NCBI GenBank assembly: GCA_945873305.1
Contig: CAMCCX010000001.1
Coordinates: 42,498-106,497, forward strand
Origin: Akkermansia muciniphila
Lineage (GTDB): Bacteria; Verrucomicrobiota; Verrucomicrobiia; Verrucomicrobiales; Akkermansiaceae
DNA length: 64,000 nucleotides
Direction of reading: 5' to 3'
Shown here: positions 1-64,000 of the stretch, piece after piece
Numbering within the stretch: the first letter of the stretch is position 1
Layout: each line of letters begins with the position of its first letter
Translations under genes and position numbers: made by a program
Notes under the pieces: model-generated
Seen by the model: only the letters and a program-made list of their open reading frames with translations
The model's database searches: none
Told to the model about the DNA's origin: nothing

Positions 1-30
1 TTCGATCACGGCGTTGTCTTTATCGGTCAT
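1..30 (-). CDS. Possible 5' end of a gene leaving the window
   Basis: Read on the minus strand, an ATG at 30 opens a reading frame MTDKDNAVIE that runs off the left edge. Ten codons are too few to identify a family. It would be the next gene downstream of the 355-3045 gene on the same strand, with the 21-22 bp repeat array lying between them. The call rests only on the open frame and plausible start. Confidence 0.25.
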   Translation of the reverse strand, partial: MTDKDNAVIE

Positions 31-102
31 GGTGGGTGGGGAGCGGTTTTCAGCCGGAAACTCGGAAGAACCGCTGAAAATCAACAAGTTGAGGATCGGA
101 AG

Positions 103-354
103 CCGATGTGGACAGCACTCGGGCCGATGTTTCACGACCGGAGGGCAATGTGGACAGCACCCGAGACCGATGTGGACAGCGCCCGGGACCGACGTGGACG
201 GCACCCGAGGCCGACGTGGACAGCACCGGAGGCGATGTTTCACGACCGGAGACCGATGTTTCCGGGCCGGAGACCGATGTGGACACTACCGGAGATCGAT
301 GTGGACACTACCGGAGATCGATGTGGAGAACGCCGGAGGACGATCTTTCGGGGC
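103..354. repeat. Tandem array of about 12 degenerate 21-22 bp units
   Basis: Units begin near 103, 124, 145, 167, 189, 211, 232, 253, 274, 296, 318 and 340. The plus-strand theme is CCGATGTGGACAGCACCGGA, with variants carrying TTTCACGAC or GTGGACACTA in the middle. The array ends exactly at the stop codon of the minus-strand gene at 355. Each unit starts with CCGAYGT or a near match, while the interior drifts. Reading frames through it give low-complexity peptides in several frames and no convincing start, so I treat it as non-coding. The 31-102 stretch to its left shows nothing recognisable. The array is related in period and partly in sequence to the one at 9088-9338. Confidence 0.85.
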
Positions 355-3045
355 TCAATAGGTCTTCATCCACTCAACGAGATCCGCCACGTCCTGGGCG
401 GACATGCCGAGTTGGTCGGCTCCGAGCATCAGCGAGCGGTCCATGTCCTTGCGGCCGGCGATCTGCTCTTTCGGAACCTTCTGGGTGAATCCGCCGGTGG
501 AGGTGATGACGACCGGGTTTCCATCCGAGATGATGCGGCCGTCGATCCATTTGCCGTCTTTGAGTTGGATCGCGGTGCCCTCGAAGCCGTGGGAAATGTC
601 GAATGACGGCTCGACGATGCTGCGGGCGACGATTTCCGGCGGCTGGCGGCTGCCGAATCCCTTGAGTGCGGGGCCGTATTCGGGGCCGGCCTCGCCGATT
701 TTATGACACATGATGCAGCGGCCAGCGACGGTCTTGCCACGCGAGGCATCGCCCTTGAGCGCCATCACGTCGGCGACGGAGAACTGGGTGCTTTTCGGTT
801 TTTCCGGGACGGTGATTTCGACGAGGGCCACGGGTTTTTCGATCAATCCGCGTTTTTCCATCTCGGATTTTAAATCGAAGGACGTCCACTCGCCTTCGCT
901 GCGGTTGACCAGCCACCATAGGGCTTGGTCGCGGACGGCGGAGTCTTGGGCGGCGAGGTCCATCAGCGCTTCGGCGGACGGCTTGGACTTGATGAAGGCG
1001 ATGGAATCCACCGCGAGCTTGCGCTGGTCCGGGGTGAGATTCGTAGCGGCAGCGCGGATTTTCAGTGACGGCACGGCGGCCTCCGGCATCAGCCGCCAAG
1101 TGAGGCGGGCGAAGGTGTCCGACCAGTTTGCAGGCTCGCCGGGTTGCATTTTCCGACCGATGGCTTTCCAAAGTTCCTCGGTGTGGTGACCGGCTCCGAG
1201 GCCGAGCGATTCCAAATAGGCGCGGTCCTTGCCATCGTAGCTAGTGGCAACATTGACGAGAATTTCGCGGGCTTGCTCGAAGCTGCGATAGCGCATGGCC
1301 AGCGCTGCTTCGGCGCGAATTTCCGGGGCGGCGTCGGTGGAGAGCTTGAGGGCGTAGGGCAGCGCGTCGATTTTCCCGTCGGTGCGACGAATCGCGCGGA
1401 AGGCGGTGAGGCGGTCGGCGGCGTCGGATCCGGCGATGAGGGAATCGAGTTTCGCGCGGCCTTTTTCGCCGAGGTAGGGCAACAGCCAAATGGCGCGAGA
1501 GGCGACGAAGGGGTTGGAATCTTTGAGGATTTTCGCGACTCCGTCGTAAGCAGCGGGGCCGGCGGATGTCAGTTTCTGGTAGCCGAGCGAGCGGACGTTG
1601 ACCGCCGGGGATTGCAGGGCGAGCGCGGCTCCGGCGAGCGTGGTGAGGTCGATTTTCGGCACGGCGGATTTGAATCCCTTCGGCGCGATCCGGTAGATGA
1701 TGCCGGAAGCGGCCTCGTCTTGGGTGTCATGCCCTCCGACCCGCGGGTCGGTCCAGTCGGCGACGTAGAGCGCGCCATCCGGGCCGACGCAGATGTCGGA
1801 CGGGCGGAAGTTGAAGCGGGCCTTGTCGGCGTCAGCCATCTCGCCGTGTTTTTTCGCGCCGCCGGTGAAGTCGGCTCCGTCGAATTGTTTTTCCGGATTG
1901 GTGGTGAGGAAATCAGTGCGCTCCAGCTTGAATCCCGCGCCGTCCATGGCGGGCTGGTAGCCGAAAATCACGTTCCGCGCGGCCTCGCAGGAGAGCAGCG
2001 TTCCGGCGAATTTCTCGCCCAGCGCGCCGTTTTCATAGAATGCGATCCCGGTCGGCGAGCCGCCGCCGTAAACGTCGCCCGAGGGCATGGTGCCGGGGTT
2101 TTCCTGACGCCAATGGGCGGTCGGCGTGTCCTGGCCCGGGCGTTGGTCGGCTTGCCAGCTGCGGGTGCCGTCGTTGGAGTAAAAGCCCGCGTTGCCGTGC
2201 TCAAGCACGTGGCTGGTGCGGCAGGCCGGCGGGTCGTCGTTGTCATTCTGGAAGACGTAGCCGCGCGATGTGATGGTCTGCTCGTAGGAATTCCGGTAGC
2301 CGTTGCCGATGATTTCCGCGTGGGTGCCGTCCGGGTTCATCCGCACGGTGAAGCCGCCGACGTAGACGAATCCGTCGCCGCTGGTTTCGCCGGACGCCGA
2401 CTTGGTATCCATCGGCCACTCGCCGCCGCCGCTTTTATAATAGGTGCTGCCGATGGGGAATTTCTTGCCGGATTGGTCCGTGAAAATGCCGCCAGTATTG
2501 CCCTGGTTGAAATACCATTTTCCGTCCGGCCCGGCGGTGAGGGAATGCAGTGAGTGGTCGTGGTTTTTCCCGTTGAAGCCGGTGAGCAGGACCTCCCGGG
2601 TGTCGCCGGACGCGGGGTCGAATTTCCCGTCGTGGTTCACATCGGTGAGCTTGAGTAAATTCGGCGGCTGGGAAACGACGACGACATTGTCAAAAACCGC
2701 GATGCCGAGCGGCGAAACCAGCTCCGGATCCTGCCAGAAGACCTTCGAACTGTCGGATTTCCCGTCGCCATCCGTGTCCTCGAGAATCACGATCCGGTCG
2801 CCCGCGGGCTGCCGCGAAGCCTTGCCGCGATAGGCGACGCCTTCCGCCACCCAGACGCGGCCGAGGTGGTCGATGTCGATGTTCGTCGGGTTAAAAAGCG
2901 CGGGCGAGGCGGCCCATGGTGTGATTTCCAATCCTTCCGGCAGGACGAATGAGCCGAGCGGCATCGCAGGCGGTTCCTGATTGGGGGACCAAGCGTGGGC
3001 GGATGGCAGCGTCGCGAGGATGAGAAATCGATGGAGAAACTTCAT
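355..3045 (-). CDS. PVC-type membrane-bound dehydrogenase / cytochrome c-like haem protein
   Basis: This is an 896-aa secreted protein with an N-terminal signal peptide (MKFLHRFLILATLPSAHA). The first half, about residues 30-460, resembles the beta-propeller 'putative membrane-bound dehydrogenase' domain of Pirellula/Verrucomicrobium proteins (TIGR02604 type), with motifs such as IDIDHLGRVWVAEG and DICVGPDGALYVADWTDPR. An alpha-helical HEAT-like stretch follows (about 470-740). The C-terminus is the PVC haem-binding domain (TIGR02603 type) with CIMCH at 777-781, a c-type haem site. Such proteins are periplasmic and thought to oxidise sugars or other polyols, passing electrons to the haem; the substrate cannot be read from the sequence. 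It is divergent from asnS and its stop abuts the repeat array. The family call is firm and the substrate is unknown. Confidence 0.9.
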   Translation of the reverse strand: MKFLHRFLILATLPSAHAWSPNQEPPAMPLGSFVLPEGLEITPWAASPALFNPTNIDIDHLGRVWVAEGVAYRGKASRQPAGDRIVILEDTDGDGKSDSSKVFWQDPELVSPLGIAVFDNVVVVSQPPNLLKLTDVNHDGKFDPASGDTREVLLTGFNGKNHDHSLHSLTAGPDGKWYFNQGNTGGIFTDQSGKKFPIGSTYYKSGGGEWPMDTKSASGETSGDGFVYVGGFTVRMNPDGTHAEIIGNGYRNSYEQTITSRGYVFQNDNDDPPACRTSHVLEHGNAGFYSNDGTRSWQADQRPGQDTPTAHWRQENPGTMPSGDVYGGGSPTGIAFYENGALGEKFAGTLLSCEAARNVIFGYQPAMDGAGFKLERTDFLTTNPEKQFDGADFTGGAKKHGEMADADKARFNFRPSDICVGPDGALYVADWTDPRVGGHDTQDEAASGIIYRIAPKGFKSAVPKIDLTTLAGAALALQSPAVNVRSLGYQKLTSAGPAAYDGVAKILKDSNPFVASRAIWLLPYLGEKGRAKLDSLIAGSDAADRLTAFRAIRRTDGKIDALPYALKLSTDAAPEIRAEAALAMRYRSFEQAREILVNVATSYDGKDRAYLESLGLGAGHHTEELWKAIGRKMQPGEPANWSDTFARLTWRLMPEAAVPSLKIRAAATNLTPDQRKLAVDSIAFIKSKPSAEALMDLAAQDSAVRDQALWWLVNRSEGEWTSFDLKSEMEKRGLIEKPVALVEITVPEKPKSTQFSVADVMALKGDASRGKTVAGRCIMCHKIGEAGPEYGPALKGFGSRQPPEIVARSIVEPSFDISHGFEGTAIQLKDGKWIDGRIISDGNPVVITSTGGFTQKVPKEQIAGRKDMDRSLMLGADQLGMSAQDVADLVEWMKTY

Positions 3046-3102
3046 GAGCGGACGCTATTACGGAAAGCCAGGTCATGCGCTATCACCATTTTCAGCCCCG
3101 CT

Positions 3103-3131
3103 TTGACAAGCCACAGTGCGGAGGCTATCCC
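3103..3131 (+). promoter_or_regulatory. Candidate sigma-70 promoter for asnS
   Basis: A perfect -35 hexamer TTGACA lies at 3103-3108. After a 17-bp spacer comes TATCCC at 3126-3131, a weak -10. If it is used, transcription would start at or next to the asnS ATG at 3138, giving a leaderless or nearly leaderless mRNA. The -10 is poor, so this is tentative. Confidence 0.3.
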
Positions 3132-3137
3132 AAGCGG

Positions 3138-4499
<1,362 letters not shown>

Positions 4500-4505
4500 C
4501 TGCCC

Positions 4506-5474
4506 ATGATTCTCATCGAACAAAAGCCGCTCATCGCCCGCTACCGCCTCAAGGCGCGCGGCTTCATGAACTCCATCTCCAACAGACGGGACTTCGAAGG
4601 CGCGCTGATCCAAATCGACGGCGGTTACGGCTGCATCCATCCATGGCCCGAGCTCGGCGATCCCACGCTGGAAAAATGCCTCGCCGATCTAGCGGGTGCT
4701 CGCCGCTGGCCCATCGTCCGCCGCGCCATCCGCTGCGCCGAGTATGACAAGGCCGCGCGGGATTTCGAAAACTCGCTGTTCGAGGAAATGGAAGTGCCCG
4801 CAAGCCACGCCACCCTCGCCAAGGCCGACGTCGCGGAAATCGCCATCGCTGTGGAAGCCGGATTCACCGCCATCAAACTCAAAACCGGCCGCGACCTAGC
4901 CGCCGAATCAAAGTTCCTCGAAGCCATGGCCGCCGAGTTCCCCGCTCTCAAATGGCGCCTGGATTTCAACGAATCCCTCACGCCCGAACAAGCCGCCGAT
5001 TTCCTGCTAGCCCTCACCGAGAAAACCCGCGCCGCCATCGACTTTGTCGAAGACCCCTGCCCGTTTTCCGAAACCTCCTGGAACGACCTCCGCCGCAAAA
5101 CCCGCGTCAAGCTCGCGGTCGACCGCGAGGCCGCGCCGCTTTCCGCCGCCGCGCAGGTCATGGTCATCAAGCCCGCCATCGACGAGCCGTTCCTGCTAGG
5201 AGAGGCGGCGATCAGCCACAACCAGCGCGTCGTCATGACCAGCTACATGGACCACCCCGTCGGCCAGGCATTCGCGGCGTGGGAAGCCGCGCGGTTGGAA
5301 CTCCAGTTCCCCGGACTCGTCGGCATGTGCGGATTACAAACGCATCACCTTTTTGAGCCCAACGAATTCACCGAAGCCCTCGGTCCGTGGTCGCCGGAAT
5401 TCAAAATTCCCGACGGCCTCGGCCTCGGCTTCGACGACCTTCTCGCAGCCCAGCCATGGACGCGTCTTTACTAA
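4506..5474 (+). CDS. menC: o-Succinylbenzoate synthase (enolase superfamily)
   Basis: This 322-aa protein has the enolase-superfamily layout, with a capping region followed by a (beta/alpha) barrel. The catalytic lysine motif is AIKLKTGRD (about residues 119-127) and DFNES supplies a metal ligand; further barrel positions are DFVEDPCPF and KLAVDRE. MenC dehydrates SHCHC to o-succinylbenzoate in menaquinone synthesis. The assignment over other superfamily members rests on the directly overlapping MenE-like ligase gene, since the superfamily includes dipeptide epimerases and other muconate-lactonising-like enzymes. Its last 19 nt overlap the menE start, suggesting translational coupling. Confidence 0.85.
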   Translation: MILIEQKPLIARYRLKARGFMNSISNRRDFEGALIQIDGGYGCIHPWPELGDPTLEKCLADLAGARRWPIVRRAIRCAEYDKAARDFENSLFEEMEVPASHATLAKADVAEIAIAVEAGFTAIKLKTGRDLAAESKFLEAMAAEFPALKWRLDFNESLTPEQAADFLLALTEKTRAAIDFVEDPCPFSETSWNDLRRKTRVKLAVDREAAPLSAAAQVMVIKPAIDEPFLLGEAAISHNQRVVMTSYMDHPVGQAFAAWEAARLELQFPGLVGMCGLQTHHLFEPNEFTEALGPWSPEFKIPDGLGLGFDDLLAAQPWTRLY

Positions 5475-6535
5475 CGAGCGCGGAGTTCTGGAACGAGCCG
5501 GCATCTTTGAGCCCGGAACTCACCGGGCACGTCCTGTTCGAAACCTCCGGCAGCTCCGGCAGGCCCAAGTCAGTCGCCATTTCCAAACCCGCGCTGCTCG
5601 CCTCGGCCGCCGCAGTGAACCGGCATCTAGCTGTCACTCCGGCATCCTGTTGGGGACTCGTCCTGCCGCTCCACCATGTCGGTGGCTTCGGCGTCGCGGC
5701 CAGGGCCTACGAAGCGGGATGTAAGTTACAACAATTCGCCCAACGCTGGGAACCCGGCATATTCCGCGATTGGCTCGAAACCTCCGGCGTCACCCACACC
5801 TCGCTGGTCCCCACCCAAGTCCACGACCTGGTCAAGGCAGGACTAACCTCCCCAACAAATTTACAAGCCTTCGTCGTCGGCGGCGGCCACCTGGAACCCG
5901 CCACCGGCCAGGCCGCGCGCGATCTCGGCTGGCCGGTGCTCACCAGCTACGGCATGACCGAGGCTTCCTCGCAAATCGCCACGCAGACTCTCGCTTCGCT
6001 CGCACATCCCTATCAATCCGCGCCCATTCCCCTGTTGCCGATCTGGGAGGCTCGCGTTTCCTCCGACGGCCTGCTCGAAATCTCGGGCCCCGCGCTCTTT
6101 TCCGGCTATGTCACCGGCGGGAAATTCACTCCCCGCGAAACCAACTGGCATGCCACGTCCGACCGCGTGCTTCTGGAAAACCGCACCATCACTCCGCTCG
6201 GCCGCGCCGACACCCTCGTGAAAATCCTCGGCGAGCTCGTCGATCCCGAGGCTATCGAGCGCGAACTGATTTCCCTATCCGAAGGCCAGCTAATCCCCGG
6301 CACCTTCGCCGTCATCACCATCCCCGACGAGCGGGCCGGTAGCGCACTCGTCCCGGTTTTCGAAACATCGGTTAGCCGGCAAGTCATCGACTCCACGCTT
6401 GCTCTTTACGAAAAACAAGCCCCCGGTTTCCGCAGACTCCGCCCCGCCGCCGTCATCGCGGATTTCCCCCGTAGTGAGTTAGGCAAGCTCCGCAGAAACG
6501 AGCTAGCGGTGATGGTTCGGCTCCAAACGGGTTGA
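5456..6535 (+). CDS. menE: o-Succinylbenzoate-CoA ligase (AMP-forming)
   Basis: This 359-aa ANL-superfamily enzyme activates o-succinylbenzoate with ATP and CoA. The nucleotide-binding loop is ETSGSSGRPKSVAISK near residue 30, the adenylate motif is TSYGMTEASS, and the C-terminal catalytic lysine is probably in PRSELGKLRRNEL. It is shorter than the roughly 450-490 aa of well-studied MenE proteins, because the N-terminal segment before the P-loop is nearly absent. The ATG at 5456 overlaps the menC end. The longer in-frame extension to 5387 lies wholly within menC and looks like shadow sequence. The menC-menE pair is part of menaquinone synthesis; the other men genes are not in the window. Confidence 0.85.
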   Translation: MDASLLTSAEFWNEPASLSPELTGHVLFETSGSSGRPKSVAISKPALLASAAAVNRHLAVTPASCWGLVLPLHHVGGFGVAARAYEAGCKLQQFAQRWEPGIFRDWLETSGVTHTSLVPTQVHDLVKAGLTSPTNLQAFVVGGGHLEPATGQAARDLGWPVLTSYGMTEASSQIATQTLASLAHPYQSAPIPLLPIWEARVSSDGLLEISGPALFSGYVTGGKFTPRETNWHATSDRVLLENRTITPLGRADTLVKILGELVDPEAIERELISLSEGQLIPGTFAVITIPDERAGSALVPVFETSVSRQVIDSTLALYEKQAPGFRRLRPAAVIADFPRSELGKLRRNELAVMVRLQTG

Positions 6536-6546
6536 CTCTCTATCTA

Positions 6547-6840
6547 TTAACTCACCACGATGCTATGGAATCCCCCATAGACCATGCGTCTGTAATTGAA
6601 GAGCGGGTTGGCGCCCGCTAGATCCGGAAATGAGGTCATCTCATTTGCCTCCATATCGTCGCCCACGGCCTCGACGTATTCCAGCGCACCGTGCTCTTTC
6701 CAGATCGCGGCGGCCTCAGGAGCCTCATCGAAGCGCGTCAGCATCACGCGCTTCGCGCCAAGGGCGGATTCGTAGAATTCAAAGGCCTCCTCGCAGCGTC
6801 CGCCGAAGAAGAGGCAAGGTTCAAGGATTGGCTTTTTCAT
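6547..6840 (-). CDS. VOC/PhnB-like protein, probably C-terminally truncated
   Basis: The first about 55 residues (MKKPILEPCLFFGGRCEEAF, then EFYESALGA and MLTRFDEAPEAA) match the start of PhnB-like members of the vicinal oxygen chelate superfamily. The 97-aa product is well short of the usual 130-160 aa. The second half loses the family pattern and ends in YRRMVYGGFHSIVVS. I read it as a gene that has lost its C-terminal beta-alpha-beta module, or a remnant. It sits next to another broken gene. Function, if any, is unknown. Confidence 0.5.
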   Translation of the reverse strand: MKKPILEPCLFFGGRCEEAFEFYESALGAKRVMLTRFDEAPEAAAIWKEHGALEYVEAVGDDMEANEMTSFPDLAGANPLFNYRRMVYGGFHSIVVS

Positions 6841-6870
6841 GGTTGTGATATAGCCCCCATCACCCGCTGA

Positions 6871-8842
6871 CTAAAGCGCGCTCCGCTCGGCACGCTTGAG
6901 CAGGACCTGATAGCGATTTTCCAACATCACGGCGCGTTCCTCGTCACCCGCGGCCCGGTAGTAGCCGCAGATCATCTTGTAAATCGAAGACTCGGTTTTC
7001 GCGCGAAACCAATCCTTCGTTCCGGTTTCCACCACGCGCTTGAAGGCCAGCTCGATGTCGCGCGCCGCCTTGTGGGCGAGCTCCGGGTCCTCTTTGAGGA
7101 AGCCAAAGTAATCATCGGCCATCATTTTGAAGCCGGTGATGCTGCCGCCATATTTCCGCAGGGCGCTGTCGTAGAGATTGCTGATATCCTTGTTGGCGGT
7201 TCCGCCGCCCCGCTTGTGAATCAGAGCGGCCTCGCGCTTGAGCGACTCGGCGACGAGATCCATTTGCTCACCGGAATTGCGTTCGATCCGGCGGCGCTCC
7301 CGCCCGAGCATCCTCGAAGCGTCACCCCCTTCACCGTAGGGGAAAACATATTCGTTCTCCGCCTCCGCCGCCAGCGCCGCCATCCGCGGGTTATCTTTGA
7401 ATTCCTGACGCATCGCCTTGGCGAACGACTGCCATTCCTCCAGATTTCCCGGCTTGGCGGGCTCACCGGTGAGCTTTGTTTGTTTCTGAAGCGACGCATA
7501 CAAAGCGGCCCACGTTTCGGTGAACGAGGGGCCGAGTTGATTTGCCAGCCGCACGGTCACGGCGTGATCGTCGTCCTTGCCGGTGGCCCCGAAGTAGTCG
7601 GCTAACCAAAGATGACGCATCACGGATAGGGTCGTCACCGGGCTTTGGTGGGCGCGGTCGCTCCATAGCTGCACTTCCTGCTCGGTGATCGAGCCGCCGG
7701 TCTGAGGATGCCCGGTCATGCCCTTGGAAACCCCGCCGATCCTGCCGACGCCGGTGGTCCATTCGTCTGACTGGATCTTGATTCCCACCCAGGCGTGGCC
7801 GCCCAGATCGGTTTCTCCACCGAAGGTCATTGCCGGAATCCCCTGGGCACGGGCGCCGCTAACAAACCCTTCTCGTTCTTCTCGATAAACCACATGAAGC
7901 GCGGCAAGGCGCCGACGGTGACCTGCCCGGCGTAAGGCCCCGCGACGGGATTGGAAATCGCAACCTCCTGGTCGAACACCACCGCGCAGGCCAGCGCGAG
8001 CGGGAAATATTTCTCCATCATGCCGGTTGTGTTCGGCCAGGCGTCGATGAGGAATTTCAACACCTTCCCGCCGTCGTCCTCTGGCTTGATCGTCAGCAGG
8101 AACTCTTCCATCGCCGGGGTGTTATAACAAAGCCAGGTGAGCATCTCGCCGGAGTAGCTGTCGCCAACCAGCCCTGAAATTTCCTCTTCCGACAAGCGGC
8201 CAAGCAGTTTCCAGCGGAGGAAAGCCTGGTAGAAAACAGGTTCTTTCCAGACAGCATCGAACCGGTTCAAGCCCTGGCCCTTCGCCAGCTCCTCCAACCC
8301 GGGCTCCATGGACCTCGCGAGCAAGCCTCGATAGGCATTCCACGCCTTGCCCTCGATGGCTCGCCTGAAGAGATCCTTGTCGCGTCGGATCGCGTGCTCT
8401 CGCCGGGAATCCAGATCCGTGAGGACGAGCTGAGGCTCTTTGTCTAGCAAGTCGGCCTCGTTCGGATTGGCGACGACGGCCTCCTTCGGCACGGGCGCCT
8501 CGGTCGGCGGCGGAAGCGGAGTTGCCGGTGTCGCCCCCGCTGGCCGGGGATCACTTGCTCTTCTGCCACCGCCGGAGGTGCCGCATCAGGTTGGTTCGCG
8601 GGTTTCGGCACGGCTTCACGCACGATCACAACTGGTGCTTTCGGTGCTTGTCGCGATAATTCCAAACCCACGAAAACCGCACCGATGACAACCACGCCAA
8701 TCGTCAGCGATCGCAACTGGCCCGCCCTCTCATTCCCACGCGCCGACTGGGTCGCCACAGTTTGATCGCGAGCTGCCAGAACCGGCTCCGGGCGTTTTAC
8801 CGGCGCTGGAGGTTTCTCCGCCGGATGAATTTCTCGCTTCAT
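6871..8842 (-). pseudogene. Broken gene: TM-anchored transglutaminase-like protein
   Basis: Three overlapping minus-strand frames read as one former gene. Frame 1 (8842 to about 8540) gives a cytoplasmic Pro-rich start, one TM segment (LRSLTIGVVVIGAVFVGLEL) and a linker. The linker continues in a second frame as PAGATPATPLPPPTEAPVPK, so the frame changes near 8540 in a C/G-rich run. Frame 2 runs to about 7870 (RFMWFIEKNEKG). The sequence then resumes in a third frame as FVSGARAQGIPAMTFGGETD and GGHAWVGIK, a transglutaminase-like His region, and continues to 6871. The segment that should hold the catalytic Cys is absent at this second junction, which suggests an internal deletion and not only a base slip. 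A programmed frameshift could explain the first break but not the missing domain. Confidence 0.7.
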
Positions 8843-9087
8843 GATAGAGCGGCCAAATGATGCCGGAGTCGGACTTCCTGCTCGTGAAAAGTAAGGCGAA
8901 GTCAGCCACCTTGCAATCCAGTTTACCGCCCGGGTTTGCTGGATGCTTCCGGGCCATGAGGACGTGCGGATCGAACTCCCCCGCTTGGCGATGAACTAAA
9001 AATATTGTTCGAAGCGCCCCGCTGGTAGAGTGCCCGATCTGGGTGGGTTTTAGGGGAAAATTGCCCTTGCGGTGAAACATCGAGACC

Positions 9088-9338
9088 TCGTTGACGAAAT
9101 CTCCGGTGAAAACGTTAAGTTTTCCGGTATCGGCGAGGAATTCGCCGGTCCCGTTGGGGACAGATTGGCAATTGTTGAGGAAAGGCGGGACGGCGTTGAG
9201 GAAATTGATTCGGAAAACGACGAAATCCCGGACTCCGTTGGCGAAAACGGGTGTCCGTTGAGGAAACCGGAGGTGCCGTTGAGGAAAATGATGACTCCGT
9301 TGACGGGAATTTTGTCTCCGCCGAGGAAATCGCGCCTG
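9088..9338. repeat. Second 21-bp-period degenerate repeat array, downstream of priA
   Basis: Units begin near 9088, 9109, 9130, 9151, 9172, 9193, 9214, 9235, 9255, 9276, 9297 and 9318, so the spacing is almost exactly 21 bp. The plus-strand theme is CCGTTGAGGAAAATGATGACT. The copies at 9255-9317 are best preserved and the others are degenerate. Like the first array it lies just past the stop codon of a minus-strand gene (priA, 9361). The preceding 9070-9081 contains GTGAAACATCG, which also occurs in the reverse complement of the first array. Frames through it are heptad-like and low in complexity with no credible start. The rest of this gene-free stretch, 8843-9087, shows nothing I recognise. 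Confidence 0.8.
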
Positions 9339-9360
9339 CCCCCAAGATTATCGGGGCTCT

Positions 9361-11580
9361 TCAGGAGAAATTCAGCGCGTCCATGTCGAAGACGACGGTG
9401 ACGTCTTCGGGCAGCGGGGTTTTCGCTAGAATCTGTTGGACGTGGCGGGTGAGCGGGCGGGCGCGGTGGGAGCGCAGGGTGATTTGGAAACGGAACTGGC
9501 CGTGCGAGCGGATGAGCGGCGAGGGCAGCACTTCGCCGAGGGTGATGCCGGCGGGGAGGTTTTCCGCGAGGCGGAGGTGGAGGGTTTGCAGGGTGAACTC
9601 GGCGCGGCGCTCGTGGGTGGAGCGGCTTGTTAGCACGGCGCAGTGGGCGTAGGGCGGGAACGAGAACTCGCGGCGGAACTCCATTTCCTGCTCGGAGAAG
9701 CCGTCGAAGTCGTGCTTGCGCGCATACTGGATGGATGGCGAGTGCGGGGTGAAGGTTTGCACGATGACTTCGCCTGCTAGATCGCCGCGGCCGGCGCGGC
9801 CGGCGACCTGGGTGATGAGCTGGAAGGTGCGCTCGCCGGCGCGGAAGTCCGGCACGTGCAGGCCGAGGTCGGCGTTGAGGATGCCGACGAGGGTGACGTT
9901 GGGGAAATGCAGGCCCTTGGCGATCATCTGCGTTCCTATCAGGATGTCGATCTTGTGGGCCTTGAAGGCGGCGAGCGTGTCGCGCAGGGCGTTTTTCCGG
10001 CGCATGGCATCGGCGTCGATGCGGGCGAACTTGGCCTTCGGAAAAACCTTGGTGAGCACTTCCTCGACCTTTTGCGTGCCGTAGCCTTGGAGGAGAATGT
10101 TAGGATCGCGGCACTCGGGGCACTTGCGCGGGACGATGGATTGGTAGCCGCAAACGTGGCAGACGAGCCGCTCGTCGGTGCGGTGATAGGTGAGGGCGAC
10201 GGCGCAGTGCGGACACTGGCAGACGTGGCCGCAGGCGGTGCATTGGAGCGATCTGGCAAACCCGCGCCGGTTGAGGAAGAGGATGGATTGCTCGCCCTTT
10301 TCGAGCCGCTGCTCAAGCGCGGCGCGGAGCTTGTCGGATAGAATGGCGGGGCTGCCCTTGTGCTTGGTTTGCTCCAGGCGCATGTCCACCACGCGGACGA
10401 GCGGCATGGAGGCGCCGTCGGCGCGCTCGTTGAGGCGGAGCAGGTCGTATTTGTCGGTTAGCGTGTTGTTCCAGGATTCGAGCGACGGCGTGGCGGAGCC
10501 TAACACGATGGCGCACGGCTCGAAGGCGGCACGCAGCACGGCGACGTCGCGGCCGTGGTAGCGCGGGACGTTTTCCTGCTTGTAGGTGTTTTCGTGCTCC
10601 TCATCCACGAGGATCAGCCCGAGGTCCGGCAGCGGCGCGAAGACGGCGGATCGCGCGCCGATGACGATGCGCGCGGCGCCCTTGCGGATGCGGTGCCACT
10701 CGTCGAAGCGCTCGCCCTGGGAGAGATTCGAGTGGAGCACGGCGACCTGGTCCTGCATGCCGGCGAAGCGGGATTTGAAGCGGCGGACGGTCTGGGGCGT
10801 CAGGGAGATTTCCGGGACGAGGACGAGCACGGTTTTCCCGAGGTCGAGCGCGCGTTGGGCGGCTTGCAGATAAACCTCGGTTTTGCCGGAGCCGGTCACG
10901 CCTAGCAGGAGAATGGGTTTCGCGGTGGTGGGATTCGCGACGGCGGCGAGCACGACATCGAGCGCGGCGGACTGGCCGGGGTTGAGTTCGAGCGGCTTGG
11001 ATTCGAGGATTTCCTCGACGTTGTCGGCGTCCGGATCGCGGCGGACTTCCTCGGCGACGAGGCGGAGTAAACCCGCCTTCTCCATGGACTTGAGCGCGGC
11101 GGCATTGCCATCGCCGAGGTCGGCGACTGGCAGGCGCATTTCCGGGGCGTGGCTGAGAAGGGAGAGGATGGTGAACTGCCGCGGCGCGCGCTTTTCCAAT
11201 TTCGTGAGCACGGCCGGCTCAGGCTTGGCGTCTAGCACGGCGACGCGGCGGGTTTTCGCGGAATTTTCCTCCGAGCGCACGCCCTCGGGCAGCACCGAGC
11301 GGATCACCGACTCGATGCTGGAGCCATAGTAATGGGCGATCCAGTCGGCGGTCCGCAGCAGGACCGGCGTGATCAGCGGCTCGGGGTCGATGAGGGATTC
11401 CAACTCTCGCAGGGCGAAATCCGCCTGCTCGGACTCGCCCGTGGAAAGCACGGTGCCGGTGGCGGATTTCCGCCGCAGCGGGATGCGGACGCGGCAGCCG
11501 GGACGCACGTGGAGCCCTGCCGGGATGGCATAGTCGAAGACGAGCTCCGAAGGTCCGTCGATCAGCACGCGGGCGTTCAC
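9361..11580 (-). CDS. priA: Primosomal replication-restart helicase PriA
   Basis: This 739-aa superfamily 2 3'-5' helicase reloads the replisome at stalled or collapsed forks. An N-terminal DNA-binding domain (about 1-190) precedes the Walker A motif GVTGSGKTEVYLQ (about 227-239) and the DEEH Walker B (VDEEHENTYKQ). The zinc-binding insertion follows with paired cysteines (CTACGHVCQCPHC, then CHVCGYQ and CPECRDPN). The C-terminal helicase lobe includes GTQMIAKGLHFPNVTLVGIL and QVAGRAGRGD. Length is normal for PriA. The start is a GTG at 11580. It is divergent from the Whirly-like gene, and a LexA-type palindrome lies between the two starts. Confidence 0.95.
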   Translation of the reverse strand: MNARVLIDGPSELVFDYAIPAGLHVRPGCRVRIPLRRKSATGTVLSTGESEQADFALRELESLIDPEPLITPVLLRTADWIAHYYGSSIESVIRSVLPEGVRSEENSAKTRRVAVLDAKPEPAVLTKLEKRAPRQFTILSLLSHAPEMRLPVADLGDGNAAALKSMEKAGLLRLVAEEVRRDPDADNVEEILESKPLELNPGQSAALDVVLAAVANPTTAKPILLLGVTGSGKTEVYLQAAQRALDLGKTVLVLVPEISLTPQTVRRFKSRFAGMQDQVAVLHSNLSQGERFDEWHRIRKGAARIVIGARSAVFAPLPDLGLILVDEEHENTYKQENVPRYHGRDVAVLRAAFEPCAIVLGSATPSLESWNNTLTDKYDLLRLNERADGASMPLVRVVDMRLEQTKHKGSPAILSDKLRAALEQRLEKGEQSILFLNRRGFARSLQCTACGHVCQCPHCAVALTYHRTDERLVCHVCGYQSIVPRKCPECRDPNILLQGYGTQKVEEVLTKVFPKAKFARIDADAMRRKNALRDTLAAFKAHKIDILIGTQMIAKGLHFPNVTLVGILNADLGLHVPDFRAGERTFQLITQVAGRAGRGDLAGEVIVQTFTPHSPSIQYARKHDFDGFSEQEMEFRREFSFPPYAHCAVLTSRSTHERRAEFTLQTLHLRLAENLPAGITLGEVLPSPLIRSHGQFRFQITLRSHRARPLTRHVQQILAKTPLPEDVTVVFDMDALNFS

Positions 11581-11636
11581 TGCGGCGGAGCGTGGCTGCG
11601 GGAACGGGGCGGGCCAAGGTTCATTTTCAATTCAAC

Positions 11637-11658
11637 AAAGTGTTCCAATGAACACTTT
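11637..11658. promoter_or_regulatory. LexA-type palindrome between priA and the Whirly-like gene
   Basis: A perfect inverted repeat AAAGTGTTC-CAAT-GAACACTTT has the core TGTTC-N4-GAACA at 11641-11654. This is the form reported for LexA sites in Verrucomicrobia, and the same core recurs upstream of imuA in this window. It is 61 bp from the priA GTG and 63 bp from the ATG at 11718, so it could act on either gene or both. An AT-rich TTTAAT directly to its right may be a -10 for the plus-strand gene. LexA itself is not encoded here. Confidence 0.7.
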
Positions 11659-11717
11659 TTAATTGCGCCATGATTCCGAACCTGCCATTTTGCAAAAGTA
11701 TCCAACCAAACAACGCC

Positions 11718-12185
11718 ATGAATGACACCGTCCTAGAATCCTCCCCGTCCGCCACGGAACGCTCTTCCGAATACGCGATCTACAAGCCGAATTCCCGAGG
11801 CAGCGGCGGCGTGGTTCGTTTCGGTCTCAATCCCGCCAAGGGGGCCGTTTTTGTCGATGCCGCCGCGCAGTCCGGTGAAAAGCAGTTCGACTGGGAAAAT
11901 AAAATCATCATGAAGTGGGGGCTGTCTGATCTGGGGGCCGTGCTCGCCGCATTGCAAGGCCGACAGGCTCAGGCGAAGCTTTTCCATCAGTCCGAGAAGG
12001 CGAACAGCGCGTTCGAGCTGAACTATCAGGATGATCCGGAGCGCGCGCCCTATCTCCTGAGTATTTCCCGCCAGACCACGGAGGATAAATCACTGCGCAA
12101 GGTGACCATCCCGCTCAGCCATGGCGAGGCGGCGGTCTTGGAAACCGCGTTGCGCGCCGCGATCACCCGACTTCTGGCCTGGTGA
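11718..12185 (+). CDS. Whirly-like (MRP1/PUR-fold) nucleic-acid-binding protein, tentative
   Basis: This 155-aa protein was not assigned with certainty. Its core has KQFDWENKIIMKWGLSDLGA, then VLAALQGRQAQAKLFHQSEK, a strand PYLLSISRQ and a closing helix LETALRAAITRLLAW. That order of strands and helix resembles Whirly-type ssDNA-binding proteins, where WENKI, LFH and the final helix are typical. No signal peptide or membrane segment is visible, so it should be cytoplasmic. An in-frame ATG at 11670 would add 16 residues with no resemblance to the rest; I prefer 11718. Its position opposite priA behind a LexA-type box fits a role on single-stranded DNA during damage or fork restart. That role is inference. 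Confidence 0.55.
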   Translation: MNDTVLESSPSATERSSEYAIYKPNSRGSGGVVRFGLNPAKGAVFVDAAAQSGEKQFDWENKIIMKWGLSDLGAVLAALQGRQAQAKLFHQSEKANSAFELNYQDDPERAPYLLSISRQTTEDKSLRKVTIPLSHGEAAVLETALRAAITRLLAW

Positions 12186-12188
12186 ACA

Positions 12189-13982
12189 TCACTGTTGAGT
12201 TCTCCCCGCTTCACGGATTTTACGCGTGGGGGATTCGTCCGTGGGGGGTTCGGGATCGCCGATTGCAACGGCCAGCTCCGCGGCCACTTCCTCGTGGACG
12301 CGGATCATTGCCGAGTAGGCGGCAAAGCTCTCGGGATTGTTGAAGTTGAATTGATCGCGAGCCCTGAGAGCACGCTCCAGAGGGCGGAGGGTGGCGACCA
12401 TTTCCTGAACCCGGACCAGCAGTTCGCGGTCGCCTTTTTCCGCATAGCGAAAAAGCCGGTTCACCTCGCTTCGGCAGGATTCATGGGTGGGTCCGAGTTG
12501 GTTCACCTCGGATGGTTCGAAGCGGTTGTCTTCATCTTTCACGATCCAGTCGATGGGCTCGGTGGCACGGCGGAGCTCGAAGGCGAGCACGTCGCGGCGG
12601 ACGAATGCGGGTCGATTTCCAGCGCCTTGGAGCGCGAGCATTTTGGCCGAGTAGTGATAGGCTGCGTCTTGGGTGATTTCCGCAAGGCGGCGGCGGACGA
12701 AGCTGTTAGCGAGGTATTGGCCGGTTGCTTGGGGGGCGGCTTTTTCGCGGATTTCCCGGAACTGTGCGGAGGCCTTTTCCACGGTCCCTTGGGGGATTTT
12801 TGCCGAAAAATCGAGGAGTTCTTGGAAGTTCGCGGCCAGAAGGATTTCGTAATCGAAAAAGAATCCCGGCTTTTCCAAAGCCAGCATCGAGGGCAGGTAA
12901 GTGGCGGCGGCGGAAGGGAGGACCAAGCGCCCCCCTTGACCCTGACCTAACGACTGGAGTTGCTCCCAGAATCCGGTTGGCAGCGTGAAGGCGCCGGTTT
13001 CATCGATCAGGCCGATGATCGTGGCGGCCGGCTCGCGGCCGGAAATCGCGGAGCTCGCGAGAACGGCGGCGGCGGCGCTGATCGCCAAGCGTTTGTTAGG
13101 CGGCGGCGACGCCAAGGCATCGCTGGTGATGATGACACGGCCGCCCGCAGGCAGGCTTCCGTGTTGTTTTTTAAGGACTTTAAGAAGCGCGACACTCAGT
13201 AGCCCGAGCCGGCGCTCGTGATCCGTGGAGCCGACAATGATTGAAAAGGGTTGCTCTACACCTCCTTCCGCGGGGACCATTTCAGCGGACATCTGGAGTG
13301 GTGCGGGGCTGAGAATCCATTTTGCGGACTCGATCTTGCCGACTTTTTTCCAAAGCGGTGCGAATACCACGGCTTCGGAAAGCAGGATGCCGGGCTTGGC
13401 GATGGAAGGTTCTTCGGGTGGTGTGGATTTGACCTCGACCACAGGCTCGTAGGCGGCGATTTCAGGGATCCATCCCTTCCATGCGCCGTGTTCTTCGGCG
13501 GCGCCCAAGCCTTCCGTCCGCGGATTTTCGGGATCCGAAATAAGCATGACGTCCATCAGGCAGGCGGCAAGCGCTTGGCCATGGGTCCCGGCCGCCGGCG
13601 TCTCCAACCACGTTAGACAATGCCGGACCCGCTCCCGGCATTTCGCCACTTCCGCCGGATCGGCGGCTGTTGGATCATGACCTTTTTGGAATCTGTCGAT
13701 AAGCTCCCGCGTATTGCTGTTAGCCGGATCGAGCGCGGCCGAGAGCGCGAGCATCTGAGCCGCGGCCCGGCGGTTTGCGGCCGTTTGGAAATCCAGTCCC
13801 TCCGCGAGTGTCGCGAGCTGCCGGGACAGGCCCGCCATCGCCTCGGCATCCAGCGGGACCCGGTCGCGCCGGAACGCCACAGGTCCTTCGGCAGGCGGCG
13901 CGAAATTTTCCGCCCAAAGGCAGGTCGCTGCGGCCAGCAACAATCCCGCGACTCGCAACAGATGGAATTTTCCCGGATGCAT
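12189..13982 (-). CDS. Secreted protein with a degenerate Lon (S16) protease-like domain
   Basis: This 597-aa protein has a signal peptide (LLRVAGLLLAAATCLWA). Residues 245-392 follow the Lon proteolytic-domain order: a strand and helix ending in LLSVALLKVLKKQHG, then RLAISAAAAVLASSAISG where Lon has its PSAG serine region (Ser302 aligns), then IGLIDETGAFTLPTGFWEQL where Lon has MTGEITLxGxVxPIGGLKEK, then RLVLP for VLIP, and DYEILLAANFQELL at the end. The catalytic lysine position appears to be Trp339, so proteolysis by the Lon dyad is unlikely. There is no AAA+ module. The flanking N- and C-terminal helical regions are unrecognised. Its 3' end meets the Whirly-like gene tail to tail, 3 bp apart. 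Family resemblance is by eye; function is unknown. Confidence 0.6.
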   Translation of the reverse strand: MHPGKFHLLRVAGLLLAAATCLWAENFAPPAEGPVAFRRDRVPLDAEAMAGLSRQLATLAEGLDFQTAANRRAAAQMLALSAALDPANSNTRELIDRFQKGHDPTAADPAEVAKCRERVRHCLTWLETPAAGTHGQALAACLMDVMLISDPENPRTEGLGAAEEHGAWKGWIPEIAAYEPVVEVKSTPPEEPSIAKPGILLSEAVVFAPLWKKVGKIESAKWILSPAPLQMSAEMVPAEGGVEQPFSIIVGSTDHERRLGLLSVALLKVLKKQHGSLPAGGRVIITSDALASPPPNKRLAISAAAAVLASSAISGREPAATIIGLIDETGAFTLPTGFWEQLQSLGQGQGGRLVLPSAAATYLPSMLALEKPGFFFDYEILLAANFQELLDFSAKIPQGTVEKASAQFREIREKAAPQATGQYLANSFVRRRLAEITQDAAYHYSAKMLALQGAGNRPAFVRRDVLAFELRRATEPIDWIVKDEDNRFEPSEVNQLGPTHESCRSEVNRLFRYAEKGDRELLVRVQEMVATLRPLERALRARDQFNFNNPESFAAYSAMIRVHEEVAAELAVAIGDPEPPTDESPTRKIREAGRTQQ

Positions 13983-14130
13983 CCTGCTGGATTAAGCAAA
14001 TCCCCGCGCCGCCTCACAAGCGAACATTGCAGGAAAGAATACGGACGGTCCGTGGCAACCTTGATTGCGTTTTTGTTCGCCCCGGCGTCTTCCCGCTTGG
14101 CCTGGCGCGTTCTTGTGGCAAGTTATCTTC

Positions 14131-15135
14131 ATGGAAGACGACGATTCAGCGGCATTGGGTAAAGGATTGGTTTTCAGGGAATTCGGGAATCCCAAGGATG
14201 CCCTCGAGTTCGAGGGAGCCTGCTTGATGTCGCAAGCACTTGATCCCGGGGATGTCTTGGTTCGCATTCTTGCAGCACCGGTGAATCCGGCGGATCTGAA
14301 TATCATCGAAGGCACTTACGGGGTGAGGCCGCCGTTGCCGGCGACGCCGGGGATCGAAGGTTGCGGGGTGGTGGAGATGAGCAATTCCGCGGATTTCGAG
14401 GAAGGCGACCGGGTGATTTTCCTGCGCCGGGCATCGACCTGGGCGTCGCACACGACGGTTCCCGGCGAGAGTCTTTTCAAATTGCCAGCGGGCATCGACC
14501 CGCTCCAAGCGGCGATGCTCAAGGTGAATCCGGCGACGGCGTGGCGCTTGTTGCATGGCTTCGGCGAGGTGGAAAAAGGCGGGTGGATCGTGCAGAACGC
14601 GGGCAACTCCGCGGTCTGCCGCTGCGTGATCCAGCTCGCGCGCGATCTCGGCATTCGCACGATTTCCTTCGTCAGGCGGCCCGAGGTGATCGAGGAACTT
14701 CGCGGTCTCGGCGCGGACCAGGTTTTCCTCGATGACGAAACGGGTTATGCCGCCGCGAAAGAGGTTCTCGGCGGTGCCAATGCCGCGCTCGCCTTCAACG
14801 CCGTGGGCGGCGAGAGCGCGCTGCGCCTGATGAAATTGCTGCGCGAAAGCGGCAGCCACATCACTTACGGCGCGATGGGCCGCAAGCCGGTGACGGTTCC
14901 TAACGGGCTTCTGATTTTCCGCGACATCCAGGTGCGCGGCCTGTGGGTGAGCCGCTGGATCGAGAACGCGCCGCGCGACGAGGTGCAGGGAGTTTATGAA
15001 AATCTAGCCGCCCGCGTGACCGCCGGGAAACTCGTGCAGCCGGTCGATTCCACCTATCCGCTCGAAGCGTATCGTGACGCGCTTGCCCGTCTTGAAGCGC
15101 CCGAGCGCTCGGGGAAAGTGCTGTTCGTGCCGTGA
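14131..15135 (+). CDS. MECR/ETR1-type trans-2-enoyl reductase (MDR superfamily)
   Basis: This 334-aa medium-chain reductase lacks zinc-ligand motifs and matches the mitochondrial-type enoyl-thioester reductases. It has APVNPADLNIIEGTYGVRP near residue 48, then TPGIEGCGVVE, VNPATAWRLL and WIVQNAGNSAVCRCVIQLA, followed by the NADPH-binding region RTISFVRRPEVIEE. Such enzymes reduce trans-2-enoyl-CoA or -ACP with NADPH. Quinone oxidoreductases are the alternative, but the NPATA and QNAGNS signatures favour the enoyl reductase branch. The start at 14131 is used because the longer frame to 14065 adds sequence with no family match. It is convergent with the AraC gene, 6 bp away. Confidence 0.8.
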   Translation: MEDDDSAALGKGLVFREFGNPKDALEFEGACLMSQALDPGDVLVRILAAPVNPADLNIIEGTYGVRPPLPATPGIEGCGVVEMSNSADFEEGDRVIFLRRASTWASHTTVPGESLFKLPAGIDPLQAAMLKVNPATAWRLLHGFGEVEKGGWIVQNAGNSAVCRCVIQLARDLGIRTISFVRRPEVIEELRGLGADQVFLDDETGYAAAKEVLGGANAALAFNAVGGESALRLMKLLRESGSHITYGAMGRKPVTVPNGLLIFRDIQVRGLWVSRWIENAPRDEVQGVYENLAARVTAGKLVQPVDSTYPLEAYRDALARLEAPERSGKVLFVP

Positions 15136-15141
15136 GCGGAT

Positions 15142-16026
15142 TCATTCCGCCAGAGTCCGCCGCCACGTGTCGGGCGCTTGTCCGTAGGCTTTTTTGAACG
15201 CGTTCGAGAGGTGGAAGCCGGAGCTGAATCCGACGCGCGCCGCGATGTCGTCGAGCTTGGCGTCGCTGGACGCGAGCAGCCGCCGGGCGCGTGTGAGGCG
15301 CAGGTGGATGACGTATTTCCAGGGCGCGAATCCGGTCCGAGCGCGGAACGCGCGGCGGAAGTGCGAGTAGGCCACGCCGAGTTTCACCGCGAGCTCCTCG
15401 ACGTTGACCGGCTCGGCATGGTGCTCGTTGAGGAATCGCTCCGCGTCATCGACCGCGCGCTGGATGCGAGACGGGCGGACGCCGCTCCGGGCGGTTCGTG
15501 CGCACAGAGCGAGCACCCGCAGCGCGGCGGCGGATAGCTCGGGCTGGGAACTGGATCCTATCAAGACTTGCCGGTGGATGGCGTCGAGAGCTTCCTCCAG
15601 CCCGGCATCGATCGCGCCCGGATAGAGGATGGAGGCCGGTGGAAATGTCCCTGCCGACAGCAGTCCATCCACCACCGGGCCTTGGACTTCGATCCAGCTT
15701 TCCGTCCAGCCGGTTTGTGGATCGGGGCGGTAGCGATGCCAAGTGGCGGGCAGCAGCAGAAACACCATGCCCGCGCGCACGCGGCGGCGGCCGGTCGCGC
15801 GGGTTTCCAGCCAGCCCGCGCCTTCGGAAACGAGCACGATTTGAAGCGCGTCGAGCACCCGCCCGTGAGACCAGTTGAGTTGATGGTCGTGCGGATGGGA
15901 AGCGGGTGGGTACAAGGTTCCTGCCCGGATGCGGGTGTGTCCGGCCGCCGTCACGCCGAGGCCCCAGAGTTCGATGTCCGGCGTGGCGGGAAAGTAGCGG
16001 AAATAGTCGCTGGCAGGTGAGGTCAT
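15142..16026 (-). CDS. AraC-family transcriptional regulator
   Basis: This 294-aa regulator has an N-terminal cupin-like ligand-binding region with LNWSHGRVLDALQIVLVSEG and GMVFLLLPATWHRYRPDPQT. The C-terminal double helix-turn-helix runs from about residue 195, with VNVEELAVKLGVAYSHFRRA as the first HTH and KLDDIAARVGFSSGFHLSNA as the second. This is the standard AraC/XylS layout and length. It is divergent from the AraA-like isomerase gene across 64 bp, the usual arrangement for a sugar-responsive activator and its target. The ATG at 16026 is chosen; the longer frame to 16140 would run into the divergent gene. Confidence 0.9.
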   Translation of the reverse strand: MTSPASDYFRYFPATPDIELWGLGVTAAGHTRIRAGTLYPPASHPHDHQLNWSHGRVLDALQIVLVSEGAGWLETRATGRRRVRAGMVFLLLPATWHRYRPDPQTGWTESWIEVQGPVVDGLLSAGTFPPASILYPGAIDAGLEEALDAIHRQVLIGSSSQPELSAAALRVLALCARTARSGVRPSRIQRAVDDAERFLNEHHAEPVNVEELAVKLGVAYSHFRRAFRARTGFAPWKYVIHLRLTRARRLLASSDAKLDDIAARVGFSSGFHLSNAFKKAYGQAPDTWRRTLAE

Positions 16027-16090
16027 TTTCCGTATGCGAATGATCAATAGTCCTATTTCCAAAGCGCTGGCCATCCGATAGTTTCCGGGG

Positions 16091-17521
16091 ATGAAAAACA
16101 CTCCAGTTCGCGTTGGGCTTTTTGGGATCGGCTTGGACACTTATTGGCCGCAGTTCGCGGGCTTGAAGGAGAGGCTGGAAGGTTATCTCGGCGAGGTGAG
16201 CGCGAAACTTGACCGGCCGGGCGTGGAAATCGTCAACCTCGGGCTGATCGATTCGCCGGAAAAAGCGATGGACGCGGGGCACCAATTCCGCCGTGAGGAC
16301 GTGGACATCATTTTCCTCCACGTCACCACTTACGCGCTTTCCTCCACGGTGTTGCCGGTCGTCCGCCGGGCGAAGGTTCCGGTGATCATCCTGAATCTAG
16401 CACCCGAGGCGGCGATCGATTACGCGAAGTTCAACAAAATGGGCGACCGCACGGCGATGACCGGCGAGTGGCTGGCGCATTGCTCGGCGTGTCCGGTGCC
16501 TGAAATCGCCAATGTCTTCAAACGCGCGCGCATCCCGTTCGAGCAAATCACCGGCATGCTGCACGACGATCCTGAGTGTTGGGACGAGGTGGACGCATGG
16601 ATCGAAGCCGCCCGCGTCGCCCATGTGATGTCGCACAACCGCCTCGGTCTGATGGGTCATTATTACAATGGCATGCTCGACATTTATTCCGACACCACGC
16701 TCCAGTGTGCGACCTTCGGCGGGCATCTCGAAATCGTGGAGGTCGACGAGCTCGCGGCGATGCGGCGTGATGTTAGCGATGAGGACATCGCCGCGCGGGT
16801 GGGGCTTTTCCGAGAGCAGTTCGATGTGCAGGACGATTGCTCGCAGGAGGAACTGGAGCGGGCGGCTCGGACTTCCGTGGCGCTGGACCGCCTGGTCGCG
16901 GAGCACGATCTCGGCTCGCTGGCTTATTACTACATGGGCACTGGCAACGTGGACAACGAGGACGCCATCAGCTCGATCATTCTCGGGAATTCCCTGCTAA
17001 CCGCCCGCGGCGTCCCGGTCGCCGGGGAATACGAAGTGAAGAACGCGCAGGCGATGAAGATCATGGACAGCTTCGGCGCGGGCGGTTCTTTCACCGAATA
17101 TTATGCCATGGATTGGAAGGAGGACGTGGTGCTCATGGGCCACGACGGACCCGGCCACATCGCCATCGCGGAGGGGAAAACCAAGGTGCGGCCGCTCGAT
17201 GTCTATCACGGCAAGGTCGGCCGCGGCTTGTCCGTCGAGATGTCGGTGAAGCACGGGCCGGTCACGCTGCTCTCGGTCGTCGAGACCGAGGACGGGCGGC
17301 TCAAGCTGCTGGTCGCCGAGGGCGAATCCGTCCCCGGCCCGGTGCTGGAAATCGGCAACACCAACAGCCGCTACAAGTTCAGCATCGGCGCCCGGCGCTT
17401 CACCAACGACTGGAACGCCCAAGGCCCGGCGCACCATTGCGCGGTCGGGGTGGGGAATCTGGCCCGGAAAATCGAAAAACTCGGCCGCTTGCTCGGAGTC
17501 GAGACGGTTCAAATCTGCTGA
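16091..17521 (+). CDS. L-arabinose/L-fucose isomerase-like protein
   Basis: This 476-aa cytoplasmic protein has the L-arabinose isomerase fold pattern: an N-terminal Rossmann-like domain (VRVGLFGIGLDTYWPQFAGL, then DVDIIFLHVTTYALSSTVLP), a middle domain (AHVMSHNRLGLMGHYYNGML), and C-terminal metal-site elements (PVAGEYEVKNAQAMKIMDSF, GHDGPGHIAIAEGK, and NTNSRYKF followed by NAQGPAHHCAVGVG). In AraA a Glu pair and two His residues bind the metal; E in AGEYEVKN and H in GHDGPGH and GPAHHC are the likely counterparts. It differs enough from classical AraA that the substrate may be another aldose. The AraC-type regulator upstream supports a role in sugar use. Confidence 0.8.
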   Translation: MKNTPVRVGLFGIGLDTYWPQFAGLKERLEGYLGEVSAKLDRPGVEIVNLGLIDSPEKAMDAGHQFRREDVDIIFLHVTTYALSSTVLPVVRRAKVPVIILNLAPEAAIDYAKFNKMGDRTAMTGEWLAHCSACPVPEIANVFKRARIPFEQITGMLHDDPECWDEVDAWIEAARVAHVMSHNRLGLMGHYYNGMLDIYSDTTLQCATFGGHLEIVEVDELAAMRRDVSDEDIAARVGLFREQFDVQDDCSQEELERAARTSVALDRLVAEHDLGSLAYYYMGTGNVDNEDAISSIILGNSLLTARGVPVAGEYEVKNAQAMKIMDSFGAGGSFTEYYAMDWKEDVVLMGHDGPGHIAIAEGKTKVRPLDVYHGKVGRGLSVEMSVKHGPVTLLSVVETEDGRLKLLVAEGESVPGPVLEIGNTNSRYKFSIGARRFTNDWNAQGPAHHCAVGVGNLARKIEKLGRLLGVETVQIC

Positions 17522-17583
17522 TGTTTGGGGGAGCCGCCTCCGCCCTTGCGCGATTCAGCTTTGATCGCTAAACGTCCGCCCGC

Positions 17584-18816
17584 ATGGCCACGATTAATTC
17601 CAATTTCCTCAAGCTCAAAGCCGGTTACCTGTTCCCTGAAATCGCCCGCCGGGTGCGCGTTTACACCGAGCAAAACCCGGACAAAGCCGCCCGCATCATC
17701 CGTTGCGGCATCGGCGACGTGACCGAGCCGCTGCCGCCCGCGGTGGTCAAGGCGATGCACGAAGGCGTCGATGAAATGGCTGACCGCGCCACCTTCAAGG
17801 GCTACGGCCCGGAGCAGGGTTATGAGTTTCTCCGCCAAGCGATCGTGGACAACCAGTTCGCCGACCTCGGCATTTCCGCGGACGAGGTTTTCATCTCGGA
17901 CGGCTCCAAGTGCGACACCGGCAACATCCTCGACATCTTCGGAAAAGGAAACGTCATCGCCATCACCGATCCCGTCTATCCGGTTTACGTCGATACCAAC
18001 GTGATGGCCGGCAACACCGGCGACGCGGATGAAAAAGGCGCCTACGCCGGCTTGCTTTATCTCCCCTGCAACGCCGCGAACAAATTCGTCGCCGACGTTC
18101 CCACCAAAAAAGCCGACCTCATTTACCTCTGTTTCCCGAACAACCCGACCGGAGCCGTCGCCACCCGCGCGCAACTCGAGGCCTGGGTGAAATACGCGAA
18201 GGCAAACGACGCGATCATCCTCTTCGACGCCGCTTACGAGGCGTTCATCCAGGACCCGGAAATCCCGCGTTCCATCTTTGAAATCGAAGGCGCGCGCGAT
18301 TGCGCCATCGAATTCCGCAGCTTCTCGAAAAACGGCGGCTTCACCGGCGTCCGTTGCGCCTACATCGTCATCCCGAAAACCGTTAGCGGCAAGTCCGACA
18401 CCGGCGAGCGCATCCCGCTCCACCAGCTCTGGTCGCGCCGCCACAGCACCAAGTTCAACGGTGCCAGCTACCCGGTCCAAAAGGCCGCTGCCGCCGTGTT
18501 TTCTCCCGAAGGAAAAGCCCAGGTCTCCGCGCTCATCGAACACTACATGGGCAACGCCAAGCTCCTCCGCGAGGCCGCCGCCGCTGCCGGACTCCCCGTC
18601 TTCGGCGGTGAAAACGCGCCCTACGTCTGGGTCGGCTGCCCGGCCGGCCTCAGCTCGTGGGACATGTTTGATAAAATGCTCGGCGAGGCCCAGGTCGTCA
18701 TTACCCCCGGTTCCGGCTTCGGTTCCGCGGGCGAAGGCTATTTCCGCATCTCCGCCTTCAACTCGCGGGCGAACGTGGAAGAAGTCTGCCGCCGCTTGAA
18801 AGCGCTGGTGGCTTGA
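17584..18816 (+). CDS. dapL: LL-diaminopimelate aminotransferase
   Basis: This 410-aa fold-type I PLP enzyme converts tetrahydrodipicolinate directly to LL-diaminopimelate, the DapL shortcut to lysine and peptidoglycan found in PVC bacteria, chlamydiae and plants. The start [20 protein letters not shown], the motif [36 protein letters not shown], and the PLP lysine at 249 in [15 protein letters not shown] all fit DapL. Length matches the family. It follows the isomerase gene by 62 bp. A hairpin follows the stop. Confidence in the function is high. Confidence 0.95.
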
Positions 18817-18828
18817 TGATCGGCTGGC

Positions 18829-18856
18829 GCGGCGGAATTTTTAAAATTTCCACCGC
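18829..18856 (+). terminator. Imperfect hairpin after dapL
   Basis: The arms GCGGCGGAATTTT and AAAATTTCCACCGC can pair with one or two mismatches, 12 bp past the dapL stop. There is no clean T-tract after it, so it is only a candidate terminator. Confidence 0.35.
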
Positions 18857-18972
18857 GGACAGCAATTATCTTGCAAATCCGAGCCCCGGACGCTTTCTTC
18901 CGCGCTCAACCATCAACCTAGGACGGCCCGGCCCTTGTTTATTTGAAGAAGCTGGACCCATCCCCTACGACC

Positions 18973-19230
18973 ATGAGCACTAAAGAAATCGACCTCAAAG
19001 CATATCAACTCCACGAAGGAGACACCGGCAGCGCCCCGTATCAAGTGGCCCTCCTCACCGCTCGGATTTTCCATCTGACGGACCACCTGAACATCCACAA
19101 GAAGGACTTCTCGTCCCGCCGTGGCCTTCTCACCTTGGTTTCCCAGCGCCGCAAGTTGCTGGATTACATCAAAAAGGGTTCCGAGGAGAAGTATCAGCAG
19201 ATCATTGCCAGCCTCGGACTCCGCCGCTAA
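18973..19230 (+). CDS. rpsO: 30S ribosomal protein S15
   Basis: This 85-aa S15 binds the central domain of 16S rRNA early in 30S assembly. The family signature is clear: [20 protein letters not shown], then [20 protein letters not shown] and [27 protein letters not shown] ending. The ATG at 18973 gives the normal length; the upstream in-frame Met at 18943 would add ten unrelated residues. The rpsO-pnp order with a hairpin between is conserved widely in bacteria. Confidence 0.97.
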
Positions 19231-19246
19231 ACCACTCTCCGCAAGA

Positions 19247-19272
19247 CAGCCACTGGACAAACCCAGTGGCTG
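19247..19272 (+). terminator. Hairpin after rpsO
   Basis: A perfect 10-bp stem CAGCCACTGG / CCAGTGGCTG with a 6-nt loop starts 16 bp past the rpsO stop. It is followed only by TTT, so it may terminate partially or act as an RNA-stability or processing element between rpsO and pnp. Confidence 0.6.
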
Positions 19273-19439
19273 TTTCGCGAAACGGCCCGGGCACCAAAAT
19301 TCCGCCCGAGTCGCCGGACAATTCCCTCCGCCGCCCGCCAATATGCGAGCCGCGGATTTTTGTCCGAAACCGATGAATGCCCGTTCCGCACCCCGCTGGA
19401 CGGGCCGTACGCACTGAAAAAAGAAAACAAATACTGATT

Positions 19440-21587
19440 ATGAACATCCATACACTTACGGCCGACGTCGGCACCAACCCGATGACGTTCGAAACCGGCA
19501 AAATTGCCAAACTCGCCGATGGCGCCGTCACCGTCCGCTGCGGCGACACCATCATCCTCGTCACCGCCGTTTCCTCCACGAAAGTGAAGCCCGGCCAGAC
19601 TTGGTTCCCACTTTCCGTGGAATATAAGGAAAAAGCCACCGCTGCCGGCGTCTTCCCAGGCGGCTACTTCAAACGCGAAGGCCGCCCGACCGAAAAGGAA
19701 ATCCTCACCTGCCGCATGACGGACCGCCCACTGCGTCCGCTGTTCCCGAAAGGTTACCTCTACGAAACCCAGATCGTCGCCATCCTCCTCAGCGCCGATG
19801 GCGTGAATGACTCCGACATCCTCGCGATGAACGGCGCGTCCGCCGCCCTCTGCCTTTCCGACATCCCGTTCGCCGGCCCGATCGGTGCGGTGCGCGTCGG
19901 CCGTGTGAACGGACAATTCCTCATCAACCCGACCCACGACGAGCGCGCTGACAGCGACCTTGACCTGATCTACGTCGGCGACAAGACCAACGTCATCATG
20001 ATCGAAGGCCAAGCCGACGAAATCCCGGAAGACGAATTCATCAAGGCTCTCCATTTCGCCCAAGAAGCCGTCGCCAAACTGGTGGCAGCCCAGGAAGAAC
20101 TGGTGAAACTCGCCGGCAAGGAAAAGCGTTCCTACGAACTCACCCTCGCCAAGGAAAACCTCCTCGAAATCGCCTACGAAATCGCCGGCGACCGCATCGA
20201 GTCCGCAATCTACGCGCCTTCGAAAACCGAGCGCGCCAAGAAAGTCGGCGCTCTCCGCGACGAAGTGGAAGCCGCCATCAAGTCGCGCGCTCCCGAGGCC
20301 ACCGACTTCGACGTCGAGCAAGCCTTCGAATACCTCCAAAAGAAGGCATTCCGCATCTCCATCATGGAAAAAGGCGTTCGCGCCGACGGCCGCAGCATCG
20401 GTGACCTCCGCACTCTCTATGGAGAAGTCGGCACCCTTCCACGCGTTCACGGTTCCGCCATTTTCTCCCGCGGAGAAACCCAGGCGCTCGCCATCACCAC
20501 CCTCGCCCCAGCTGACGAAAAGCAACATTTCGACAACTACGCCGGTGGCGAAGATGAGAAGCGCTTCATCCTCCACTACAACTTCCCTCCATTCTCCGTC
20601 GGCGAATGCGGACGCATGGGTGGCATCAACCGCCGCGAAATCGGCCACGGTTCGCTCGCCGAGCGCTCCATCGAGCCCGTCATCCCTGACGAATCCGTCT
20701 TCCCCTACGCCATCCGCGTTTCCTCGGAAGTCATGGAATCCAACGGTTCCACCTCGATGGCCTCCGTTTGCGCAGGCACCATGGCTCTCCTCGACGCCGG
20801 TGTCCCGCTCATCCGCCCGGTCGGTGGTATCTCCGTCGGTCTCGTCACCGAGAACAACGAAGACGGCTCCATGAAATCCCACAAAATGCTGTTGGACATC
20901 ATCGGCTCCGAAGACTTCTACGGCGACATGGACTTCAAGCTCTGCGGCACCAGCGAAGGTGTCACCGGCTATCAGCTCGACCTCAAGCTCGCCGGCCTCC
21001 CGCTCGCCATGCTTGAAGAAGCGATCCACATCGCCAAGGCCGGCCGCACCAAGATCATCGAAAAGATGGCCGAGTCGATCATCGAGCCGAAGCCGCTCAG
21101 CCCGCACGCCCCGCGCATCGTTTCCGTCAAAATCCCGGCAGACCGCATCGGCGAGCTCATTGGGCCAGGCGGCAAGAACATCAAGGGCATCCAGGCCGAG
21201 TCCGGCGCCGAGATCAACATCGAGGACGACGGCACCGTGCACATCTACGCTTCCAAGCAGGAAGGCCTCGATCGCGCCAAGGCGATGATCGACCGCATGT
21301 TCCAAGAAATCGAAGTGGGCAAGGTTTACACCGGCAAGGTCGTTTCCATCACCCAGTTCGGCGCCTTCATGGAAGTGCTCCCCGGCAAGGACGGACTCGT
21401 CCACGTCTCCGAACTCGCCGAAGGACGCACCGAAAACGTTGAAGACATCGTCAAAAAAGGCGACGTCATCACCGCCAAGTGCCTCGGAGTCGACGAAAAA
21501 GGCCGCGTGAAAATGTCCCGCCGCGCCTGGCTCCGCGACCAAAAAGCCGCTGAGGCAGAAGCCCAGCAGCCTGTCGCCGCTGAGTAA
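19440..21587 (+). CDS. pnp: Polyribonucleotide nucleotidyltransferase (PNPase)
   Basis: This 715-aa phosphorolytic 3'-5' exoribonuclease is a core RNA-decay enzyme. It has two RNase PH domains: the first begins near residue 10 (IAKLADGAVTVRCGDTIILV) and the second near 310 (EKGVRADGRSIGDLRTLYGE). A KH domain lies at about 550-610 (IPADRIGELIGPGGKNIKGI) and an S1 domain at about 625-700 (GKVYTGKVVSITQFGAFMEV). The KH GPGGK loop is intact. Length is typical. The ATG at 19440 follows an A-rich leader with no Shine-Dalgarno. The in-frame Met at 19377 is rejected as its leader does not resemble PNPase. A strong terminator follows. Confidence 0.97.
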   Translation: MNIHTLTADVGTNPMTFETGKIAKLADGAVTVRCGDTIILVTAVSSTKVKPGQTWFPLSVEYKEKATAAGVFPGGYFKREGRPTEKEILTCRMTDRPLRPLFPKGYLYETQIVAILLSADGVNDSDILAMNGASAALCLSDIPFAGPIGAVRVGRVNGQFLINPTHDERADSDLDLIYVGDKTNVIMIEGQADEIPEDEFIKALHFAQEAVAKLVAAQEELVKLAGKEKRSYELTLAKENLLEIAYEIAGDRIESAIYAPSKTERAKKVGALRDEVEAAIKSRAPEATDFDVEQAFEYLQKKAFRISIMEKGVRADGRSIGDLRTLYGEVGTLPRVHGSAIFSRGETQALAITTLAPADEKQHFDNYAGGEDEKRFILHYNFPPFSVGECGRMGGINRREIGHGSLAERSIEPVIPDESVFPYAIRVSSEVMESNGSTSMASVCAGTMALLDAGVPLIRPVGGISVGLVTENNEDGSMKSHKMLLDIIGSEDFYGDMDFKLCGTSEGVTGYQLDLKLAGLPLAMLEEAIHIAKAGRTKIIEKMAESIIEPKPLSPHAPRIVSVKIPADRIGELIGPGGKNIKGIQAESGAEINIEDDGTVHIYASKQEGLDRAKAMIDRMFQEIEVGKVYTGKVVSITQFGAFMEVLPGKDGLVHVSELAEGRTENVEDIVKKGDVITAKCLGVDEKGRVKMSRRAWLRDQKAAEAEAQQPVAAE

Positions 21588-21620
21588 TCCTCAGCCGCGA
21601 TTCTAGCGAATCCATCATCA

Positions 21621-21655
21621 AACCGGCGTCCTCACAAGGGGCGCCGGTTTTTTTG
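21621..21655 (+). terminator. Rho-independent terminator after pnp
   Basis: The stem AACCGGCG / CGCCGGTT with a 13-nt loop region is followed by a run of seven T. It lies 33 bp past the pnp stop and is a canonical intrinsic terminator. Confidence 0.85.
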
Positions 21656-21815
21656 TGGCGGCCCTGATTTTTAATCACCTGCACAAACAGGCTCCACCTA
21701 TTGCAAATCTACAACATGCGCGTCGAACTCTGGCTCGCCGCCGCCTTTCACGCAATTTCACGATTCCCACGGTCTGGTGCTGGCCAAATGGAAATGAGCC
21801 TGCCACGCTGTGTGC

Positions 21816-22352
21816 ATGTTCCGAAAAACTCTCCTGTTATTGCTCGCCGGACTTGTCGCTGGTTCGGTGCAACTGAGTGCTCAAGACGACGCGCCAGCTC
21901 CTGAGCCCGCGCCCAAGCCGGGCGACTCGGCCGGGCCGAACCGCTTCTGGCAGGCGACACTCGCCGGCGGCCACTACATGGTGGCGCTCGACCGGATTTC
22001 CGCGGTCAGCCGGCACAAATACCTGCTCGACGGGGCTGTGATCGTGGATGAAGTCACGGTGGACTCGCTGGGCCAGGCGCTCGCCCGGTTCTATTTTATC
22101 AGTCCGGTGACAGACGCCGCGCCGGGCAACGCGGTCGGCGAAATCGCGAAACGCGGGCGCGAACTGGTGGAAAAAGCCGCCGATCGCGCCGGCACCGACG
22201 CCCACAACATGGTCATCAAGAAATACCCGGACACCAGCCACGCCCGGACGATCGAATACCGCCTCCTCTCGGAGAAGGACCTATCCGCGCTCTACGCCAG
22301 CGTCCGCAATGCTTGGGAAACCGGGCGCGGCCGGCAGTTCAGCGCGAAGTGA
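21816..22352 (+). CDS. Secreted protein of unknown function
   Basis: I do not recognise this gene. The 178-aa product begins with a signal peptide (MFRKTLLLLLAGLVAGSVQLSAQ), then a Pro/Ala-rich stretch. The mature part contains HYMVALDRISAVSRHKYLLD and ALARFYFISPVTDAAPGNAV and a helix GEIAKRGRELVEKAADRA. An upstream in-frame ATG at 21810 adds two residues and cannot be excluded. It stands alone between the pnp terminator and a convergent pseudogene, with which it overlaps by 14 nt tail to tail. Related proteins would be expected in other Verrucomicrobia. Confidence 0.75.
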   Translation: MFRKTLLLLLAGLVAGSVQLSAQDDAPAPEPAPKPGDSAGPNRFWQATLAGGHYMVALDRISAVSRHKYLLDGAVIVDEVTVDSLGQALARFYFISPVTDAAPGNAVGEIAKRGRELVEKAADRAGTDAHNMVIKKYPDTSHARTIEYRLLSEKDLSALYASVRNAWETGRGRQFSAK

Positions 22353-23425
22353 GGATTTCCACGATCGCGGAAACTTGGTCGGCTCGGGGGATCGTCAGAA
22401 CCACGGCGCGAAATTTGGAATTCTGGTTTTCTTCCGGAGTCGGGGGTTTTGCATCGGTGACGGTCCACGTGCCGGCGCTGCCTGCCCGGCGGAGGATGAT
22501 TTCGCGACCGCCTTTTTTCAGAACGACCTCTTCCCCACGAATCTCGACCGCGGCGTCGGTGAAGGCCCACCAAACGACTTGGCCGGAGGGTTTCGTGATT
22601 TGATCCTCGATTCGCACGGCTCCGGTCAGGGCGTTGAATTTCGCACCGCGCACGATTTTTTCCGCGGCTCCGGCGTAGGCATCGGAAAGGTCGAAGGTCG
22701 CCTCCAACGCGTTGGAGCTGACCAGCGGGCAGGGTTTTGAGCGGGCGTTTTGAAGTTGCCCGTTGATTTCAAGAGTGTTGTGTGCGCGGTTCTGGAGCCG
22801 GAAATGCGAGCCCGTCGTCCTTGCCAGCCACCGCCGCGGCGGCCAAGGCGATGCCCGAGCCGCAGACTTGCGACCAGTTGTTGCCCGGCTTGGACCACCC
22901 GGAGTTCTTGTCGAAAATGGCTTTGGCGGGTTTGAGGGCTTTCTCGATGATGGCGCGTTCGCACATCGCGCGCTGCTCCGGCGTGAGAGTCTCGTAGAGC
23001 CAATCGTAACCGGTCGCCACCGCGCTGGCCATTTCCGCGGTGTCGAGGAAATGGGGCGGATTCCAGTCTTTCAGGGCGCAGGCGGCCTCCAGCTCGGCGA
23101 TGGTCCGCAGCCGGAATTTCTCCTCGCCGCCCATCCGCCATGACCAGCCCGCAGTGCATGATGTTGTGCAGGGCGCGGCGGGACTCGAACAGCAGGCGCT
23201 TGCCGTCCGGAATCTCATAGCGGCAGGTCCGCGCTTTCAGGACCTGCTTGGCCTCGGCCATCGCGACGGCTTGCAGCTTTGCGGCCAGCGGATCTTTCGC
23301 GAGCTTGTCGCGAAATGCGCCTTCCGCGGATTTCGGCAGCCACAACCGGGGATGAGGTTTCTCCGCCAAGCCGCCAGCGCGAGAGTCGCCAGCCAGATTC
23401 CGCCGAATTCCCACATGGCCCGCAT
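22339..23425 (-). pseudogene. Heparinase II/III family pseudogene
   Basis: Pieces of a secreted polysaccharide lyase are spread over three frames. A signal peptide MRAMWEFGGIWLATLALA starts at 23425. The next part, KPHPRLWLPKSAEGAFRDKL and RRALHNIMHCGLVMADG, is in a second frame. It continues in another frame as EEKFRLRTIAELEAACALKD, then HFLDTAEMASAVATGYDWLY and GNNWSQVCGSGI, typical of the alpha-toroid domain of heparinase II/III proteins. After VAGKDDG the sequence jumps to a third frame, NRAHNTLEINGQLQNARSKP near 22800, belonging to the C-terminal beta domain, and runs to 22339. Roughly the segment joining the two domains is missing. Two frameshifts plus an internal deletion make this a pseudogene. 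Confidence 0.8.
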
Positions 23426-23716
23426 ACGCCGAAAAGCGCCGGAGCCTTACAACCGCGAGAAGGCGGCCGTCGGCAGGGAAAATCATTTCGGCCTCCGCGC
23501 ATCCTGTGATTGCGGCATGATTTGGCTCGATGAGGCTCTTCGGTTTATTGAGTCAGGCGACGAACTGGTTGAAATCCAATGATCAGCCGAATCACGTCGA
23601 TGTGATGGGTTACGGCCGCCATCCCTCCCGCAGCCCGGGCGGTTTTCACAGCCTTATACACGGGGCGAGACCCATGCTTGAATTGCCCGTCATCCCGGCC
23701 TAGCGTCCGCGCGCCC

Positions 23717-24190
23717 ATGAGTTCATTCGAAAGCAAAGTCCGCGAAGCCCTCGCCAATCCCCAAAACCAAGGCGAAATCCCCGACGCCGACGCCATGGGC
23801 ACCGTCGGCTCGCCCGAGTGCGGCGACATGTTGCGGATGTGGCTGAAATTCACCGAAAAGGACGGCAAGCGCGTCATCGACCGCGCCTCGTTCCAGGCGT
23901 TCGGCTGCCAGACCGCGATCGCCGTGGCGTCGATGGCCACCGAGCTGCTGCGCGGAAAAACCGCGGACGAGGCCAAGCACCTCACCGCCAGCGAGTTGAC
24001 CGGCGACCTCGGCCCGTTGCCGCCGATGAAAATCCATTGCGGCCAGTTGGTGGAAGGCGCTTTGCGAAATGCCTTGGACAACGACTCGCCCGGCGCCGCC
24101 GCCGTCGAAACCGGAACCATGGCACCGACTCTCGCCTCCTCGCTCCAACGGAAAGCAGGCGGCACCCTCCGCATCGTGCCGCTCGACTGA
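23717..24190 (+). CDS. NifU/IscU-type Fe-S cluster assembly scaffold
   Basis: This 157-aa protein matches the IscU/NifU N-terminal fold. The three conserved cysteines are visible in GSPECGDMLRMWLKF, ASFQAFGCQTAIAVASMA and MKIHCGQLVEGALRNAL. IscU-type proteins build [2Fe-2S] and [4Fe-4S] clusters with sulfur from a cysteine desulfurase. No iscS, hscA or sufBCD gene is in the window, so its partners lie elsewhere. The C-terminal tail after residue 125 is extra and unrecognised. The start at 23717 gives a normal N-terminus. The 23426-23716 stretch upstream shows nothing recognisable. Confidence 0.85.
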   Translation: MSSFESKVREALANPQNQGEIPDADAMGTVGSPECGDMLRMWLKFTEKDGKRVIDRASFQAFGCQTAIAVASMATELLRGKTADEAKHLTASELTGDLGPLPPMKIHCGQLVEGALRNALDNDSPGAAAVETGTMAPTLASSLQRKAGGTLRIVPLD

Positions 24191-24269
24191 TTGGCCGGGT
24201 TTTTTCCACGGCCGACGATAGAGATGCGGAAGCCGCGGCGTTTGCTACTTTTCCAGAACCCTTTATTCC

Positions 24270-25994
24270 GTGCTCGAGCTCCAAGAAGTCAGTTTCATCA
24301 TCCGCAAAGACGGCGAGGACGTCCCGCTCGTGGACCGCGTCTCGATCCGCGTTCCGAAAGGCCACTTCATGGCCATCGTCGGCCCGTCCGGATGCGGCAA
24401 AACGACCTTGCTCAAAACCATCGCCGGGCTCAATCCCGAGTCGGCCGGCGCACTGTTCTGGGACTCGCGGAATCTCTCCAAAGACGGCGATTTCTCGCCT
24501 TCGGAAATCGGCTACGTCCCGCAGTTCTCCATCGCCTACGACCCGCTGACCGTTGATGAATCCGTCGAGGCCGCGACCCGCCTGCGCGTCCGCTGCCGCG
24601 ACACCGCGGAGCTCGACCAGCGGATCGACCAAGTGCTCGAGGAAACCGGGCTCAGCCCGATCAGCGACCGCCAGGTGAAGGTGCTTTCCGGCGGCCAGAA
24701 GCGCCGGCTCGGGCTGGCGATGGAACTCGTTTCCGACCCGAAACTGCTGCTCTGCGACGAAGTCACCTCCGGCCTCGACCCGCGCTCGGAGCGCGAAATC
24801 GTCCGTTTGCTCCACGATCTCTCGCGCAAGGACGGCCGGGTCGTGCTCTCGGTCACCCACTCGCTGGCGCACCTCGAGCTCTATAATTCCATCCTCGTCC
24901 TGCATGAAGGCCGGGTCGCTTTCCACGGTCCGCCGGAGCGGCTGACCCACTATTTTTCCGTCACCGACACCGAGGAAGTCTATCCGCGGCTGGCGACCCA
25001 GCCGTCCGAGCGCTGGCACGACTCGTGGCAGAAACACCGCGATTCCTATCAGAAGATGATGGAGAAAACCCGCGCGCTGCTCGTCACCAGCGGCGATCTC
25101 CCCACCCCGGCTCCCGCGGAGGCGGAACTCACGGAAGCCCCGCGCCTCCCCGGATTTTTCAGCCAGTTCGCCACCTTGCTGTCGCGCCGCTGGCGGATCT
25201 TTTTCCGCGACCGCGGGCAGGTGTTTCTCCAGCTGGCCATCATCGTTTGTTTCCCGATCCTCGTCACGATTTTCAGCGACAAGGCCTCCGGCAACATCCG
25301 CCGCTTCTCCGACACGCGACAGAGCGAGAGGGCGGAAATCGAGGAGAAAATCCTGGTGTCTTCGGACCAGGCCAAGGTCGGCTCGGCCATCTCCGGGATC
25401 ATCATGTTTCAAGTGGTGCTGCTGTCGCTGATGGGCTCGAACAATTCCGCGCGCGAGATCGCCGGCGAGCGGCCGATTTACGAAAAGGAGAAATTCGGCG
25501 GGCTGCGGCCCACCGCTTACCTCGCGTCGAAGGTCGCGTTTCTCGCCTGCTTGGTCATCGGGCAGTCGTTGTGGATGGCGTTTTTCGTGAATTTCTTCGG
25601 CACTTTCCGCGGCGATTTCATCCAGCACGCGGGCTTCCTGCTGTTGGTCAACGCGGCGATGACCGCCGTTTGCCTGGCCATTTCCTCGCTGATGCGGACG
25701 GCCGAGCAGGCGTCGCTGCTCTCGATCTATCTGGTGGGGTTCCAGCTGCCGCTGTCCGGCGCGGTGCTCGCGCTGCCGGAAAACATCGAGGCCTTCACCC
25801 GCCCGTTCATCTCGGCTTACTGGGCGTGGTCCGGCTCGGTGGAAGCCCTGCAACCGCAGGTTTACAACGCGGTGAAATCAGTCATCGACACCAGCTTGTC
25901 CGCGCAGGAAATCTGCTTTTACGCCCTCGGCGCGCACATCGCCGTGGCGCTCATCGCCACCTGGGCCGGCGCGCGCAGGCCGCAATGGGACTGA
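24270..25994 (+). CDS. ABC transporter, fused ATPase and ABC-2 permease (half transporter)
   Basis: The N-terminal ATPase carries Walker A GPSGCGKTTLLKT (38-50), signature LSGGQKRRLGLAMEL, Walker B LLLCDEVTSGLDP and the switch His in SVTHSLAH. From about residue 305 the ABC-2 membrane domain starts (SRRWRIFFRDRGQVFLQLAI), with about six TM segments such as IIMFQVVLLSLMGSNNSARE, AFLACLVIGQSLWMAFFVNF and the last near the C-terminus. ATPase-then-permease in one 574-aa chain is the ABCG-like order, so it probably works as a dimer. The start is GTG at 24270. A 134-aa anchored protein and a 632-aa secreted protein follow closely, suggesting a common envelope function. The substrate is unknown. Confidence 0.85.
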   Translation: MLELQEVSFIIRKDGEDVPLVDRVSIRVPKGHFMAIVGPSGCGKTTLLKTIAGLNPESAGALFWDSRNLSKDGDFSPSEIGYVPQFSIAYDPLTVDESVEAATRLRVRCRDTAELDQRIDQVLEETGLSPISDRQVKVLSGGQKRRLGLAMELVSDPKLLLCDEVTSGLDPRSEREIVRLLHDLSRKDGRVVLSVTHSLAHLELYNSILVLHEGRVAFHGPPERLTHYFSVTDTEEVYPRLATQPSERWHDSWQKHRDSYQKMMEKTRALLVTSGDLPTPAPAEAELTEAPRLPGFFSQFATLLSRRWRIFFRDRGQVFLQLAIIVCFPILVTIFSDKASGNIRRFSDTRQSERAEIEEKILVSSDQAKVGSAISGIIMFQVVLLSLMGSNNSAREIAGERPIYEKEKFGGLRPTAYLASKVAFLACLVIGQSLWMAFFVNFFGTFRGDFIQHAGFLLLVNAAMTAVCLAISSLMRTAEQASLLSIYLVGFQLPLSGAVLALPENIEAFTRPFISAYWAWSGSVEALQPQVYNAVKSVIDTSLSAQEICFYALGAHIAVALIATWAGARRPQWD

Positions 25995-26060
25995 GCGGAT
26001 TTTATCCCTCGATTTCAAGGATTTACCCATTAGCTTCACCCCTGAAACCCACCTCTAAAT

Positions 26061-26465
26061 ATGGCACGCCGCGCTAGTTCACATCTGCATCCCGGAATCA
26101 TCATCGGTGCCATCGCCGCCATCGTCGTCGCGGTGGTCGCCGGCAAATCCCTGATCGGGAAAAAAACCGCGACCTTTGGCGATGTCGCCAAGCTGAGCGT
26201 GGACGAGCTGCTCGAAAACGGCAACAGCCTGCGCGGCAACGAATATGTCATCGAGGGCCAGATCGACGAGAAACTCCAGTGGACGACCAGCCGCGGGCAG
26301 TTCGTCAGCGTGAAGATCGAAGCGCCCGGCGGCGATGAGTTCGTCGGCATCGAGATTCCCCAGGATTTCAACAAGCTCAACATCGACACCAAGCAGAAAT
26401 ACGCCTTCCGCGTGAAATTTCGGCAAGGCGGCATCCCCGTGGCCACCGGCGTGAACCGCCTCTAA
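26061..26465 (+). CDS. Small single-TM protein with a possible OB-like domain
   Basis: I do not recognise this gene. The 134-aa product has a short basic start, one TM segment (GIIIGAIAAIVVAVVAGKSL, about 12-31) and an exported or cytoplasmic beta-rich domain: LRGNEYVIEGQIDEKLQWTT, FVSVKIEAP and KYAFRVKFRQGGIPVATGV. The strand pattern with a 'writing' of EYVIEGQID resembles small OB folds such as CcmE-like proteins, but the haem-binding His of CcmE is not seen. It lies 66 bp after the ABC gene and 18 bp before the next gene. Confidence 0.7.
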   Translation: MARRASSHLHPGIIIGAIAAIVVAVVAGKSLIGKKTATFGDVAKLSVDELLENGNSLRGNEYVIEGQIDEKLQWTTSRGQFVSVKIEAPGGDEFVGIEIPQDFNKLNIDTKQKYAFRVKFRQGGIPVATGVNRL

Positions 26466-26483
26466 CTTGAAATTTCCCGTCTC

Positions 26484-28382
26484 ATGAAATCCCGCCTTCT
26501 GCTTCCGCTCTGCCTCGCCGGTCTGGCCCACGCCCAGGTTTACACGCCGCCGCCGGCCGCGAAACCCGCGCCCGCCGCGACAACGCCCACCGACACCGCG
26601 CCCGCCGCCGAGAAAAAGCCACCCTCCGCCGGCCCGCTCGGCCAGGAAATCCCGATGCTCGACCCCGCCGCCGAGACCATCACCGTGGGTGGGGTGGCGA
26701 TTCCGCTCGGCGACAACCGCCTGCTCAAGGCGCGCTTCGAGAAATACCTCAACCAGCCGCCGGAGAGCGACGAGGCCGCCGCCAAATACCGCGAGACGAT
26801 CGCTAACATCCTCGCCGCCATTTCGCCTTTCCGCAGCGGCGGCCCGGATCTCTACGCCGCTTTCACCCAGCTCCCGGGCGCCTCCGCCTATCCGGGCGAC
26901 GCCAACCTCTGCGGCTCGCTCGCCGAGTCCATTTACATGGCCATGCTCGCCAAGCAGGACGTGAACGGGCTCAAGAAACTCAATCTATCCATCGAGGAAG
27001 AGAAGAAGGCGATCATCCTGGAAGGCGATTGGAAAGCCCGCCACGAGCGCGACAAGGACTTGGGAGAAACCAAGGACGTCAAAGAGAAGAAGGGCAAGTC
27101 CCAGCCCGCGATCAATCCCGGCGCCGGCGTGAACTCGCTCAAATACGCCGACACGCTCCGCCGGATCACGGAAATCGAAGCGCTCAAGAAAGCCAACATC
27201 GTCCGCACCGAAGCGGGAACCCTCCGGACCAAGGCGCAATACCAAGTCAGCATGATCCAGTGGTTCGTGCAGCGCCGCTACGAGCACGTGCTGATGGCCG
27301 CCCGCTTTTATAACCAGATCTGGAAGGACGGCGACGCCACTCTCCGCGTGGACAAGGACTCCGACGTCTCCAAGTTGTTTTCCGAATCCGTCGGAGTCAG
27401 CCCGACCGTGGCTTCCCTCGACTCGCTTTCTAACGAAGCCATCCGCGAGACCGCGAAATACATCGAGGCGTTCGATCTCATGCTCTCGCGGGACGAGCTG
27501 CACAACGCCTCGCAGCGTCTGATGGAAGCCTACGCGCTCGGCGAATACCTCGCGCCGGTGGCGACTCTTTCCTTGGAGAAAAAACGCCGCGTCGCCGAAT
27601 ACGTCCGCGATTTGCACGAGCTCTACGGCACGCTCCAAGCGCACGACTATACCAAGACCATGGAGCTGGCAGAGCGCTTGAAAAGTTCCGCCAAGGATTT
27701 CCCCTCGTCCAAGGTGGACAGCGCCATCGCCGCTTACACGCTCGCCTCGGACCTCGCGATCGAGGAGGCCAAGGGCCATTTGCTCGCCAAGGAAAGCGAC
27801 AAGGCCGCCGCGAAAATCCAAGCCGCCGCCGAGATCTGGCCGACCAATCCGAAGCTCAAGGAGTTCCGGAATCTCGTCAGCAACTCCGGCGGACTCGTCA
27901 TGATCCGCAACGATTTCGACCGCTTGCTCAGCGAGGGCAACTTCCGCGAGGTCGCCCGCCGCCAGTATGAAATCGCCCCGGCCATCCAAGGCGACGCGAC
28001 GCGCGAGGACGCTTTCAAACAGATCATGACCAGCCTGACGAAGATCGAAACCGCGCTCGGCAAGGCATCGGAATTCAGCAAGATGGGCCAGGACTACGCG
28101 GCGTGGGAACAGCTCGCCAAGATGCGCGAGGATTTCCCGGATGATCCGAAACTCGGCCGGGAGTTAGAACTGCTCGCCCCCAAGGTGGCGGATTTCACCC
28201 GCGCGCTCGACAAGGCGCGGCAGTTTGAAAACCGCACGCCCAAACAGATCGGCTCCGCGCTTTCATGGTATCTGAAGGCCCGCAGCATCTATCCGCAAAG
28301 CAACCTCGCCGACGCCGGTGCCAAGCGCCTCACCGACGAGATCCTGCCGCCCGACGACGCCGGCACGGCCGCCAAGGAGTGA
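26484..28382 (+). CDS. Secreted helical (TPR-like) protein of unknown function
   Basis: This 632-aa protein has a signal peptide (MKSRLLLPLCLAGLAHAQ) and a Pro/Ala-rich linker up to about residue 55. The rest is almost entirely helical, with patterns suggestive of degenerate TPR units near the C-terminus (LASDLAIEEAKGHLLAKESD, AAAKIQAAAEIWPTNPKLKE, ALDKARQFENRTPKQIGSAL). A charged insert KETKDVKEKKGK-like region sits near 190-205. It follows the 134-aa gene by 18 bp and ends 8 bp from the convergent speA stop. The function is unknown; a periplasmic scaffold partner of the upstream ABC protein is possible. Confidence 0.75.
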   Translation: MKSRLLLPLCLAGLAHAQVYTPPPAAKPAPAATTPTDTAPAAEKKPPSAGPLGQEIPMLDPAAETITVGGVAIPLGDNRLLKARFEKYLNQPPESDEAAAKYRETIANILAAISPFRSGGPDLYAAFTQLPGASAYPGDANLCGSLAESIYMAMLAKQDVNGLKKLNLSIEEEKKAIILEGDWKARHERDKDLGETKDVKEKKGKSQPAINPGAGVNSLKYADTLRRITEIEALKKANIVRTEAGTLRTKAQYQVSMIQWFVQRRYEHVLMAARFYNQIWKDGDATLRVDKDSDVSKLFSESVGVSPTVASLDSLSNEAIRETAKYIEAFDLMLSRDELHNASQRLMEAYALGEYLAPVATLSLEKKRRVAEYVRDLHELYGTLQAHDYTKTMELAERLKSSAKDFPSSKVDSAIAAYTLASDLAIEEAKGHLLAKESDKAAAKIQAAAEIWPTNPKLKEFRNLVSNSGGLVMIRNDFDRLLSEGNFREVARRQYEIAPAIQGDATREDAFKQIMTSLTKIETALGKASEFSKMGQDYAAWEQLAKMREDFPDDPKLGRELELLAPKVADFTRALDKARQFENRTPKQIGSALSWYLKARSIYPQSNLADAGAKRLTDEILPPDDAGTAAKE

Positions 28383-28390
28383 ATCCGGTT

Positions 28391-30343
28391 TCAGCTCTCG
28401 AAGTAGGTGTAGCCTGATAGGCCCTCGCGGAAGAGATCGAGGATTTCGCGGCGCTCTTTCGGCGAGATGCGGCCTTCGGCGACGGCCTTTTCGGCGAAGT
28501 TGCGGAAGCGGGTGACGAGCTCCTTGGGGTCGAACTCGACGTAGCTGAGCACGTCGGCGACGGTGTCGCCCTCGACCTCGTGGGTGTAAACCGGCTTGCC
28601 CTTTTCCAAGTGGACGCCGACGACGTTGGTGTCGCCTAGCAGGTTGTGGAGGTCGCCGAGGGTTTCCTGATAGGCCCCGACGAGGAACACGGCGAGGTAG
28701 TAGGGTTCGCCTTGTTTGAAGTCGTGGAGCGGGAGGATTTTCGCGACGTCCTCCTTGTCGATGAAGCGGTCGATCTTGCCGTCGCAGTCGCAGGTGATGT
28801 CGGCGAGCACGGCGCGGTGGCGCGGTTTTTCGTCCAGGCGGTGAATCGGCATGACCGGGAAGACCTGGTCGATGGCCCAGGAATCAGGCAGGGATTGGAA
28901 CAGCGAGAAATTCCCGTAGTAGAAATCGACGAGGGTGGAGGACAGCTCGCGGAGGTCTTCCGGGATGTCGTCGAGCTCTGCGATGAGGTTGGAAATGCGG
29001 GTGAGGATGTGCCAGAACCACGCTTCTGCCAGACCGCGCTCGCGGAGGGTGGCGGCGCCGTAGAAGAACTGGGCGCGCATCTGGTCGCGGTAATACATCG
29101 CGTCGTTGAAGCACTCCTGGAGGTTCTTCTTATGGATGACCTTGTTGACCTCGATGATGTTCATGAGGTTCTGCGGGGCGTTTTCCGGAATCGGCGGGGC
29201 TTCCTCGCTGGTCTGGGCGCTGGTGACGTCGAGGATGTTGAAAACGAGCACCGAGTAGTAGGCGACGACGGCGCGGCCGGACTCGGAGATGAGGTTGGGG
29301 TGGGCGACGCCGGCCTTGTCACAAATCTGTGAGACGACCTCGACGATGTCGGTGCAGTATTCCGCGACGGAGTAGTTGCAGGACGAGTGGAAGTTGGTGT
29401 GGGAGCCGTCGTAATCGACCGCCATGCCGCCGCCGATGTCGAGCACGCCCATGGGCGCGCCTTCCTTGACGAGGTCGCAATACATTCTCACCGCCTCGGT
29501 CGCGCCTTCGCGGATGGCGGCGATGTTAGGAATCTGCGAGCCTTGGTGATAATGGAGCATTTTCAAGCAGCCGATGTAGCCGGCTTGCTTGAGGTGATCG
29601 ACCACGGCGATGACCTGCGAGGCGTTGAGGCCGAAGACGGATTTGTCGCCGGCGCTGTCCTGCCAGTGGCCGGAGCCCTTGGTGGAAAGGCGGACGCGGA
29701 CGCCGAGATTGGGGAGGACGCCGATTTTGCGCGAGCGTTCGAGGATGAGGTCGAGCTCGCTGGGCATTTCCAGCACGAGCATGACGCGGAGGCCCATTTT
29801 CTGGGCTTGGAGCGCGAGGTCGATGAATTCCTCGTCCTTGTAGCCGTTGCAAACGAGGTAGGCCTCGGGGTCGTGCATGTGGGCGAGCGCGGCGATGAGC
29901 TCGGGCTTGGAGCCGGCTTCGAGGCCGTAATGGTATTTTTTGCCGAACTCGGCGATTTCCTCGATGACCTGGCGCTGCTGGTTGACCTTGATCGGATAGA
30001 CGCCGCGGTATTCGCCGCGGTATTTGGTTTCCTTGATGGCCTTGTTGAACGACTCGTTGATTTCCGCGATGCGGGAGTGGAGGAGGTCGCGGAAACGGAG
30101 GAGCACGGGCAGGTGGGTGCCGCGGTCGCGGAGGCCGTCGATGACCTCGAAGAGCGAGACCTCGGCCTGGGCCTCGTCGTCCTCAAGGCGGACGGTGACG
30201 TGGCCTTGCTTATTGACCCCGAAGAAGCTGTGGCCCCAGGTCTCGACGCCGTAGAGCTCGGCGGATTTCTCGGGCGTCCAGGCGATTTCGGATTTGCGCT
30301 TGGCGGGCTTGGTCGGTGCGGAAGTGATGGCGGGAGGTGTCAT
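28391..30343 (-). CDS. speA: Biosynthetic arginine decarboxylase
   Basis: This 650-aa fold-type III PLP enzyme turns arginine into agmatine, the first step of one putrescine/spermidine route. The N-terminal signature SAELYGVETWGHSFFGVNKQ is followed by the PLP lysine at 119 in YRGVYPIKVNQQRQVIEEI. Other family motifs are LEAGSKPELIAALA, LNASQVIAVVDHL, LDIGGGMAVDYDGSHTNFHS and the C-terminal AVFLVGAYQETLGDLHNLLG. Length suits SpeA. I start at 30343: the next upstream in-frame Met at 30391 would overlap the preceding gene. It is the last gene of the minus-strand block, 26 bp after the 790-aa TPR gene, though its role is unrelated to the ExbBD genes. Confidence 0.95.
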   Translation of the reverse strand: MTPPAITSAPTKPAKRKSEIAWTPEKSAELYGVETWGHSFFGVNKQGHVTVRLEDDEAQAEVSLFEVIDGLRDRGTHLPVLLRFRDLLHSRIAEINESFNKAIKETKYRGEYRGVYPIKVNQQRQVIEEIAEFGKKYHYGLEAGSKPELIAALAHMHDPEAYLVCNGYKDEEFIDLALQAQKMGLRVMLVLEMPSELDLILERSRKIGVLPNLGVRVRLSTKGSGHWQDSAGDKSVFGLNASQVIAVVDHLKQAGYIGCLKMLHYHQGSQIPNIAAIREGATEAVRMYCDLVKEGAPMGVLDIGGGMAVDYDGSHTNFHSSCNYSVAEYCTDIVEVVSQICDKAGVAHPNLISESGRAVVAYYSVLVFNILDVTSAQTSEEAPPIPENAPQNLMNIIEVNKVIHKKNLQECFNDAMYYRDQMRAQFFYGAATLRERGLAEAWFWHILTRISNLIAELDDIPEDLRELSSTLVDFYYGNFSLFQSLPDSWAIDQVFPVMPIHRLDEKPRHRAVLADITCDCDGKIDRFIDKEDVAKILPLHDFKQGEPYYLAVFLVGAYQETLGDLHNLLGDTNVVGVHLEKGKPVYTHEVEGDTVADVLSYVEFDPKELVTRFRNFAEKAVAEGRISPKERREILDLFREGLSGYTYFES

Positions 30344-30369
30344 GGAATGAGAAGGGGCGCTTGAATTTG

Positions 30370-32742
30370 CTAACGAACGGGTGGGTTCCAACCGGGAAAT
30401 TCGGTCCGGAGTTTCTGACCGTATTTTTCAGCTTCGACGCGGTCGCCTTGTTGTTCAAGGGCTTGGATGAGCTTCCAAAGCGCGAGCGGCTTGAGCTCTT
30501 TGTCGTCGTGGAACTCGACGACGATGAGGTATTTTCCGGCGGCGGTCTTGGCGTCGCCGGCCGTGAGTTCGAGATCACCGACGAGGATGTTGAGGCCGGC
30601 GCTGGTGTGGCCTTGCGGGCGGAGGGCGAGCGCTTCGTCGGCGGCCTTGCGGGCTTCTTCGGGGCGCTTGAGGGCGAGCAGGGCGCGGCCGCGGTCGAGC
30701 AGGCCGTCGGCTTTCCAGCCGGAATTGTCCTCGATGGCGAGCACGTTGTTGGCCGCGGTGAGCGCGCCCTCGGGATCGCCGGCCCCGAGGCGGGCCTTGG
30801 CGAGGTAGCGCCAGACTTCCTTGGGGGTTTCGCGGGGTTCCTTGGGATTGGAAACGAGGGCGAGCGACTTGGCGGCGGAGGAGTAATCACCGGCGTTGTA
30901 GGATTGCATGCCGGACCACTGGATCGCCTGGTCGGGGATGTCGGCGTCATATTTTCCTTCGATGGCGAGGTTGATCTCGGCGGCGAGTTTCTGAGGATCT
31001 TGGGAGGCGAAGTAGCCGAGGATGAGGAGAAGTCCGGCGTGTTTGGCGTAAGCGTCCGGGCGGAGGGTGCGGGCCTTTTCGAGGTAGGCGACGGCGTCCT
31101 TGGCGACATTGGTTTTCACGAGTCCCCAGCCGATCCAGTAGTTGGCCTCGGCTTGCAGGTTGTCGCTGAGGTTTTTGACGTTTTTGAGGAGCCCTTGGTA
31201 GCGGACGATCATGTCCGGGATGTTGCTCTCGGCGCGGCGGAGGCGGGCGGACTCGAGCCAGCCGAACGAGTTGAGATCCTCCGGGATTCCGGCGGCGGTC
31301 AGGCGGTCGTAATCGGCGATGGCTTTGGCGGGCTCGGCGCTCTGGGCATAAGCGGTGGCGCGCTTGGCGATGGCGGAGGGGACCCGGGAATCGGTGGGAT
31401 ATTTGTTGATGAAGTCGCTGAACGAGCGGATCGCGCCTTGGGCGTCGCCGGCCTCGGCGAGGCACCAGCCGCGCTGATAGAGCAGGCCGGGGCGGTTTTT
31501 CTCGCTGATGACAGAGGCGTTGATCTCGCTGTAAACCTTGGCGGCGCCGGCGACGTCTTTGTTGGAGAACAAGGTTTCCGCCTTCATCATCAGGGCGGTA
31601 TGGATGCGGGGATCGAGCGGGCGGGACTTGCTGTAGAGTTGCAGGAACGCGTCCACTTGGTCGGGCAGGTGGCGGCCTTCGATTTGGAAAAAGCACAGCA
31701 GCCGGTAGTAGGAGGCTTGGAAGGCGGTGTCGGCCTCGGGCTGAACCAAGCGCTCGACTTCGCGGAAAAGCTGGAGCGCTTCGCTTGGCAGTTGCAGGCG
31801 CATGTAGGCGCGGCCGGCGATCATCAGGCGGTCGGCTTCCTTGTCACCGAGGGCCTTGGTGGTGCTGCGGCGGAAGATGTCGGTGACTTCGCGGTATTCT
31901 TTTTTGGCGAACAAATTGGCCATCAGCGCGGTCTGGGCGTCCGGGCTGAAGTCCTCCATGCCGGGCGTGCGAAGGATGAGCTGGAGGTATTTGTCGGCGA
32001 CGTCGGTCTTGCCGAGCTTGGTGGCGGTGAGCGACGCGTGCAGTGCCGCCTCGCCGCGGATTTTCGCGGAGGAGGGTCCGGCGATGACTTCTTCAAAAAG
32101 CGCGAGGGCTTCCGGGCCCTTGCCGGTCTTGAGTGACAGGTGGCCGAGCGCGACTTTGGCTTGCGCGGCATACAAACCGCTGCCGGGGTTTTCGACGATT
32201 TTTCGGAACGCGCTGATGGCCTCGCGATCGCGGCCGAGCAGGCGATAGCAGTTTCCGGCGAGGTAGGAGCCGCGGACTTGCTCTTCGGGTTTGGCGGAGT
32301 TCGCGGCGAAGCGCTCGAACATGGGCGCGGCGAAGGCGTATTCCGACTTGTTATAGTGGTCCGCGGCGAGCGTGTAGGCGGCGGCGGCGGCCCACTTGCC
32401 CTTGCCGTAGCGGTTGAGCAAGGTGCTGAAGCAGCGTTTCCCGTCGTCGATCTGGCCGGACTGGTAGTAGCTGTTTCCCAGGTACCACCAGGCCATTTCG
32501 GCGTTGGGATGGTTGGGAAAGGCGGTGAGGTATTCGGAAAATATCTGGGCGGCGCGCTGGAAGTAATCGACGCGGTTTTGCTGGGTGGTGCTCGCCTGGG
32601 CGGAGTCGTAGAGGTTTTTGCCGCGCAGGAAGAAGTCGTTGGAGGCATCCGGGCTCAGCGCGGGATCGACGGCCTCGGCCCGGGGGATCTGGGCGACGAC
32701 CGGACTGACGACGAGGATGAGAAGGGCGAGCGCGCGTTTCAA
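30370..32742 (-). CDS. Secreted TPR-repeat protein, last envelope gene of the ExbBD block
   Basis: This 790-aa protein has a signal peptide (MKRALALLILVVSPVVAQ). The mature chain is a long array of TPR-like helix pairs, for example NAEMAWWYLGNSYYQSGQID, SGLYAAQAKVALGHLSLKTG, LLYQRGWCLAEAGDAQGAIR, and ANYWIGWGLVKTNVAKDAVA, about 18-20 helical repeats in all. This is the same general type as the 978-aa protein at the other end of the block. Such periplasmic TPR proteins usually hold multi-protein machines together, comparable to CpoB/YbgF in the Tol system. It follows exbD by 43 bp. The link to the ExbBD machine is inferred from position. Confidence 0.8.
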   Translation of the reverse strand: MKRALALLILVVSPVVAQIPRAEAVDPALSPDASNDFFLRGKNLYDSAQASTTQQNRVDYFQRAAQIFSEYLTAFPNHPNAEMAWWYLGNSYYQSGQIDDGKRCFSTLLNRYGKGKWAAAAAYTLAADHYNKSEYAFAAPMFERFAANSAKPEEQVRGSYLAGNCYRLLGRDREAISAFRKIVENPGSGLYAAQAKVALGHLSLKTGKGPEALALFEEVIAGPSSAKIRGEAALHASLTATKLGKTDVADKYLQLILRTPGMEDFSPDAQTALMANLFAKKEYREVTDIFRRSTTKALGDKEADRLMIAGRAYMRLQLPSEALQLFREVERLVQPEADTAFQASYYRLLCFFQIEGRHLPDQVDAFLQLYSKSRPLDPRIHTALMMKAETLFSNKDVAGAAKVYSEINASVISEKNRPGLLYQRGWCLAEAGDAQGAIRSFSDFINKYPTDSRVPSAIAKRATAYAQSAEPAKAIADYDRLTAAGIPEDLNSFGWLESARLRRAESNIPDMIVRYQGLLKNVKNLSDNLQAEANYWIGWGLVKTNVAKDAVAYLEKARTLRPDAYAKHAGLLLILGYFASQDPQKLAAEINLAIEGKYDADIPDQAIQWSGMQSYNAGDYSSAAKSLALVSNPKEPRETPKEVWRYLAKARLGAGDPEGALTAANNVLAIEDNSGWKADGLLDRGRALLALKRPEEARKAADEALALRPQGHTSAGLNILVGDLELTAGDAKTAAGKYLIVVEFHDDKELKPLALWKLIQALEQQGDRVEAEKYGQKLRTEFPGWNPPVR

Positions 32743-32785
32743 GATGCGGGGAGCGTGGTCCGTTTCGGGACGTTTGCCAAGTGAA

Positions 32786-33205
32786 TCACTTGTCGGGTTC
32801 CGGGCGTTGGGTCGCGAAGGAAATGTTCCAAATCCCGGCTTTCTGGCAGGTGTCGATCACTTCGACGATGCGTTGATAGGCGACGCCGCCATCGCCGCGG
32901 ATCCGCACCGGCTGGTTCTCGAATTGCTTGGCGATGGCGGAAAGCTTGTCGAACAACTGCTGGCGGTCCACGGCGAGGCCCTCGACGCGGATCACGCCGT
33001 CGGCGAGCACGTTGATGATGATTTCCCCGCGGACGCGCTCGGGTTCCGCGCCTTCCTGGGCGGTGGGGACGGAGACGTTGAGCTCGGTCTCGGATTTGCT
33101 GAACTGCCAGCTGATGATGAAAAAGCTCAGCAGCAGGAGCAGGATGTCGATCATCGGTGCCAACTGGATGGCAATCGCTGGCGGCTGGCGATTGGAGAAT
33201 TTCAT
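32786..33205 (-). CDS. ExbD/TolR-family proton channel subunit (third copy)
   Basis: This 139-aa protein has one N-terminal TM helix preceded by the family motif IAIQLAPMIDILLLLLSFFI, where the Asp in PMID is the conserved proton-relay residue. The periplasmic part ends with the ExbD-type pattern QQLFDKLSAIAKQF and the strand PVRIRGDGGVAYQRIVEVID. The start at 33205 gives a normal ExbD length; the longer frame to 33748 is the shadow of the upstream exbB. It lies 11 bp after that exbB, forming a channel pair. Confidence 0.9.
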   Translation of the reverse strand: MKFSNRQPPAIAIQLAPMIDILLLLLSFFIISWQFSKSETELNVSVPTAQEGAEPERVRGEIIINVLADGVIRVEGLAVDRQQLFDKLSAIAKQFENQPVRIRGDGGVAYQRIVEVIDTCQKAGIWNISFATQRPEPDK

Positions 33206-33216
33206 CCCTGTGTCAA

Positions 33217-34050
33217 TTAGATGCCGTGCAGGTCGGGACGTTCCGCGGAGAGCGGGGAGGCGACGGGCATGGCGTAGTCTTCGCGGGCGCGTTGGACCGG
33301 ACTTGCGTAGGGCTGGACCGGTTGGCGCTCCAGTTGCGCGTGCAGGAGGATGACGAAGTGGGTGCAGGCCGCTTCGAGTTCGGAAACGTATTTTTGCACC
33401 CGGCCGCGGAAGATCGAGTAGAAGGCGAGCGCCGGAATGCTGATGGCGAGGCCGCCGGCGGTGGCGATGAGTGCTTTGGAAACGCCCTCGGCCAATCCCA
33501 TTTCGCGCACGCCCTGGACTTGGCCCGAGTAGATTTGCATGAAGGCCTCGATCATCCCGAACACGGTTCCGAGCAAGCCGACCATCGGGGCGATCGCGCC
33601 GATGTCGGCGAGATAGGTGATGCGGGAGGTGAGCATGCCGGCTTGGTGGGAGCCTTCGGTCTGGGCGACTTCGCGGACGTTTTCGAACGGGGTGCCCGGA
33701 TTGGCCGCCATGAAATCGAGGGTTTTCTGGGTGACGCGGGCCATGCACTCGTTGCGGCGGTGGCTGAGGGCGCTCAGGCCGAGGAAGTCGCGTTTGCGGA
33801 TCATCGTCTCGGCGCTGTTCATGAAGCGGTCGCTGACGATGGCGTTGCGGCGGACCGTCAGGAGGAAAATGAGGATCAACACGACGGTGATGACCGACAT
33901 CAGGCCGAGCGGATACATCATGATGCCGCCCTTCGCGAGGATTTCGAGGAAGTTCATTTCCTTGACGGCCGGGGCCGGAGTCTCAGCGGCGGCGGTGGCG
34001 ACGAGGGCGGAGCATAGAAACCCCGCGACTGATAAATGGCAGCACTTCAT
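33217..34050 (-). CDS. ExbB/TolQ/MotA-family channel subunit (second copy)
   Basis: This 277-aa protein begins with a signal-like segment (LSVAGFLCSALVATAAA) and then has three TM segments: GGIMMYPLGLMSVITVVLIL near 40-60, and the two pore helices ITYLADIGAIAPMVGLLGTV and ALIATAGGLAISIPALAFYS. The APMVGLLGTVFGMI and TAGGLAIxIPA motifs are diagnostic of ExbB/TolQ. The cleavable-signal start plus extra N-terminal segment is common in this PVC-type subfamily. It pairs with the ExbD 11 bp downstream. A 113-bp gap separates it from the toroid gene and includes a CCCGGGCCCGGG palindrome near 34093. Confidence 0.9.
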   Translation of the reverse strand: MKCCHLSVAGFLCSALVATAAAETPAPAVKEMNFLEILAKGGIMMYPLGLMSVITVVLILIFLLTVRRNAIVSDRFMNSAETMIRKRDFLGLSALSHRRNECMARVTQKTLDFMAANPGTPFENVREVAQTEGSHQAGMLTSRITYLADIGAIAPMVGLLGTVFGMIEAFMQIYSGQVQGVREMGLAEGVSKALIATAGGLAISIPALAFYSIFRGRVQKYVSELEAACTHFVILLHAQLERQPVQPYASPVQRAREDYAMPVASPLSAERPDLHGI

Positions 34051-34163
34051 GAAGATGGTGGGGAGTTTATTGATGCAAGGAGTGAAGGCAAGCCCGGGCC
34101 CGGGAGTGGGCGTTTTACGCTAGGAATCGGGCGATCCTTACATTTTTGATGCCACCGTCGGGC

Positions 34164-35702
34164 TCAGATGCCGGATTTTTCCTTGTTGCTGCCGCCGCTG
34201 GACTTGAGGAAACGATAATAGACTTCCAACATCAGGGTGCAGAGCGCGGTGCGGTAAACCTCGGTATCACCATGCATCTCGCGTTTGGTAGCTTTCCATG
34301 AGCCTTCCGGATTTTGGTTGTTGAGCAGTTGGTCGCGGAAGAGATCGTTGTAAAATTTCCAATCGTCGCCGCCCGCCTGCATCATGGCTTGGGATTCATA
34401 ATAATGGGCGTAAAGGTCGGAGTCCTCGGTGTTCCAATCGAACTTGGAGTTTTGCCTGATGTATTTCACGCCCTTGCGGGCTTCCGAAAGACCTCCCTTG
34501 CCCCACATCTGATGGCAAAGCACGCCCGCACCGGTCAGCGCGAAATACTTGCCGCCGCCAGCAATGGAGTTCGGACCATTATAGCCAAAACCTCCATTCT
34601 CATTCTGCATTTCGCCCAGATATCTAAGACCTTTGCTGACGGCTGAGTTCAGCCCTTTGTATTTAATGTTGGTGTGGCTGCATGCCTTGAGTGCTTGGAG
34701 CTGCCACCCGACGACTGAAGTGTCGGTGTGGCCATTTTCCGTAGCATAAAGGTACGACCAGCCGCCATTCTTGTGTTGGTTGTCGATGATGAACTGGCCG
34801 GCTTTTTCCGTGACTTCCATCAGGTTGGGGACTTCGATTTTCCCCTCTTTGCAGAACGTGGCAGCCTCTCCCAGGGCGTAGGTGGCGATGCCGTGCTCGT
34901 AACACCAGCTAGTGACAGTGAAGTTACCGGCCAGTTTCCCGTCGTTTTTCATCCCGAGATTCACCAAATAAACAATTCCCTTCATGCAAGAATCCCCAAA
35001 TTCCTCAGAGGCCGGGGTTTCGCAGTGGCCGAAATAGGCAAGCAGCACCAAACCCGTCATGGCTGGACTTCTTCCTGGCCAGGAACCATCGGGCTTTTGC
35101 TGGCTTTTCAGCCAGCGAAGCGACTTGAGAACCGCCTCTTCACAAGCCGGGGTGCCGCCGTATTCCTTGAGGCGGGCGAGACGGTCTTCCTTGGAGCAAC
35201 GCTTGCGCATGGTTTCCGGGATCAGTCCGAAGAGTTTGCCCGCGCCGCCGCCCATGCCGAGTCCGCCGCCCATGCCGGCGCCTTTGCCGAATCCCGCGCC
35301 CGTGCCGGAGCCACCGAGCCCGCCGGACATGCCGCCGCCGCTGAGCGAGCTGAGCGTGGACATTTCACCGAAGGTGTCGCCCTGCTCGGGGATGGCGTAG
35401 GAGGACGACGCGCCTTCGGCGAAGACCCGCTTGGAGTTGGTGGTCGGGGTGATTTGCGCGCGCTTTTTCTGCTGCACCTTGTGCTCGGCGCCGCGCTCGC
35501 CACCGCCGCCGCCGGGGGGCATGAAATCGACTTTTTTCTCGGGCTCCTTGATGATCTGGAACACCCAGAACCCGCCGATGACGAGCAGGACGACGTGGAA
35601 CAGCGCCGCGATCAGGAGCGAGCCGCCGCCGATCTTGGCCCAGAATCCCTGCTTCTTTTCCTCAACGTGGATGAGGTTTCCTTCGCTATCGTAAATTTCC
35701 AT
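34164..35702 (-). CDS. Membrane-anchored alpha/alpha-toroid (terpene-cyclase-like repeat) protein with TonB-like N-terminus
   Basis: The 512-aa chain has a short cytoplasmic start, one TM helix (about 27-51, LLIAALFHVVLLVIGGFWVF), and a segment EPEKKVDFMPPGGGGGERGA, the placement expected of a TonB/TolA-like anchor. A Gly-rich flexible linker spans about 120-157. Residues about 185-495 form the toroid, with QxxDGSW-type repeats: LRWLKSQQKPDGSWPGR, AGQFIIDNQHKNGGWSYLY, YLGEMQNENGGFGY and LLNNQNPEGSWKATKRE. These resemble squalene-hopene cyclase/prenyltransferase repeats, but I see no DxDD cyclase motif, so a binding or structural role is likelier than cyclisation. It lies between two ExbB/ExbD sets on the same strand. 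No TonB C-terminal domain is present. Confidence 0.85.
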   Translation of the reverse strand: MEIYDSEGNLIHVEEKKQGFWAKIGGGSLLIAALFHVVLLVIGGFWVFQIIKEPEKKVDFMPPGGGGGERGAEHKVQQKKRAQITPTTNSKRVFAEGASSSYAIPEQGDTFGEMSTLSSLSGGGMSGGLGGSGTGAGFGKGAGMGGGLGMGGGAGKLFGLIPETMRKRCSKEDRLARLKEYGGTPACEEAVLKSLRWLKSQQKPDGSWPGRSPAMTGLVLLAYFGHCETPASEEFGDSCMKGIVYLVNLGMKNDGKLAGNFTVTSWCYEHGIATYALGEAATFCKEGKIEVPNLMEVTEKAGQFIIDNQHKNGGWSYLYATENGHTDTSVVGWQLQALKACSHTNIKYKGLNSAVSKGLRYLGEMQNENGGFGYNGPNSIAGGGKYFALTGAGVLCHQMWGKGGLSEARKGVKYIRQNSKFDWNTEDSDLYAHYYESQAMMQAGGDDWKFYNDLFRDQLLNNQNPEGSWKATKREMHGDTEVYRTALCTLMLEVYYRFLKSSGGSNKEKSGI

Positions 35703-35744
35703 GGTGGCAGTGGATGAGTCGTTGTGCAGGCTGACGGATTGGGA

Positions 35745-36203
35745 TCACTCCGAGCTTCCGGCTTGAAAGCTGACGTTTGAGATTTTCGCGCGGCTCAGGG
35801 CGTCGAGAACATCAACCACCCTTTCATAGCGCGCAAGGTCGTTGGCGTAAATGGTCACCAGCACTTCGGATTTCGAGGCGTCGCTGCTTTCCCGCAGTTG
35901 GTTCAGGTTGCTGGCGAATTCCGGCAGTAGCTTGGCCTCCGGGGTGTCGAGCGGGTCGTCATTGAGATAGACTTGGCCGTCGTCCTCGATGCGGACGGCG
36001 ATTTCGTCCGGAGTGACGATCCCTTCCTTGAGTTCCACCGTGCCGGGCAGCTTGGTGACATGGGCGTTTTCCACCTGGATGTCACTGGCTTGGACGATGA
36101 AGAAAAGCAGGATGACGAAGACCACGTCGATCATCGGCGCGATCTGGAAGCCGAGGTTGACTTCGGCGTTGGCCTTCCGGCGGTGACGGCGGTTTCGTTT
36201 CAT
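35745..36203 (-). CDS. ExbD/TolR-family proton channel subunit (second copy)
   Basis: This 152-aa protein starts with a strongly basic cytoplasmic tail (MKRNRRHRRKANAEV), then the channel helix with LGFQIAPMIDVVFVILLFFI, where the Asp of PMID is conserved. The periplasmic domain has the typical EIAVRIEDDGQVYLNDDPLD and a closing DLARYERVVDVLDALSRAKI. It is 7 bp from the preceding exbD, so two different ExbD proteins are made side by side. Two ExbD paralogues often form the heterodimer inside one ExbB pentamer; that is inference here. Confidence 0.92.
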   Translation of the reverse strand: MKRNRRHRRKANAEVNLGFQIAPMIDVVFVILLFFIVQASDIQVENAHVTKLPGTVELKEGIVTPDEIAVRIEDDGQVYLNDDPLDTPEAKLLPEFASNLNQLRESSDASKSEVLVTIYANDLARYERVVDVLDALSRAKISNVSFQAGSSE

Positions 36204-36210
36204 GGGCGGG

Positions 36211-36645
36211 TCACTTGTTGGAGGAGGCGAAGGCGATGTCGGCGATGCCGGCTTCCCCGATGAGGTTCATGATTCGCTGGATCTCGCCGGCGGGCACGGC
36301 GGCGTCGCCGCGGACCACGATGCGGAGCTTGTCGTCGCGCTTGTGACTTTCCTGGAGGATGGGAACGACGTCGGGCCAGTTGTTATATTCGCGGTCGTCC
36401 ACGACGAGGATGCCCTTGTTGGATTTGGCGTCGAAACGGACGTTCACGGCCATTTCGTGCTTGGCCATTTCCGGCTCGCGCGCCTTCGCGTTGGGCGACA
36501 CTGGCAGGACGATGTTCTTGTCCACTTTGAGCACCTCGGCGGAGGTGATCATGACGAAGAACACGAGCAGCACGAGCAGCACGTCGATCATCGGAGCGAT
36601 CTGGAACTCAGGTTCCCCGTCTCCACCACCACCACCACCGGCCAT
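36211..36645 (-). CDS. ExbD/TolR-family proton channel subunit (first copy)
   Basis: This 144-aa protein begins with a Gly-rich start (MAGGGGGGDG) and the motif FQIAPMIDVLLVLLVFFVMI, containing the conserved Asp. The periplasmic domain has MAVNVRFDAKSNKGILVVDD and ends RIMNLIGEAGIADIAFASSNK-like, as ExbD does. It is 46 bp downstream of the first exbB and 7 bp upstream of the second exbD. Confidence 0.92.
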   Translation of the reverse strand: MAGGGGGGDGEPEFQIAPMIDVLLVLLVFFVMITSAEVLKVDKNIVLPVSPNAKAREPEMAKHEMAVNVRFDAKSNKGILVVDDREYNNWPDVVPILQESHKRDDKLRIVVRGDAAVPAGEIQRIMNLIGEAGIADIAFASSNK

Positions 36646-36691
36646 AGGATCAGTTAATTAAAGGGTTGTTAATAAAGAGGCGGAGCGAGGC

Positions 36692-37471
36692 TCAGCCTTC
36701 GGGGGCTTGGACCCAGTTCGGCAAGGCCGCGTAGGTCTCTTCCTGGCCGACGTCGGCGTCCTTCAGGTAATCGTAAGGCGCGTTGCGGAACAGGTGTTCG
36801 GTTTCTTCGTGAAGATGATGGACCGCTCCCTGCAATTTGTTGCGCAGGAAATAGAAGGCCATGAACGCGGGGATGGCGACCAGCAGTCCGGTGGCGGTGG
36901 CGACGAGCACCTCGCCGATGTGGCCGGCGAGTTCGCCCACGCCGCTGGAAAGTCCGGCGGTGCCGAGGCTGCCGAAGGCTCCCTTCATCCCGCCGACGGT
37001 TCCGAGCAGTCCGATCATCGGCGCGCAAACCCCGATAACTGACAGATAGTTGATGCGGGTTTGGAGGGTGGAGTTCACTTTTTCAACGGTGGAGTAGAGC
37101 GCGTCCTCGGTGGCTTCCTTGCCGTAGCCGACGGAGCCGAGACCGGCGCGCATCACTTCGGCGAAGGGGCTGAAGCTCGCTTTCATCGCTTGATAGGCGC
37201 CCACGTAGTCGCCGGCGCGGAACAGGTCCTGCGCCATGGTGACGTCTTCCTGTGGCGTCATTTTCTTGCTGTTGGTGCGCAACCAGATGTCGATGATCAG
37301 CCAGACCATGCCGATGGAGAACAACAACAAGAGGTGCATGACCCAACCGCCTTCGAGGTAGGTGTCGATGAGGGTTTTCTTGGTGACGCCGGCTTTGGCT
37401 TCAGCTCCGAAGGCAGTCATCGGAAGCAACACGAGAGCGGCGTAGACGCCCTTTTGGATGGTGTTTTTCAT
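36692..37471 (-). CDS. ExbB/TolQ/MotA-family channel subunit (first copy)
   Basis: This 259-aa protein carries a signal-like start (GVYAALVLLPMTAFGAEAKA), then TM1 (GGWVMHLLLLFSIGMVWLII), and the pore pair INYLSVIGVCAPMIGLLGTV and VLVATATGLLVAIPAFMAFY. The APMIGLLGTVGGM and TGLLVAIPA motifs are the ExbB signature. The start at 37471 fits the family; the longer frame to 37975 is upstream shadow. It heads the exbB-exbD-exbD cluster. The second exbB at 33217 is a clear paralogue. Confidence 0.93.
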   Translation of the reverse strand: MKNTIQKGVYAALVLLPMTAFGAEAKAGVTKKTLIDTYLEGGWVMHLLLLFSIGMVWLIIDIWLRTNSKKMTPQEDVTMAQDLFRAGDYVGAYQAMKASFSPFAEVMRAGLGSVGYGKEATEDALYSTVEKVNSTLQTRINYLSVIGVCAPMIGLLGTVGGMKGAFGSLGTAGLSSGVGELAGHIGEVLVATATGLLVAIPAFMAFYFLRNKLQGAVHHLHEETEHLFRNAPYDYLKDADVGQEETYAALPNWVQAPEG

Positions 37472-37515
37472 GGTGTGTGTGGTGTGATTTTGAATGGGAA
37501 AAGGAGACGGGGAAA

Positions 37516-38394
37516 TCATTTCAAGCTTTCTAGCCGCTTGCGGGCTTCCTCGGCGACCAAGGTTCCGGTCGCCTCCCGGAGGGACGAGTTGAGAAGGGCG
37601 ACGGCTTCCTCGCGGCGGTCGAGGGTGACGAGGAATTCCGCGGCCCTGAGCTCGGCGACGCTGTTGAGAACCATGCCGCCTGACGGATAGATGCAGGGAA
37701 CCATGAGATAGGCTTCGAGGGCGGCGGCATTCTGTTGGAGGGCTTTGGCCGGGTCCGGGTCGCGCTTCAGTTCGCTGAGAAGGTTGCCGCGGTAGAAGGC
37801 CGCGTAGGCACAGACATCGGCTGGCAGGTTGTCGGTGGTGAGGTCGCCGAGGGCGACTTGGCGGTCCTCGGCGCTGGTGGAAGCGGGGAGGAGCAGGGCC
37901 TTGCCGAGCGAAACGAAGGGATCGATGCCTTGGGCGGGCGTGGCGTCGGAGATTTCCTTGCCGATCTCGACGCACTTGGCGGAATTTCCGTTCACCGCGT
38001 GGGCGACGAGCGAGGCGCGGGCGGCGTCGAGCCAGAAATTCCCGGGAATCTTGGCGGTGATGCGTTGCGCGGCGACGATGGGTTCGAGCAGCTTGAGCGC
38101 GTCGGCCGGTTTGCCCATCAGCAACAGGGCGATCCCCGGATTGAGCTCGGCGGGTTTCTCACCGAACACGTGGTCGGCCATGGCGAGCGGGAAGGACTGC
38201 CCGGGAGTGAAACTCTCGAAGGCGGCGGTGATGGTGAGCTTGTCACCTTGCAGCGCCACGGAGGAAATCGGCACCGAGCGGCCGTTCTGGAAGACGATGC
38301 GGATCGGTTCCGCAGCGCTTGCCCATGACAGTGGCAAGGTGGCGGCCGCGCATGCCAGCAGGGCTGACCGGAATGTGTGCGAGGGAAGCATCAT
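37516..38394 (-). CDS. Secreted protein of unknown function in the ExbBD block
   Basis: This 292-aa product has a signal peptide (RSALLACAAATLPLSWASAA). An N-terminal beta region (IRIVFQNGRSVPISSVALQG, then DKLTITAAFESF) is followed by helical, TPR-like sequence from about residue 80 (GIALLLMGKPADALKLLEPI, CAYAAFYRGNLLSELKRDPD, LRAAEFLVTLDRREEAVALL). I do not recognise the family. It is 12 bp after the 978-aa TPR gene and 44 bp before exbB, so it is very likely co-transcribed with both. Confidence 0.75.
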   Translation of the reverse strand: MMLPSHTFRSALLACAAATLPLSWASAAEPIRIVFQNGRSVPISSVALQGDKLTITAAFESFTPGQSFPLAMADHVFGEKPAELNPGIALLLMGKPADALKLLEPIVAAQRITAKIPGNFWLDAARASLVAHAVNGNSAKCVEIGKEISDATPAQGIDPFVSLGKALLLPASTSAEDRQVALGDLTTDNLPADVCAYAAFYRGNLLSELKRDPDPAKALQQNAAALEAYLMVPCIYPSGGMVLNSVAELRAAEFLVTLDRREEAVALLNSSLREATGTLVAEEARKRLESLK

Positions 38395-38406
38395 GGGTGG
38401 GGAAAA

Positions 38407-41343
38407 TTACTTGGCTAACTCGACGGCCTTCTTGGCGCGCGCGGTGTTCTTGAGTTTCGGGTTGGCGGCGAGCGCCTTGAGCGTTTCGTCGGCGAGGGTG
38501 GTGTCACCCAGGTCGGTCGCGGTTTCATAGGCCTGCCAGTAGGCTTCGGCGCAGACGTCGGGGACGCTTTGATAGGCGATGTAAACCCGCTGGTAAGTGC
38601 CGTGGGCTTTCTTGAGCAACTCGGCCTTGGCGTCCGCACCCGCGGCCTTGTCGGCTTGCGTGCGGTAGATCCGGGCCAAAATGAGATAGGCTTTCCCCGC
38701 CGATTCGCCGCGGAACATTTTGTCGCCGACGACCTCGAGGGCGAGCTTCTCGGCGGGCTCGAACTGGCCGAGCGCGGCGAGCGCCTCGAGTTTGCCGAGG
38801 GTGGTTTCCTTGAAGCGGGACATGCCGGGATTGGTGTCCAAGGCGGTTTCGAAAATTTTCAACGCCGCATCCGGCTGCTTGCGCGCCATGGCGATGTAGC
38901 CCAGACCGACGGGGCCGGCGTCGGCGAACATGCCGTCCTTGTAGCGCTCGACGAGCCGTTTGAACATGGCTTCCGCCTCGTCCAGGCTGCCGAGCTTGAG
39001 CAGAATGTCGCCGGAGACGGAGAGCAGCGCGGGGCTGAGGACCGACGGGTCCTTGGCGTTGATGGTGGCGATGCCTTTCAGATAGAGATCCGAGCGGTCG
39101 GCGCGCTTTAACAGTTGGGCGAGGCGGGCGCGGGCGTAGTAGAGCCGGGCGTTGGTGGTCGCGTTTTCCTGGGTGCCGATCGCTTTGTTGAGGATGTCGA
39201 CGAGCTGTTTGTCCAGGGCGTCGATGTCGACCTCCGCCGCTTTCTTGCGCGGGACGAGGGTTTTGACCATCTCGTCGATGAGGAACTCGACTTGCTCGGC
39301 GGACGGGTTGGCGACTCGGGATTTGAGGGCGTTGGCGAGCATTTCGGCCGCTTCCGCGCCTTTGCCTTCGCGGGCTTTCATTTTGGCGACCCACGAGGCG
39401 GAAAGCAGGGCCAGCGAGCTGTCCGGCTTGCGTTGGAGAAACTCGCTGTGGAGCGCGGCGATGGCGGCGTAGTCCTTGTTGCCGGAGAGCATCGTGGTGG
39501 CGGAATCCAGCGCGTATTGAATCACGTCGTCGGAACTATCAGACCAAACGGCGTTCTTGTAGGCGTCGAGCGCGAGCTTTTGGAACTTCACCAGCTCGTC
39601 GGGCTTGTCGGAGGTTTTTTTCTTATAAGTGTCGGCAAGCAGGCAATACATCGAGCCCGCGGAGGTGTCGTCGGGATGCTGGCCGAGGAAGTTGGACAGG
39701 TCCTTGATGATCTTGTCGGACTGGTCCACGTCCTTGTCATTGAAGTCGATGAACGAGAGCCGGTAGCGCATGTCGCCGGCGTAGCGGCCGTCCGGGAATT
39801 TGGAGAGGTATTCTTTGCAGGACTTGAGGGTTTCCTTGTAATTGTTCGTCAGGAAATTCGACATCGCCACGTAGTACATGGCGTTTTCCGCCAGCGGGCT
39901 GTTGGGGAAGTTCTTGAGGAACTTGGTGAAAATGGGAGTGGCTTCCTTGAAGTTGCCCTCTTGGAAAATCGCCAGTCCTTGGAAGAAGGTGTAGCGGTCG
40001 AGACTCTCGGACTGGGGGAACTTGGTTTCGAGACTGCGATAGAACTTGCCGACTTCGGGCCAGTTTCCGCTCTGGACGAGCACCTCGCCGGCGAGCGTGC
40101 CGACTTGCTCGACATTGTCGGCATCGGGATATTTCCGCAGGTAGGCGTCGCAGAGGACTTTGATCTCGGGGATGTTCTTGAGCTTGTTGAGAATGACGAT
40201 TTCCGCGTAAGCGGCGGCTTTGGCGTCGGGCGCGGAGGCGTATTTGTTGCGGAGCGTGCGGAAGCAGACCAGGGCTTCCTCGTGGCGGTCAAGGTAGTAG
40301 AGGCAGCGGCCGCGGCGCATCAGCAGGGCGGCGTCCAGATCGGCCTTTTCCTCGACGGCGACCAGCGCTTTCTCGGCCAATTCGATGGCGGGCTTGAGAT
40401 TGCCGACCAATTCGGAAGCGGAGGAGCGTTGGCCGAGCGGCTTGGTCTTTTCCAGTTCGACGCGGGCTTCGAGGATTTTCAAATCCTTGCGCTGGGCATC
40501 CAGAGCGGTTTTCTGGATCTCCACGATCTGGCTGCGCGGCGGGACGGACCGGTAAATCACGAGCGCCGACTCGTAGGCTTGGGCTCCCACCAGTTCGTCG
40601 CCACGGACGATGACCTGGTTGGCATACCAAGCGAGCGCGTCGCGCACTCCAGCCTGGTTGCTCAGGCGGTCCAGATAGAGAATGAGGTCTTCGATTTTGC
40701 CGATGTCGGCGAGCAGCCCGATGACTTCCACCGCGGCGGTGGTCTGTTGGGGCGAGCGGATGTCCGAGCCCATCAGGCTCTTGAAAACGACGAGGGCTTC
40801 CTCGCGTTTGCCGAGGTCGTTATACACCTGGCCGAGCCAGAGACCGGCTTCCGAGCGGAATTTCGGGTCTTGCGCGGCGAGCTTGAGCGCCTCGATGGCG
40901 CGCTCTTTTTTCTCCGGCGTGGCTTGATCGATGCACGCGCGGCCGACCCCCAGATAGCTGCGGCTGGCGTATTCGCCTTTGGGAAATCTTTTCAAATAGT
41001 CGGTGAATCCGGCTTCGGCCTCGACCGGCTTGGCGGCCAGCAGGTTTCCCAGACCGATATTGAAATAAAGGAGCTCCAAGGGCGCATCCTTGTTAGGACC
41101 GAGGGCTTTGAGCAGTTCTTCGATTTTGGCGACTGCTGTGAGATAATCTTTTGCTGCAAAAGCGGCTTCGGCCTCGCCGAAGAGGCGGTTCAAAGTCGCC
41201 GGGGCGACAGGCGCCGCCGGAGCGGCCGGAGGTTCCTGGGCTTCCACGCGGGATACCGGGATGACGCCGAGGAGGGAACAAGCCAAAAGCGCGGACCATC
41301 GCGCGGAAATTTGACGGGATTTTCTGTGGTTTTTTAGCGTCAT
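38407..41343 (-). CDS. Large secreted TPR-repeat protein, first gene of the ExbBD block
   Basis: This 978-aa protein starts with a long signal peptide (basic MTLKNHRKSRQ, then WSALLACSLLGVIPVSRVEA). The mature part is a continuous TPR solenoid with units such as LELLYFNIGLGNLLAAKPVE, ASRSYLGVGRACIDQATPEK, LDRYTFFQGLAIFQEGNFKE and NAMYYVAMSNFLTNNYKETL, plus weaker repeats to the end. I start at 41343 because it places the basic and hydrophobic parts of the signal peptide correctly; a Met at 41376 is possible. It is the first gene of the co-directional run and resembles periplasmic scaffold proteins of Tol-Pal or gliding machines. Function is inferred from context only. Confidence 0.8.
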   Translation of the reverse strand: MTLKNHRKSRQISARWSALLACSLLGVIPVSRVEAQEPPAAPAAPVAPATLNRLFGEAEAAFAAKDYLTAVAKIEELLKALGPNKDAPLELLYFNIGLGNLLAAKPVEAEAGFTDYLKRFPKGEYASRSYLGVGRACIDQATPEKKERAIEALKLAAQDPKFRSEAGLWLGQVYNDLGKREEALVVFKSLMGSDIRSPQQTTAAVEVIGLLADIGKIEDLILYLDRLSNQAGVRDALAWYANQVIVRGDELVGAQAYESALVIYRSVPPRSQIVEIQKTALDAQRKDLKILEARVELEKTKPLGQRSSASELVGNLKPAIELAEKALVAVEEKADLDAALLMRRGRCLYYLDRHEEALVCFRTLRNKYASAPDAKAAAYAEIVILNKLKNIPEIKVLCDAYLRKYPDADNVEQVGTLAGEVLVQSGNWPEVGKFYRSLETKFPQSESLDRYTFFQGLAIFQEGNFKEATPIFTKFLKNFPNSPLAENAMYYVAMSNFLTNNYKETLKSCKEYLSKFPDGRYAGDMRYRLSFIDFNDKDVDQSDKIIKDLSNFLGQHPDDTSAGSMYCLLADTYKKKTSDKPDELVKFQKLALDAYKNAVWSDSSDDVIQYALDSATTMLSGNKDYAAIAALHSEFLQRKPDSSLALLSASWVAKMKAREGKGAEAAEMLANALKSRVANPSAEQVEFLIDEMVKTLVPRKKAAEVDIDALDKQLVDILNKAIGTQENATTNARLYYARARLAQLLKRADRSDLYLKGIATINAKDPSVLSPALLSVSGDILLKLGSLDEAEAMFKRLVERYKDGMFADAGPVGLGYIAMARKQPDAALKIFETALDTNPGMSRFKETTLGKLEALAALGQFEPAEKLALEVVGDKMFRGESAGKAYLILARIYRTQADKAAGADAKAELLKKAHGTYQRVYIAYQSVPDVCAEAYWQAYETATDLGDTTLADETLKALAANPKLKNTARAKKAVELAK

Positions 41344-41419
41344 ACAGACAGTCGTCAAAAGGGAGACCACGGCCATAGACGTGTCAAGCCGGATTATTTC
41401 CGGCTTGATTAGGGACGCG

Positions 41420-42694
41420 CTACCCGAGTGCGAGGTCGAGCGCGTGAATCGCGTGGTCGATCTCGCCGAGGTGAGTGGCGAGCGGCGGCATGAGGACGAT
41501 GGTGTCCAAAATCGGCCGGGTGAGCAGGCCGTGGGCGCGGGCGGCGAGGCAGATCGCCTCGCCGAAACGCTCGCCGGGCGGGAATTTCCCGCCATCCGGA
41601 CGGCGGAGCTCGATGCCGGCGATGAAGCCGCATTGGCGGATTTCGTGAACCAGCGGGTGGCGGGATTTCAAATCCGCGAGGCCGGTGGCGAGGCGGGCGA
41701 TTTTTTCCGGCAGCTGACTGAGGGTTTTTTCCTGCTCGAAAACGTCGAGGCTGGCCAGGGCCGCGGCGCAGCCTAACGGATTCGCGGTGTAGCTATGGCC
41801 GTAGTAAAAGGCGCGGTCCGCGGCACCGAGGAAGGCGTCGTAGATTTTCCCGCTGGTGAGCGTGGCGGCGAGCGGCAAATAACCGCCGGTGAGACCCTTG
41901 GCGAGGCAGAGGAAATCCGGGACCACGGCCTCGCGCTGGCAGGCGAACATTTCCCCGCTGCGGCCGAAGCCGGTCATGACTTCGTCGAGGATGAGATGGA
42001 CGCCGTTTTCATCACACCACTGCCGCAGCTCGGCGAGCATGCCGGCAGGCCACGGGCGCATCTCGTTGACTCCTTGGATCAGCGGCTCGATGACGACGCC
42101 GGCGATGGTTTGAGCGGAAATTTCGCGAAGCTCGTCCATCGATCCGACGTGCTGGACGGGATATCCGCTGCCGCGGAAACGTTCGAAAAACCGCCCCACC
42201 CCGCCGAGCGAGGCCGCACCGAGGGTGTCGCCGTGGTAGCCGTTGGAAAAAGCGACGAAGCCGCTGCGCGCGGCTTGGCCGGTTTGCTGGCGGTATTGCA
42301 CGGCCATTTTCAAAGCGCACTCGACGGCGGTCGAGCCGTCGTCGGAGAAAAAAACGCGCTCCAATGTCCGCTCCGGGAAAAACCCGCAAAGCCGTTCCGC
42401 CAGCTCGCCCGCTAACGGATGGGTGAAGCCGAGAAACGACGTGTGCGCGACTTTCCCCAGCTGCTCCTGGATCGCCGCGTTGATCGCCGGGTGGGCGTGG
42501 CCGTGGATGTTAGTCCAGATTGAGGAGTTGCCATCCAGATAGCGCCGCCCCTCGGAATCCCACAACCACGAGCCCGCGCCGCGGACTAACACCAGCGGCT
42601 CGTGGCCGCGCCCACACCACTCGGCCTGCCGCGTGAACGGATGCCAGCAGTGGGCTTGATCGCCCTCGATCCATCGGCGGGTATCCTCTCGCAT
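41420..42694 (-). CDS. bioA: Adenosylmethionine-8-amino-7-oxononanoate aminotransferase
   Basis: This 424-aa fold-type I PLP aminotransferase makes 7,8-diaminopelargonate in biotin synthesis, normally using S-adenosylmethionine as amino donor. The BioA start motif HCWHPFTRQAEW is followed by GSWLWDSEGRRYLDGNSSIW, FFSDDGSTAVECALKMA, HLILDEVMTGFGRSG (Asp237) and the PLP lysine at 266 in LCLAKGLTGGYLPLAATLT. The N-terminal WHPFT motif separates BioA from other class III aminotransferases. Other bio genes are not in the window. Its 3' end is 76 bp from the start of the TPR gene on the same strand. Confidence 0.93.
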   Translation of the reverse strand: MREDTRRWIEGDQAHCWHPFTRQAEWCGRGHEPLVLVRGAGSWLWDSEGRRYLDGNSSIWTNIHGHAHPAINAAIQEQLGKVAHTSFLGFTHPLAGELAERLCGFFPERTLERVFFSDDGSTAVECALKMAVQYRQQTGQAARSGFVAFSNGYHGDTLGAASLGGVGRFFERFRGSGYPVQHVGSMDELREISAQTIAGVVIEPLIQGVNEMRPWPAGMLAELRQWCDENGVHLILDEVMTGFGRSGEMFACQREAVVPDFLCLAKGLTGGYLPLAATLTSGKIYDAFLGAADRAFYYGHSYTANPLGCAAALASLDVFEQEKTLSQLPEKIARLATGLADLKSRHPLVHEIRQCGFIAGIELRRPDGGKFPPGERFGEAICLAARAHGLLTRPILDTIVLMPPLATHLGEIDHAIHALDLALG

Positions 42695-42864
42695 GCCGCG
42701 AGAATGGAGATCGCGCGGCCGACTTCAACCCGCAATCGGCATGTGACCAATAGGTCGCCAGAAATTGCTTGAACTCATCTGTGATAAATGTTGAATTAGC
42801 GACCCTTGCGAAAGTCCGCGCGTCATGGCGTGCGGGTGGAAACAGGGAAAACAAAATTCCGGAT

Positions 42865-42899
42865 TCACGGCAAGCGCCGCCCCCCAGCGCTTGCCGTGA
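42865..42899. repeat. 13-bp stem hairpin upstream of bioA
   Basis: Perfect arms TCACGGCAAGCGC and GCGCTTGCCGTGA enclose a C-rich 9-nt loop. It lies in the 484-bp gene-free stretch between bioA and dnaE2. It has no T-tract on either side. It may be unrelated to the two REP-like elements to its right, although all three contain runs of five or six C. Confidence 0.7.
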
Positions 42900-42908
42900 G
42901 CGGGTAGT

Positions 42909-42964
42909 CTCCCCCCAAAACAGTCGGCGGAGGTTGCGGGGTCCCCCTTCAACCTCCGCCGACT
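42909..42964. repeat. REP-like hairpin element, copy 1
   Basis: The element begins CTCCCCCCAAAACA and continues into a 15-bp stem, AGTCGGCGGAGGTTG paired with CAACCTCCGCCGACT, around a C-rich loop containing TCCCCCTT. Copy 2 is at 43104-43158 with the same order of parts. On the minus strand the stem is followed by CTGTTTTGGGGGG, so a terminator role for dnaE2 is also possible. Confidence 0.75.
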
Positions 42965-43103
42965 CGGCGGGTGAGGGACTCGGATTTCTGAATACAAACG
43001 ATGGTTGCTACGCGATCACGTCATGGCTCATGGCCGGAAATGGGATACATCTTGTGTGTCGCTGCTGTCACATCCCCCCCAAAGTGACGCGGACCACGGC
43101 ACA

Positions 43104-43158
43104 CTCCCCCCAAAACAAGTCGGCGGATGTTGTAGGTTCCCCCTTCAACATCCGCCGA
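43104..43158. repeat. REP-like hairpin element, copy 2
   Basis: It has the same CTCCCCCCAAAACA lead and TTCCCCCTT loop as copy 1. The stem is TCGGCGGATGTTG paired with CAACATCCGCCGA. The stem differs from copy 1 by a compensated pair (GGAGG/CCTCC versus GGATG/CATCC), which keeps the pairing intact. It ends 20 bp before the dnaE2 stop. The rest of the 42695-43178 stretch holds no gene I can support; a fragment CATCCCCCCCAAAGTGAC at 43071 resembles the lead alone. Confidence 0.75.
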
Positions 43159-43178
43159 TGACGTTTTAAGGCCGATCC

Positions 43179-46100
43179 TCAGTGGAAATCATGCGACCGC
43201 GCGGCGTGCTCCGGCTCGATCCCGGACAGCGGCTCGATGTGGAATACATAGACAGTGGGCTGGTCGCCCTCGGAGCGCTGGAGAATGCCCTCCACCCGGA
43301 GAAACGGCTCGCTGGTGATCACGCCCCGCAGGCGGTGAAACGTGGTTTTCGGGACGAAGAGATTGGCGATGCCGGTCTCGTCTTCGAGGGAAATGAAACA
43401 ATGTCCCTTGGCGGTGCCGGGCCGCTGGCGGCAGATCGCCATGCCGGCGACGGTGACGGGAATGCCGTGCGGGAGGTTTTGTAAATCGCTGGCGCGGAGA
43501 ATGTTGCGGGTGCCTTGATTTTCCCGCCAGAGAAATATCGGGTGCGGGCCGGTGCTGGCTCCTTGCGTGGCGAAGTCGGCCGACAAGCGCTCCGCCGCCG
43601 ACATGACCGGCAGAATCCCGTGCCGGACCGGGCGGCGCGGCAGGAGCAAATCATCATGCAAGGGCAGCTCGACTTGCCACAAGGCTTCGCGCCGGTGGCT
43701 GATTTCCGGCAGCCCGTTCAAGGCGCCGGCCTGGGCGAGCGCGCGTTTTTCCTTCGCGCCCGGCCGCACCCGCGCGAGGAAATCCTCCAGCGAGGAAAAC
43801 TCCGATTTCTCCCTTTCGCCGGTGATCCGGCCCGTCGTCGCGGCGGACAAGCCTTTGATGCGGTGCAGGCCGAGGCGCAGGGTGCCGGCGCTTTCCACTT
43901 CCGTTAGTTCGTTGCTCCGGATGCAGGAAACCGGCCTGATGCGGACGCCGTGGCGTTGCGCGTCCTGCAGCAGCGTGTTGACCGAGTAGAAACCCATCGG
44001 CTGGTGGTTGACGAGTCCGGCGTAGAATTCCGCCGGGTGGTGGACCTTGAGCCAGCAACTCGCGTAGGCGATGAGCGCGAAGGAAATGGCGTGGCTCTCC
44101 GGAAATCCGTAAAGCGCGAATGAGCCGATAGACGCGACGATTTTCTCCTGCACCTCGGCCGCGACTCCGCGCTCGCCCATCCGCAGGCGGAGCTTGGCGG
44201 TGACGCTTTCCATGCGGTCGTCGCTGCGCTTGAAGGCCATCGCCCGCCGGAGCTCGTCGGCCTCCGCGCCGCTGAATCCGGCCACCGCCATCGCCATCCG
44301 CAGCACTTGTTCCTGGAACAACGGGACGCCTAACGTGCGCGCCAGGATTTCCTCGCAGGCGGGGTGGATGCAGTCGATTTTCTCGCGGCCGTTGCGCCGG
44401 TTCAGGTAGGGATGGACGAGGTCGCCCACGATCGGGCCGGGCCGGATGATGGCCACCTGGATGGCGAGATCGTAAAACGTCCGCGGCCGCATGACCGGCA
44501 AGGTGGCCATCTGCGCGCGGCTTTCCACTTGGAAAGTGCCGATGGTGTCGGCGCGGGAAAGCATCTCGAAGACCGCCGGATCGTCCATCGGGATCGCCGC
44601 CAGATCGAGCGGCTGGCCGAGGCGGGAGCGGATTTCCAAGGCGTGCTCGAGCGCGGCTAACATGCCGAGTCCGAGCAGGTCGATTTTCACCATCCCCATG
44701 TCCTCGCAGTCGTCCTTGTCCCACTGGACGACGGTGCGCCCCGGCATGGTGGCGGGTTGCAACGGCACCACCGCGTCGAGCCCGTGGTCGCAGACGATCA
44801 TCCCGCCGGAGTGCTGGCCGAGGTGGCGCGGCATCCCGAGCACGGCATGATAGAGATGGCAAAGCGCCGGCAGCCGCGGGTGCGACGGCGGCAAAATCCC
44901 CGCGACGCGCTCCTCGAACGCCGCCTTTCCGCCCTCGGAAGCAGACGCGCTGCCGGAAAACCGCTCCGCCACCGAGGGCGGGAAACCGAGCACCTTGCTC
45001 ATTTCCCGGAACGCGGATTTCGGGCGGTAAGTGATGACGTTGGCGGTCATCGCCGCGTTGCGCGCGCCGTATTTTTTGAAAACGTGCTGGATCACCTCCT
45101 CGCGGCGCTCGCCGGAGGGGAAGTCGATGTCGATGTCCGGCCAGCTCTTGCGGTTTTCGGATAGAAACCGCTCGAACAACAGCCCGCCGCCGACCGGATC
45201 GACGGCGGTGATGCCCAGCGCGTAACAGACCACCGAGTTCGCCGCCGAGCCGCGCCCCTGGCAGAGGATGCCGCGCCCGCGGGCGAACTCGACGAGGTCG
45301 TGGACGATGAGGAAATAACCGGGAAATCCCAAGCGGTGGATCATCGCCAGCTCGTGCTCCAACTGGCTTTTCACCCGCTCGCTGCAAATCCCGTAACGCC
45401 GCGACGCGCCGGCGTAGGCGTGGCGGCGCAGCAGCGTCGTCTGCTCGGTGAGCGAAAGCGGATTCCCCCGGCCGTCCGGGAAATCCGGGAAGCGGTAGTC
45501 GAGGTTTTCCAAGGTGAAGCCGATGCGGTCCGCGAGGCGCAGCGTGTTTCCAACAGCTTCTGGCAGGTCGGAAAACAGCGCGGCCATTTCGCGCGGGGAT
45601 TTCAAATGCCGCTCGCCGTTGGGCGCGAGCAGGCGGCCCGCGCGGTCGAGCGGCAGGTGGTGGCGGAGACAGGCGAAGGCGTCCGCCAGCCGGCGGTCGC
45701 CGCGCGTCGCGTGCAGCGGCGCGTTGCTGGCTAACAGCGGCAGCCGGAGATGCGCTGCCAGATCGACGAGCTCGCGGTTCAGCCGGCCGTCATCCCGCAG
45801 GCCGTGGCGGTGGATTTCCACATAGACGTTGCCGCGGCCGAAAAGCCCGGTCAAACGCTCGGCGGCGCGCAGCGCGCCCTGACGGTCGTTCGCTAACAAG
45901 GGTCGGCAGACCGGTCCGTCGCGGTCGCCGGTGAGGGCGAGCAGATGGTTTCCTGTTGGAGAAATCCCGTGATCTCCGCCCGGCAGCAGGTGGCGGTCCG
46001 TGAGATGCCGCGACAGCGCCCGGTAGCCGTCGCGCGAGGCGCAGAGCACCGGAAAGCGCGTCCCGTCCGGCAGGTCGAGCAGGCTGCCGACCACCGCGCG

Positions 46101-46283
46101 GACGCCGCATTCCTTGGCCGCGTGGTGGGCGCGGGCGGAGCCGTAAAAGCCCGCCCGGTCGGTGATGGCGATGGTGCCGTAGCCGAGTTCCGCGGCGCGG
46201 CGGACCATGGCTTCCGGCTGGCTCGCGCCTAGCAGGAACGAGAAGGCGGAATGCGCGTGCAGCTCTGCGAACTCCGGTTTCAT
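43179..46283 (-). CDS. dnaE2: Error-prone DNA polymerase III alpha (DnaE2/ImuC)
   Basis: This 1034-aa C-family polymerase does mutagenic translesion synthesis with ImuB. The N-terminal PHP domain starts FAELHAHSAFSFLLGASQPE. The palm has PDIDIDFPSGERREEVIQHV with the catalytic acidic cluster and the FxSENRKSWPD lead-in. Later motifs are GRGSAANSVVCYALGITAVD, QVAIIRPGPIVGDLVHPYL and GFPESHAISFALIAYASCWL; a C-terminal OB fold follows (IPVTVAGMAICRQRPGTAKG). Length suits DnaE2 rather than replicative DnaE1. The start at 46283 overlaps the imuB stop (ATGA), so the two are translationally coupled. Confidence 0.95.
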   Translation of the reverse strand: MKPEFAELHAHSAFSFLLGASQPEAMVRRAAELGYGTIAITDRAGFYGSARAHHAAKECGVRAVVGSLLDLPDGTRFPVLCASRDGYRALSRHLTDRHLLPGGDHGISPTGNHLLALTGDRDGPVCRPLLANDRQGALRAAERLTGLFGRGNVYVEIHRHGLRDDGRLNRELVDLAAHLRLPLLASNAPLHATRGDRRLADAFACLRHHLPLDRAGRLLAPNGERHLKSPREMAALFSDLPEAVGNTLRLADRIGFTLENLDYRFPDFPDGRGNPLSLTEQTTLLRRHAYAGASRRYGICSERVKSQLEHELAMIHRLGFPGYFLIVHDLVEFARGRGILCQGRGSAANSVVCYALGITAVDPVGGGLLFERFLSENRKSWPDIDIDFPSGERREEVIQHVFKKYGARNAAMTANVITYRPKSAFREMSKVLGFPPSVAERFSGSASASEGGKAAFEERVAGILPPSHPRLPALCHLYHAVLGMPRHLGQHSGGMIVCDHGLDAVVPLQPATMPGRTVVQWDKDDCEDMGMVKIDLLGLGMLAALEHALEIRSRLGQPLDLAAIPMDDPAVFEMLSRADTIGTFQVESRAQMATLPVMRPRTFYDLAIQVAIIRPGPIVGDLVHPYLNRRNGREKIDCIHPACEEILARTLGVPLFQEQVLRMAMAVAGFSGAEADELRRAMAFKRSDDRMESVTAKLRLRMGERGVAAEVQEKIVASIGSFALYGFPESHAISFALIAYASCWLKVHHPAEFYAGLVNHQPMGFYSVNTLLQDAQRHGVRIRPVSCIRSNELTEVESAGTLRLGLHRIKGLSAATTGRITGEREKSEFSSLEDFLARVRPGAKEKRALAQAGALNGLPEISHRREALWQVELPLHDDLLLPRRPVRHGILPVMSAAERLSADFATQGASTGPHPIFLWRENQGTRNILRASDLQNLPHGIPVTVAGMAICRQRPGTAKGHCFISLEDETGIANLFVPKTTFHRLRGVITSEPFLRVEGILQRSEGDQPTVYVFHIEPLSGIEPEHAARSHDFH

Positions 46284-47743
46284 CGGTAAATCCCCTCGAG
46301 TGTCCAGCGGTCCGGCGTTTGAAAAACGAGCCGCAACAGATGGCGGCTCGCCAGCTGGACGTCCCACTCCAGCCGCTGCCACGCTCCGGCCGGTTCCCAC
46401 CACGCGCCGGACGCGGGGAAGGGGCCGCGGCGGTCGGTGATCTCGCCCGGGTGCGGGCCGTTGAGCAACGCCATCGGCCACGGTTGGCGGCCGCGCGATT
46501 CGTAGGCCACCGCGATTTCGCGGGGCGGGCGGAACCGGTGCAAAGGTAGCGGACAGTCCGGATAGGTCGGCGGAGCGGAAACGGCCGCCGGGTGGAGTGT
46601 GAAAGAGTCCGGGCGAAATGACTCCGCCGGCACCGGGATGCCGACGCGGCCCGGGCCTAGCAGCGCTTCGAGTTTCGCCAGCGTTTCCGCCCAGCGCTCC
46701 GGCTGCGGCAGGTGCCGGCCGAACCATTCACGCTGCGCCGCCGTGGCGAAGCTCGTCTCGGCATCAAGCTGCAACGCCGCCACCGCCGCGTCGGGCCGCA
46801 GCGATTCCAACAAGGTTTGCAGCGGTGCTAACATCCCCTCGACCGCGGCCTGCGGCTCGGGCAGCCGGATCCGCCGCGCCAGCTCGCAGCCGGATTCCAG
46901 GATGAGTCGGAAATCCAGGCTGCTCGCGGCCAAATGGCGTGACGCGAGCCGGCCGGCGAGGGTGTGCAGCAGCCGTTTGAGGGCGAAAACCACGGGCTCG
47001 AGCGAGACCACGGCGTCCTCGAAATCGAACGCCTGCGCGAAGGATTCCGGCGGCCGGTGGAGCCGCAGCAGGCGGCAGGATTTGCCGTGGAGAAGGTCGT
47101 GCCATTTCCCCGGTTCCGGACCCACCCGCTCGACCAGCGCTTGCCGCGGCAGTTTCATGAAATCCCCCAGCGTCCGCAGCCCCCACAAATCCAGCAGCGC
47201 GAGCGCAGCGGAATCCAGCGAGATCGAACCGAGCGCGCCGAGCGGCAACGGCGCGAGATCCGCCGGAGAAACGATGCGTCCCCGCGTGGCCTCGTGCCGG
47301 GCTGCCAGGTTGGCGAGGTCGGGCGTGTCCGCACGGGCGTGATGGATTTCCGCGCCAGCCAGCGACAACCCGTCCAACGCCGCGCACACCGGCGCCGTCC
47401 GGCATGATAGATCGAGCGTCACGCAATCCGCCGCCGTCATCTCGACATCCGCGGTGAGCGATTCGCCGAGGAAAACGAGCTCGTCCCGCAAGGCGGTTTC
47501 CGCCGCCAAATCGCGCGGGATCACCCGCAGGTCCGGGCAGCGGACGAGCGCCCGGTTGAGCGGCCAGCCGGGCCCGATGCCCGCCGTCCGCGCGGCTTGG
47601 TTGATAGAAAGCAGCGGCAGTTTTTCCTGCGGGTCGCGCGGCCCGCGCACGGCGAGGATGGCGCAGGGGAAATCCCGCGCCGCGGGCTGACTCCGCAAGG
47701 CGGCGGCGACCGGGAAATCCGGGAGATGGAGCGCGGCGAACAT
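46280..47743 (-). CDS. imuB: ImuB, non-catalytic Y-family polymerase homologue
   Basis: This 487-aa protein follows the Y-family order but lacks the catalytic acids. The start MFAALHLPDFPVAAALRS has no DxD pair, and the usual SIDE position reads DCVTLDLSC. This is the known state of ImuB, which bridges DnaE2 to the beta clamp. Other segments: INQAARTAGIGPGWPLNRAL near 55, SISLDSAALALLDLWGLRTL with LGDFMKLPRQALVERVG as the HhH-like part, and the ImuB C-terminal region (PLHRFRPPREIAVAYESRGR, DRWTLEGIY). The start at 47743 is chosen over a longer upstream shadow. It sits between imuA and dnaE2. Confidence 0.93.
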   Translation of the reverse strand: MFAALHLPDFPVAAALRSQPAARDFPCAILAVRGPRDPQEKLPLLSINQAARTAGIGPGWPLNRALVRCPDLRVIPRDLAAETALRDELVFLGESLTADVEMTAADCVTLDLSCRTAPVCAALDGLSLAGAEIHHARADTPDLANLAARHEATRGRIVSPADLAPLPLGALGSISLDSAALALLDLWGLRTLGDFMKLPRQALVERVGPEPGKWHDLLHGKSCRLLRLHRPPESFAQAFDFEDAVVSLEPVVFALKRLLHTLAGRLASRHLAASSLDFRLILESGCELARRIRLPEPQAAVEGMLAPLQTLLESLRPDAAVAALQLDAETSFATAAQREWFGRHLPQPERWAETLAKLEALLGPGRVGIPVPAESFRPDSFTLHPAAVSAPPTYPDCPLPLHRFRPPREIAVAYESRGRQPWPMALLNGPHPGEITDRRGPFPASGAWWEPAGAWQRLEWDVQLASRHLLRLVFQTPDRWTLEGIYR

Positions 47744-47748
47744 GGTGG

Positions 47749-48384
47749 TCAGGTGGCGCGGCGGATTTTTTCCGGGACGGCCTGCAGGCGCTCTAGCAGC
47801 TCGCCGCGCGGGCGGTCGAAATCCTCCAGCGAAAGCCCGGCGGAGAGCGACAGCCGCAGGCTCGCGCACGGCACCAGCGGGAAGGCGGCCAGCACGACCA
47901 GCCGCCCGCCGGTGCGTTCGACCGTTTGTTTCAGCCGCCACCAGGCCGCCGCCGGAAGCGAGTTGAGATCGCGCCGCGCCACGCCGGTCGCGTCTAGCAA
48001 CACGAACGGCACGTTGCCGTCATGGACGAGCAAATCCGCCGCCTTGAGCATGTCCAGCGCCGAGTCGCAACGGACCCACAGCAGCTTCGAGCAAGCCGCG
48101 CCGGTGAAGGAACCGGGATCAAAGGCGTCCGCGCCATCGACGAGCACCAGCTCCGGGTGCGGGCTCGTCTCCGCGGGCTCGCCAAGCAGCCCGGCCACCA
48201 GCAGGGCGACGCCCGCGCCGGGTCCCGCAGGCACCACTTCCGAGATGGCCCCGAGGGGAAAAGCCTCGGCGCGGAAAGGTTTTCCCTGCGGCGCGGGCGA
48301 CACCGGCTCCGGCCGCAAGCCATGGGCTTGCGGGAACTTGTCGCGCAATTGCTGTCGTAAAATCTCCACTGCCGGCGAGGCCAT
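47749..48384 (-). CDS. imuA: ImuA, RecA-like accessory protein of the mutasome
   Basis: This 211-aa protein has the ImuA pattern: ISEVVPAGPGAGVALLVAGL near 50, the strand LVLVDGADAFDP, LLWVRCDSALDMLKAADLLV, then FVLLDATGVARRDLNSLPAA and AWWRLKQTVERTGGRLVVLA. It resembles the RecA core but has no intact Walker A lysine motif. It is needed, with ImuB and DnaE2, for damage-induced mutagenesis in other bacteria. First gene of imuA-imuB-dnaE2, 5 bp from imuB. A LexA-type box lies 28-41 bp before its ATG. Confidence 0.88.
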   Translation of the reverse strand: MASPAVEILRQQLRDKFPQAHGLRPEPVSPAPQGKPFRAEAFPLGAISEVVPAGPGAGVALLVAGLLGEPAETSPHPELVLVDGADAFDPGSFTGAACSKLLWVRCDSALDMLKAADLLVHDGNVPFVLLDATGVARRDLNSLPAAAWWRLKQTVERTGGRLVVLAAFPLVPCASLRLSLSAGLSLEDFDRPRGELLERLQAVPEKIRRAT

Positions 48385-48411
48385 GGCGGGACGTTAAGAG
48401 CATTTTTTGAA

Positions 48412-48425
48412 TGTTCAAGCGAACA
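48412..48425. promoter_or_regulatory. LexA-type box upstream of imuA
   Basis: The palindrome TGTTC-AAGC-GAACA matches the TGTTC-N4-GAACA form reported for Verrucomicrobia LexA. On the minus strand a TTGAAC (overlapping the box) and TAACGT 16 bp later could be the imuA promoter, so a bound repressor would cover the -35. Control of imuABC by LexA is common in other phyla. Confidence 0.8.
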
Positions 48426-48517
48426 CTCACATGCGCGCGTTTCAGACGCCCCGCATGCGCATGCCGCAGCGCCTGATTGTGTCTTTGCGATAAGCGCGCG
48501 CGGCAGTAAACTCCAGC

Positions 48518-49114
48518 ATGGAAATCCCCGAGCGGCTGGAACTCGAACTGCGCGACGGCGTGCCGGTCATCGCCCGGCCGTTGATTCCGGAGGACCGCCC
48601 GGCGCTGGCGGAGGCTTACCGGCGGCTTTCGCCGGAGGCGCGCTACAATCGCTTCTGGACCCACACCGGCGAGGTCGTGGGCGATAAAATGCTCGACCGC
48701 GTGCTCCGGCAATGTCCCGAAACCCACGTGACTTGGACCGTACTCGATCCCAGCCGCGAATTCAGTCCGCTGGGCGGCACGAGCTGGTGGCGGGAGGCCG
48801 CCCATCCCGCCGAAGCGGAAATTTCGCTCATCGTGCTGGACGCCGATCAAGGTCGCGGCATCGGCACCTTGCTGCTCGCGCTGATGTGGCTAACCGCTTT
48901 CCGGGCGGGCGCGGAGTCGATGGTCGGTTACGTGCTGGCGGAAAACCGGCAGGCGGCGGGCTGGATGCGCGACTGCGGCGCGAGCGGCGAATGGGACGGC
49001 TACAAGCTGATTTACCGCTGGAATCTGCACGATCTCGACGCGCTTCCGGAAACACGGGCGGCTGCGGAACTCGCCGGCTGGCTCGCGCGGCTGGGGCCGC
49101 TGATTCAGGAGTGA
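48518..49114 (+). CDS. GNAT-family N-acetyltransferase
   Basis: This 198-aa protein has a single GNAT domain. The acetyl-CoA pyrophosphate-binding loop is DADQGRGIGTLLLALMWLTA (about residues 108-127), preceded by strand AEISLIVL. Later GYVLAENRQAAGWMRDCGAS is the usual B-motif region. The N-terminal ARPLIPEDRPALAEAYRRLS resembles the GNAT domain of protein acetyltransferases of the Pat type. The acceptor cannot be deduced. It is divergent from the imuABC cassette, so the box at 48412 lies between their starts, but it is 93 bp from this ATG. Confidence 0.85.
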   Translation: MEIPERLELELRDGVPVIARPLIPEDRPALAEAYRRLSPEARYNRFWTHTGEVVGDKMLDRVLRQCPETHVTWTVLDPSREFSPLGGTSWWREAAHPAEAEISLIVLDADQGRGIGTLLLALMWLTAFRAGAESMVGYVLAENRQAAGWMRDCGASGEWDGYKLIYRWNLHDLDALPETRAAAELAGWLARLGPLIQE

Positions 49115-49287
49115 GCCCATCGTGACGATTTTGCAGAAATTTGCGGCGGGCTGGCACGTATGCAGTCGGCCATGGATTCAACCTCAGCACCGGGATTCGG
49201 ACGGCGGATGCTTTTGGGCGGCGCGCTCGATTTGATGCGGCCCCCGGAAGCGCATCCGGAGCGGTGGAGCCGGGGAAGTTAGAAACT

Positions 49288-50844
49288 TCACCCCGCGTGG
49301 TTGAGGAAATCGAGAATCCCGGCGGCGGCTTTTTCGGAAATGCCGGGGAGCTTGGCAAGCTCGCCGGCCGCGGCTTTTTTCAAGCGCGCGACGCTGCCGA
49401 ATTTCTCCAACAGGAGGCGCTTTTTGTTCGCCGACATGCCGGGGCAGTCGTCGAGCAGGCTTTCTTTCATGCGGCGGCGGTAGAGCAGCGAGTTGTAGCC
49501 GTTGGCGAAGCGGTGGGCCTCGTCGCGGATGCGCTGGAGCAGCTTGAGCGCGCCGCGGTCGTGCGGGATGCGGATGGATTCGCTGCGGCCGGGGACGAAG
49601 ATCTCCTCGTGCTGCTTGGCCAAGCCGACGACCGGCAGGTCGTGCAGGCCGAGGGCTTGCAGCTCCCTGACGGCCATGCCGAGCTGGCCTTTTCCGCCGT
49701 CCACGATGACGAGGTCCGGCAGGAGGATTTTCGCGCGGCCTTCGCGGGCGAGGCGGCGCAGGGCGTCTGTTGGGTTTTCCTGGGAGAACGCGGCGTCGGG
49801 GTTGGCGGCGTTGTTTTCCAACAGGATGCGCGAGTAGCGGCGGCGGATGACCTCGGCCATGGAGGCGAAGTCGTCCTGGCCTGTGACGCTGCGGATGCGG
49901 TAGCGGCGGTAGTTTTTGTTGTCCGGCTTGCCGTCGGTGAAGCGCACCATCGATGCGACGATGTGGTTGGACGAGACGTTGGAGATGTCGAAGCACTCCA
50001 TGACGCGCGGCGGTCCGGCGAGGTGGAGGTGCTCGCCGAGTTCCGCCAGATCCTCGGCGGGCTGGACCGTGGTCTGGATGCCGAGGCCGCGGCTGAACTG
50101 GCGGGACGGGCGGAGGGTTTTTTCCAGGTTCTGGAGGATGTCGCGGAGCTTGGCGGCTTTTTCGAAATCCAGTTGGCCGGCGGCGGCGGTCATTTCCTCG
50201 CGCAGGGAGTCGAAGACCTCGCGCTTGCCCTTGCCATCTAACACGCGGCAGACCTCCTCGATTTTCGCGAAGTATTCCTCGCGGCTGATGCGGGCGATGC
50301 ACGGGGCCGAGCAGTTGCGGATGACGTCGGCGTTGCAGTGTTTGTAGTCCGTCTCGCCGGGCTGGTGGGTGCGGCAGACGCGCAGGCCGAAGCTGCGGTT
50401 GAGCCATTCGAGCGTGCCTAGCAGCGCGGCGGAGTGTGGAAACGGCCCGAAGTAACGGCAGCCGTCGTCCTTCTTCATCCGCGTGGTCACGAAGCGCGGC
50501 CAAGGATCGGCGAGCCGGATTTTGACGAAGTAGAATCGCTTGTCGTCGCGGAGGGCGAGGTTGTAGCGGGGCAGGTAGTCCTTGATGAGCTTGGATTCGA
50601 GCACCAGCGACTCCTCCTCGTTGCGGACGGTGTGGAACTCGAAATCGTGGATCGAGTCGATGAGCGCGCGGGTTTTCACGTCCGCGCGCATTTTCTGGGA
50701 GGCCATGAAATAGGACGAGACGCGGCGTTTCAAATCCAGCGCCTTGCCGACGTAGATGACCAGGCCGAGACGGTCCTTCATCAGGTAAACCCCCGGTCGG
50801 TGGGGCACCTCGCGGAGCTTGGCTTTGAAATCGGGCGTGGACAT
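49288..50844 (-). CDS. uvrC: Excinuclease ABC subunit C
   Basis: This 518-aa nuclease makes both incisions in nucleotide excision repair. The N-terminal GIY-YIG domain is clear (PHRPGVYLMKDRLGLVIYVG then KALDLKRRVSSYF). The UvrB-binding UVR region is at about 200-235 (EVFDSLREEMTAAAGQLDFE). The C-terminal RNase H-like endonuclease domain has ECFDISNVSSNHIVASMVRF and PDLVIVDGGKGQLGMAV, with the catalytic Asp in each. A helix-hairpin-helix pair ends the protein (LPGISEKAAAGILDFL). It is shorter than the about 600 aa of E. coli UvrC but retains all domains. It is divergent from hicA. Confidence 0.95.
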   Translation of the reverse strand: MSTPDFKAKLREVPHRPGVYLMKDRLGLVIYVGKALDLKRRVSSYFMASQKMRADVKTRALIDSIHDFEFHTVRNEEESLVLESKLIKDYLPRYNLALRDDKRFYFVKIRLADPWPRFVTTRMKKDDGCRYFGPFPHSAALLGTLEWLNRSFGLRVCRTHQPGETDYKHCNADVIRNCSAPCIARISREEYFAKIEEVCRVLDGKGKREVFDSLREEMTAAAGQLDFEKAAKLRDILQNLEKTLRPSRQFSRGLGIQTTVQPAEDLAELGEHLHLAGPPRVMECFDISNVSSNHIVASMVRFTDGKPDNKNYRRYRIRSVTGQDDFASMAEVIRRRYSRILLENNAANPDAAFSQENPTDALRRLAREGRAKILLPDLVIVDGGKGQLGMAVRELQALGLHDLPVVGLAKQHEEIFVPGRSESIRIPHDRGALKLLQRIRDEAHRFANGYNSLLYRRRMKESLLDDCPGMSANKKRLLLEKFGSVARLKKAAAGELAKLPGISEKAAAGILDFLNHAG

Positions 50845-50972
50845 ACGGGCTGAGTGCTCCCCATCGAATGGTCGGAATCGAAAAGATCAACCGAAATTCC
50901 CGGAGGCTTGGATCTGCACAAAAAATGATTCCACGCCCTTGCGTCGCACAAGAATTTGTTCAATCTCTTCCC

Positions 50973-51203
50973 ATGGGCAAGGCGGAGAAGCTGAAGGCGA
51001 AAATCATGAACCCGGACCAAGTCCACAACGTGACCTTCGCCGAAGCCGTTTCCGTTCTTGAGCGTGCCGGATTCGTCTGGGACCTCGGGACCGGCAGCCA
51101 TCAGGTTTACCGCCACCCGGACGGCCGCCGGATTACCCTGCCGAAACATGGCAACCTCATCAAACCGATCTACGTCAGCCAAATTCGCGGCCTTCTCCAC
51201 TAA
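50973..51203 (+). CDS. hicA: HicA-family toxin (mRNA interferase)
   Basis: This 76-aa protein has the dsRBD-like HicA core: FAEAVSVLERAGFVWDLGTG then SHQVYRHPDGRRITLPKHGN. The catalytic His of HicA toxins is the one in GSH. Members cleave mRNA and tmRNA. The N-terminus is about 15 residues longer than the shortest HicA proteins. The start at 50973 is preferred; a longer frame reaches 50868 but runs into the divergent uvrC promoter region. hicB follows by 11 bp, giving the usual toxin-first order. Confidence 0.85.
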   Translation: MGKAEKLKAKIMNPDQVHNVTFAEAVSVLERAGFVWDLGTGSHQVYRHPDGRRITLPKHGNLIKPIYVSQIRGLLH

Positions 51204-51214
51204 ATCACCATCTC

Positions 51215-51565
51215 ATGAAATACCTCGTCAAAATCCACTGGTCTGAAGAGGACCAGGCTTACATCGCTAGCGTGCCCGCACTTCCCGGCTGCATCAGCCA
51301 TGGAGACACTTATCCCGAAGCCGCCGCCATGATCGAGGATGCGGCCGACGCCTGGTTGGCCAGCGCGGCCAAACACAACGACCCCATTCCCGAGCCGGAC
51401 CTCGCCGCCGAGGAGATCTCCCGCCTCGCGCCACTGCTCAACCTCTCCAAACTTGCCCGCCTCTCGGGGGTGAATTCCCACACCCTCGCCAGCAAACTGC
51501 GGCGCGGCACCCGCTTCACCGAAGACGAGTCCCGCCGCATCCTTGACGCGCTGCATGGCGTGTGA
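51215..51565 (+). CDS. hicB: HicB-family antitoxin
   Basis: This 116-aa antitoxin has the partial RNase H-like HicB fold, WSEEDQAYIASVPALPGCIS then HGDTYPEAAAMIEDAADAWL. A C-terminal helix-turn-helix, LNLSKLARLSGVNSHTLASK, would bind its own operator. It neutralises HicA and autoregulates the pair. Its stop is 6 bp from the ribD stop on the other strand. Confidence 0.88.
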   Translation: MKYLVKIHWSEEDQAYIASVPALPGCISHGDTYPEAAAMIEDAADAWLASAAKHNDPIPEPDLAAEEISRLAPLLNLSKLARLSGVNSHTLASKLRRGTRFTEDESRRILDALHGV

Positions 51566-51570
51566 ACATC

Positions 51571-52569
51571 CTAACTCCTCACAACTCCCCGCACCCGAAC
51601 ATCGCTTCCCAGTTGTTGGAAATCGGTTTCTTCCAAACGCAGCGACTCTTTCAGCCCCGCGCCGGCGAGGCCGGGCGAGGGGCCGCCGCAGAGGAGGGGC
51701 GCGTAATAGACGACGACTTCATCGACCAGGCCGGCCTCGAACATCGCGGCGGAAAACACGCCGCCGGCTTCGATCATCACCGAGAGCACGCCTTGCTCGC
51801 GGGCGAGGTTGCGCAGGATTTCCGCGAGGTCGCCGCGCGGGCGGATGAGGGTGCGCTCCATCGATTCGTCGAGCGACAAGGTTTCCGGGAAATCTGAAAC
51901 GACGACGCGCCACGGTTGCTGGCGCCCGGCTAACAACTCCGGGACGCGGATGGTCAGGGCGGGCTGGTCGCGGCGGACGGTCTCGCCGCTGGTGAGGATG
52001 GCGTCCACGGTGGCGCGGAGTTTCTGGACGTCGGCGCGGGCGGGCTCGCCTGTTAGCCACTGGCCTTCGCCAGGCGGGCGGGTGATGCGGCCGTCGAGGC
52101 TCATCGCGGATTTCCAGATGACCCATGGTAATCCCGTGTCGCGGACTTTGAAAAACGGCCGGAGGAGTTTCTCCGCTTCCTCGCGGCAGACGCCGGAAAG
52201 AACGTCGATGCCGGCGGCTCGCAGCAAGGCGTCGGCGCGTCCGGCGTGGTCGGGATTGCGGTCCACGACGGCGTAAACCACGCGGGCGATTCCCGCGTCG
52301 ATCAAGCCCTGCGTGCATGGCGGCGTGCGGCCGTGGGTGGAGCAGGGTTCGAGCGTGATGTAAATGGTCGCGCCGCGGACATCCTTGTTAGCAGCGTCTG
52401 CCAGAGCCTCGCGCTCGGCGTGCGGCCGGCCGGCGGCGCGGTGCCAGCCTTTTCCCAGCAACTCGCCGCTTTTCACGATCACCGCGCCGACGGGCGGGTT
52501 CGGCGCGGTTTTGCCGACACCGTTGCGCGCCTCGTCCAGCGCGAGATTCATCCAGTGCTCGTCTGTCAT
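51571..52569 (-). CDS. ribD: Bifunctional riboflavin biosynthesis deaminase/reductase
   Basis: This 332-aa enzyme does the second and third steps of riboflavin synthesis. The N-terminal deaminase has the zinc site PHAEREAL and LEPCSTHGRTPPCTQGLID. The C-terminal reductase starts near 155 (PWVIWKSAMSLDGRITRPPG), with LTGEPARADVQKLRATVDAI and MIEAGGVFSAAMFEAGLVDE for NADPH and substrate. Length is normal. Its ATG overlaps the mscS-type stop (ATGA), so the two are translationally coupled even though unrelated in function. It is convergent with hicB. Confidence 0.93.
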   Translation of the reverse strand: MTDEHWMNLALDEARNGVGKTAPNPPVGAVIVKSGELLGKGWHRAAGRPHAEREALADAANKDVRGATIYITLEPCSTHGRTPPCTQGLIDAGIARVVYAVVDRNPDHAGRADALLRAAGIDVLSGVCREEAEKLLRPFFKVRDTGLPWVIWKSAMSLDGRITRPPGEGQWLTGEPARADVQKLRATVDAILTSGETVRRDQPALTIRVPELLAGRQQPWRVVVSDFPETLSLDESMERTLIRPRGDLAEILRNLAREQGVLSVMIEAGGVFSAAMFEAGLVDEVVVYYAPLLCGGPSPGLAGAGLKESLRLEETDFQQLGSDVRVRGVVRS

Positions 52570-54926
52570 GCCGGCGGGTTGGAGATTTGGACTTGGATGG
52601 GCTGGTCCGTGGTGAGGTGCATGTCGCGCTGCGGGAACGGAATGCCGACTCCCGCTTCGGTGAAACATTTCTGAATCATCAGGCGCAAGTCGCTGGTGAC
52701 GATTATGGGGCTGGTGCTGCCGCCGAGGTCCAACCAGAAATAGAGGCTGAAAATCAGCGCGTTGTCGCCGAAGTCCTCGAAGATGGCGAAGGGCGCGGGA
52801 TGCTTGCAGATCAATCCGTGGCGGGCGGCCGCCTCGGTTAGAATCTCCATCACGGTCTGCGACTCGGTGCCGTAAGCCACTCCGACGCGGAGGCTGCGGC
52901 GCATTTTGGAACTGGAAAGCGTCCAGTTGGTCACCCGGTTTTCGAGAAACAGCGAGTTGGGAATCATCGTCTCCACATCGTCCGCACCGCGAATGACCGA
53001 TGAGCGGGTGTTGACCTCGACGACCGTGCCGATGATGCCGTCCACGTCGAGGATGTCGCCGACGCGGACCTTGCGCTCGGCGAGCACGATGATGCCGCTG
53101 ATGAAATTCTTGATCAGCGTCTGGGTGCCGAAGCCCAAACCGATGGCGAGCGCGCCACCGAAGAAGGCGAAAACGGTGAGCGGGATTTTTAAAAACGACA
53201 GCGTCCCGATGGCCAGGCACACGCCGACCGCGATCATCAGCCAGTTGCGCAGCGTCTTGGCCTGGGCCTCGGCGATGTGGCCGCGGGTGACGAGGCTGGT
53301 CTGGATGCGGCGGACGATTTTGGAGGCGATCCAATAACCGATGAGGAAAAACAACAGCGCCCGCAGCAACATGCCGAGCGTGACGGGGATCTTGCCGGTG
53401 AGCGTCTCGCCGTCGATCTCCACCTTTTCCTCGAAGGTCATCACTTCGAAGGCCCAGATTTTTTTCACGGTTTCCCAAGCCTTGCCGCTGATGGCGGAGA
53501 TCCGGTCGGAAAGGTCGGCCTCGCCGGGCTTGGGTGAGTGCTCCTCGATCCAGCGTTTGACCAGCCGGCGTTGCGCGACCACCGCCTGCTCGACGCGCTG
53601 GAGCATGGCGAGTTTTTCGCTGGCGGTGGCGCGCTGTTCGTTGACCAGCGTGTAGCGGGGATCGTCCGAGGAAATCGACGCGGCGCGGGATTCGAGTTTC
53701 CTGAGGTCCGCGCCGCAGGTGGAAATGTCGTTGCCGATCACGTTTTCCCAAGCGCTGAGCCGTTCATGGAAAAGCTTGATCGAGCCAATCGACTTGGTGC
53801 GTTCCTCGAAATTGGCGGCGTAGGTCAGCGTCTTGCGGTCCTGCTGCGCCTTCCAAGCCACGTTTTCCAGTTGGATGAGGGTTTCGAGGCTCTCGATCAT
53901 CGACTGGATTCCGTCGATACGGTTCTCGGCGACTTCGACGCGGAACTTCGCCATCTGCAACCCTTCCAGCTCCTTGTCAGGAGTGGCCGAGGCGAGCAGG
54001 GCGTCGAGCGCGGCCTGCGCCTGGCTGCGGATGGTCGTGGCCGCCTTCAGCCGCTTGGAAAGCTCGCGGATTTCCTTCTGCGCTTCATTTTTCCGCTCGT
54101 CGGAGATTTTGGAAATCCGCGCGATGTCGTCCTCGCTGAGGCTGGCGTTGGTGCGGGCGATCTTCACCTTGCGGTCGAGCAGGGCGAGATCGATTTTGGC
54201 CGCGGCGATGAGGTCGTTGAGACTGCCGCGGGCGTTCTGCATCATGCCGGCACGGGCGGCGAGCAGGCGGGCTTTGGTGCGCGCGGCCTCCAGCCGCCAC
54301 TTGGCGGCATCGGACTTGCTGTCGTCGGCGTTTTGCAAGGCGACGATCCGTTCGCTGACGGCTTCTTCCGCAGCCTTGGTTTCCCCGACGGTGCCGGAGA
54401 GGATGCTTTCGAGGTTGGAAAGCGAGGATTCGTTGGACGTGAGCTTCACCTTGATCGCGTCGCGCTCGTTGAGCAGCTCGTCGATCATGAGCAGCGAGTA
54501 GGGAGGAGCTTCCTTGAAGCCGATCCATCCGGCATCTTCGGCGCGGGAGGCTTCGAGCGTCTTGCGGGCGTCCGCGGTGGCGTTGAAATTTTTGATCGAG
54601 CGGGTGGCGGTGAGCGCCATCTGTTCGAGATCGCGGCGGCGGTCGTCGAGTTCCGCCAGGGTGACGCCGACCGGGAGCGTGGCGTCGGCGCCGGGGGCGT
54701 CGAGTTTCGCGAGCACATCGCGGGCTTCCTGGTGCCATTGTTCGAGGCGTTTGCGGGCGTCTTCGGGTTTTTCGGCGGCGGCGGCAGGTTTCGCGGGTTC
54801 CTCGTTGGCCACCGCTTTTTTCAACGCGCCGAGCTGGGCGTGGGCGGCGGCGGGGAAACCTGCGGCGAGGATACAACCGGCGGCAATCCAGCAGCGCGCA
54901 CAGGATTTCAGGAATGGAAACTTCAT
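52566..54926 (-). CDS. Large MscS-family mechanosensitive channel
   Basis: This 786-aa protein has a signal peptide (CARCWIAAGCILAAGFPAAAHA) and a long periplasmic coiled-coil region, about residues 40-460 (for example KKLEQWHQEA-like and EKLAMLQRVEQAVVAQRRLV stretches). About four TM helices come next (MLLRALLFFLIGYWIASKIV, LMIAVGVCLAIGTLSFLKIP). The MscS pore helix and beta domain follow: FAFFGGALAIGLGFGTQTLI, RKVRVGDILDVDGIIGTVVE and MIPNSLFLENRVTNWTLSS. This is the MscK/YbdG-like large form. It probably relieves osmotic pressure. The start at 54926 is used; the upstream in-frame extension to 55229 reads through the rhodanese fragment and is shadow. Confidence 0.9.
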   Translation of the reverse strand: MKFPFLKSCARCWIAAGCILAAGFPAAAHAQLGALKKAVANEEPAKPAAAAEKPEDARKRLEQWHQEARDVLAKLDAPGADATLPVGVTLAELDDRRRDLEQMALTATRSIKNFNATADARKTLEASRAEDAGWIGFKEAPPYSLLMIDELLNERDAIKVKLTSNESSLSNLESILSGTVGETKAAEEAVSERIVALQNADDSKSDAAKWRLEAARTKARLLAARAGMMQNARGSLNDLIAAAKIDLALLDRKVKIARTNASLSEDDIARISKISDERKNEAQKEIRELSKRLKAATTIRSQAQAALDALLASATPDKELEGLQMAKFRVEVAENRIDGIQSMIESLETLIQLENVAWKAQQDRKTLTYAANFEERTKSIGSIKLFHERLSAWENVIGNDISTCGADLRKLESRAASISSDDPRYTLVNEQRATASEKLAMLQRVEQAVVAQRRLVKRWIEEHSPKPGEADLSDRISAISGKAWETVKKIWAFEVMTFEEKVEIDGETLTGKIPVTLGMLLRALLFFLIGYWIASKIVRRIQTSLVTRGHIAEAQAKTLRNWLMIAVGVCLAIGTLSFLKIPLTVFAFFGGALAIGLGFGTQTLIKNFISGIIVLAERKVRVGDILDVDGIIGTVVEVNTRSSVIRGADDVETMIPNSLFLENRVTNWTLSSSKMRRSLRVGVAYGTESQTVMEILTEAAARHGLICKHPAPFAIFEDFGDNALIFSLYFWLDLGGSTSPIIVTSDLRLMIQKCFTEAGVGIPFPQRDMHLTTDQPIQVQISNPPA

Positions 54927-54939
54927 GAAGTGGATGGAA

Positions 54940-55129
54940 TTACTCGGGCTTGATGATCGGCTGGCCGGCCTTTTCCCAAGCGAGGATGCCGCCATCGAGA
55001 TCACGGACGTCGGCGAATCCCAGTTTGACGAGGGCGGCGGCGGCTTCCGCGCTGCGGCGGCCGCTGCGGCAGTAAACCAGCACCGGCTTGCCCGAATCGA
55101 GTTCTTTCGCCGCACGGGTGGCGAAATCC
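54940..55129 (-). pseudogene. 3'-end fragment of a rhodanese gene
   Basis: The reading frame AAKELDSGKPVLVYCRSGRR to WEKAGQPIIKPE is a near copy of the C-terminal half of the intact rhodanese at 55975-56391. The active-site loop CRSGRRS is present, but the N-terminal half is absent. An in-frame Met at 55149 allows a 69-aa peptide, which lacks the first half of the fold. It ends 13 bp before the MscS gene start. I regard it as a displaced remnant. Confidence 0.75.
54948..55129. repeat. 182-bp direct repeat, left copy
   Basis: It matches 56007-56188 in the same orientation, with 8 differences by eye. Six of these cluster within seven bases around 55010. It covers the rhodanese 3' half, and divergence at both ends is abrupt. 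Confidence 0.85.
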
Positions 55130-55267
55130 ACCTTCCTCTCGCGATACACCGAGTGGATTTAGAGGGAATCGTGGAGCCGCTCAAGGGGCTGGGGCCGTTG
55201 TAAAATCGCATTCCACTCCTCCCTTGCAATCATCCTCCGCAAGTGGCAGATTCCCCGCCGTTGTCCC

Positions 55268-55465
55268 ATGAAAAAAAACCCCACCACCCAGCCGGATCCG
55301 CTGGATCAAATGTCCGAGGAATACCGGAAGATCCGCTCGAATCAGCCAGCGCTTTCGTCGGCGGAAATGCGCGGACAACTGGAGAGGAACCGTTTGAAAT
55401 ACGCCGAACAATCGCAATCATCCAGCGAGCCGCACTCGTCCGATGGGCTGAAAAAAGCGGGCTGA
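55268..55465 (+). CDS. Small charged protein, or N-terminal part of the next gene
   Basis: This 65-aa hydrophilic product contains DPLDQMSEEYRKIRSNQPAL and SSAEMRGQLERNRLKYAEQS. I do not recognise it. Its last about 25 codons overlap, in another frame, a stretch that looks like the true start of the kinase-like protein downstream. It could therefore be a separate partner gene or the 5' part of one gene split by a frameshift near 55390-55400. It lies inside the segment flanked by the 182-bp repeats. The preceding 55150-55267 holds nothing I recognise. Confidence 0.45.
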   Translation: MKKNPTTQPDPLDQMSEEYRKIRSNQPALSSAEMRGQLERNRLKYAEQSQSSSEPHSSDGLKKAG

Positions 55466-55467
55466 CC

Positions 55468-55983
55468 GTGAGTCCTTCCCTGTGGGAGGGAAAGGCAGTA
55501 GTCGGCGGCTCCGAGCACGATATCTGGGAAATGGATGGCGAGGTTTGGAAAGTCACCCGTCCGGATCGTTTCGGTTGGACTGTCCTTCCGGGAGAAGACG
55601 GAGTTCCACATATCGCCGAGGCCACGCCTCTCGAATATCTCGAACGCTGGCAAAACGCGAACCGCCTGCTTGGCGACAACGCGATCCTCCGGGGCGTATC
55701 GGAAACCGATGAAGGCGTTCAGGTTGTCATCTCGCATCCATTCATCGAAGGACCGTATCCGGAAAAGCGCGACATCATCGACGAGCTTTGCAAACGCGGA
55801 TTCATTTTGGTGCCGAAGTTTTTCATCGGCTCCGAATCGGATTCGTCATTTTACAACGAGGCTAAGCGGATCGGGATATTTGACGCGACCTGCGACAATT
55901 TCATCCTCAGCCAAGGTGTGCCGATCCCGGTGGATGTGGTGATTGTTGAAGTCGGTCCCCTGCTGCGACTTCAATTACTTTGA
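55468..55983 (+). CDS. Kinase-like protein of the type found in polyvalent proteins
   Basis: The sequence GGSEHDIWEMDGEVWKVTRP, then ATPLEYLERWQNANRLLGDN, VVISHPFIEGPYPEKRD, and GIFDATCDNFILSQGVPIPV with VDVVIV matches the kinase-fold domain that occurs alone or in phage and plasmid polyvalent proteins. The Asp and Asn of DATCDNF and the later VD are the likely metal-binding residues. GTG at 55468 is a conservative start. Family-like helical sequence (RTIAIIQRAALVRWAEKSGL) continues upstream in this frame to about 55393 without a standard start, so the true start or a frameshift lies there. It overlaps the rhodanese stop by 9 nt tail to tail. Substrate and role are unknown. Confidence 0.6.
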   Translation: MSPSLWEGKAVVGGSEHDIWEMDGEVWKVTRPDRFGWTVLPGEDGVPHIAEATPLEYLERWQNANRLLGDNAILRGVSETDEGVQVVISHPFIEGPYPEKRDIIDELCKRGFILVPKFFIGSESDSSFYNEAKRIGIFDATCDNFILSQGVPIPVDVVIVEVGPLLRLQLL

Positions 55984-56391
55984 AGAATCCCCCTCAGGCA
56001 GGGCAGGCTTGACGATCGGCTGGCCGGCCTTTTCCCAAGCGAGGATGCCGCCATCCAAGCTGCGGACGTCGGCGAATCCCAGTTTGACGAGGGCGGCGGC
56101 GGCTTCCGCGCTGCGGCGGCCGCTGCGGCAGTAAACCAGCACCGGCTTGCCCGAATCGAGTTCTTTCGCCGCACGGGCGGCGAAATCCTTGTCCGTCCAC
56201 GGGATCAAAACCGCCTTGGCGAGGTGGTCGGTGGCGAATTCCTCCTGGGTCCGCACGTCGAGAATCCGCGCGCCGGGCGTGGCGGCCAGCCAAGTGGCTG
56301 CGGCTTCCGGTTTCATGGACACAGACTCTACTGCAGGCGCGGCGGCAAGGCTCCCGGCGAGGATGGCGAATGCGATGGCGAGTGTTTTCAT
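55975..56391 (-). CDS. Secreted single-domain rhodanese
   Basis: This 138-aa protein has a signal peptide (MKTLAIAFAILAGSLAAAPA) and one rhodanese domain. Family marks are ARILDVRTQEEFATDHLAKA at about 42-61 and the active-site loop VLVYCRSGRRSAEAAAAL, with the catalytic Cys. The end LDGGILAWEKAGQP is also typical. Exported rhodanese-like proteins bind or transfer sulfane sulfur in the periplasm. The start at 56391 fits the signal peptide. Its 3' half is duplicated at 54948-55129. Confidence 0.88.
   Translation of the reverse strand: MKTLAIAFAILAGSLAAAPAVESVSMKPEAAATWLAATPGARILDVRTQEEFATDHLAKAVLIPWTDKDFAARAAKELDSGKPVLVYCRSGRRSAEAAAALVKLGFADVRSLDGGILAWEKAGQPIVKPALPEGDSSK
56007..56188. repeat. 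182-bp direct repeat, right copy
   Basis: This is the 3' half of the intact rhodanese gene, matching 54948-55129 in the same orientation. The 877 bp between the two copies carries the 65-aa and kinase-like genes. Confidence 0.85.
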
Positions 56392-56432
56392 AGCAGGCAC
56401 CATCGACCCGAACCGTTGCTGGATCAAGTTTG

Positions 56433-56463
56433 AACCGCTGAGACGCAGAGGCCGCAAAGGAAG
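56433..56463. repeat. GCTGAGACGCAGAG-type intergenic motif
   Basis: The sequence AACCGCTGAGACGCAGAGG, followed by CCGCAAAGGAAG, is like the purine-rich 'GCAGAGACGCAGAG' repeat seen between genes in many environmental bacteria. Only one copy is present here, between the rhodanese start and the toxin-antitoxin pair. Its role is not established. Confidence 0.4.
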
Positions 56464-56625
56464 CACAAAGCCGGACTGATGGACTTTCTGTGAAAATTCT
56501 TCGCGATCCCCGTCAGACGTCGCCGCGGTGTTCCCCTCCACTGGATTTCGAACGTCATCTCGCCTCGGATGACCCAGAGTGAACTTTCCCTTTCCGGCCC
56601 CGCGGGCGAATGCTACCCTAGCGCC

Positions 56626-56856
56626 ATGGATGCTCTCACCCTCGAACAGGAAGCGCTGAAACTCACCCCGCTGTCCCGCATCCGGCTGGCCGACTTGCTC
56701 TACACGAGTCTCGAAGTCGAGGCGGACCGCGAGTGGAACCGCAAGGCCATCGCCGAATGCGAATCCCGCTACGAGGCCTACAAAAGCGGGGAAATGGGGT
56801 CGAGTGAAGGGCTCGGGTTCCTTGACCGGATCGAATCCAAGACTCCAGGACCATGA
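56626..56856 (+). CDS. Addiction-module antitoxin (unstable antitoxin family)
   Basis: This 76-aa helical protein matches the PF09720-type antitoxins: LEQEALKLTPLSRIRLADLL, then a linker and EWNRKAIAECESRYEAYKSG. These bind and inhibit ParE/RelE toxins. The start at 56626 is used; the in-frame Met at 56569 adds unrelated residues. It overlaps the toxin gene by 4 nt (ATGA), which couples translation. The last eight residues are Gly/Pro-containing and extra. Confidence 0.85.
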   Translation: MDALTLEQEALKLTPLSRIRLADLLYTSLEVEADREWNRKAIAECESRYEAYKSGEMGSSEGLGFLDRIESKTPGP

Positions 56857-57152
56857 CGCTGCGCGTTCTGGACGCGGCTGAACGGGAAGTCGCTGACGCC
56901 TTCGATTACTACGAGTCCCAATCCGAGGGCCTGGGTCGCCGGATGACTGGGGAAATCCGGGAGCCGCTGGCGGGGATTCTCGATTTTCCGGAAGCCCATC
57001 CGATTTTCGATCCCGTCCACCGCAAGCGGAACCTCAAGAAATTCCCTTACGGCATTATCTTCAGGATCGAAGGAGAGGAAGTGGTCTTCGTCGCCTGTTC
57101 TCATCTTCGTTCGGATCCGGCCAAATGGAGGGAACTCCTCAAAACGCGCTGA
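56853..57152 (+). CDS. ParE/RelE-superfamily toxin
   Basis: This 99-aa toxin has the ParE-type core: LDAAEREVADAFDYYESQSE, then RRMTGEIREPLAGILDFPEA, the conserved RNLKKFPYGIIFRIEGEEVV strand and FVACSHLRSDPAKW. ParE members poison gyrase and RelE members cleave mRNA; the YGIIFRI pattern and antitoxin type favour the ParE side without proving it. It is convergent with rsgA. Confidence 0.85.
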   Translation: MTLRVLDAAEREVADAFDYYESQSEGLGRRMTGEIREPLAGILDFPEAHPIFDPVHRKRNLKKFPYGIIFRIEGEEVVFVACSHLRSDPAKWRELLKTR

Positions 57153-57218
57153 GATGCGAGTGTGAAGCACCGTCCCAAGCGGACCGGCCGTTGTCGTGGT
57201 CGTCTTTCTTCCAGAACG

Positions 57219-58319
57219 TCACACGTCCCCGCGATGGTCTTTTTCCAACTGGATTCGATCCGCGAGGTTGCGGGCTTTCACGCTGTTGCGCTTGGCCCAG
57301 CGCTCGACGGCCATCTGCCGCTTCTCGGAACGCTTCTTCAACGCCGCGATCTCGGTCTCGAGGTTGAGGAAATTTTCATACCGCGCCGGATCGAGCGTGC
57401 CGGCTTCCACGGCGGCCCGGATCGCGCATTTCGCGTCCTTGCGGTGGCTGCAGTCGGAAAACTTACACTCGGCGGTGAGCGCCTCGACGTCGGCGAAACT
57501 GTCGCGAAGGGTGGCCTCGTCGGTCCACATCTGGATCTCGCGCATGCCGGGGTTGTCGATGAGCATGCCGCCGTTGCGCAGCGGCACGAGCTCGCGGGAA
57601 GTGGTGGTGTGGCGGCCCTTGCCGGTGATTTCGTTGCACTCGCTGGTCCACTGCCAATCCTCGCCGTAGAGTTGGTTGACGAGAGTGGATTTGCCGACAC
57701 CGCTGGAGCCGACGATGCACATGGTGACGCCCTTTTTGATGTATTTCTTGAGCACCTTGAGGCCTTGGCCACTGACCGCGCTGGTGACGTGGACGCTCGC
57801 GCCGTCCCACAGCGCGGCGATTTCCGCGGCGGCGGCTTGGCTTTGCTCGATGGGGAAAAGGTCGGATTTGTTCACCAGCACCACCGCCTTCGCGCCGCTG
57901 CGGCCGATGAGCATGAAGTAGCGCTCCATCCGGCGGATGTTGAAATCCGGGCCGGCGTCGGTGACCACGGCGACCAGGTCGATGTTCGCGCCGATGACTT
58001 GCGCCTGGCTGCTGTTGCCGGGCATTTTCCGGGAAAAACACGTGCGCCGCGGCAGCATCGCACGGATCACGGACGGCTGGTTTTCATCGCCGAGCTCGAC
58101 CATCACCCAGTCGCCCACGGCGGGCAAATCCGCGTCGCAAGCGGCCTCGTGCCAGACGCGGCCGCAGAGGATGACGTCGATTTCATCGCCGTCCGCGAGG
58201 AAAGCGCCGTAGTTGATGACCGTCTCGCGGATCAGCCGCGCAGGCACCCAGCCTTTTCCGGCTAAGGCCGCGCGGGCAGTTTCCAATTCGGGGTTCCAGC
58301 CGAGTTCCTTCAAATTCAT
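57219..58319 (-). CDS. rsgA: Ribosome small-subunit biogenesis GTPase
   Basis: This 366-aa GTPase acts late in 30S maturation. It is a circularly permuted GTPase: the NKxD motif (VLVNKSDLF) precedes Walker A (IVGSSGVGKSTLVNQL), followed by TTTSREL and the DNPGMRE switch. An N-terminal OB domain comes first (VGDWVMVELGD). The C-terminal zinc-binding domain has CKFSDCSHRKDAKCAIRAAV with its Cys and His ligands. Start at 58319. Length and motifs are normal for RsgA (YjeQ). Confidence 0.95.
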   Translation of the reverse strand: MNLKELGWNPELETARAALAGKGWVPARLIRETVINYGAFLADGDEIDVILCGRVWHEAACDADLPAVGDWVMVELGDENQPSVIRAMLPRRTCFSRKMPGNSSQAQVIGANIDLVAVVTDAGPDFNIRRMERYFMLIGRSGAKAVVLVNKSDLFPIEQSQAAAAEIAALWDGASVHVTSAVSGQGLKVLKKYIKKGVTMCIVGSSGVGKSTLVNQLYGEDWQWTSECNEITGKGRHTTTSRELVPLRNGGMLIDNPGMREIQMWTDEATLRDSFADVEALTAECKFSDCSHRKDAKCAIRAAVEAGTLDPARYENFLNLETEIAALKKRSEKRQMAVERWAKRNSVKARNLADRIQLEKDHRGDV

Positions 58320-58381
58320 TCGCCGGCAACGTAGCGCAACCAGCGCGGCTGTCGATTCCTGCGTTGGGGCGAATTCCCCGC

Positions 58382-58792
58382 TCACCCCCAGCGCTGCGCC
58401 CATTCCGCGGGCAGGCGCATGGGTTTGCCGGCGGGCATCTGGACGAGCGCGAGGGCTTGGCGCGCGGTGACCAGCAGCGCGCCGTCCGATTCGCGAACCA
58501 TCTCAAACGCGCACCAAAACCGGGCGCGCGACATTTCATCGAGCCGCCCGCGGATCACCAGCCAGTCGCCGAGCTTGGCCGGCAGCTTGTAATCGACCTC
58601 GGTGCGGGTGACGACCGGATAAACCTGGGTGCCGGACATCGTCGGCAGGTCCATGCCCATTTGCGCGGCGAGCCGGGTGCGGCAGGTTTCGATCATCCGC
58701 AGATAGGCGAGATTATGCACGACGCCGCCGCAGTCGGTGTCGAAAAACATGACTTCTTCGCGGGTTTCCAGAGTCGGGACGCTGTCGGGCAT
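58382..58792 (-). CDS. Acyl-CoA thioesterase, 4-hydroxybenzoyl-CoA type
   Basis: This 136-aa hot-dog fold protein has the 4HBT/YbgC active-site motif VMFFDTDCGGVVHNLAYLRM, with the catalytic Asp in TDCGGVVHN. It continues with the central strands VVTRTEVDYKLPAKLGDWLV and ends GALLVTARQALALVQMPAG. Members hydrolyse acyl-CoA thioesters. YbgC usually lies with tolQ, but here it is next to rsgA, so its partner pathway is not clear; DHNA-CoA thioesterase of the menaquinone route is another possibility. Start at 58792; the longer frame to 58942 overlaps the divergent operon. Confidence 0.85.
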   Translation of the reverse strand: MPDSVPTLETREEVMFFDTDCGGVVHNLAYLRMIETCRTRLAAQMGMDLPTMSGTQVYPVVTRTEVDYKLPAKLGDWLVIRGRLDEMSRARFWCAFEMVRESDGALLVTARQALALVQMPAGKPMRLPAEWAQRWG

Positions 58793-58889
58793 GCGCCGAT
58801 TTAGGCCCAGCCGGGCGAAATCCGCAACGCCCGCGGTTCGGGATTTTTCCTTGAGTTTGCAAAGACCCTCACCGAGTCTCCGCCCGCGG

Positions 58890-59243
58890 ATGAGACTGCT
58901 AGTGACATGGCTGATGGTGATTTGCACGCTGGCCGGGCTCAACGCCCGCGTCCTCGCTGCCGACGCCGGCCGGTTCGCCGTCTGCGCCCCGGCGGCCGAG
59001 TCCTGCGGCCATGATCATCACCACGCGCCCGCACCCGAGGAACATCACCACGATGGCGACGACTGCCCGATGGATCACCACCATCACTCCGATTGCTGCG
59101 CGCAGGCACAGCCGCTGACGGTGGAAAACCATCCTAACCGCTTGCTCGGAATTCCCGACTCCTCGCTGCTAGGATTTCTCCGCGAGAGCGAGGTTGCGCC
59201 CGAGGCGCCGGTTCTCGGGTCGGAGAAACCGCCGTTGATCTGA
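58890..59243 (+). CDS. His-rich secreted protein at the head of the metal efflux operon
   Basis: This 117-aa product has a signal peptide (MRLLVTWLMVICTLAGLNARVLA). The mature part is a His/Asp/Cys cluster: CGHDHHHAPAPEEHHHDGDD, CPMDHHHHSDCCAQ, then a short tail. It probably binds Zn, Cd, Co, Ni or Cu in the periplasm. No fold is recognisable. It is directly followed by the RND outer-membrane gene (125 bp), so it is likely a metal-buffering or sensing partner of the efflux pump. The ATG is at 58890. Confidence 0.75.
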   Translation: MRLLVTWLMVICTLAGLNARVLAADAGRFAVCAPAAESCGHDHHHAPAPEEHHHDGDDCPMDHHHHSDCCAQAQPLTVENHPNRLLGIPDSSLLGFLRESEVAPEAPVLGSEKPPLI

Positions 59244-59368
59244 GCGCCGCTTGATCGTGCTCCGGCGTGCCTGTGAGGCCCGCCGTCGTTCCCGCCCGGC
59301 ACCGCTACGCCGGGCCGGACTCTGGCTTCAAATCCGCATTTCCACCGCGGTCATTCATTTCAACTATC

Positions 59369-60598
59369 ATGTCCAAATTTCATCCACTGGCCGTGCTGGC
59401 GCTTGCCGCCATGGCCACCATCCCGCTCCGCGCGGAACCTAACGTCATCGTCTCGCTGACCTCGGTCGGCGACCGCATCCGCGCCCAGAACCCCGATCTC
59501 GCCGCCGCCCGCCTCCGCATCCAGGAAGCGCTCGGCCGCATGAACCAGTCCGGCCGCCTCGCGAATCCCCAGCTCGAGACCGCCGTCGAACAAAACTCCG
59601 GCTTCCGCGAGGGAAGGTTCGAGATCGGCGTTTCCCAGCGTTTTCCGCTCACCGGACGCCTGCGGCTGGAAAAGGACATCTCGCTCACCGAGCTGAAATC
59701 CGCCGAAGCCGAGGTCCGCGAAGTCGAGCGCCAGCTCACCGGCCACGCCCGCGCGGCCGTGGTGAAAATCCTCGCCACCCACCAGCGCCGCGAGCTCCTC
59801 CGCCAGCAATCCGCGGTCTCCGGCGAGTTCGCCAAATCTCTATCGAAAACCGCGGCGAAGGGCGAAGGCTCGCCGCTCGACGCCGGCCAGGCGAAGCTCG
59901 AAGCCTCCAGCTTCGCCCTGGAAATCCGCCAGCTCGACGCCGTGGAGGCCGCCCTGACCGGCGAGCTCAAGCCGCTGCTGGGAATGCGCCCCGGCGAGGC
60001 GCTCGGCATCGGCGGAACCCTGCCGGAACCGACGCCGCCACCCGCCGGAGCCGACCCCTCGCGCCGCCCGGACTTGCAAGCCGCCCAGCTCGCCGCGCTC
60101 GCCGCAGCGCAGGGAGTCGCGCTCGAACAATCCCGCCGCCACGACGACATGGAAGGCGGGATTTTCGCCGCCGCCGAGCGCGCGGAGGACGCCCCTAACG
60201 GCTACGACAACGAAGCCATCGTCGGCCTCCGCTTCAAAATCCCGCTGCCGCTGCGGAACAAGAACGAAGGCGCCATTCAGGAAGCCGAGGCGCGCCAACA
60301 GCGCAAGGAAATGGAAGCCACCGCCCTCGGCCGCAATATCCGCCTGCAAGCCGAAGCCGCCCGCGACGAGATGCGCGCCTGGGCGGAGATGATCGCCGAA
60401 ATCAACAGCACCCTGCTCCCGCTCGCCGACGGGCAATCCGCGCTGGCGGAAACCGCCTATCGCAGCGGCCAGGGCGAAATCCAATCCGTCCTCCGCGCCC
60501 GCGAAAAACGCCTGCAACTCGCCGCCGCCCGCCTCGACGCCCTCCGCGAGTTCCACCTCGCCCGCGTCCGCCACGACACCGCACTCGCCAAACCCTGA
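59369..60598 (+). CDS. TolC-family outer-membrane protein of the RND efflux system
   Basis: This 409-aa protein has a signal peptide (HPLAVLALAAMATIPLRA) and the long helical pattern of TolC-like proteins. The typical start SVGDRIRAQNPDLAAARLRI is followed by the N-terminal repeat with RFEIGVSQRFPLTGRLRLEK. The second half repeats the pattern (VGLRFKIPLPLRNKNEGAIQ, TAYRSGQGEIQSVLRAREKR). It is the outer-membrane channel, CzcC/CusC type. Start at 59369; upstream Met at 59267 precedes a non-matching leader. The adaptor gene follows by 12 bp. Confidence 0.88.
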   Translation: MSKFHPLAVLALAAMATIPLRAEPNVIVSLTSVGDRIRAQNPDLAAARLRIQEALGRMNQSGRLANPQLETAVEQNSGFREGRFEIGVSQRFPLTGRLRLEKDISLTELKSAEAEVREVERQLTGHARAAVVKILATHQRRELLRQQSAVSGEFAKSLSKTAAKGEGSPLDAGQAKLEASSFALEIRQLDAVEAALTGELKPLLGMRPGEALGIGGTLPEPTPPPAGADPSRRPDLQAAQLAALAAAQGVALEQSRRHDDMEGGIFAAAERAEDAPNGYDNEAIVGLRFKIPLPLRNKNEGAIQEAEARQQRKEMEATALGRNIRLQAEAARDEMRAWAEMIAEINSTLLPLADGQSALAETAYRSGQGEIQSVLRAREKRLQLAAARLDALREFHLARVRHDTALAKP

Positions 60599-60610
60599 TT
60601 CTATCAATTT

Positions 60611-61723
60611 ATGAAATTCCTATCTGTTTCCCTGCTTCTGATCACGTCCGCCATCGCGGCCGAAACCGCGCCCCGCAATGAACAAACCGTCGTGCTCGAC
60701 GCCACCGGCGTGCAAAACCTCGGCATCGAAACCGTCGCCGTCGAGGAGTCCACCTTCGAGCGCGGCATCCCGGTGCTTGGTGAAATCGAACACACCTGTG
60801 AGAGCCACTCCGTCCTCTCCAGCCGCATCGCCGGCAAGATCATCGAAGTCGGCGTCCACAAGGGGGAGTTCGTGAAAAAAGGCGACGTCCTGCTCCGCGT
60901 GGAAAGCCGCCAGCCCGGCGATCCGCCGCCGGTGATCGAGCTCAAAGCCCCGGCCGACGGCCTCGTCACCCGCTCGGAAGGCCACCTCGGCGCGCCCGTC
61001 GAGCCCGACAAGGAGCTGATGGAAATCCTCGATCTATCCACCGTGTGGGCCGTCGCCCGCGTGCCGCAACACCAGGCCGCCCTGCTCGTCGAAGGGCTCG
61101 CCGCGCGGATCCGAGTCCCCGCGCTCGGCAAGGATGAATACGAGTCGGAATTCCTCCGCCTCGGCACCGGCGACGATCTCGCGAAGGGAACTCTCGAAGC
61201 CGTTTTCGAACTGCCCAATCCCGGCAACAAACTCCGTCCCGGCATGCGCGCCGAGATTTCCCTCATCGCCTCGAAACGCGACGGCGTCTTCAGCGTGCCG
61301 CGCGAGGCCCTGCAAGGCGACCGCTCGGACCGCTTCGTTTTCATCAAGGACTACGAGTTGGCAAACGCGTTCGTTAGGGTTCCCGTCACCGTCGGCGAGA
61401 TCGGCGGCGACCGCGTCGAAATCACCGCCGGACTCATGCCGGGCGACGAGGTGGTCTTGAAAGGAGCCTACGCCCTTTCGTTCGCCGGCAAGGGCAGCGC
61501 CTCGCTCAAGGACGCGCTCGATGCCGCCCACGGCCATCCCCACAACGAGGACGGCACCGAGATGTCCAAGGAACAGATCGCCGCCGGGGAAGCCGGTCAC
61601 GCCCACGATCACGGCGGTCATTCTAGCAATCATCTGACAATCTTCCTCGCCATCACCAGCGGCGTGCTGTTCCTGCTGTTGCTGGCCTCGCCCTTCATTT
61701 TCCGCGCCCGTTCCCAAGCCTGA
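60611..61723 (+). CDS. RND periplasmic adaptor with His-rich, TM-anchored C-terminus
   Basis: This 370-aa membrane-fusion protein starts with a signal peptide (MKFLSVSLLLITSAIAA). The lipoyl-like half domains are visible: RIAGKIIEVGVHKGEFVKKG and LKAPADGLVTRSEGHLGAPV; the barrel has LRPGMRAEISLIASKRDGVF and the membrane-proximal part VTVGEIGGDRVEITAGLMPG. After about residue 305 it has a His-rich stretch (DAAHGHPHNEDG, then GHAHDHGGHSSNHL) and a C-terminal TM helix (TIFLAITSGVLFLLLLASPF). Usual adaptors lack a C-terminal membrane helix. It links the RND pump to the TolC-like protein. The pump gene starts 4 bp later. Confidence 0.9.
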   Translation: MKFLSVSLLLITSAIAAETAPRNEQTVVLDATGVQNLGIETVAVEESTFERGIPVLGEIEHTCESHSVLSSRIAGKIIEVGVHKGEFVKKGDVLLRVESRQPGDPPPVIELKAPADGLVTRSEGHLGAPVEPDKELMEILDLSTVWAVARVPQHQAALLVEGLAARIRVPALGKDEYESEFLRLGTGDDLAKGTLEAVFELPNPGNKLRPGMRAEISLIASKRDGVFSVPREALQGDRSDRFVFIKDYELANAFVRVPVTVGEIGGDRVEITAGLMPGDEVVLKGAYALSFAGKGSASLKDALDAAHGHPHNEDGTEMSKEQIAAGEAGHAHDHGGHSSNHLTIFLAITSGVLFLLLLASPFIFRARSQA

Positions 61724-61727
61724 CGCC

Positions 61728-64000
61728 ATGCTCAACCACCTCATCCGCTTCTCGCTGAAGAACCGCGCGCTGGTCATCGCCGTCGCGCTGCTGGTCATGC
61801 TGCTAGGACTTCGCACCGCCACGGAACTCCCCGTCGAAGTCCTCCCGGACATGACCAAGCCCACCGTCACCGTGCTGACCGAAGCGCCCGGCCTCGCCCC
61901 CGAGGAGGTCGAGACCCTCGTCACCCGCCCGCTGGAAAACGTCCTGCTAGGCGTCGGCGGGCTCGACCGCCTGCGCTCGAATTCCGACGTCGGCCTCTCG
62001 CTCGTCTTCGTCGAGTTCGCCTGGGGCACCGACATTTACAAGGCCCGCCAGCTCGTCCAGGAGCGCCTGCAAGCCGCGCGTCTGCCCGCGGGCGCGCGCT
62101 CCGGCATGACGCCCGTTTCCTCGCTGATGGGGGAAATCCTCCTCGTCGGCCTGCGCTCAAAGGACCACGCCGTCGCCCCGATGGACCTCCGCACCTTCGC
62201 CGAGTGGACCGTCGCCCGCCGCCTGCAAAGCATCCCCGGCGTGGCCGAAGTTCTCGCCATCGGCGGCGGCGTCAAGCAAGTCCATGTCGAGCCGGACCTC
62301 CTGAAAATGCAGGCCGAGGGCGTCTCGTTAGAGGAGTTGGAAAAGGCCGTCTCGCTCTCCGCGGGCAACGCCACCAGCGGCTACCTCCAGTCAGGCCCGC
62401 GCGAAATCATGGTCCGCAACCTCGCCATGACCGCCGACCCCGCGGACATCGCCGCCGCCATCGTCAAACAGGTGGACCAGCGCATGATCACCATCGGCGA
62501 CGTCGCCACGGTGAAATTCGGCGTCGCCACCATGCGCGGCGACGCGGCGATCGCCTTCGAGGGCGACCAGCGGGAAACCGCCGGCGTGGTCCTCAGCATC
62601 GACAAGGCTCCCGGTTTCGACACGCTGGAACTAACCGCCAAAATCGAAAAGGCGCTCGAAGAACTCCGCCCCGGCCTGCCGCCCGGCGTCGAGGCCGGCA
62701 TCCTTTTCCGGCAGGGCGATTTCATCGAGCACGCCGTCGGCAATCTCAAGGCAGCGATCCGCGACGGCGCGATCATGGTGACCATCATCCTCTTTCTTTT
62801 CCTCCTCAATGTCCGGACCACCCTGATCACCCTAACGGCCATCCCGCTGTCCTTCGCGATCACGTTCCTCACCTTCAAATGGTTCGGCACCGGGGTGAAC
62901 AGCATGACGCTCGGCGGCATCGCCGTGGCCATCGGGATGGTGGTGGACGACGCCATCGTCGATGTGGAAAACGTCTTCCGCCGCCTGCGGGAAAACGCCG
63001 CGCGACCGGAGCCCAAGCCGCGCCTCGAAGTGATCGCCGCCGCGTCGAGCGAGGTGCGCTCCAGCATCCTCTACGCCACCATCCTGATCGTGCTCGTTTT
63101 CGTCCCGCTGCTAGGACTGGCGGGATTGGAAGGTCGGCTGTTCCGCCCCATCGCCATCGCCACGATTGTCAGCATGGCGGCATCGTTCATCGTTTCCCTA
63201 ACGGTGATTCCGGTGCTTTGCTCGTTCCTGCTCAAGCCGAAGGAAGGCAAGCCGCACCGCGACGGGCCGCTGGTGAGAGCGCTGAAAGCCTTCACCCGCG
63301 CGACCTTCCTGCGCGCGGCCTTCGGCGCGCCGCTCGCCGTCATCGGCGCGGTTGTCCTGCTCGTCGTCGCGGCGGGCATGCTCTATCCGGGCATGGGCAA
63401 GGAATTCCTGCCGACCTTCAACGAGGGCAGCGCCACCATTTCCTTCGCCAGCGCGCCGGGCAGCTCGTTGAAACAGTCGAATGAAGTCGGGCAAAAAGCC
63501 GTCGAGCTGTTGTTGCAAATCCCCGAGGTCAAAACCGTCGGCCGCCGCGCCGGCCGCGCCGAGCGCGACGACCACGTCATGCCCGTTTCCGTGAATGAAT
63601 TCGACGTCGAGTTCCGCGAAGGCGGCCGCGGGCGCGAGCAGGTTTTCGCGGAGATCCGCGAGAAACTCAAGGGGATCCCCGGCACCTTCGTCAACGTCGG
63701 CCAACCCATCGGCCACCGCCTCAGCCACATGCTCAGCGGCGTTTCCGCCAAGATCGCGGTGAAGATCCACGGGCCGGATCTCGACACCTTGCGCCGCCTC
63801 GGCACGCAGGTGAAGGACGCCGGCAAAAGCATCTCCGGGCTAACTGACGTGAACCTGGAAGCCCAAGTCCCGATCCCGCAGATCCGCATCGAGGTGAACC
63901 GCGCGCGCGCCCGCCTTGAAGGGCTCTCGCCGGGCGAAATCAACGGCCAGGCCTCCAGAATGTTAGGAGGCTCGGTGCTCGGCGAGCTCCGCGAGGGCGA
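61728..64000 (+). CDS. Heavy-metal RND efflux pump, partial at the window edge
   Basis: The reading frame opens at 61728 and runs off the right end without a stop (757 codons present; intact pumps are about 1030-1060 aa). It starts LNHLIRFSLKNRALVIAVAL and continues with the porter-domain motif PEEVETLVTRPLENVLLGVG. The TM4 proton-relay motif VAIGMVVDDAIVDVENVFRR is the heavy-metal RND signature (CzcA/CusA type). The second large periplasmic loop begins near 63420 (TFNEGSATISFASAPGS). Together with the three upstream genes it forms a complete tripartite exporter for divalent metals; which metal cannot be read from the sequence. Confidence 0.92.
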   Translation, partial: MLNHLIRFSLKNRALVIAVALLVMLLGLRTATELPVEVLPDMTKPTVTVLTEAPGLAPEEVETLVTRPLENVLLGVGGLDRLRSNSDVGLSLVFVEFAWGTDIYKARQLVQERLQAARLPAGARSGMTPVSSLMGEILLVGLRSKDHAVAPMDLRTFAEWTVARRLQSIPGVAEVLAIGGGVKQVHVEPDLLKMQAEGVSLEELEKAVSLSAGNATSGYLQSGPREIMVRNLAMTADPADIAAAIVKQVDQRMITIGDVATVKFGVATMRGDAAIAFEGDQRETAGVVLSIDKAPGFDTLELTAKIEKALEELRPGLPPGVEAGILFRQGDFIEHAVGNLKAAIRDGAIMVTIILFLFLLNVRTTLITLTAIPLSFAITFLTFKWFGTGVNSMTLGGIAVAIGMVVDDAIVDVENVFRRLRENAARPEPKPRLEVIAAASSEVRSSILYATILIVLVFVPLLGLAGLEGRLFRPIAIATIVSMAASFIVSLTVIPVLCSFLLKPKEGKPHRDGPLVRALKAFTRATFLRAAFGAPLAVIGAVVLLVVAAGMLYPGMGKEFLPTFNEGSATISFASAPGSSLKQSNEVGQKAVELLLQIPEVKTVGRRAGRAERDDHVMPVSVNEFDVEFREGGRGREQVFAEIREKLKGIPGTFVNVGQPIGHRLSHMLSGVSAKIAVKIHGPDLDTLRRLGTQVKDAGKSISGLTDVNLEAQVPIPQIRIEVNRARARLEGLSPGEINGQASRMLGGSVLGELREG

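Follow-up and report, generated by a model that had tools for sequence, protein, structure and literature searches.

A toroid-headed protein as the probable transducer of an ExbB/ExbD motor in Akkermansia muciniphila

Background

Ton and Tol are the textbook cases in which proton force is sent across the periplasm. Both TonB-ExbB-ExbD and TolA-TolQ-TolR join an ExbB/ExbD-type proton channel to a transducer with a single transmembrane (TM) helix that carries a histidine, and this arrangement recurs in the block of nine genes described here. That more such systems exist beyond these two is shown by a family of vWA proteins reported in 2025 (PMC12204202). The PVC vWA force-transducer operon contains a TPR gene, a TolQ-like gene and two different TolR-like genes, and its last gene encodes a protein with a TM helix, a disordered linker, a globular head and a motor-binding His, which was modelled on the motor (Williams-Jones et al. 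2025, PMC12204202). The motor-binding motif of TonB and TolA, SHLS, is given in a passage of PMC12905483 as Ser-3X-His-6X-Leu-3X-Ser.

The locus in Akkermansia muciniphila resembles the vWA operon of PMC12204202 in that a TPR gene, a TolQ-like gene and two heterologous TolR-like genes lie upstream of the transducer candidate here too, and in that this protein has a His at the motor-binding position of its TM helix. It differs in that the head is an alpha/alpha toroid according to Pfam, the predicted model and Foldseek, with no vWA domain, in that a further gene, SEC, is inserted between TPR1 and ExbB1, and in that the toroid protein keeps only the S/A-x3-H part of SHLS. From Ton and Tol it is set apart by the lack of a TonB or TolA C-terminal domain match in the toroid protein (Pfam, NCBIfam), by the presence of two different ExbDs and a large TPR protein in the same gene set and, for Tol-Pal, by the lack of a TolB or Pal match among the nine genes. 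Among the open-licence PMC papers on ExbB/ExbD that were listed we recognised none on a toroid-headed transducer, and the pertinent passage of a table of transport genes in PMC13274419 holds only Ton-type annotations. Since its closest relative is the PVC vWA force-transducer operon (PMC12204202), the machine type is not wholly new, and the toroid version is best read as one with a toroid head in place of the vWA head.

Results

The window, that is, the whole stretch of DNA analysed (64,000 nucleotides), contains nine ORFs on the minus strand between 41343 and 30370, separated by 7 to 113 bp (Table 1). The first-pass annotation had described nine co-directional genes in this order and with these gaps, and both are confirmed by the ORF check of the window, Pfam and NCBIfam. 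Pfam places MotA_ExbB in both ExbBs, ExbD in all three ExbDs (E 1.3e-17 to 1.3e-26) and many TPR models in TPR1 and TPR2; neither Pfam nor NCBIfam finds a TonB, TolA, TolB or Pal family match among the nine proteins. The genes look like two machines rather than one, module A (TPR1, SEC, ExbB1, ExbD1, ExbD2 and the toroid protein) and module B (ExbB2, ExbD3 and TPR2). Because the neighbours on both sides, an aminotransferase gene (42694-41420) and an arginine decarboxylase gene ending at 28391, share the minus strand, the ends of the operon are not fixed by strand alone. Promoter-like and terminator-like sites are no more frequent in the block than in shuffled sequence, and no clear signal came from searches for RNA families and tRNAs or from folding the 113-bp gap between the toroid gene and ExbB2. 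ExbB1 has an alternative start, an ATG at 37519. Elsewhere in the window, at 43179-46727, a 1182-aa ORF resembles, by eye only, an error-prone DNA polymerase of the DnaE2 type.

Table 1. Features of the nine-gene block and of the toroid protein, in window coordinates
Feature	Position	Strand	Evidence
TPR1 (978 aa), secreted TPR protein, first gene of module A	38407..41343	-	Pfam TPR models; signal peptide by eye
SEC (292 aa), signal peptide, small beta domain, TPR-like helices	37516..38394	-	AlphaFold2 and Foldseek
ExbB1 (259 aa), module A proton-channel subunit	36692..37471	-	PF01618 MotA_ExbB, E 2.5e-24
ExbD1, first of two different module A ExbDs	36211..36645	-	PF02472, E 1.3e-17; PMID motif
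ExbD2, second module A ExbD	35745..36203	-	PF02472, E 1.1e-20; PMID motif; family alignment A5
Probable toroid-headed transducer (512 aa)	34164..35702	-	Pfam SQHop_cyclase_C, E 3.9e-7; model; Foldseek
Transducer TM helix, residues 28-49, with A32-x3-H36	35556..35621	-	Homologue alignment and model
H36 codon, counterpart of the SHLS-motif His	35595..35597	-	Alignments; motif spacing from a passage of PMC12905483
Glycine-rich linker, residues 50-160, opening with a shared VDFxPGGGG-type stretch	35223..35555	-	pLDDT < 50 for 51-160
Alpha/alpha toroid head, residues 161-512	34167..35222	-	AlphaFold2 and Foldseek
ExbB2, proton-channel subunit of the separable module B	33217..34050	-	PF01618 MotA_ExbB, E 5e-27
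ExbD3, module B	32786..33205	-	PF02472, E 1.3e-26
TPR2 (790 aa, TTG start), secreted YbgF/CpoB-like TPR protein, module B	30370..32742	-	NCBIfam tol_pal_ybgF

The motor proteins have the expected features of their families, namely the ExbB/TolQ and ExbD/TolR domains, the Thr-bearing channel segments of the ExbBs (GLLGT and ATA(T/G)GL, by eye) and the ExbD Asp, with a PMID motif in each of the three ExbDs, and ExbB1 can be aligned to solved TolQ/ExbB chains. The Trp of TolQ TM1 is kept in ExbB1. Because it is missing from seven of nine aligned ExbBs of vWA and PA14 operons, being present in just two, the contrast in this residue between ExbB1 and ExbB2 was dropped as proof of which ExbB binds the toroid protein.

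The toroid protein is built like TonB and TolA, with one TM helix, a glycine-rich linker and a periplasm-type head. AlphaFold2 models the TM helix at low confidence (pLDDT 53-69), leaves residues 51-160 of the linker disordered and is confident of the helical head over approximately residues 171-490 (pLDDT blocks of 83-97), for which the best Foldseek matches are squalene-hopene cyclase (E 8.5e-6), other terpene cyclases, AprG and GH76. A32 and H36 are invariant in all 38 homologues aligned, out of 120 matches listed, and their spacing is that of the Ser-3X-His half of SHLS as given in the passage of PMC12905483. The full motif is incomplete in proteins with this kind of anchor and linker, which we call the drive module: S or A, rarely T or G, followed by the His is kept, Gly or Ala usually takes the place of the Leu, and Val or Ile that of the final Ser. 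The head has the alpha/alpha toroid fold of squalene-hopene cyclase and other such toroids, with QW-like repeats that we take to correspond to those of squalene-hopene cyclase-type proteins. DxDD, the catalytic motif of squalene-hopene cyclase, is absent in 38/38 homologues, which makes terpene-cyclase chemistry unlikely, and a role of this kind was set aside after that test. Without DxDD and tethered by a motor-type anchor, the toroid is probably a binding head rather than a cyclase. Six Cys of the head (residues 169, 187, 227, 284, 341 and 396; gene at window 34164-35702) are also invariant in 38/38 aligned homologues and may form periplasmic disulphides. Among the best 80 of 557 loci, the named relatives that carry a toroid protein all belong to the Verrucomicrobiota, with Akkermansiaceae and Verrucomicrobiaceae predominating.

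Not every toroid protein has the anchor His. Our comparison covers 94 toroid proteins in which a TM helix can be seen and no two heads are identical, and leaves out 11 with no clear TM or less than 1 kb upstream and one with an identical head. Within this set the His is present in 42 of 42 proteins encoded next to motor genes, none of 34 His-free paralogues has an ExbD directly upstream, and 18 proteins have the His and no ExbD directly upstream. On the toroid tree, however, the His changes only three times, so that its link to motor adjacency is a contrast between few clades without phylogenetic power (sign test, median p 1). When all head types are taken together, the His is found in 66 of 67 motor-adjacent drive proteins, some contigs being in this set twice; the exception is a vWA protein (L208) in which Tyr replaces it. 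Two further motor-adjacent toroid proteins, which the drive profile had missed (L061 and L210), have it as well. A large class of toroid paralogues (loci L062-L092 and L264-L278) has a His-free anchor of the NSTISS type and no ExbD directly upstream.

Both large TPR proteins score above the cut-off of NCBIfam tol_pal_ybgF (107.1 bits for TPR1 and 139.6 bits for TPR2, cut-off 90.1) and in this respect resemble YbgF/CpoB, from which they differ in being about three times as long as the 263-position CpoB model or more and in having no TolB or Pal match beside them. SEC matches no Pfam family. In its AlphaFold2 model (mean pLDDT 90) a helix resembling a signal peptide is accompanied by a small beta domain and more helices, and the best solved-structure match found by Foldseek is a TPR protein (E 1.4e-3). 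SEC homologues occur in some vWA and PA14-like operons, and going by the model SEC is probably a periplasmic adaptor.

Matches confined to the first approximately 165 positions of the toroid profile lead to proteins that have the same anchor and linker and other heads. In all 14 proteins selected, whose heads are toroid, vWA or PA14-like, the His stands at the shared position, and the linker is common to them as well. Pfam recognises the head, at E up to 0.01, as VWA_3 in 11 and as PA14 in 11 of 67 drive-module proteins; the remaining assignments come from profiles built from few members and are weaker. Drive-module matches were found in at least 40 of the 194 genomes of our phylum sample, a lower bound because the profile is short. 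Homologues of ExbB, the ExbDs and TPR1 accompany vWA-type heads, and TPR1 homologues lie upstream of motor genes with toroid, vWA and PA14-like heads alike. Where a TM-His protein is encoded next to the motor and 7 kb or more of upstream sequence is available, two ExbDs, an ExbB and TPR1 are all present in 26 of 28 loci with a toroid head, 16/16 with a vWA head, 3/3 with a PA14-like head and 0/1 with an unassigned head, and SEC is matched in 27, 5, 1 and 0 of these loci, respectively. Four genomes of one family (G073, G088, G124 and G196) contain between 9 and 13 weak drive-module matches apiece, PA14-like heads being among them, which may reflect an expansion of the module. At L117:6955-10775 a drive protein with a vWA head comes immediately after a toroid protein of 755 aa that has a long extension at its N-terminus.

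In a survey independent of the transducer we searched 115 genomes with ExbD2 alone (alignment A5) and read one match in each of the 30 best-matching genomes. By script, the gene after ExbD2 encodes a protein with a TM His in 20 of these loci, 15 times of vWA type (with weak profile scores of 17-68 bits), twice toroid, once PA14-like and twice unassigned, while three of the other ten have a next gene without the His and seven have no ORF in reach. Two of these ten (L242 and L245) are the same loci as L178 and L186, which carry a vWA-type protein with the TM His and so add two to the scripted 20, leaving two of the 30 with a different next gene and six without a suitable ORF in reach. In this survey vWA is thus the common head, and both toroid heads (the window's genome and G027) come from the window's order.

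On the best tree of 65 ExbB rows the head label needs six changes, and toroid against the rest needs three, all forced by starred branches, in a tree made by a quick method and with long branches, among them L210, one of the toroid placements. The sequences compared in this tree suggest more than one exchange of heads on a single motor lineage.

The source genome (3.06 Mb, 171 contigs, 95% complete) has five ExbB and six ExbD matches. Its only TonB_C match is a TonB gene on contig C60, which lies beside its own ExbB and ExbD. On contig C24 a 431-aa protein (L101:3455-5858) with a C-terminus that by eye resembles TolA/TonB is encoded upstream of an ExbB-ExbD pair; it matches no Pfam family and has S-x3-N instead of S-x3-H in its TM helix. 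TolB_N has no match in the genome, and OmpA-domain matches are found on C23 and C5, with a sub-threshold one on C8. We therefore agree with the first-pass annotation, which had pointed to the lack of tonB, tolA, pal and tolB in the block and had proposed a machine distinct from Ton and Tol, since the TonB and TolA-like genes of this genome sit in other operons. A Ton or Tol identity of the block was set aside, there being no family match in the nine proteins, a TonB on C60 and no TolB_N. The genome has one ExbD2 match versus two toroid transducers, the second of which, with an S-x3-H in its TM helix, lies on contig C86 (L104:9460-11223), a contig of 12,972 bases in which no ExbB or ExbD match is found. 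By eye, genes of respiratory complex I are near it.

Discussion

What, then, would the toroid protein do beside these motor genes? Judged from sequence comparisons, we give a probability of about 0.72 to the reading that it is the driven transducer of the ExbB1-ExbD1-ExbD2 proton channel and that the products of 41343-34164 form one force-transducing machine. A role as the driven partner had been proposed for it by the first-pass annotation and gains support from the TM His at TonB/TolA spacing, from the recurrent gene order and from the occurrence of other heads beside the same motor genes. In such a machine an ExbB1 pentamer and an ExbD1/ExbD2 heterodimer would form the proton channel, and proton flow would work the anchor through H36, by analogy with the way in which related motors drive TonB and TolA. 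The glycine-rich linker would span the periplasm, and the toroid head, probably with its cavity, would bind a partner located at the cell wall or outer membrane and transmit force to this envelope partner, with the secreted TPR1 and SEC acting as periplasmic adaptors. ExbB2, ExbD3 and TPR2 would then probably constitute a second, separable proton-channel unit.

All nine genes could instead encode a single machine whose one toroid protein is worked by both ExbB/ExbD sets together with the two TPR scaffolds, as the first-pass annotation had assumed, and the common direction and short gaps of the nine genes speak for this. An ExbD3 match at E < 1e-40 is found in 23 of 25 same-genus genomes. Fourteen of these 23 also have a toroid match that starts at profile position 17 or before, and here the two halves are adjacent in seven genomes and on different contigs in seven. 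The other nine have module B, yet no toroid match starting before profile position 28 among the matches listed; all 14 of their toroid matches with a visible TM helix are His-free, and no ExbB or ExbD was found near their toroids in the loci read. We also looked downstream of module A in 30 named loci where 5 kb or more of sequence follows. Module B adjoins it in 11, lies at a distance of 3.5 kb in one and is missing from 18, counts in which fragmented assemblies may conceal some adjacency. The order ExbB2-ExbD3 followed by TPR2 is kept in 11 of 12 module B loci read, 11 of which were picked for not adjoining module A and are split from it by design, and no other ExbB of the tree shares more than 31% identity with ExbB2. 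From the nine genomes that have module B without such a toroid anchor and the 18/30 module A loci that lack it, it follows on these sequence data that module B is probably an ExbB-ExbD-TPR unit in its own right, found next to module A in some relatives only. We regard the single nine-gene machine as very unlikely and have set it aside, as module B is separable both in same-genus genomes and at module A loci; this comes close to the separate expression of the two ExbB/ExbD sets that the annotation itself had named as counter-evidence. The toroid gene is found after ExbB-ExbD-ExbD in many relatives.

Two other explanations concern module A itself. The toroid protein might be a membrane-anchored enzyme or scaffold that shares the operon and is not driven by the motor, as the existence of paralogues with His-free anchors away from ExbBD and a fold common to enzymes (terpene cyclases, GH76, epimerases) would allow. 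A plain anchor, however, would have no need of the His and linker, which are common to vWA and PA14-like proteins with unrelated heads, and together with the absence of DxDD from the homologues this makes such a role unlikely in our view. Module A might also serve uptake in the manner of Ton, with its head taking over TonB's part in opening an outer-membrane transporter, given that ExbB/ExbD with a TM-His transducer is the Ton layout; but the toroid head has no TonB_C match and a TonB-ExbB-ExbD set of the genome's own is encoded at C60, and we consider this highly improbable.

Returning to the toroid protein as a driven transducer, we may ask whether its motor serves it alone. We put forward tentatively, as a reading with somewhat less than even chances, that one Verrucomicrobiota chassis (TPR1, SEC, ExbB, ExbD1 and ExbD2) drives several anchors with different heads. 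One drive module, a TM S/A-x3-H plus glycine linker, would then bear toroid, two types of vWA and PA14-like heads, some of them encoded within the operon and the rest at distant sites. In 24 genomes picked for toroid or drive-module matches we counted 64 drive-module matches (E up to 1e-10) versus 33 ExbD2 matches (E up to 1e-25), with more of the former in 18 of the 24, the two cut-offs being different, some of the ExbD2 matches lying in tandem in the same operon and a drive match in G011 being a short frame. In G009, which is nearly complete, a single ExbD2 match stands against six drive matches, whose heads are of the toroid, vWA and PA14-like types. These counts fit a motor shared by several heads, but the orphan heads could also use other ExbBD sets.

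Conclusions

The block adds another head class, the alpha/alpha toroid, to the proton-powered transducers. If several heads do share one motor, the drive module, with its anchor His and linker, would be a simple sequence tag for new force-driven proteins and would offer a testable route to what such systems act on.
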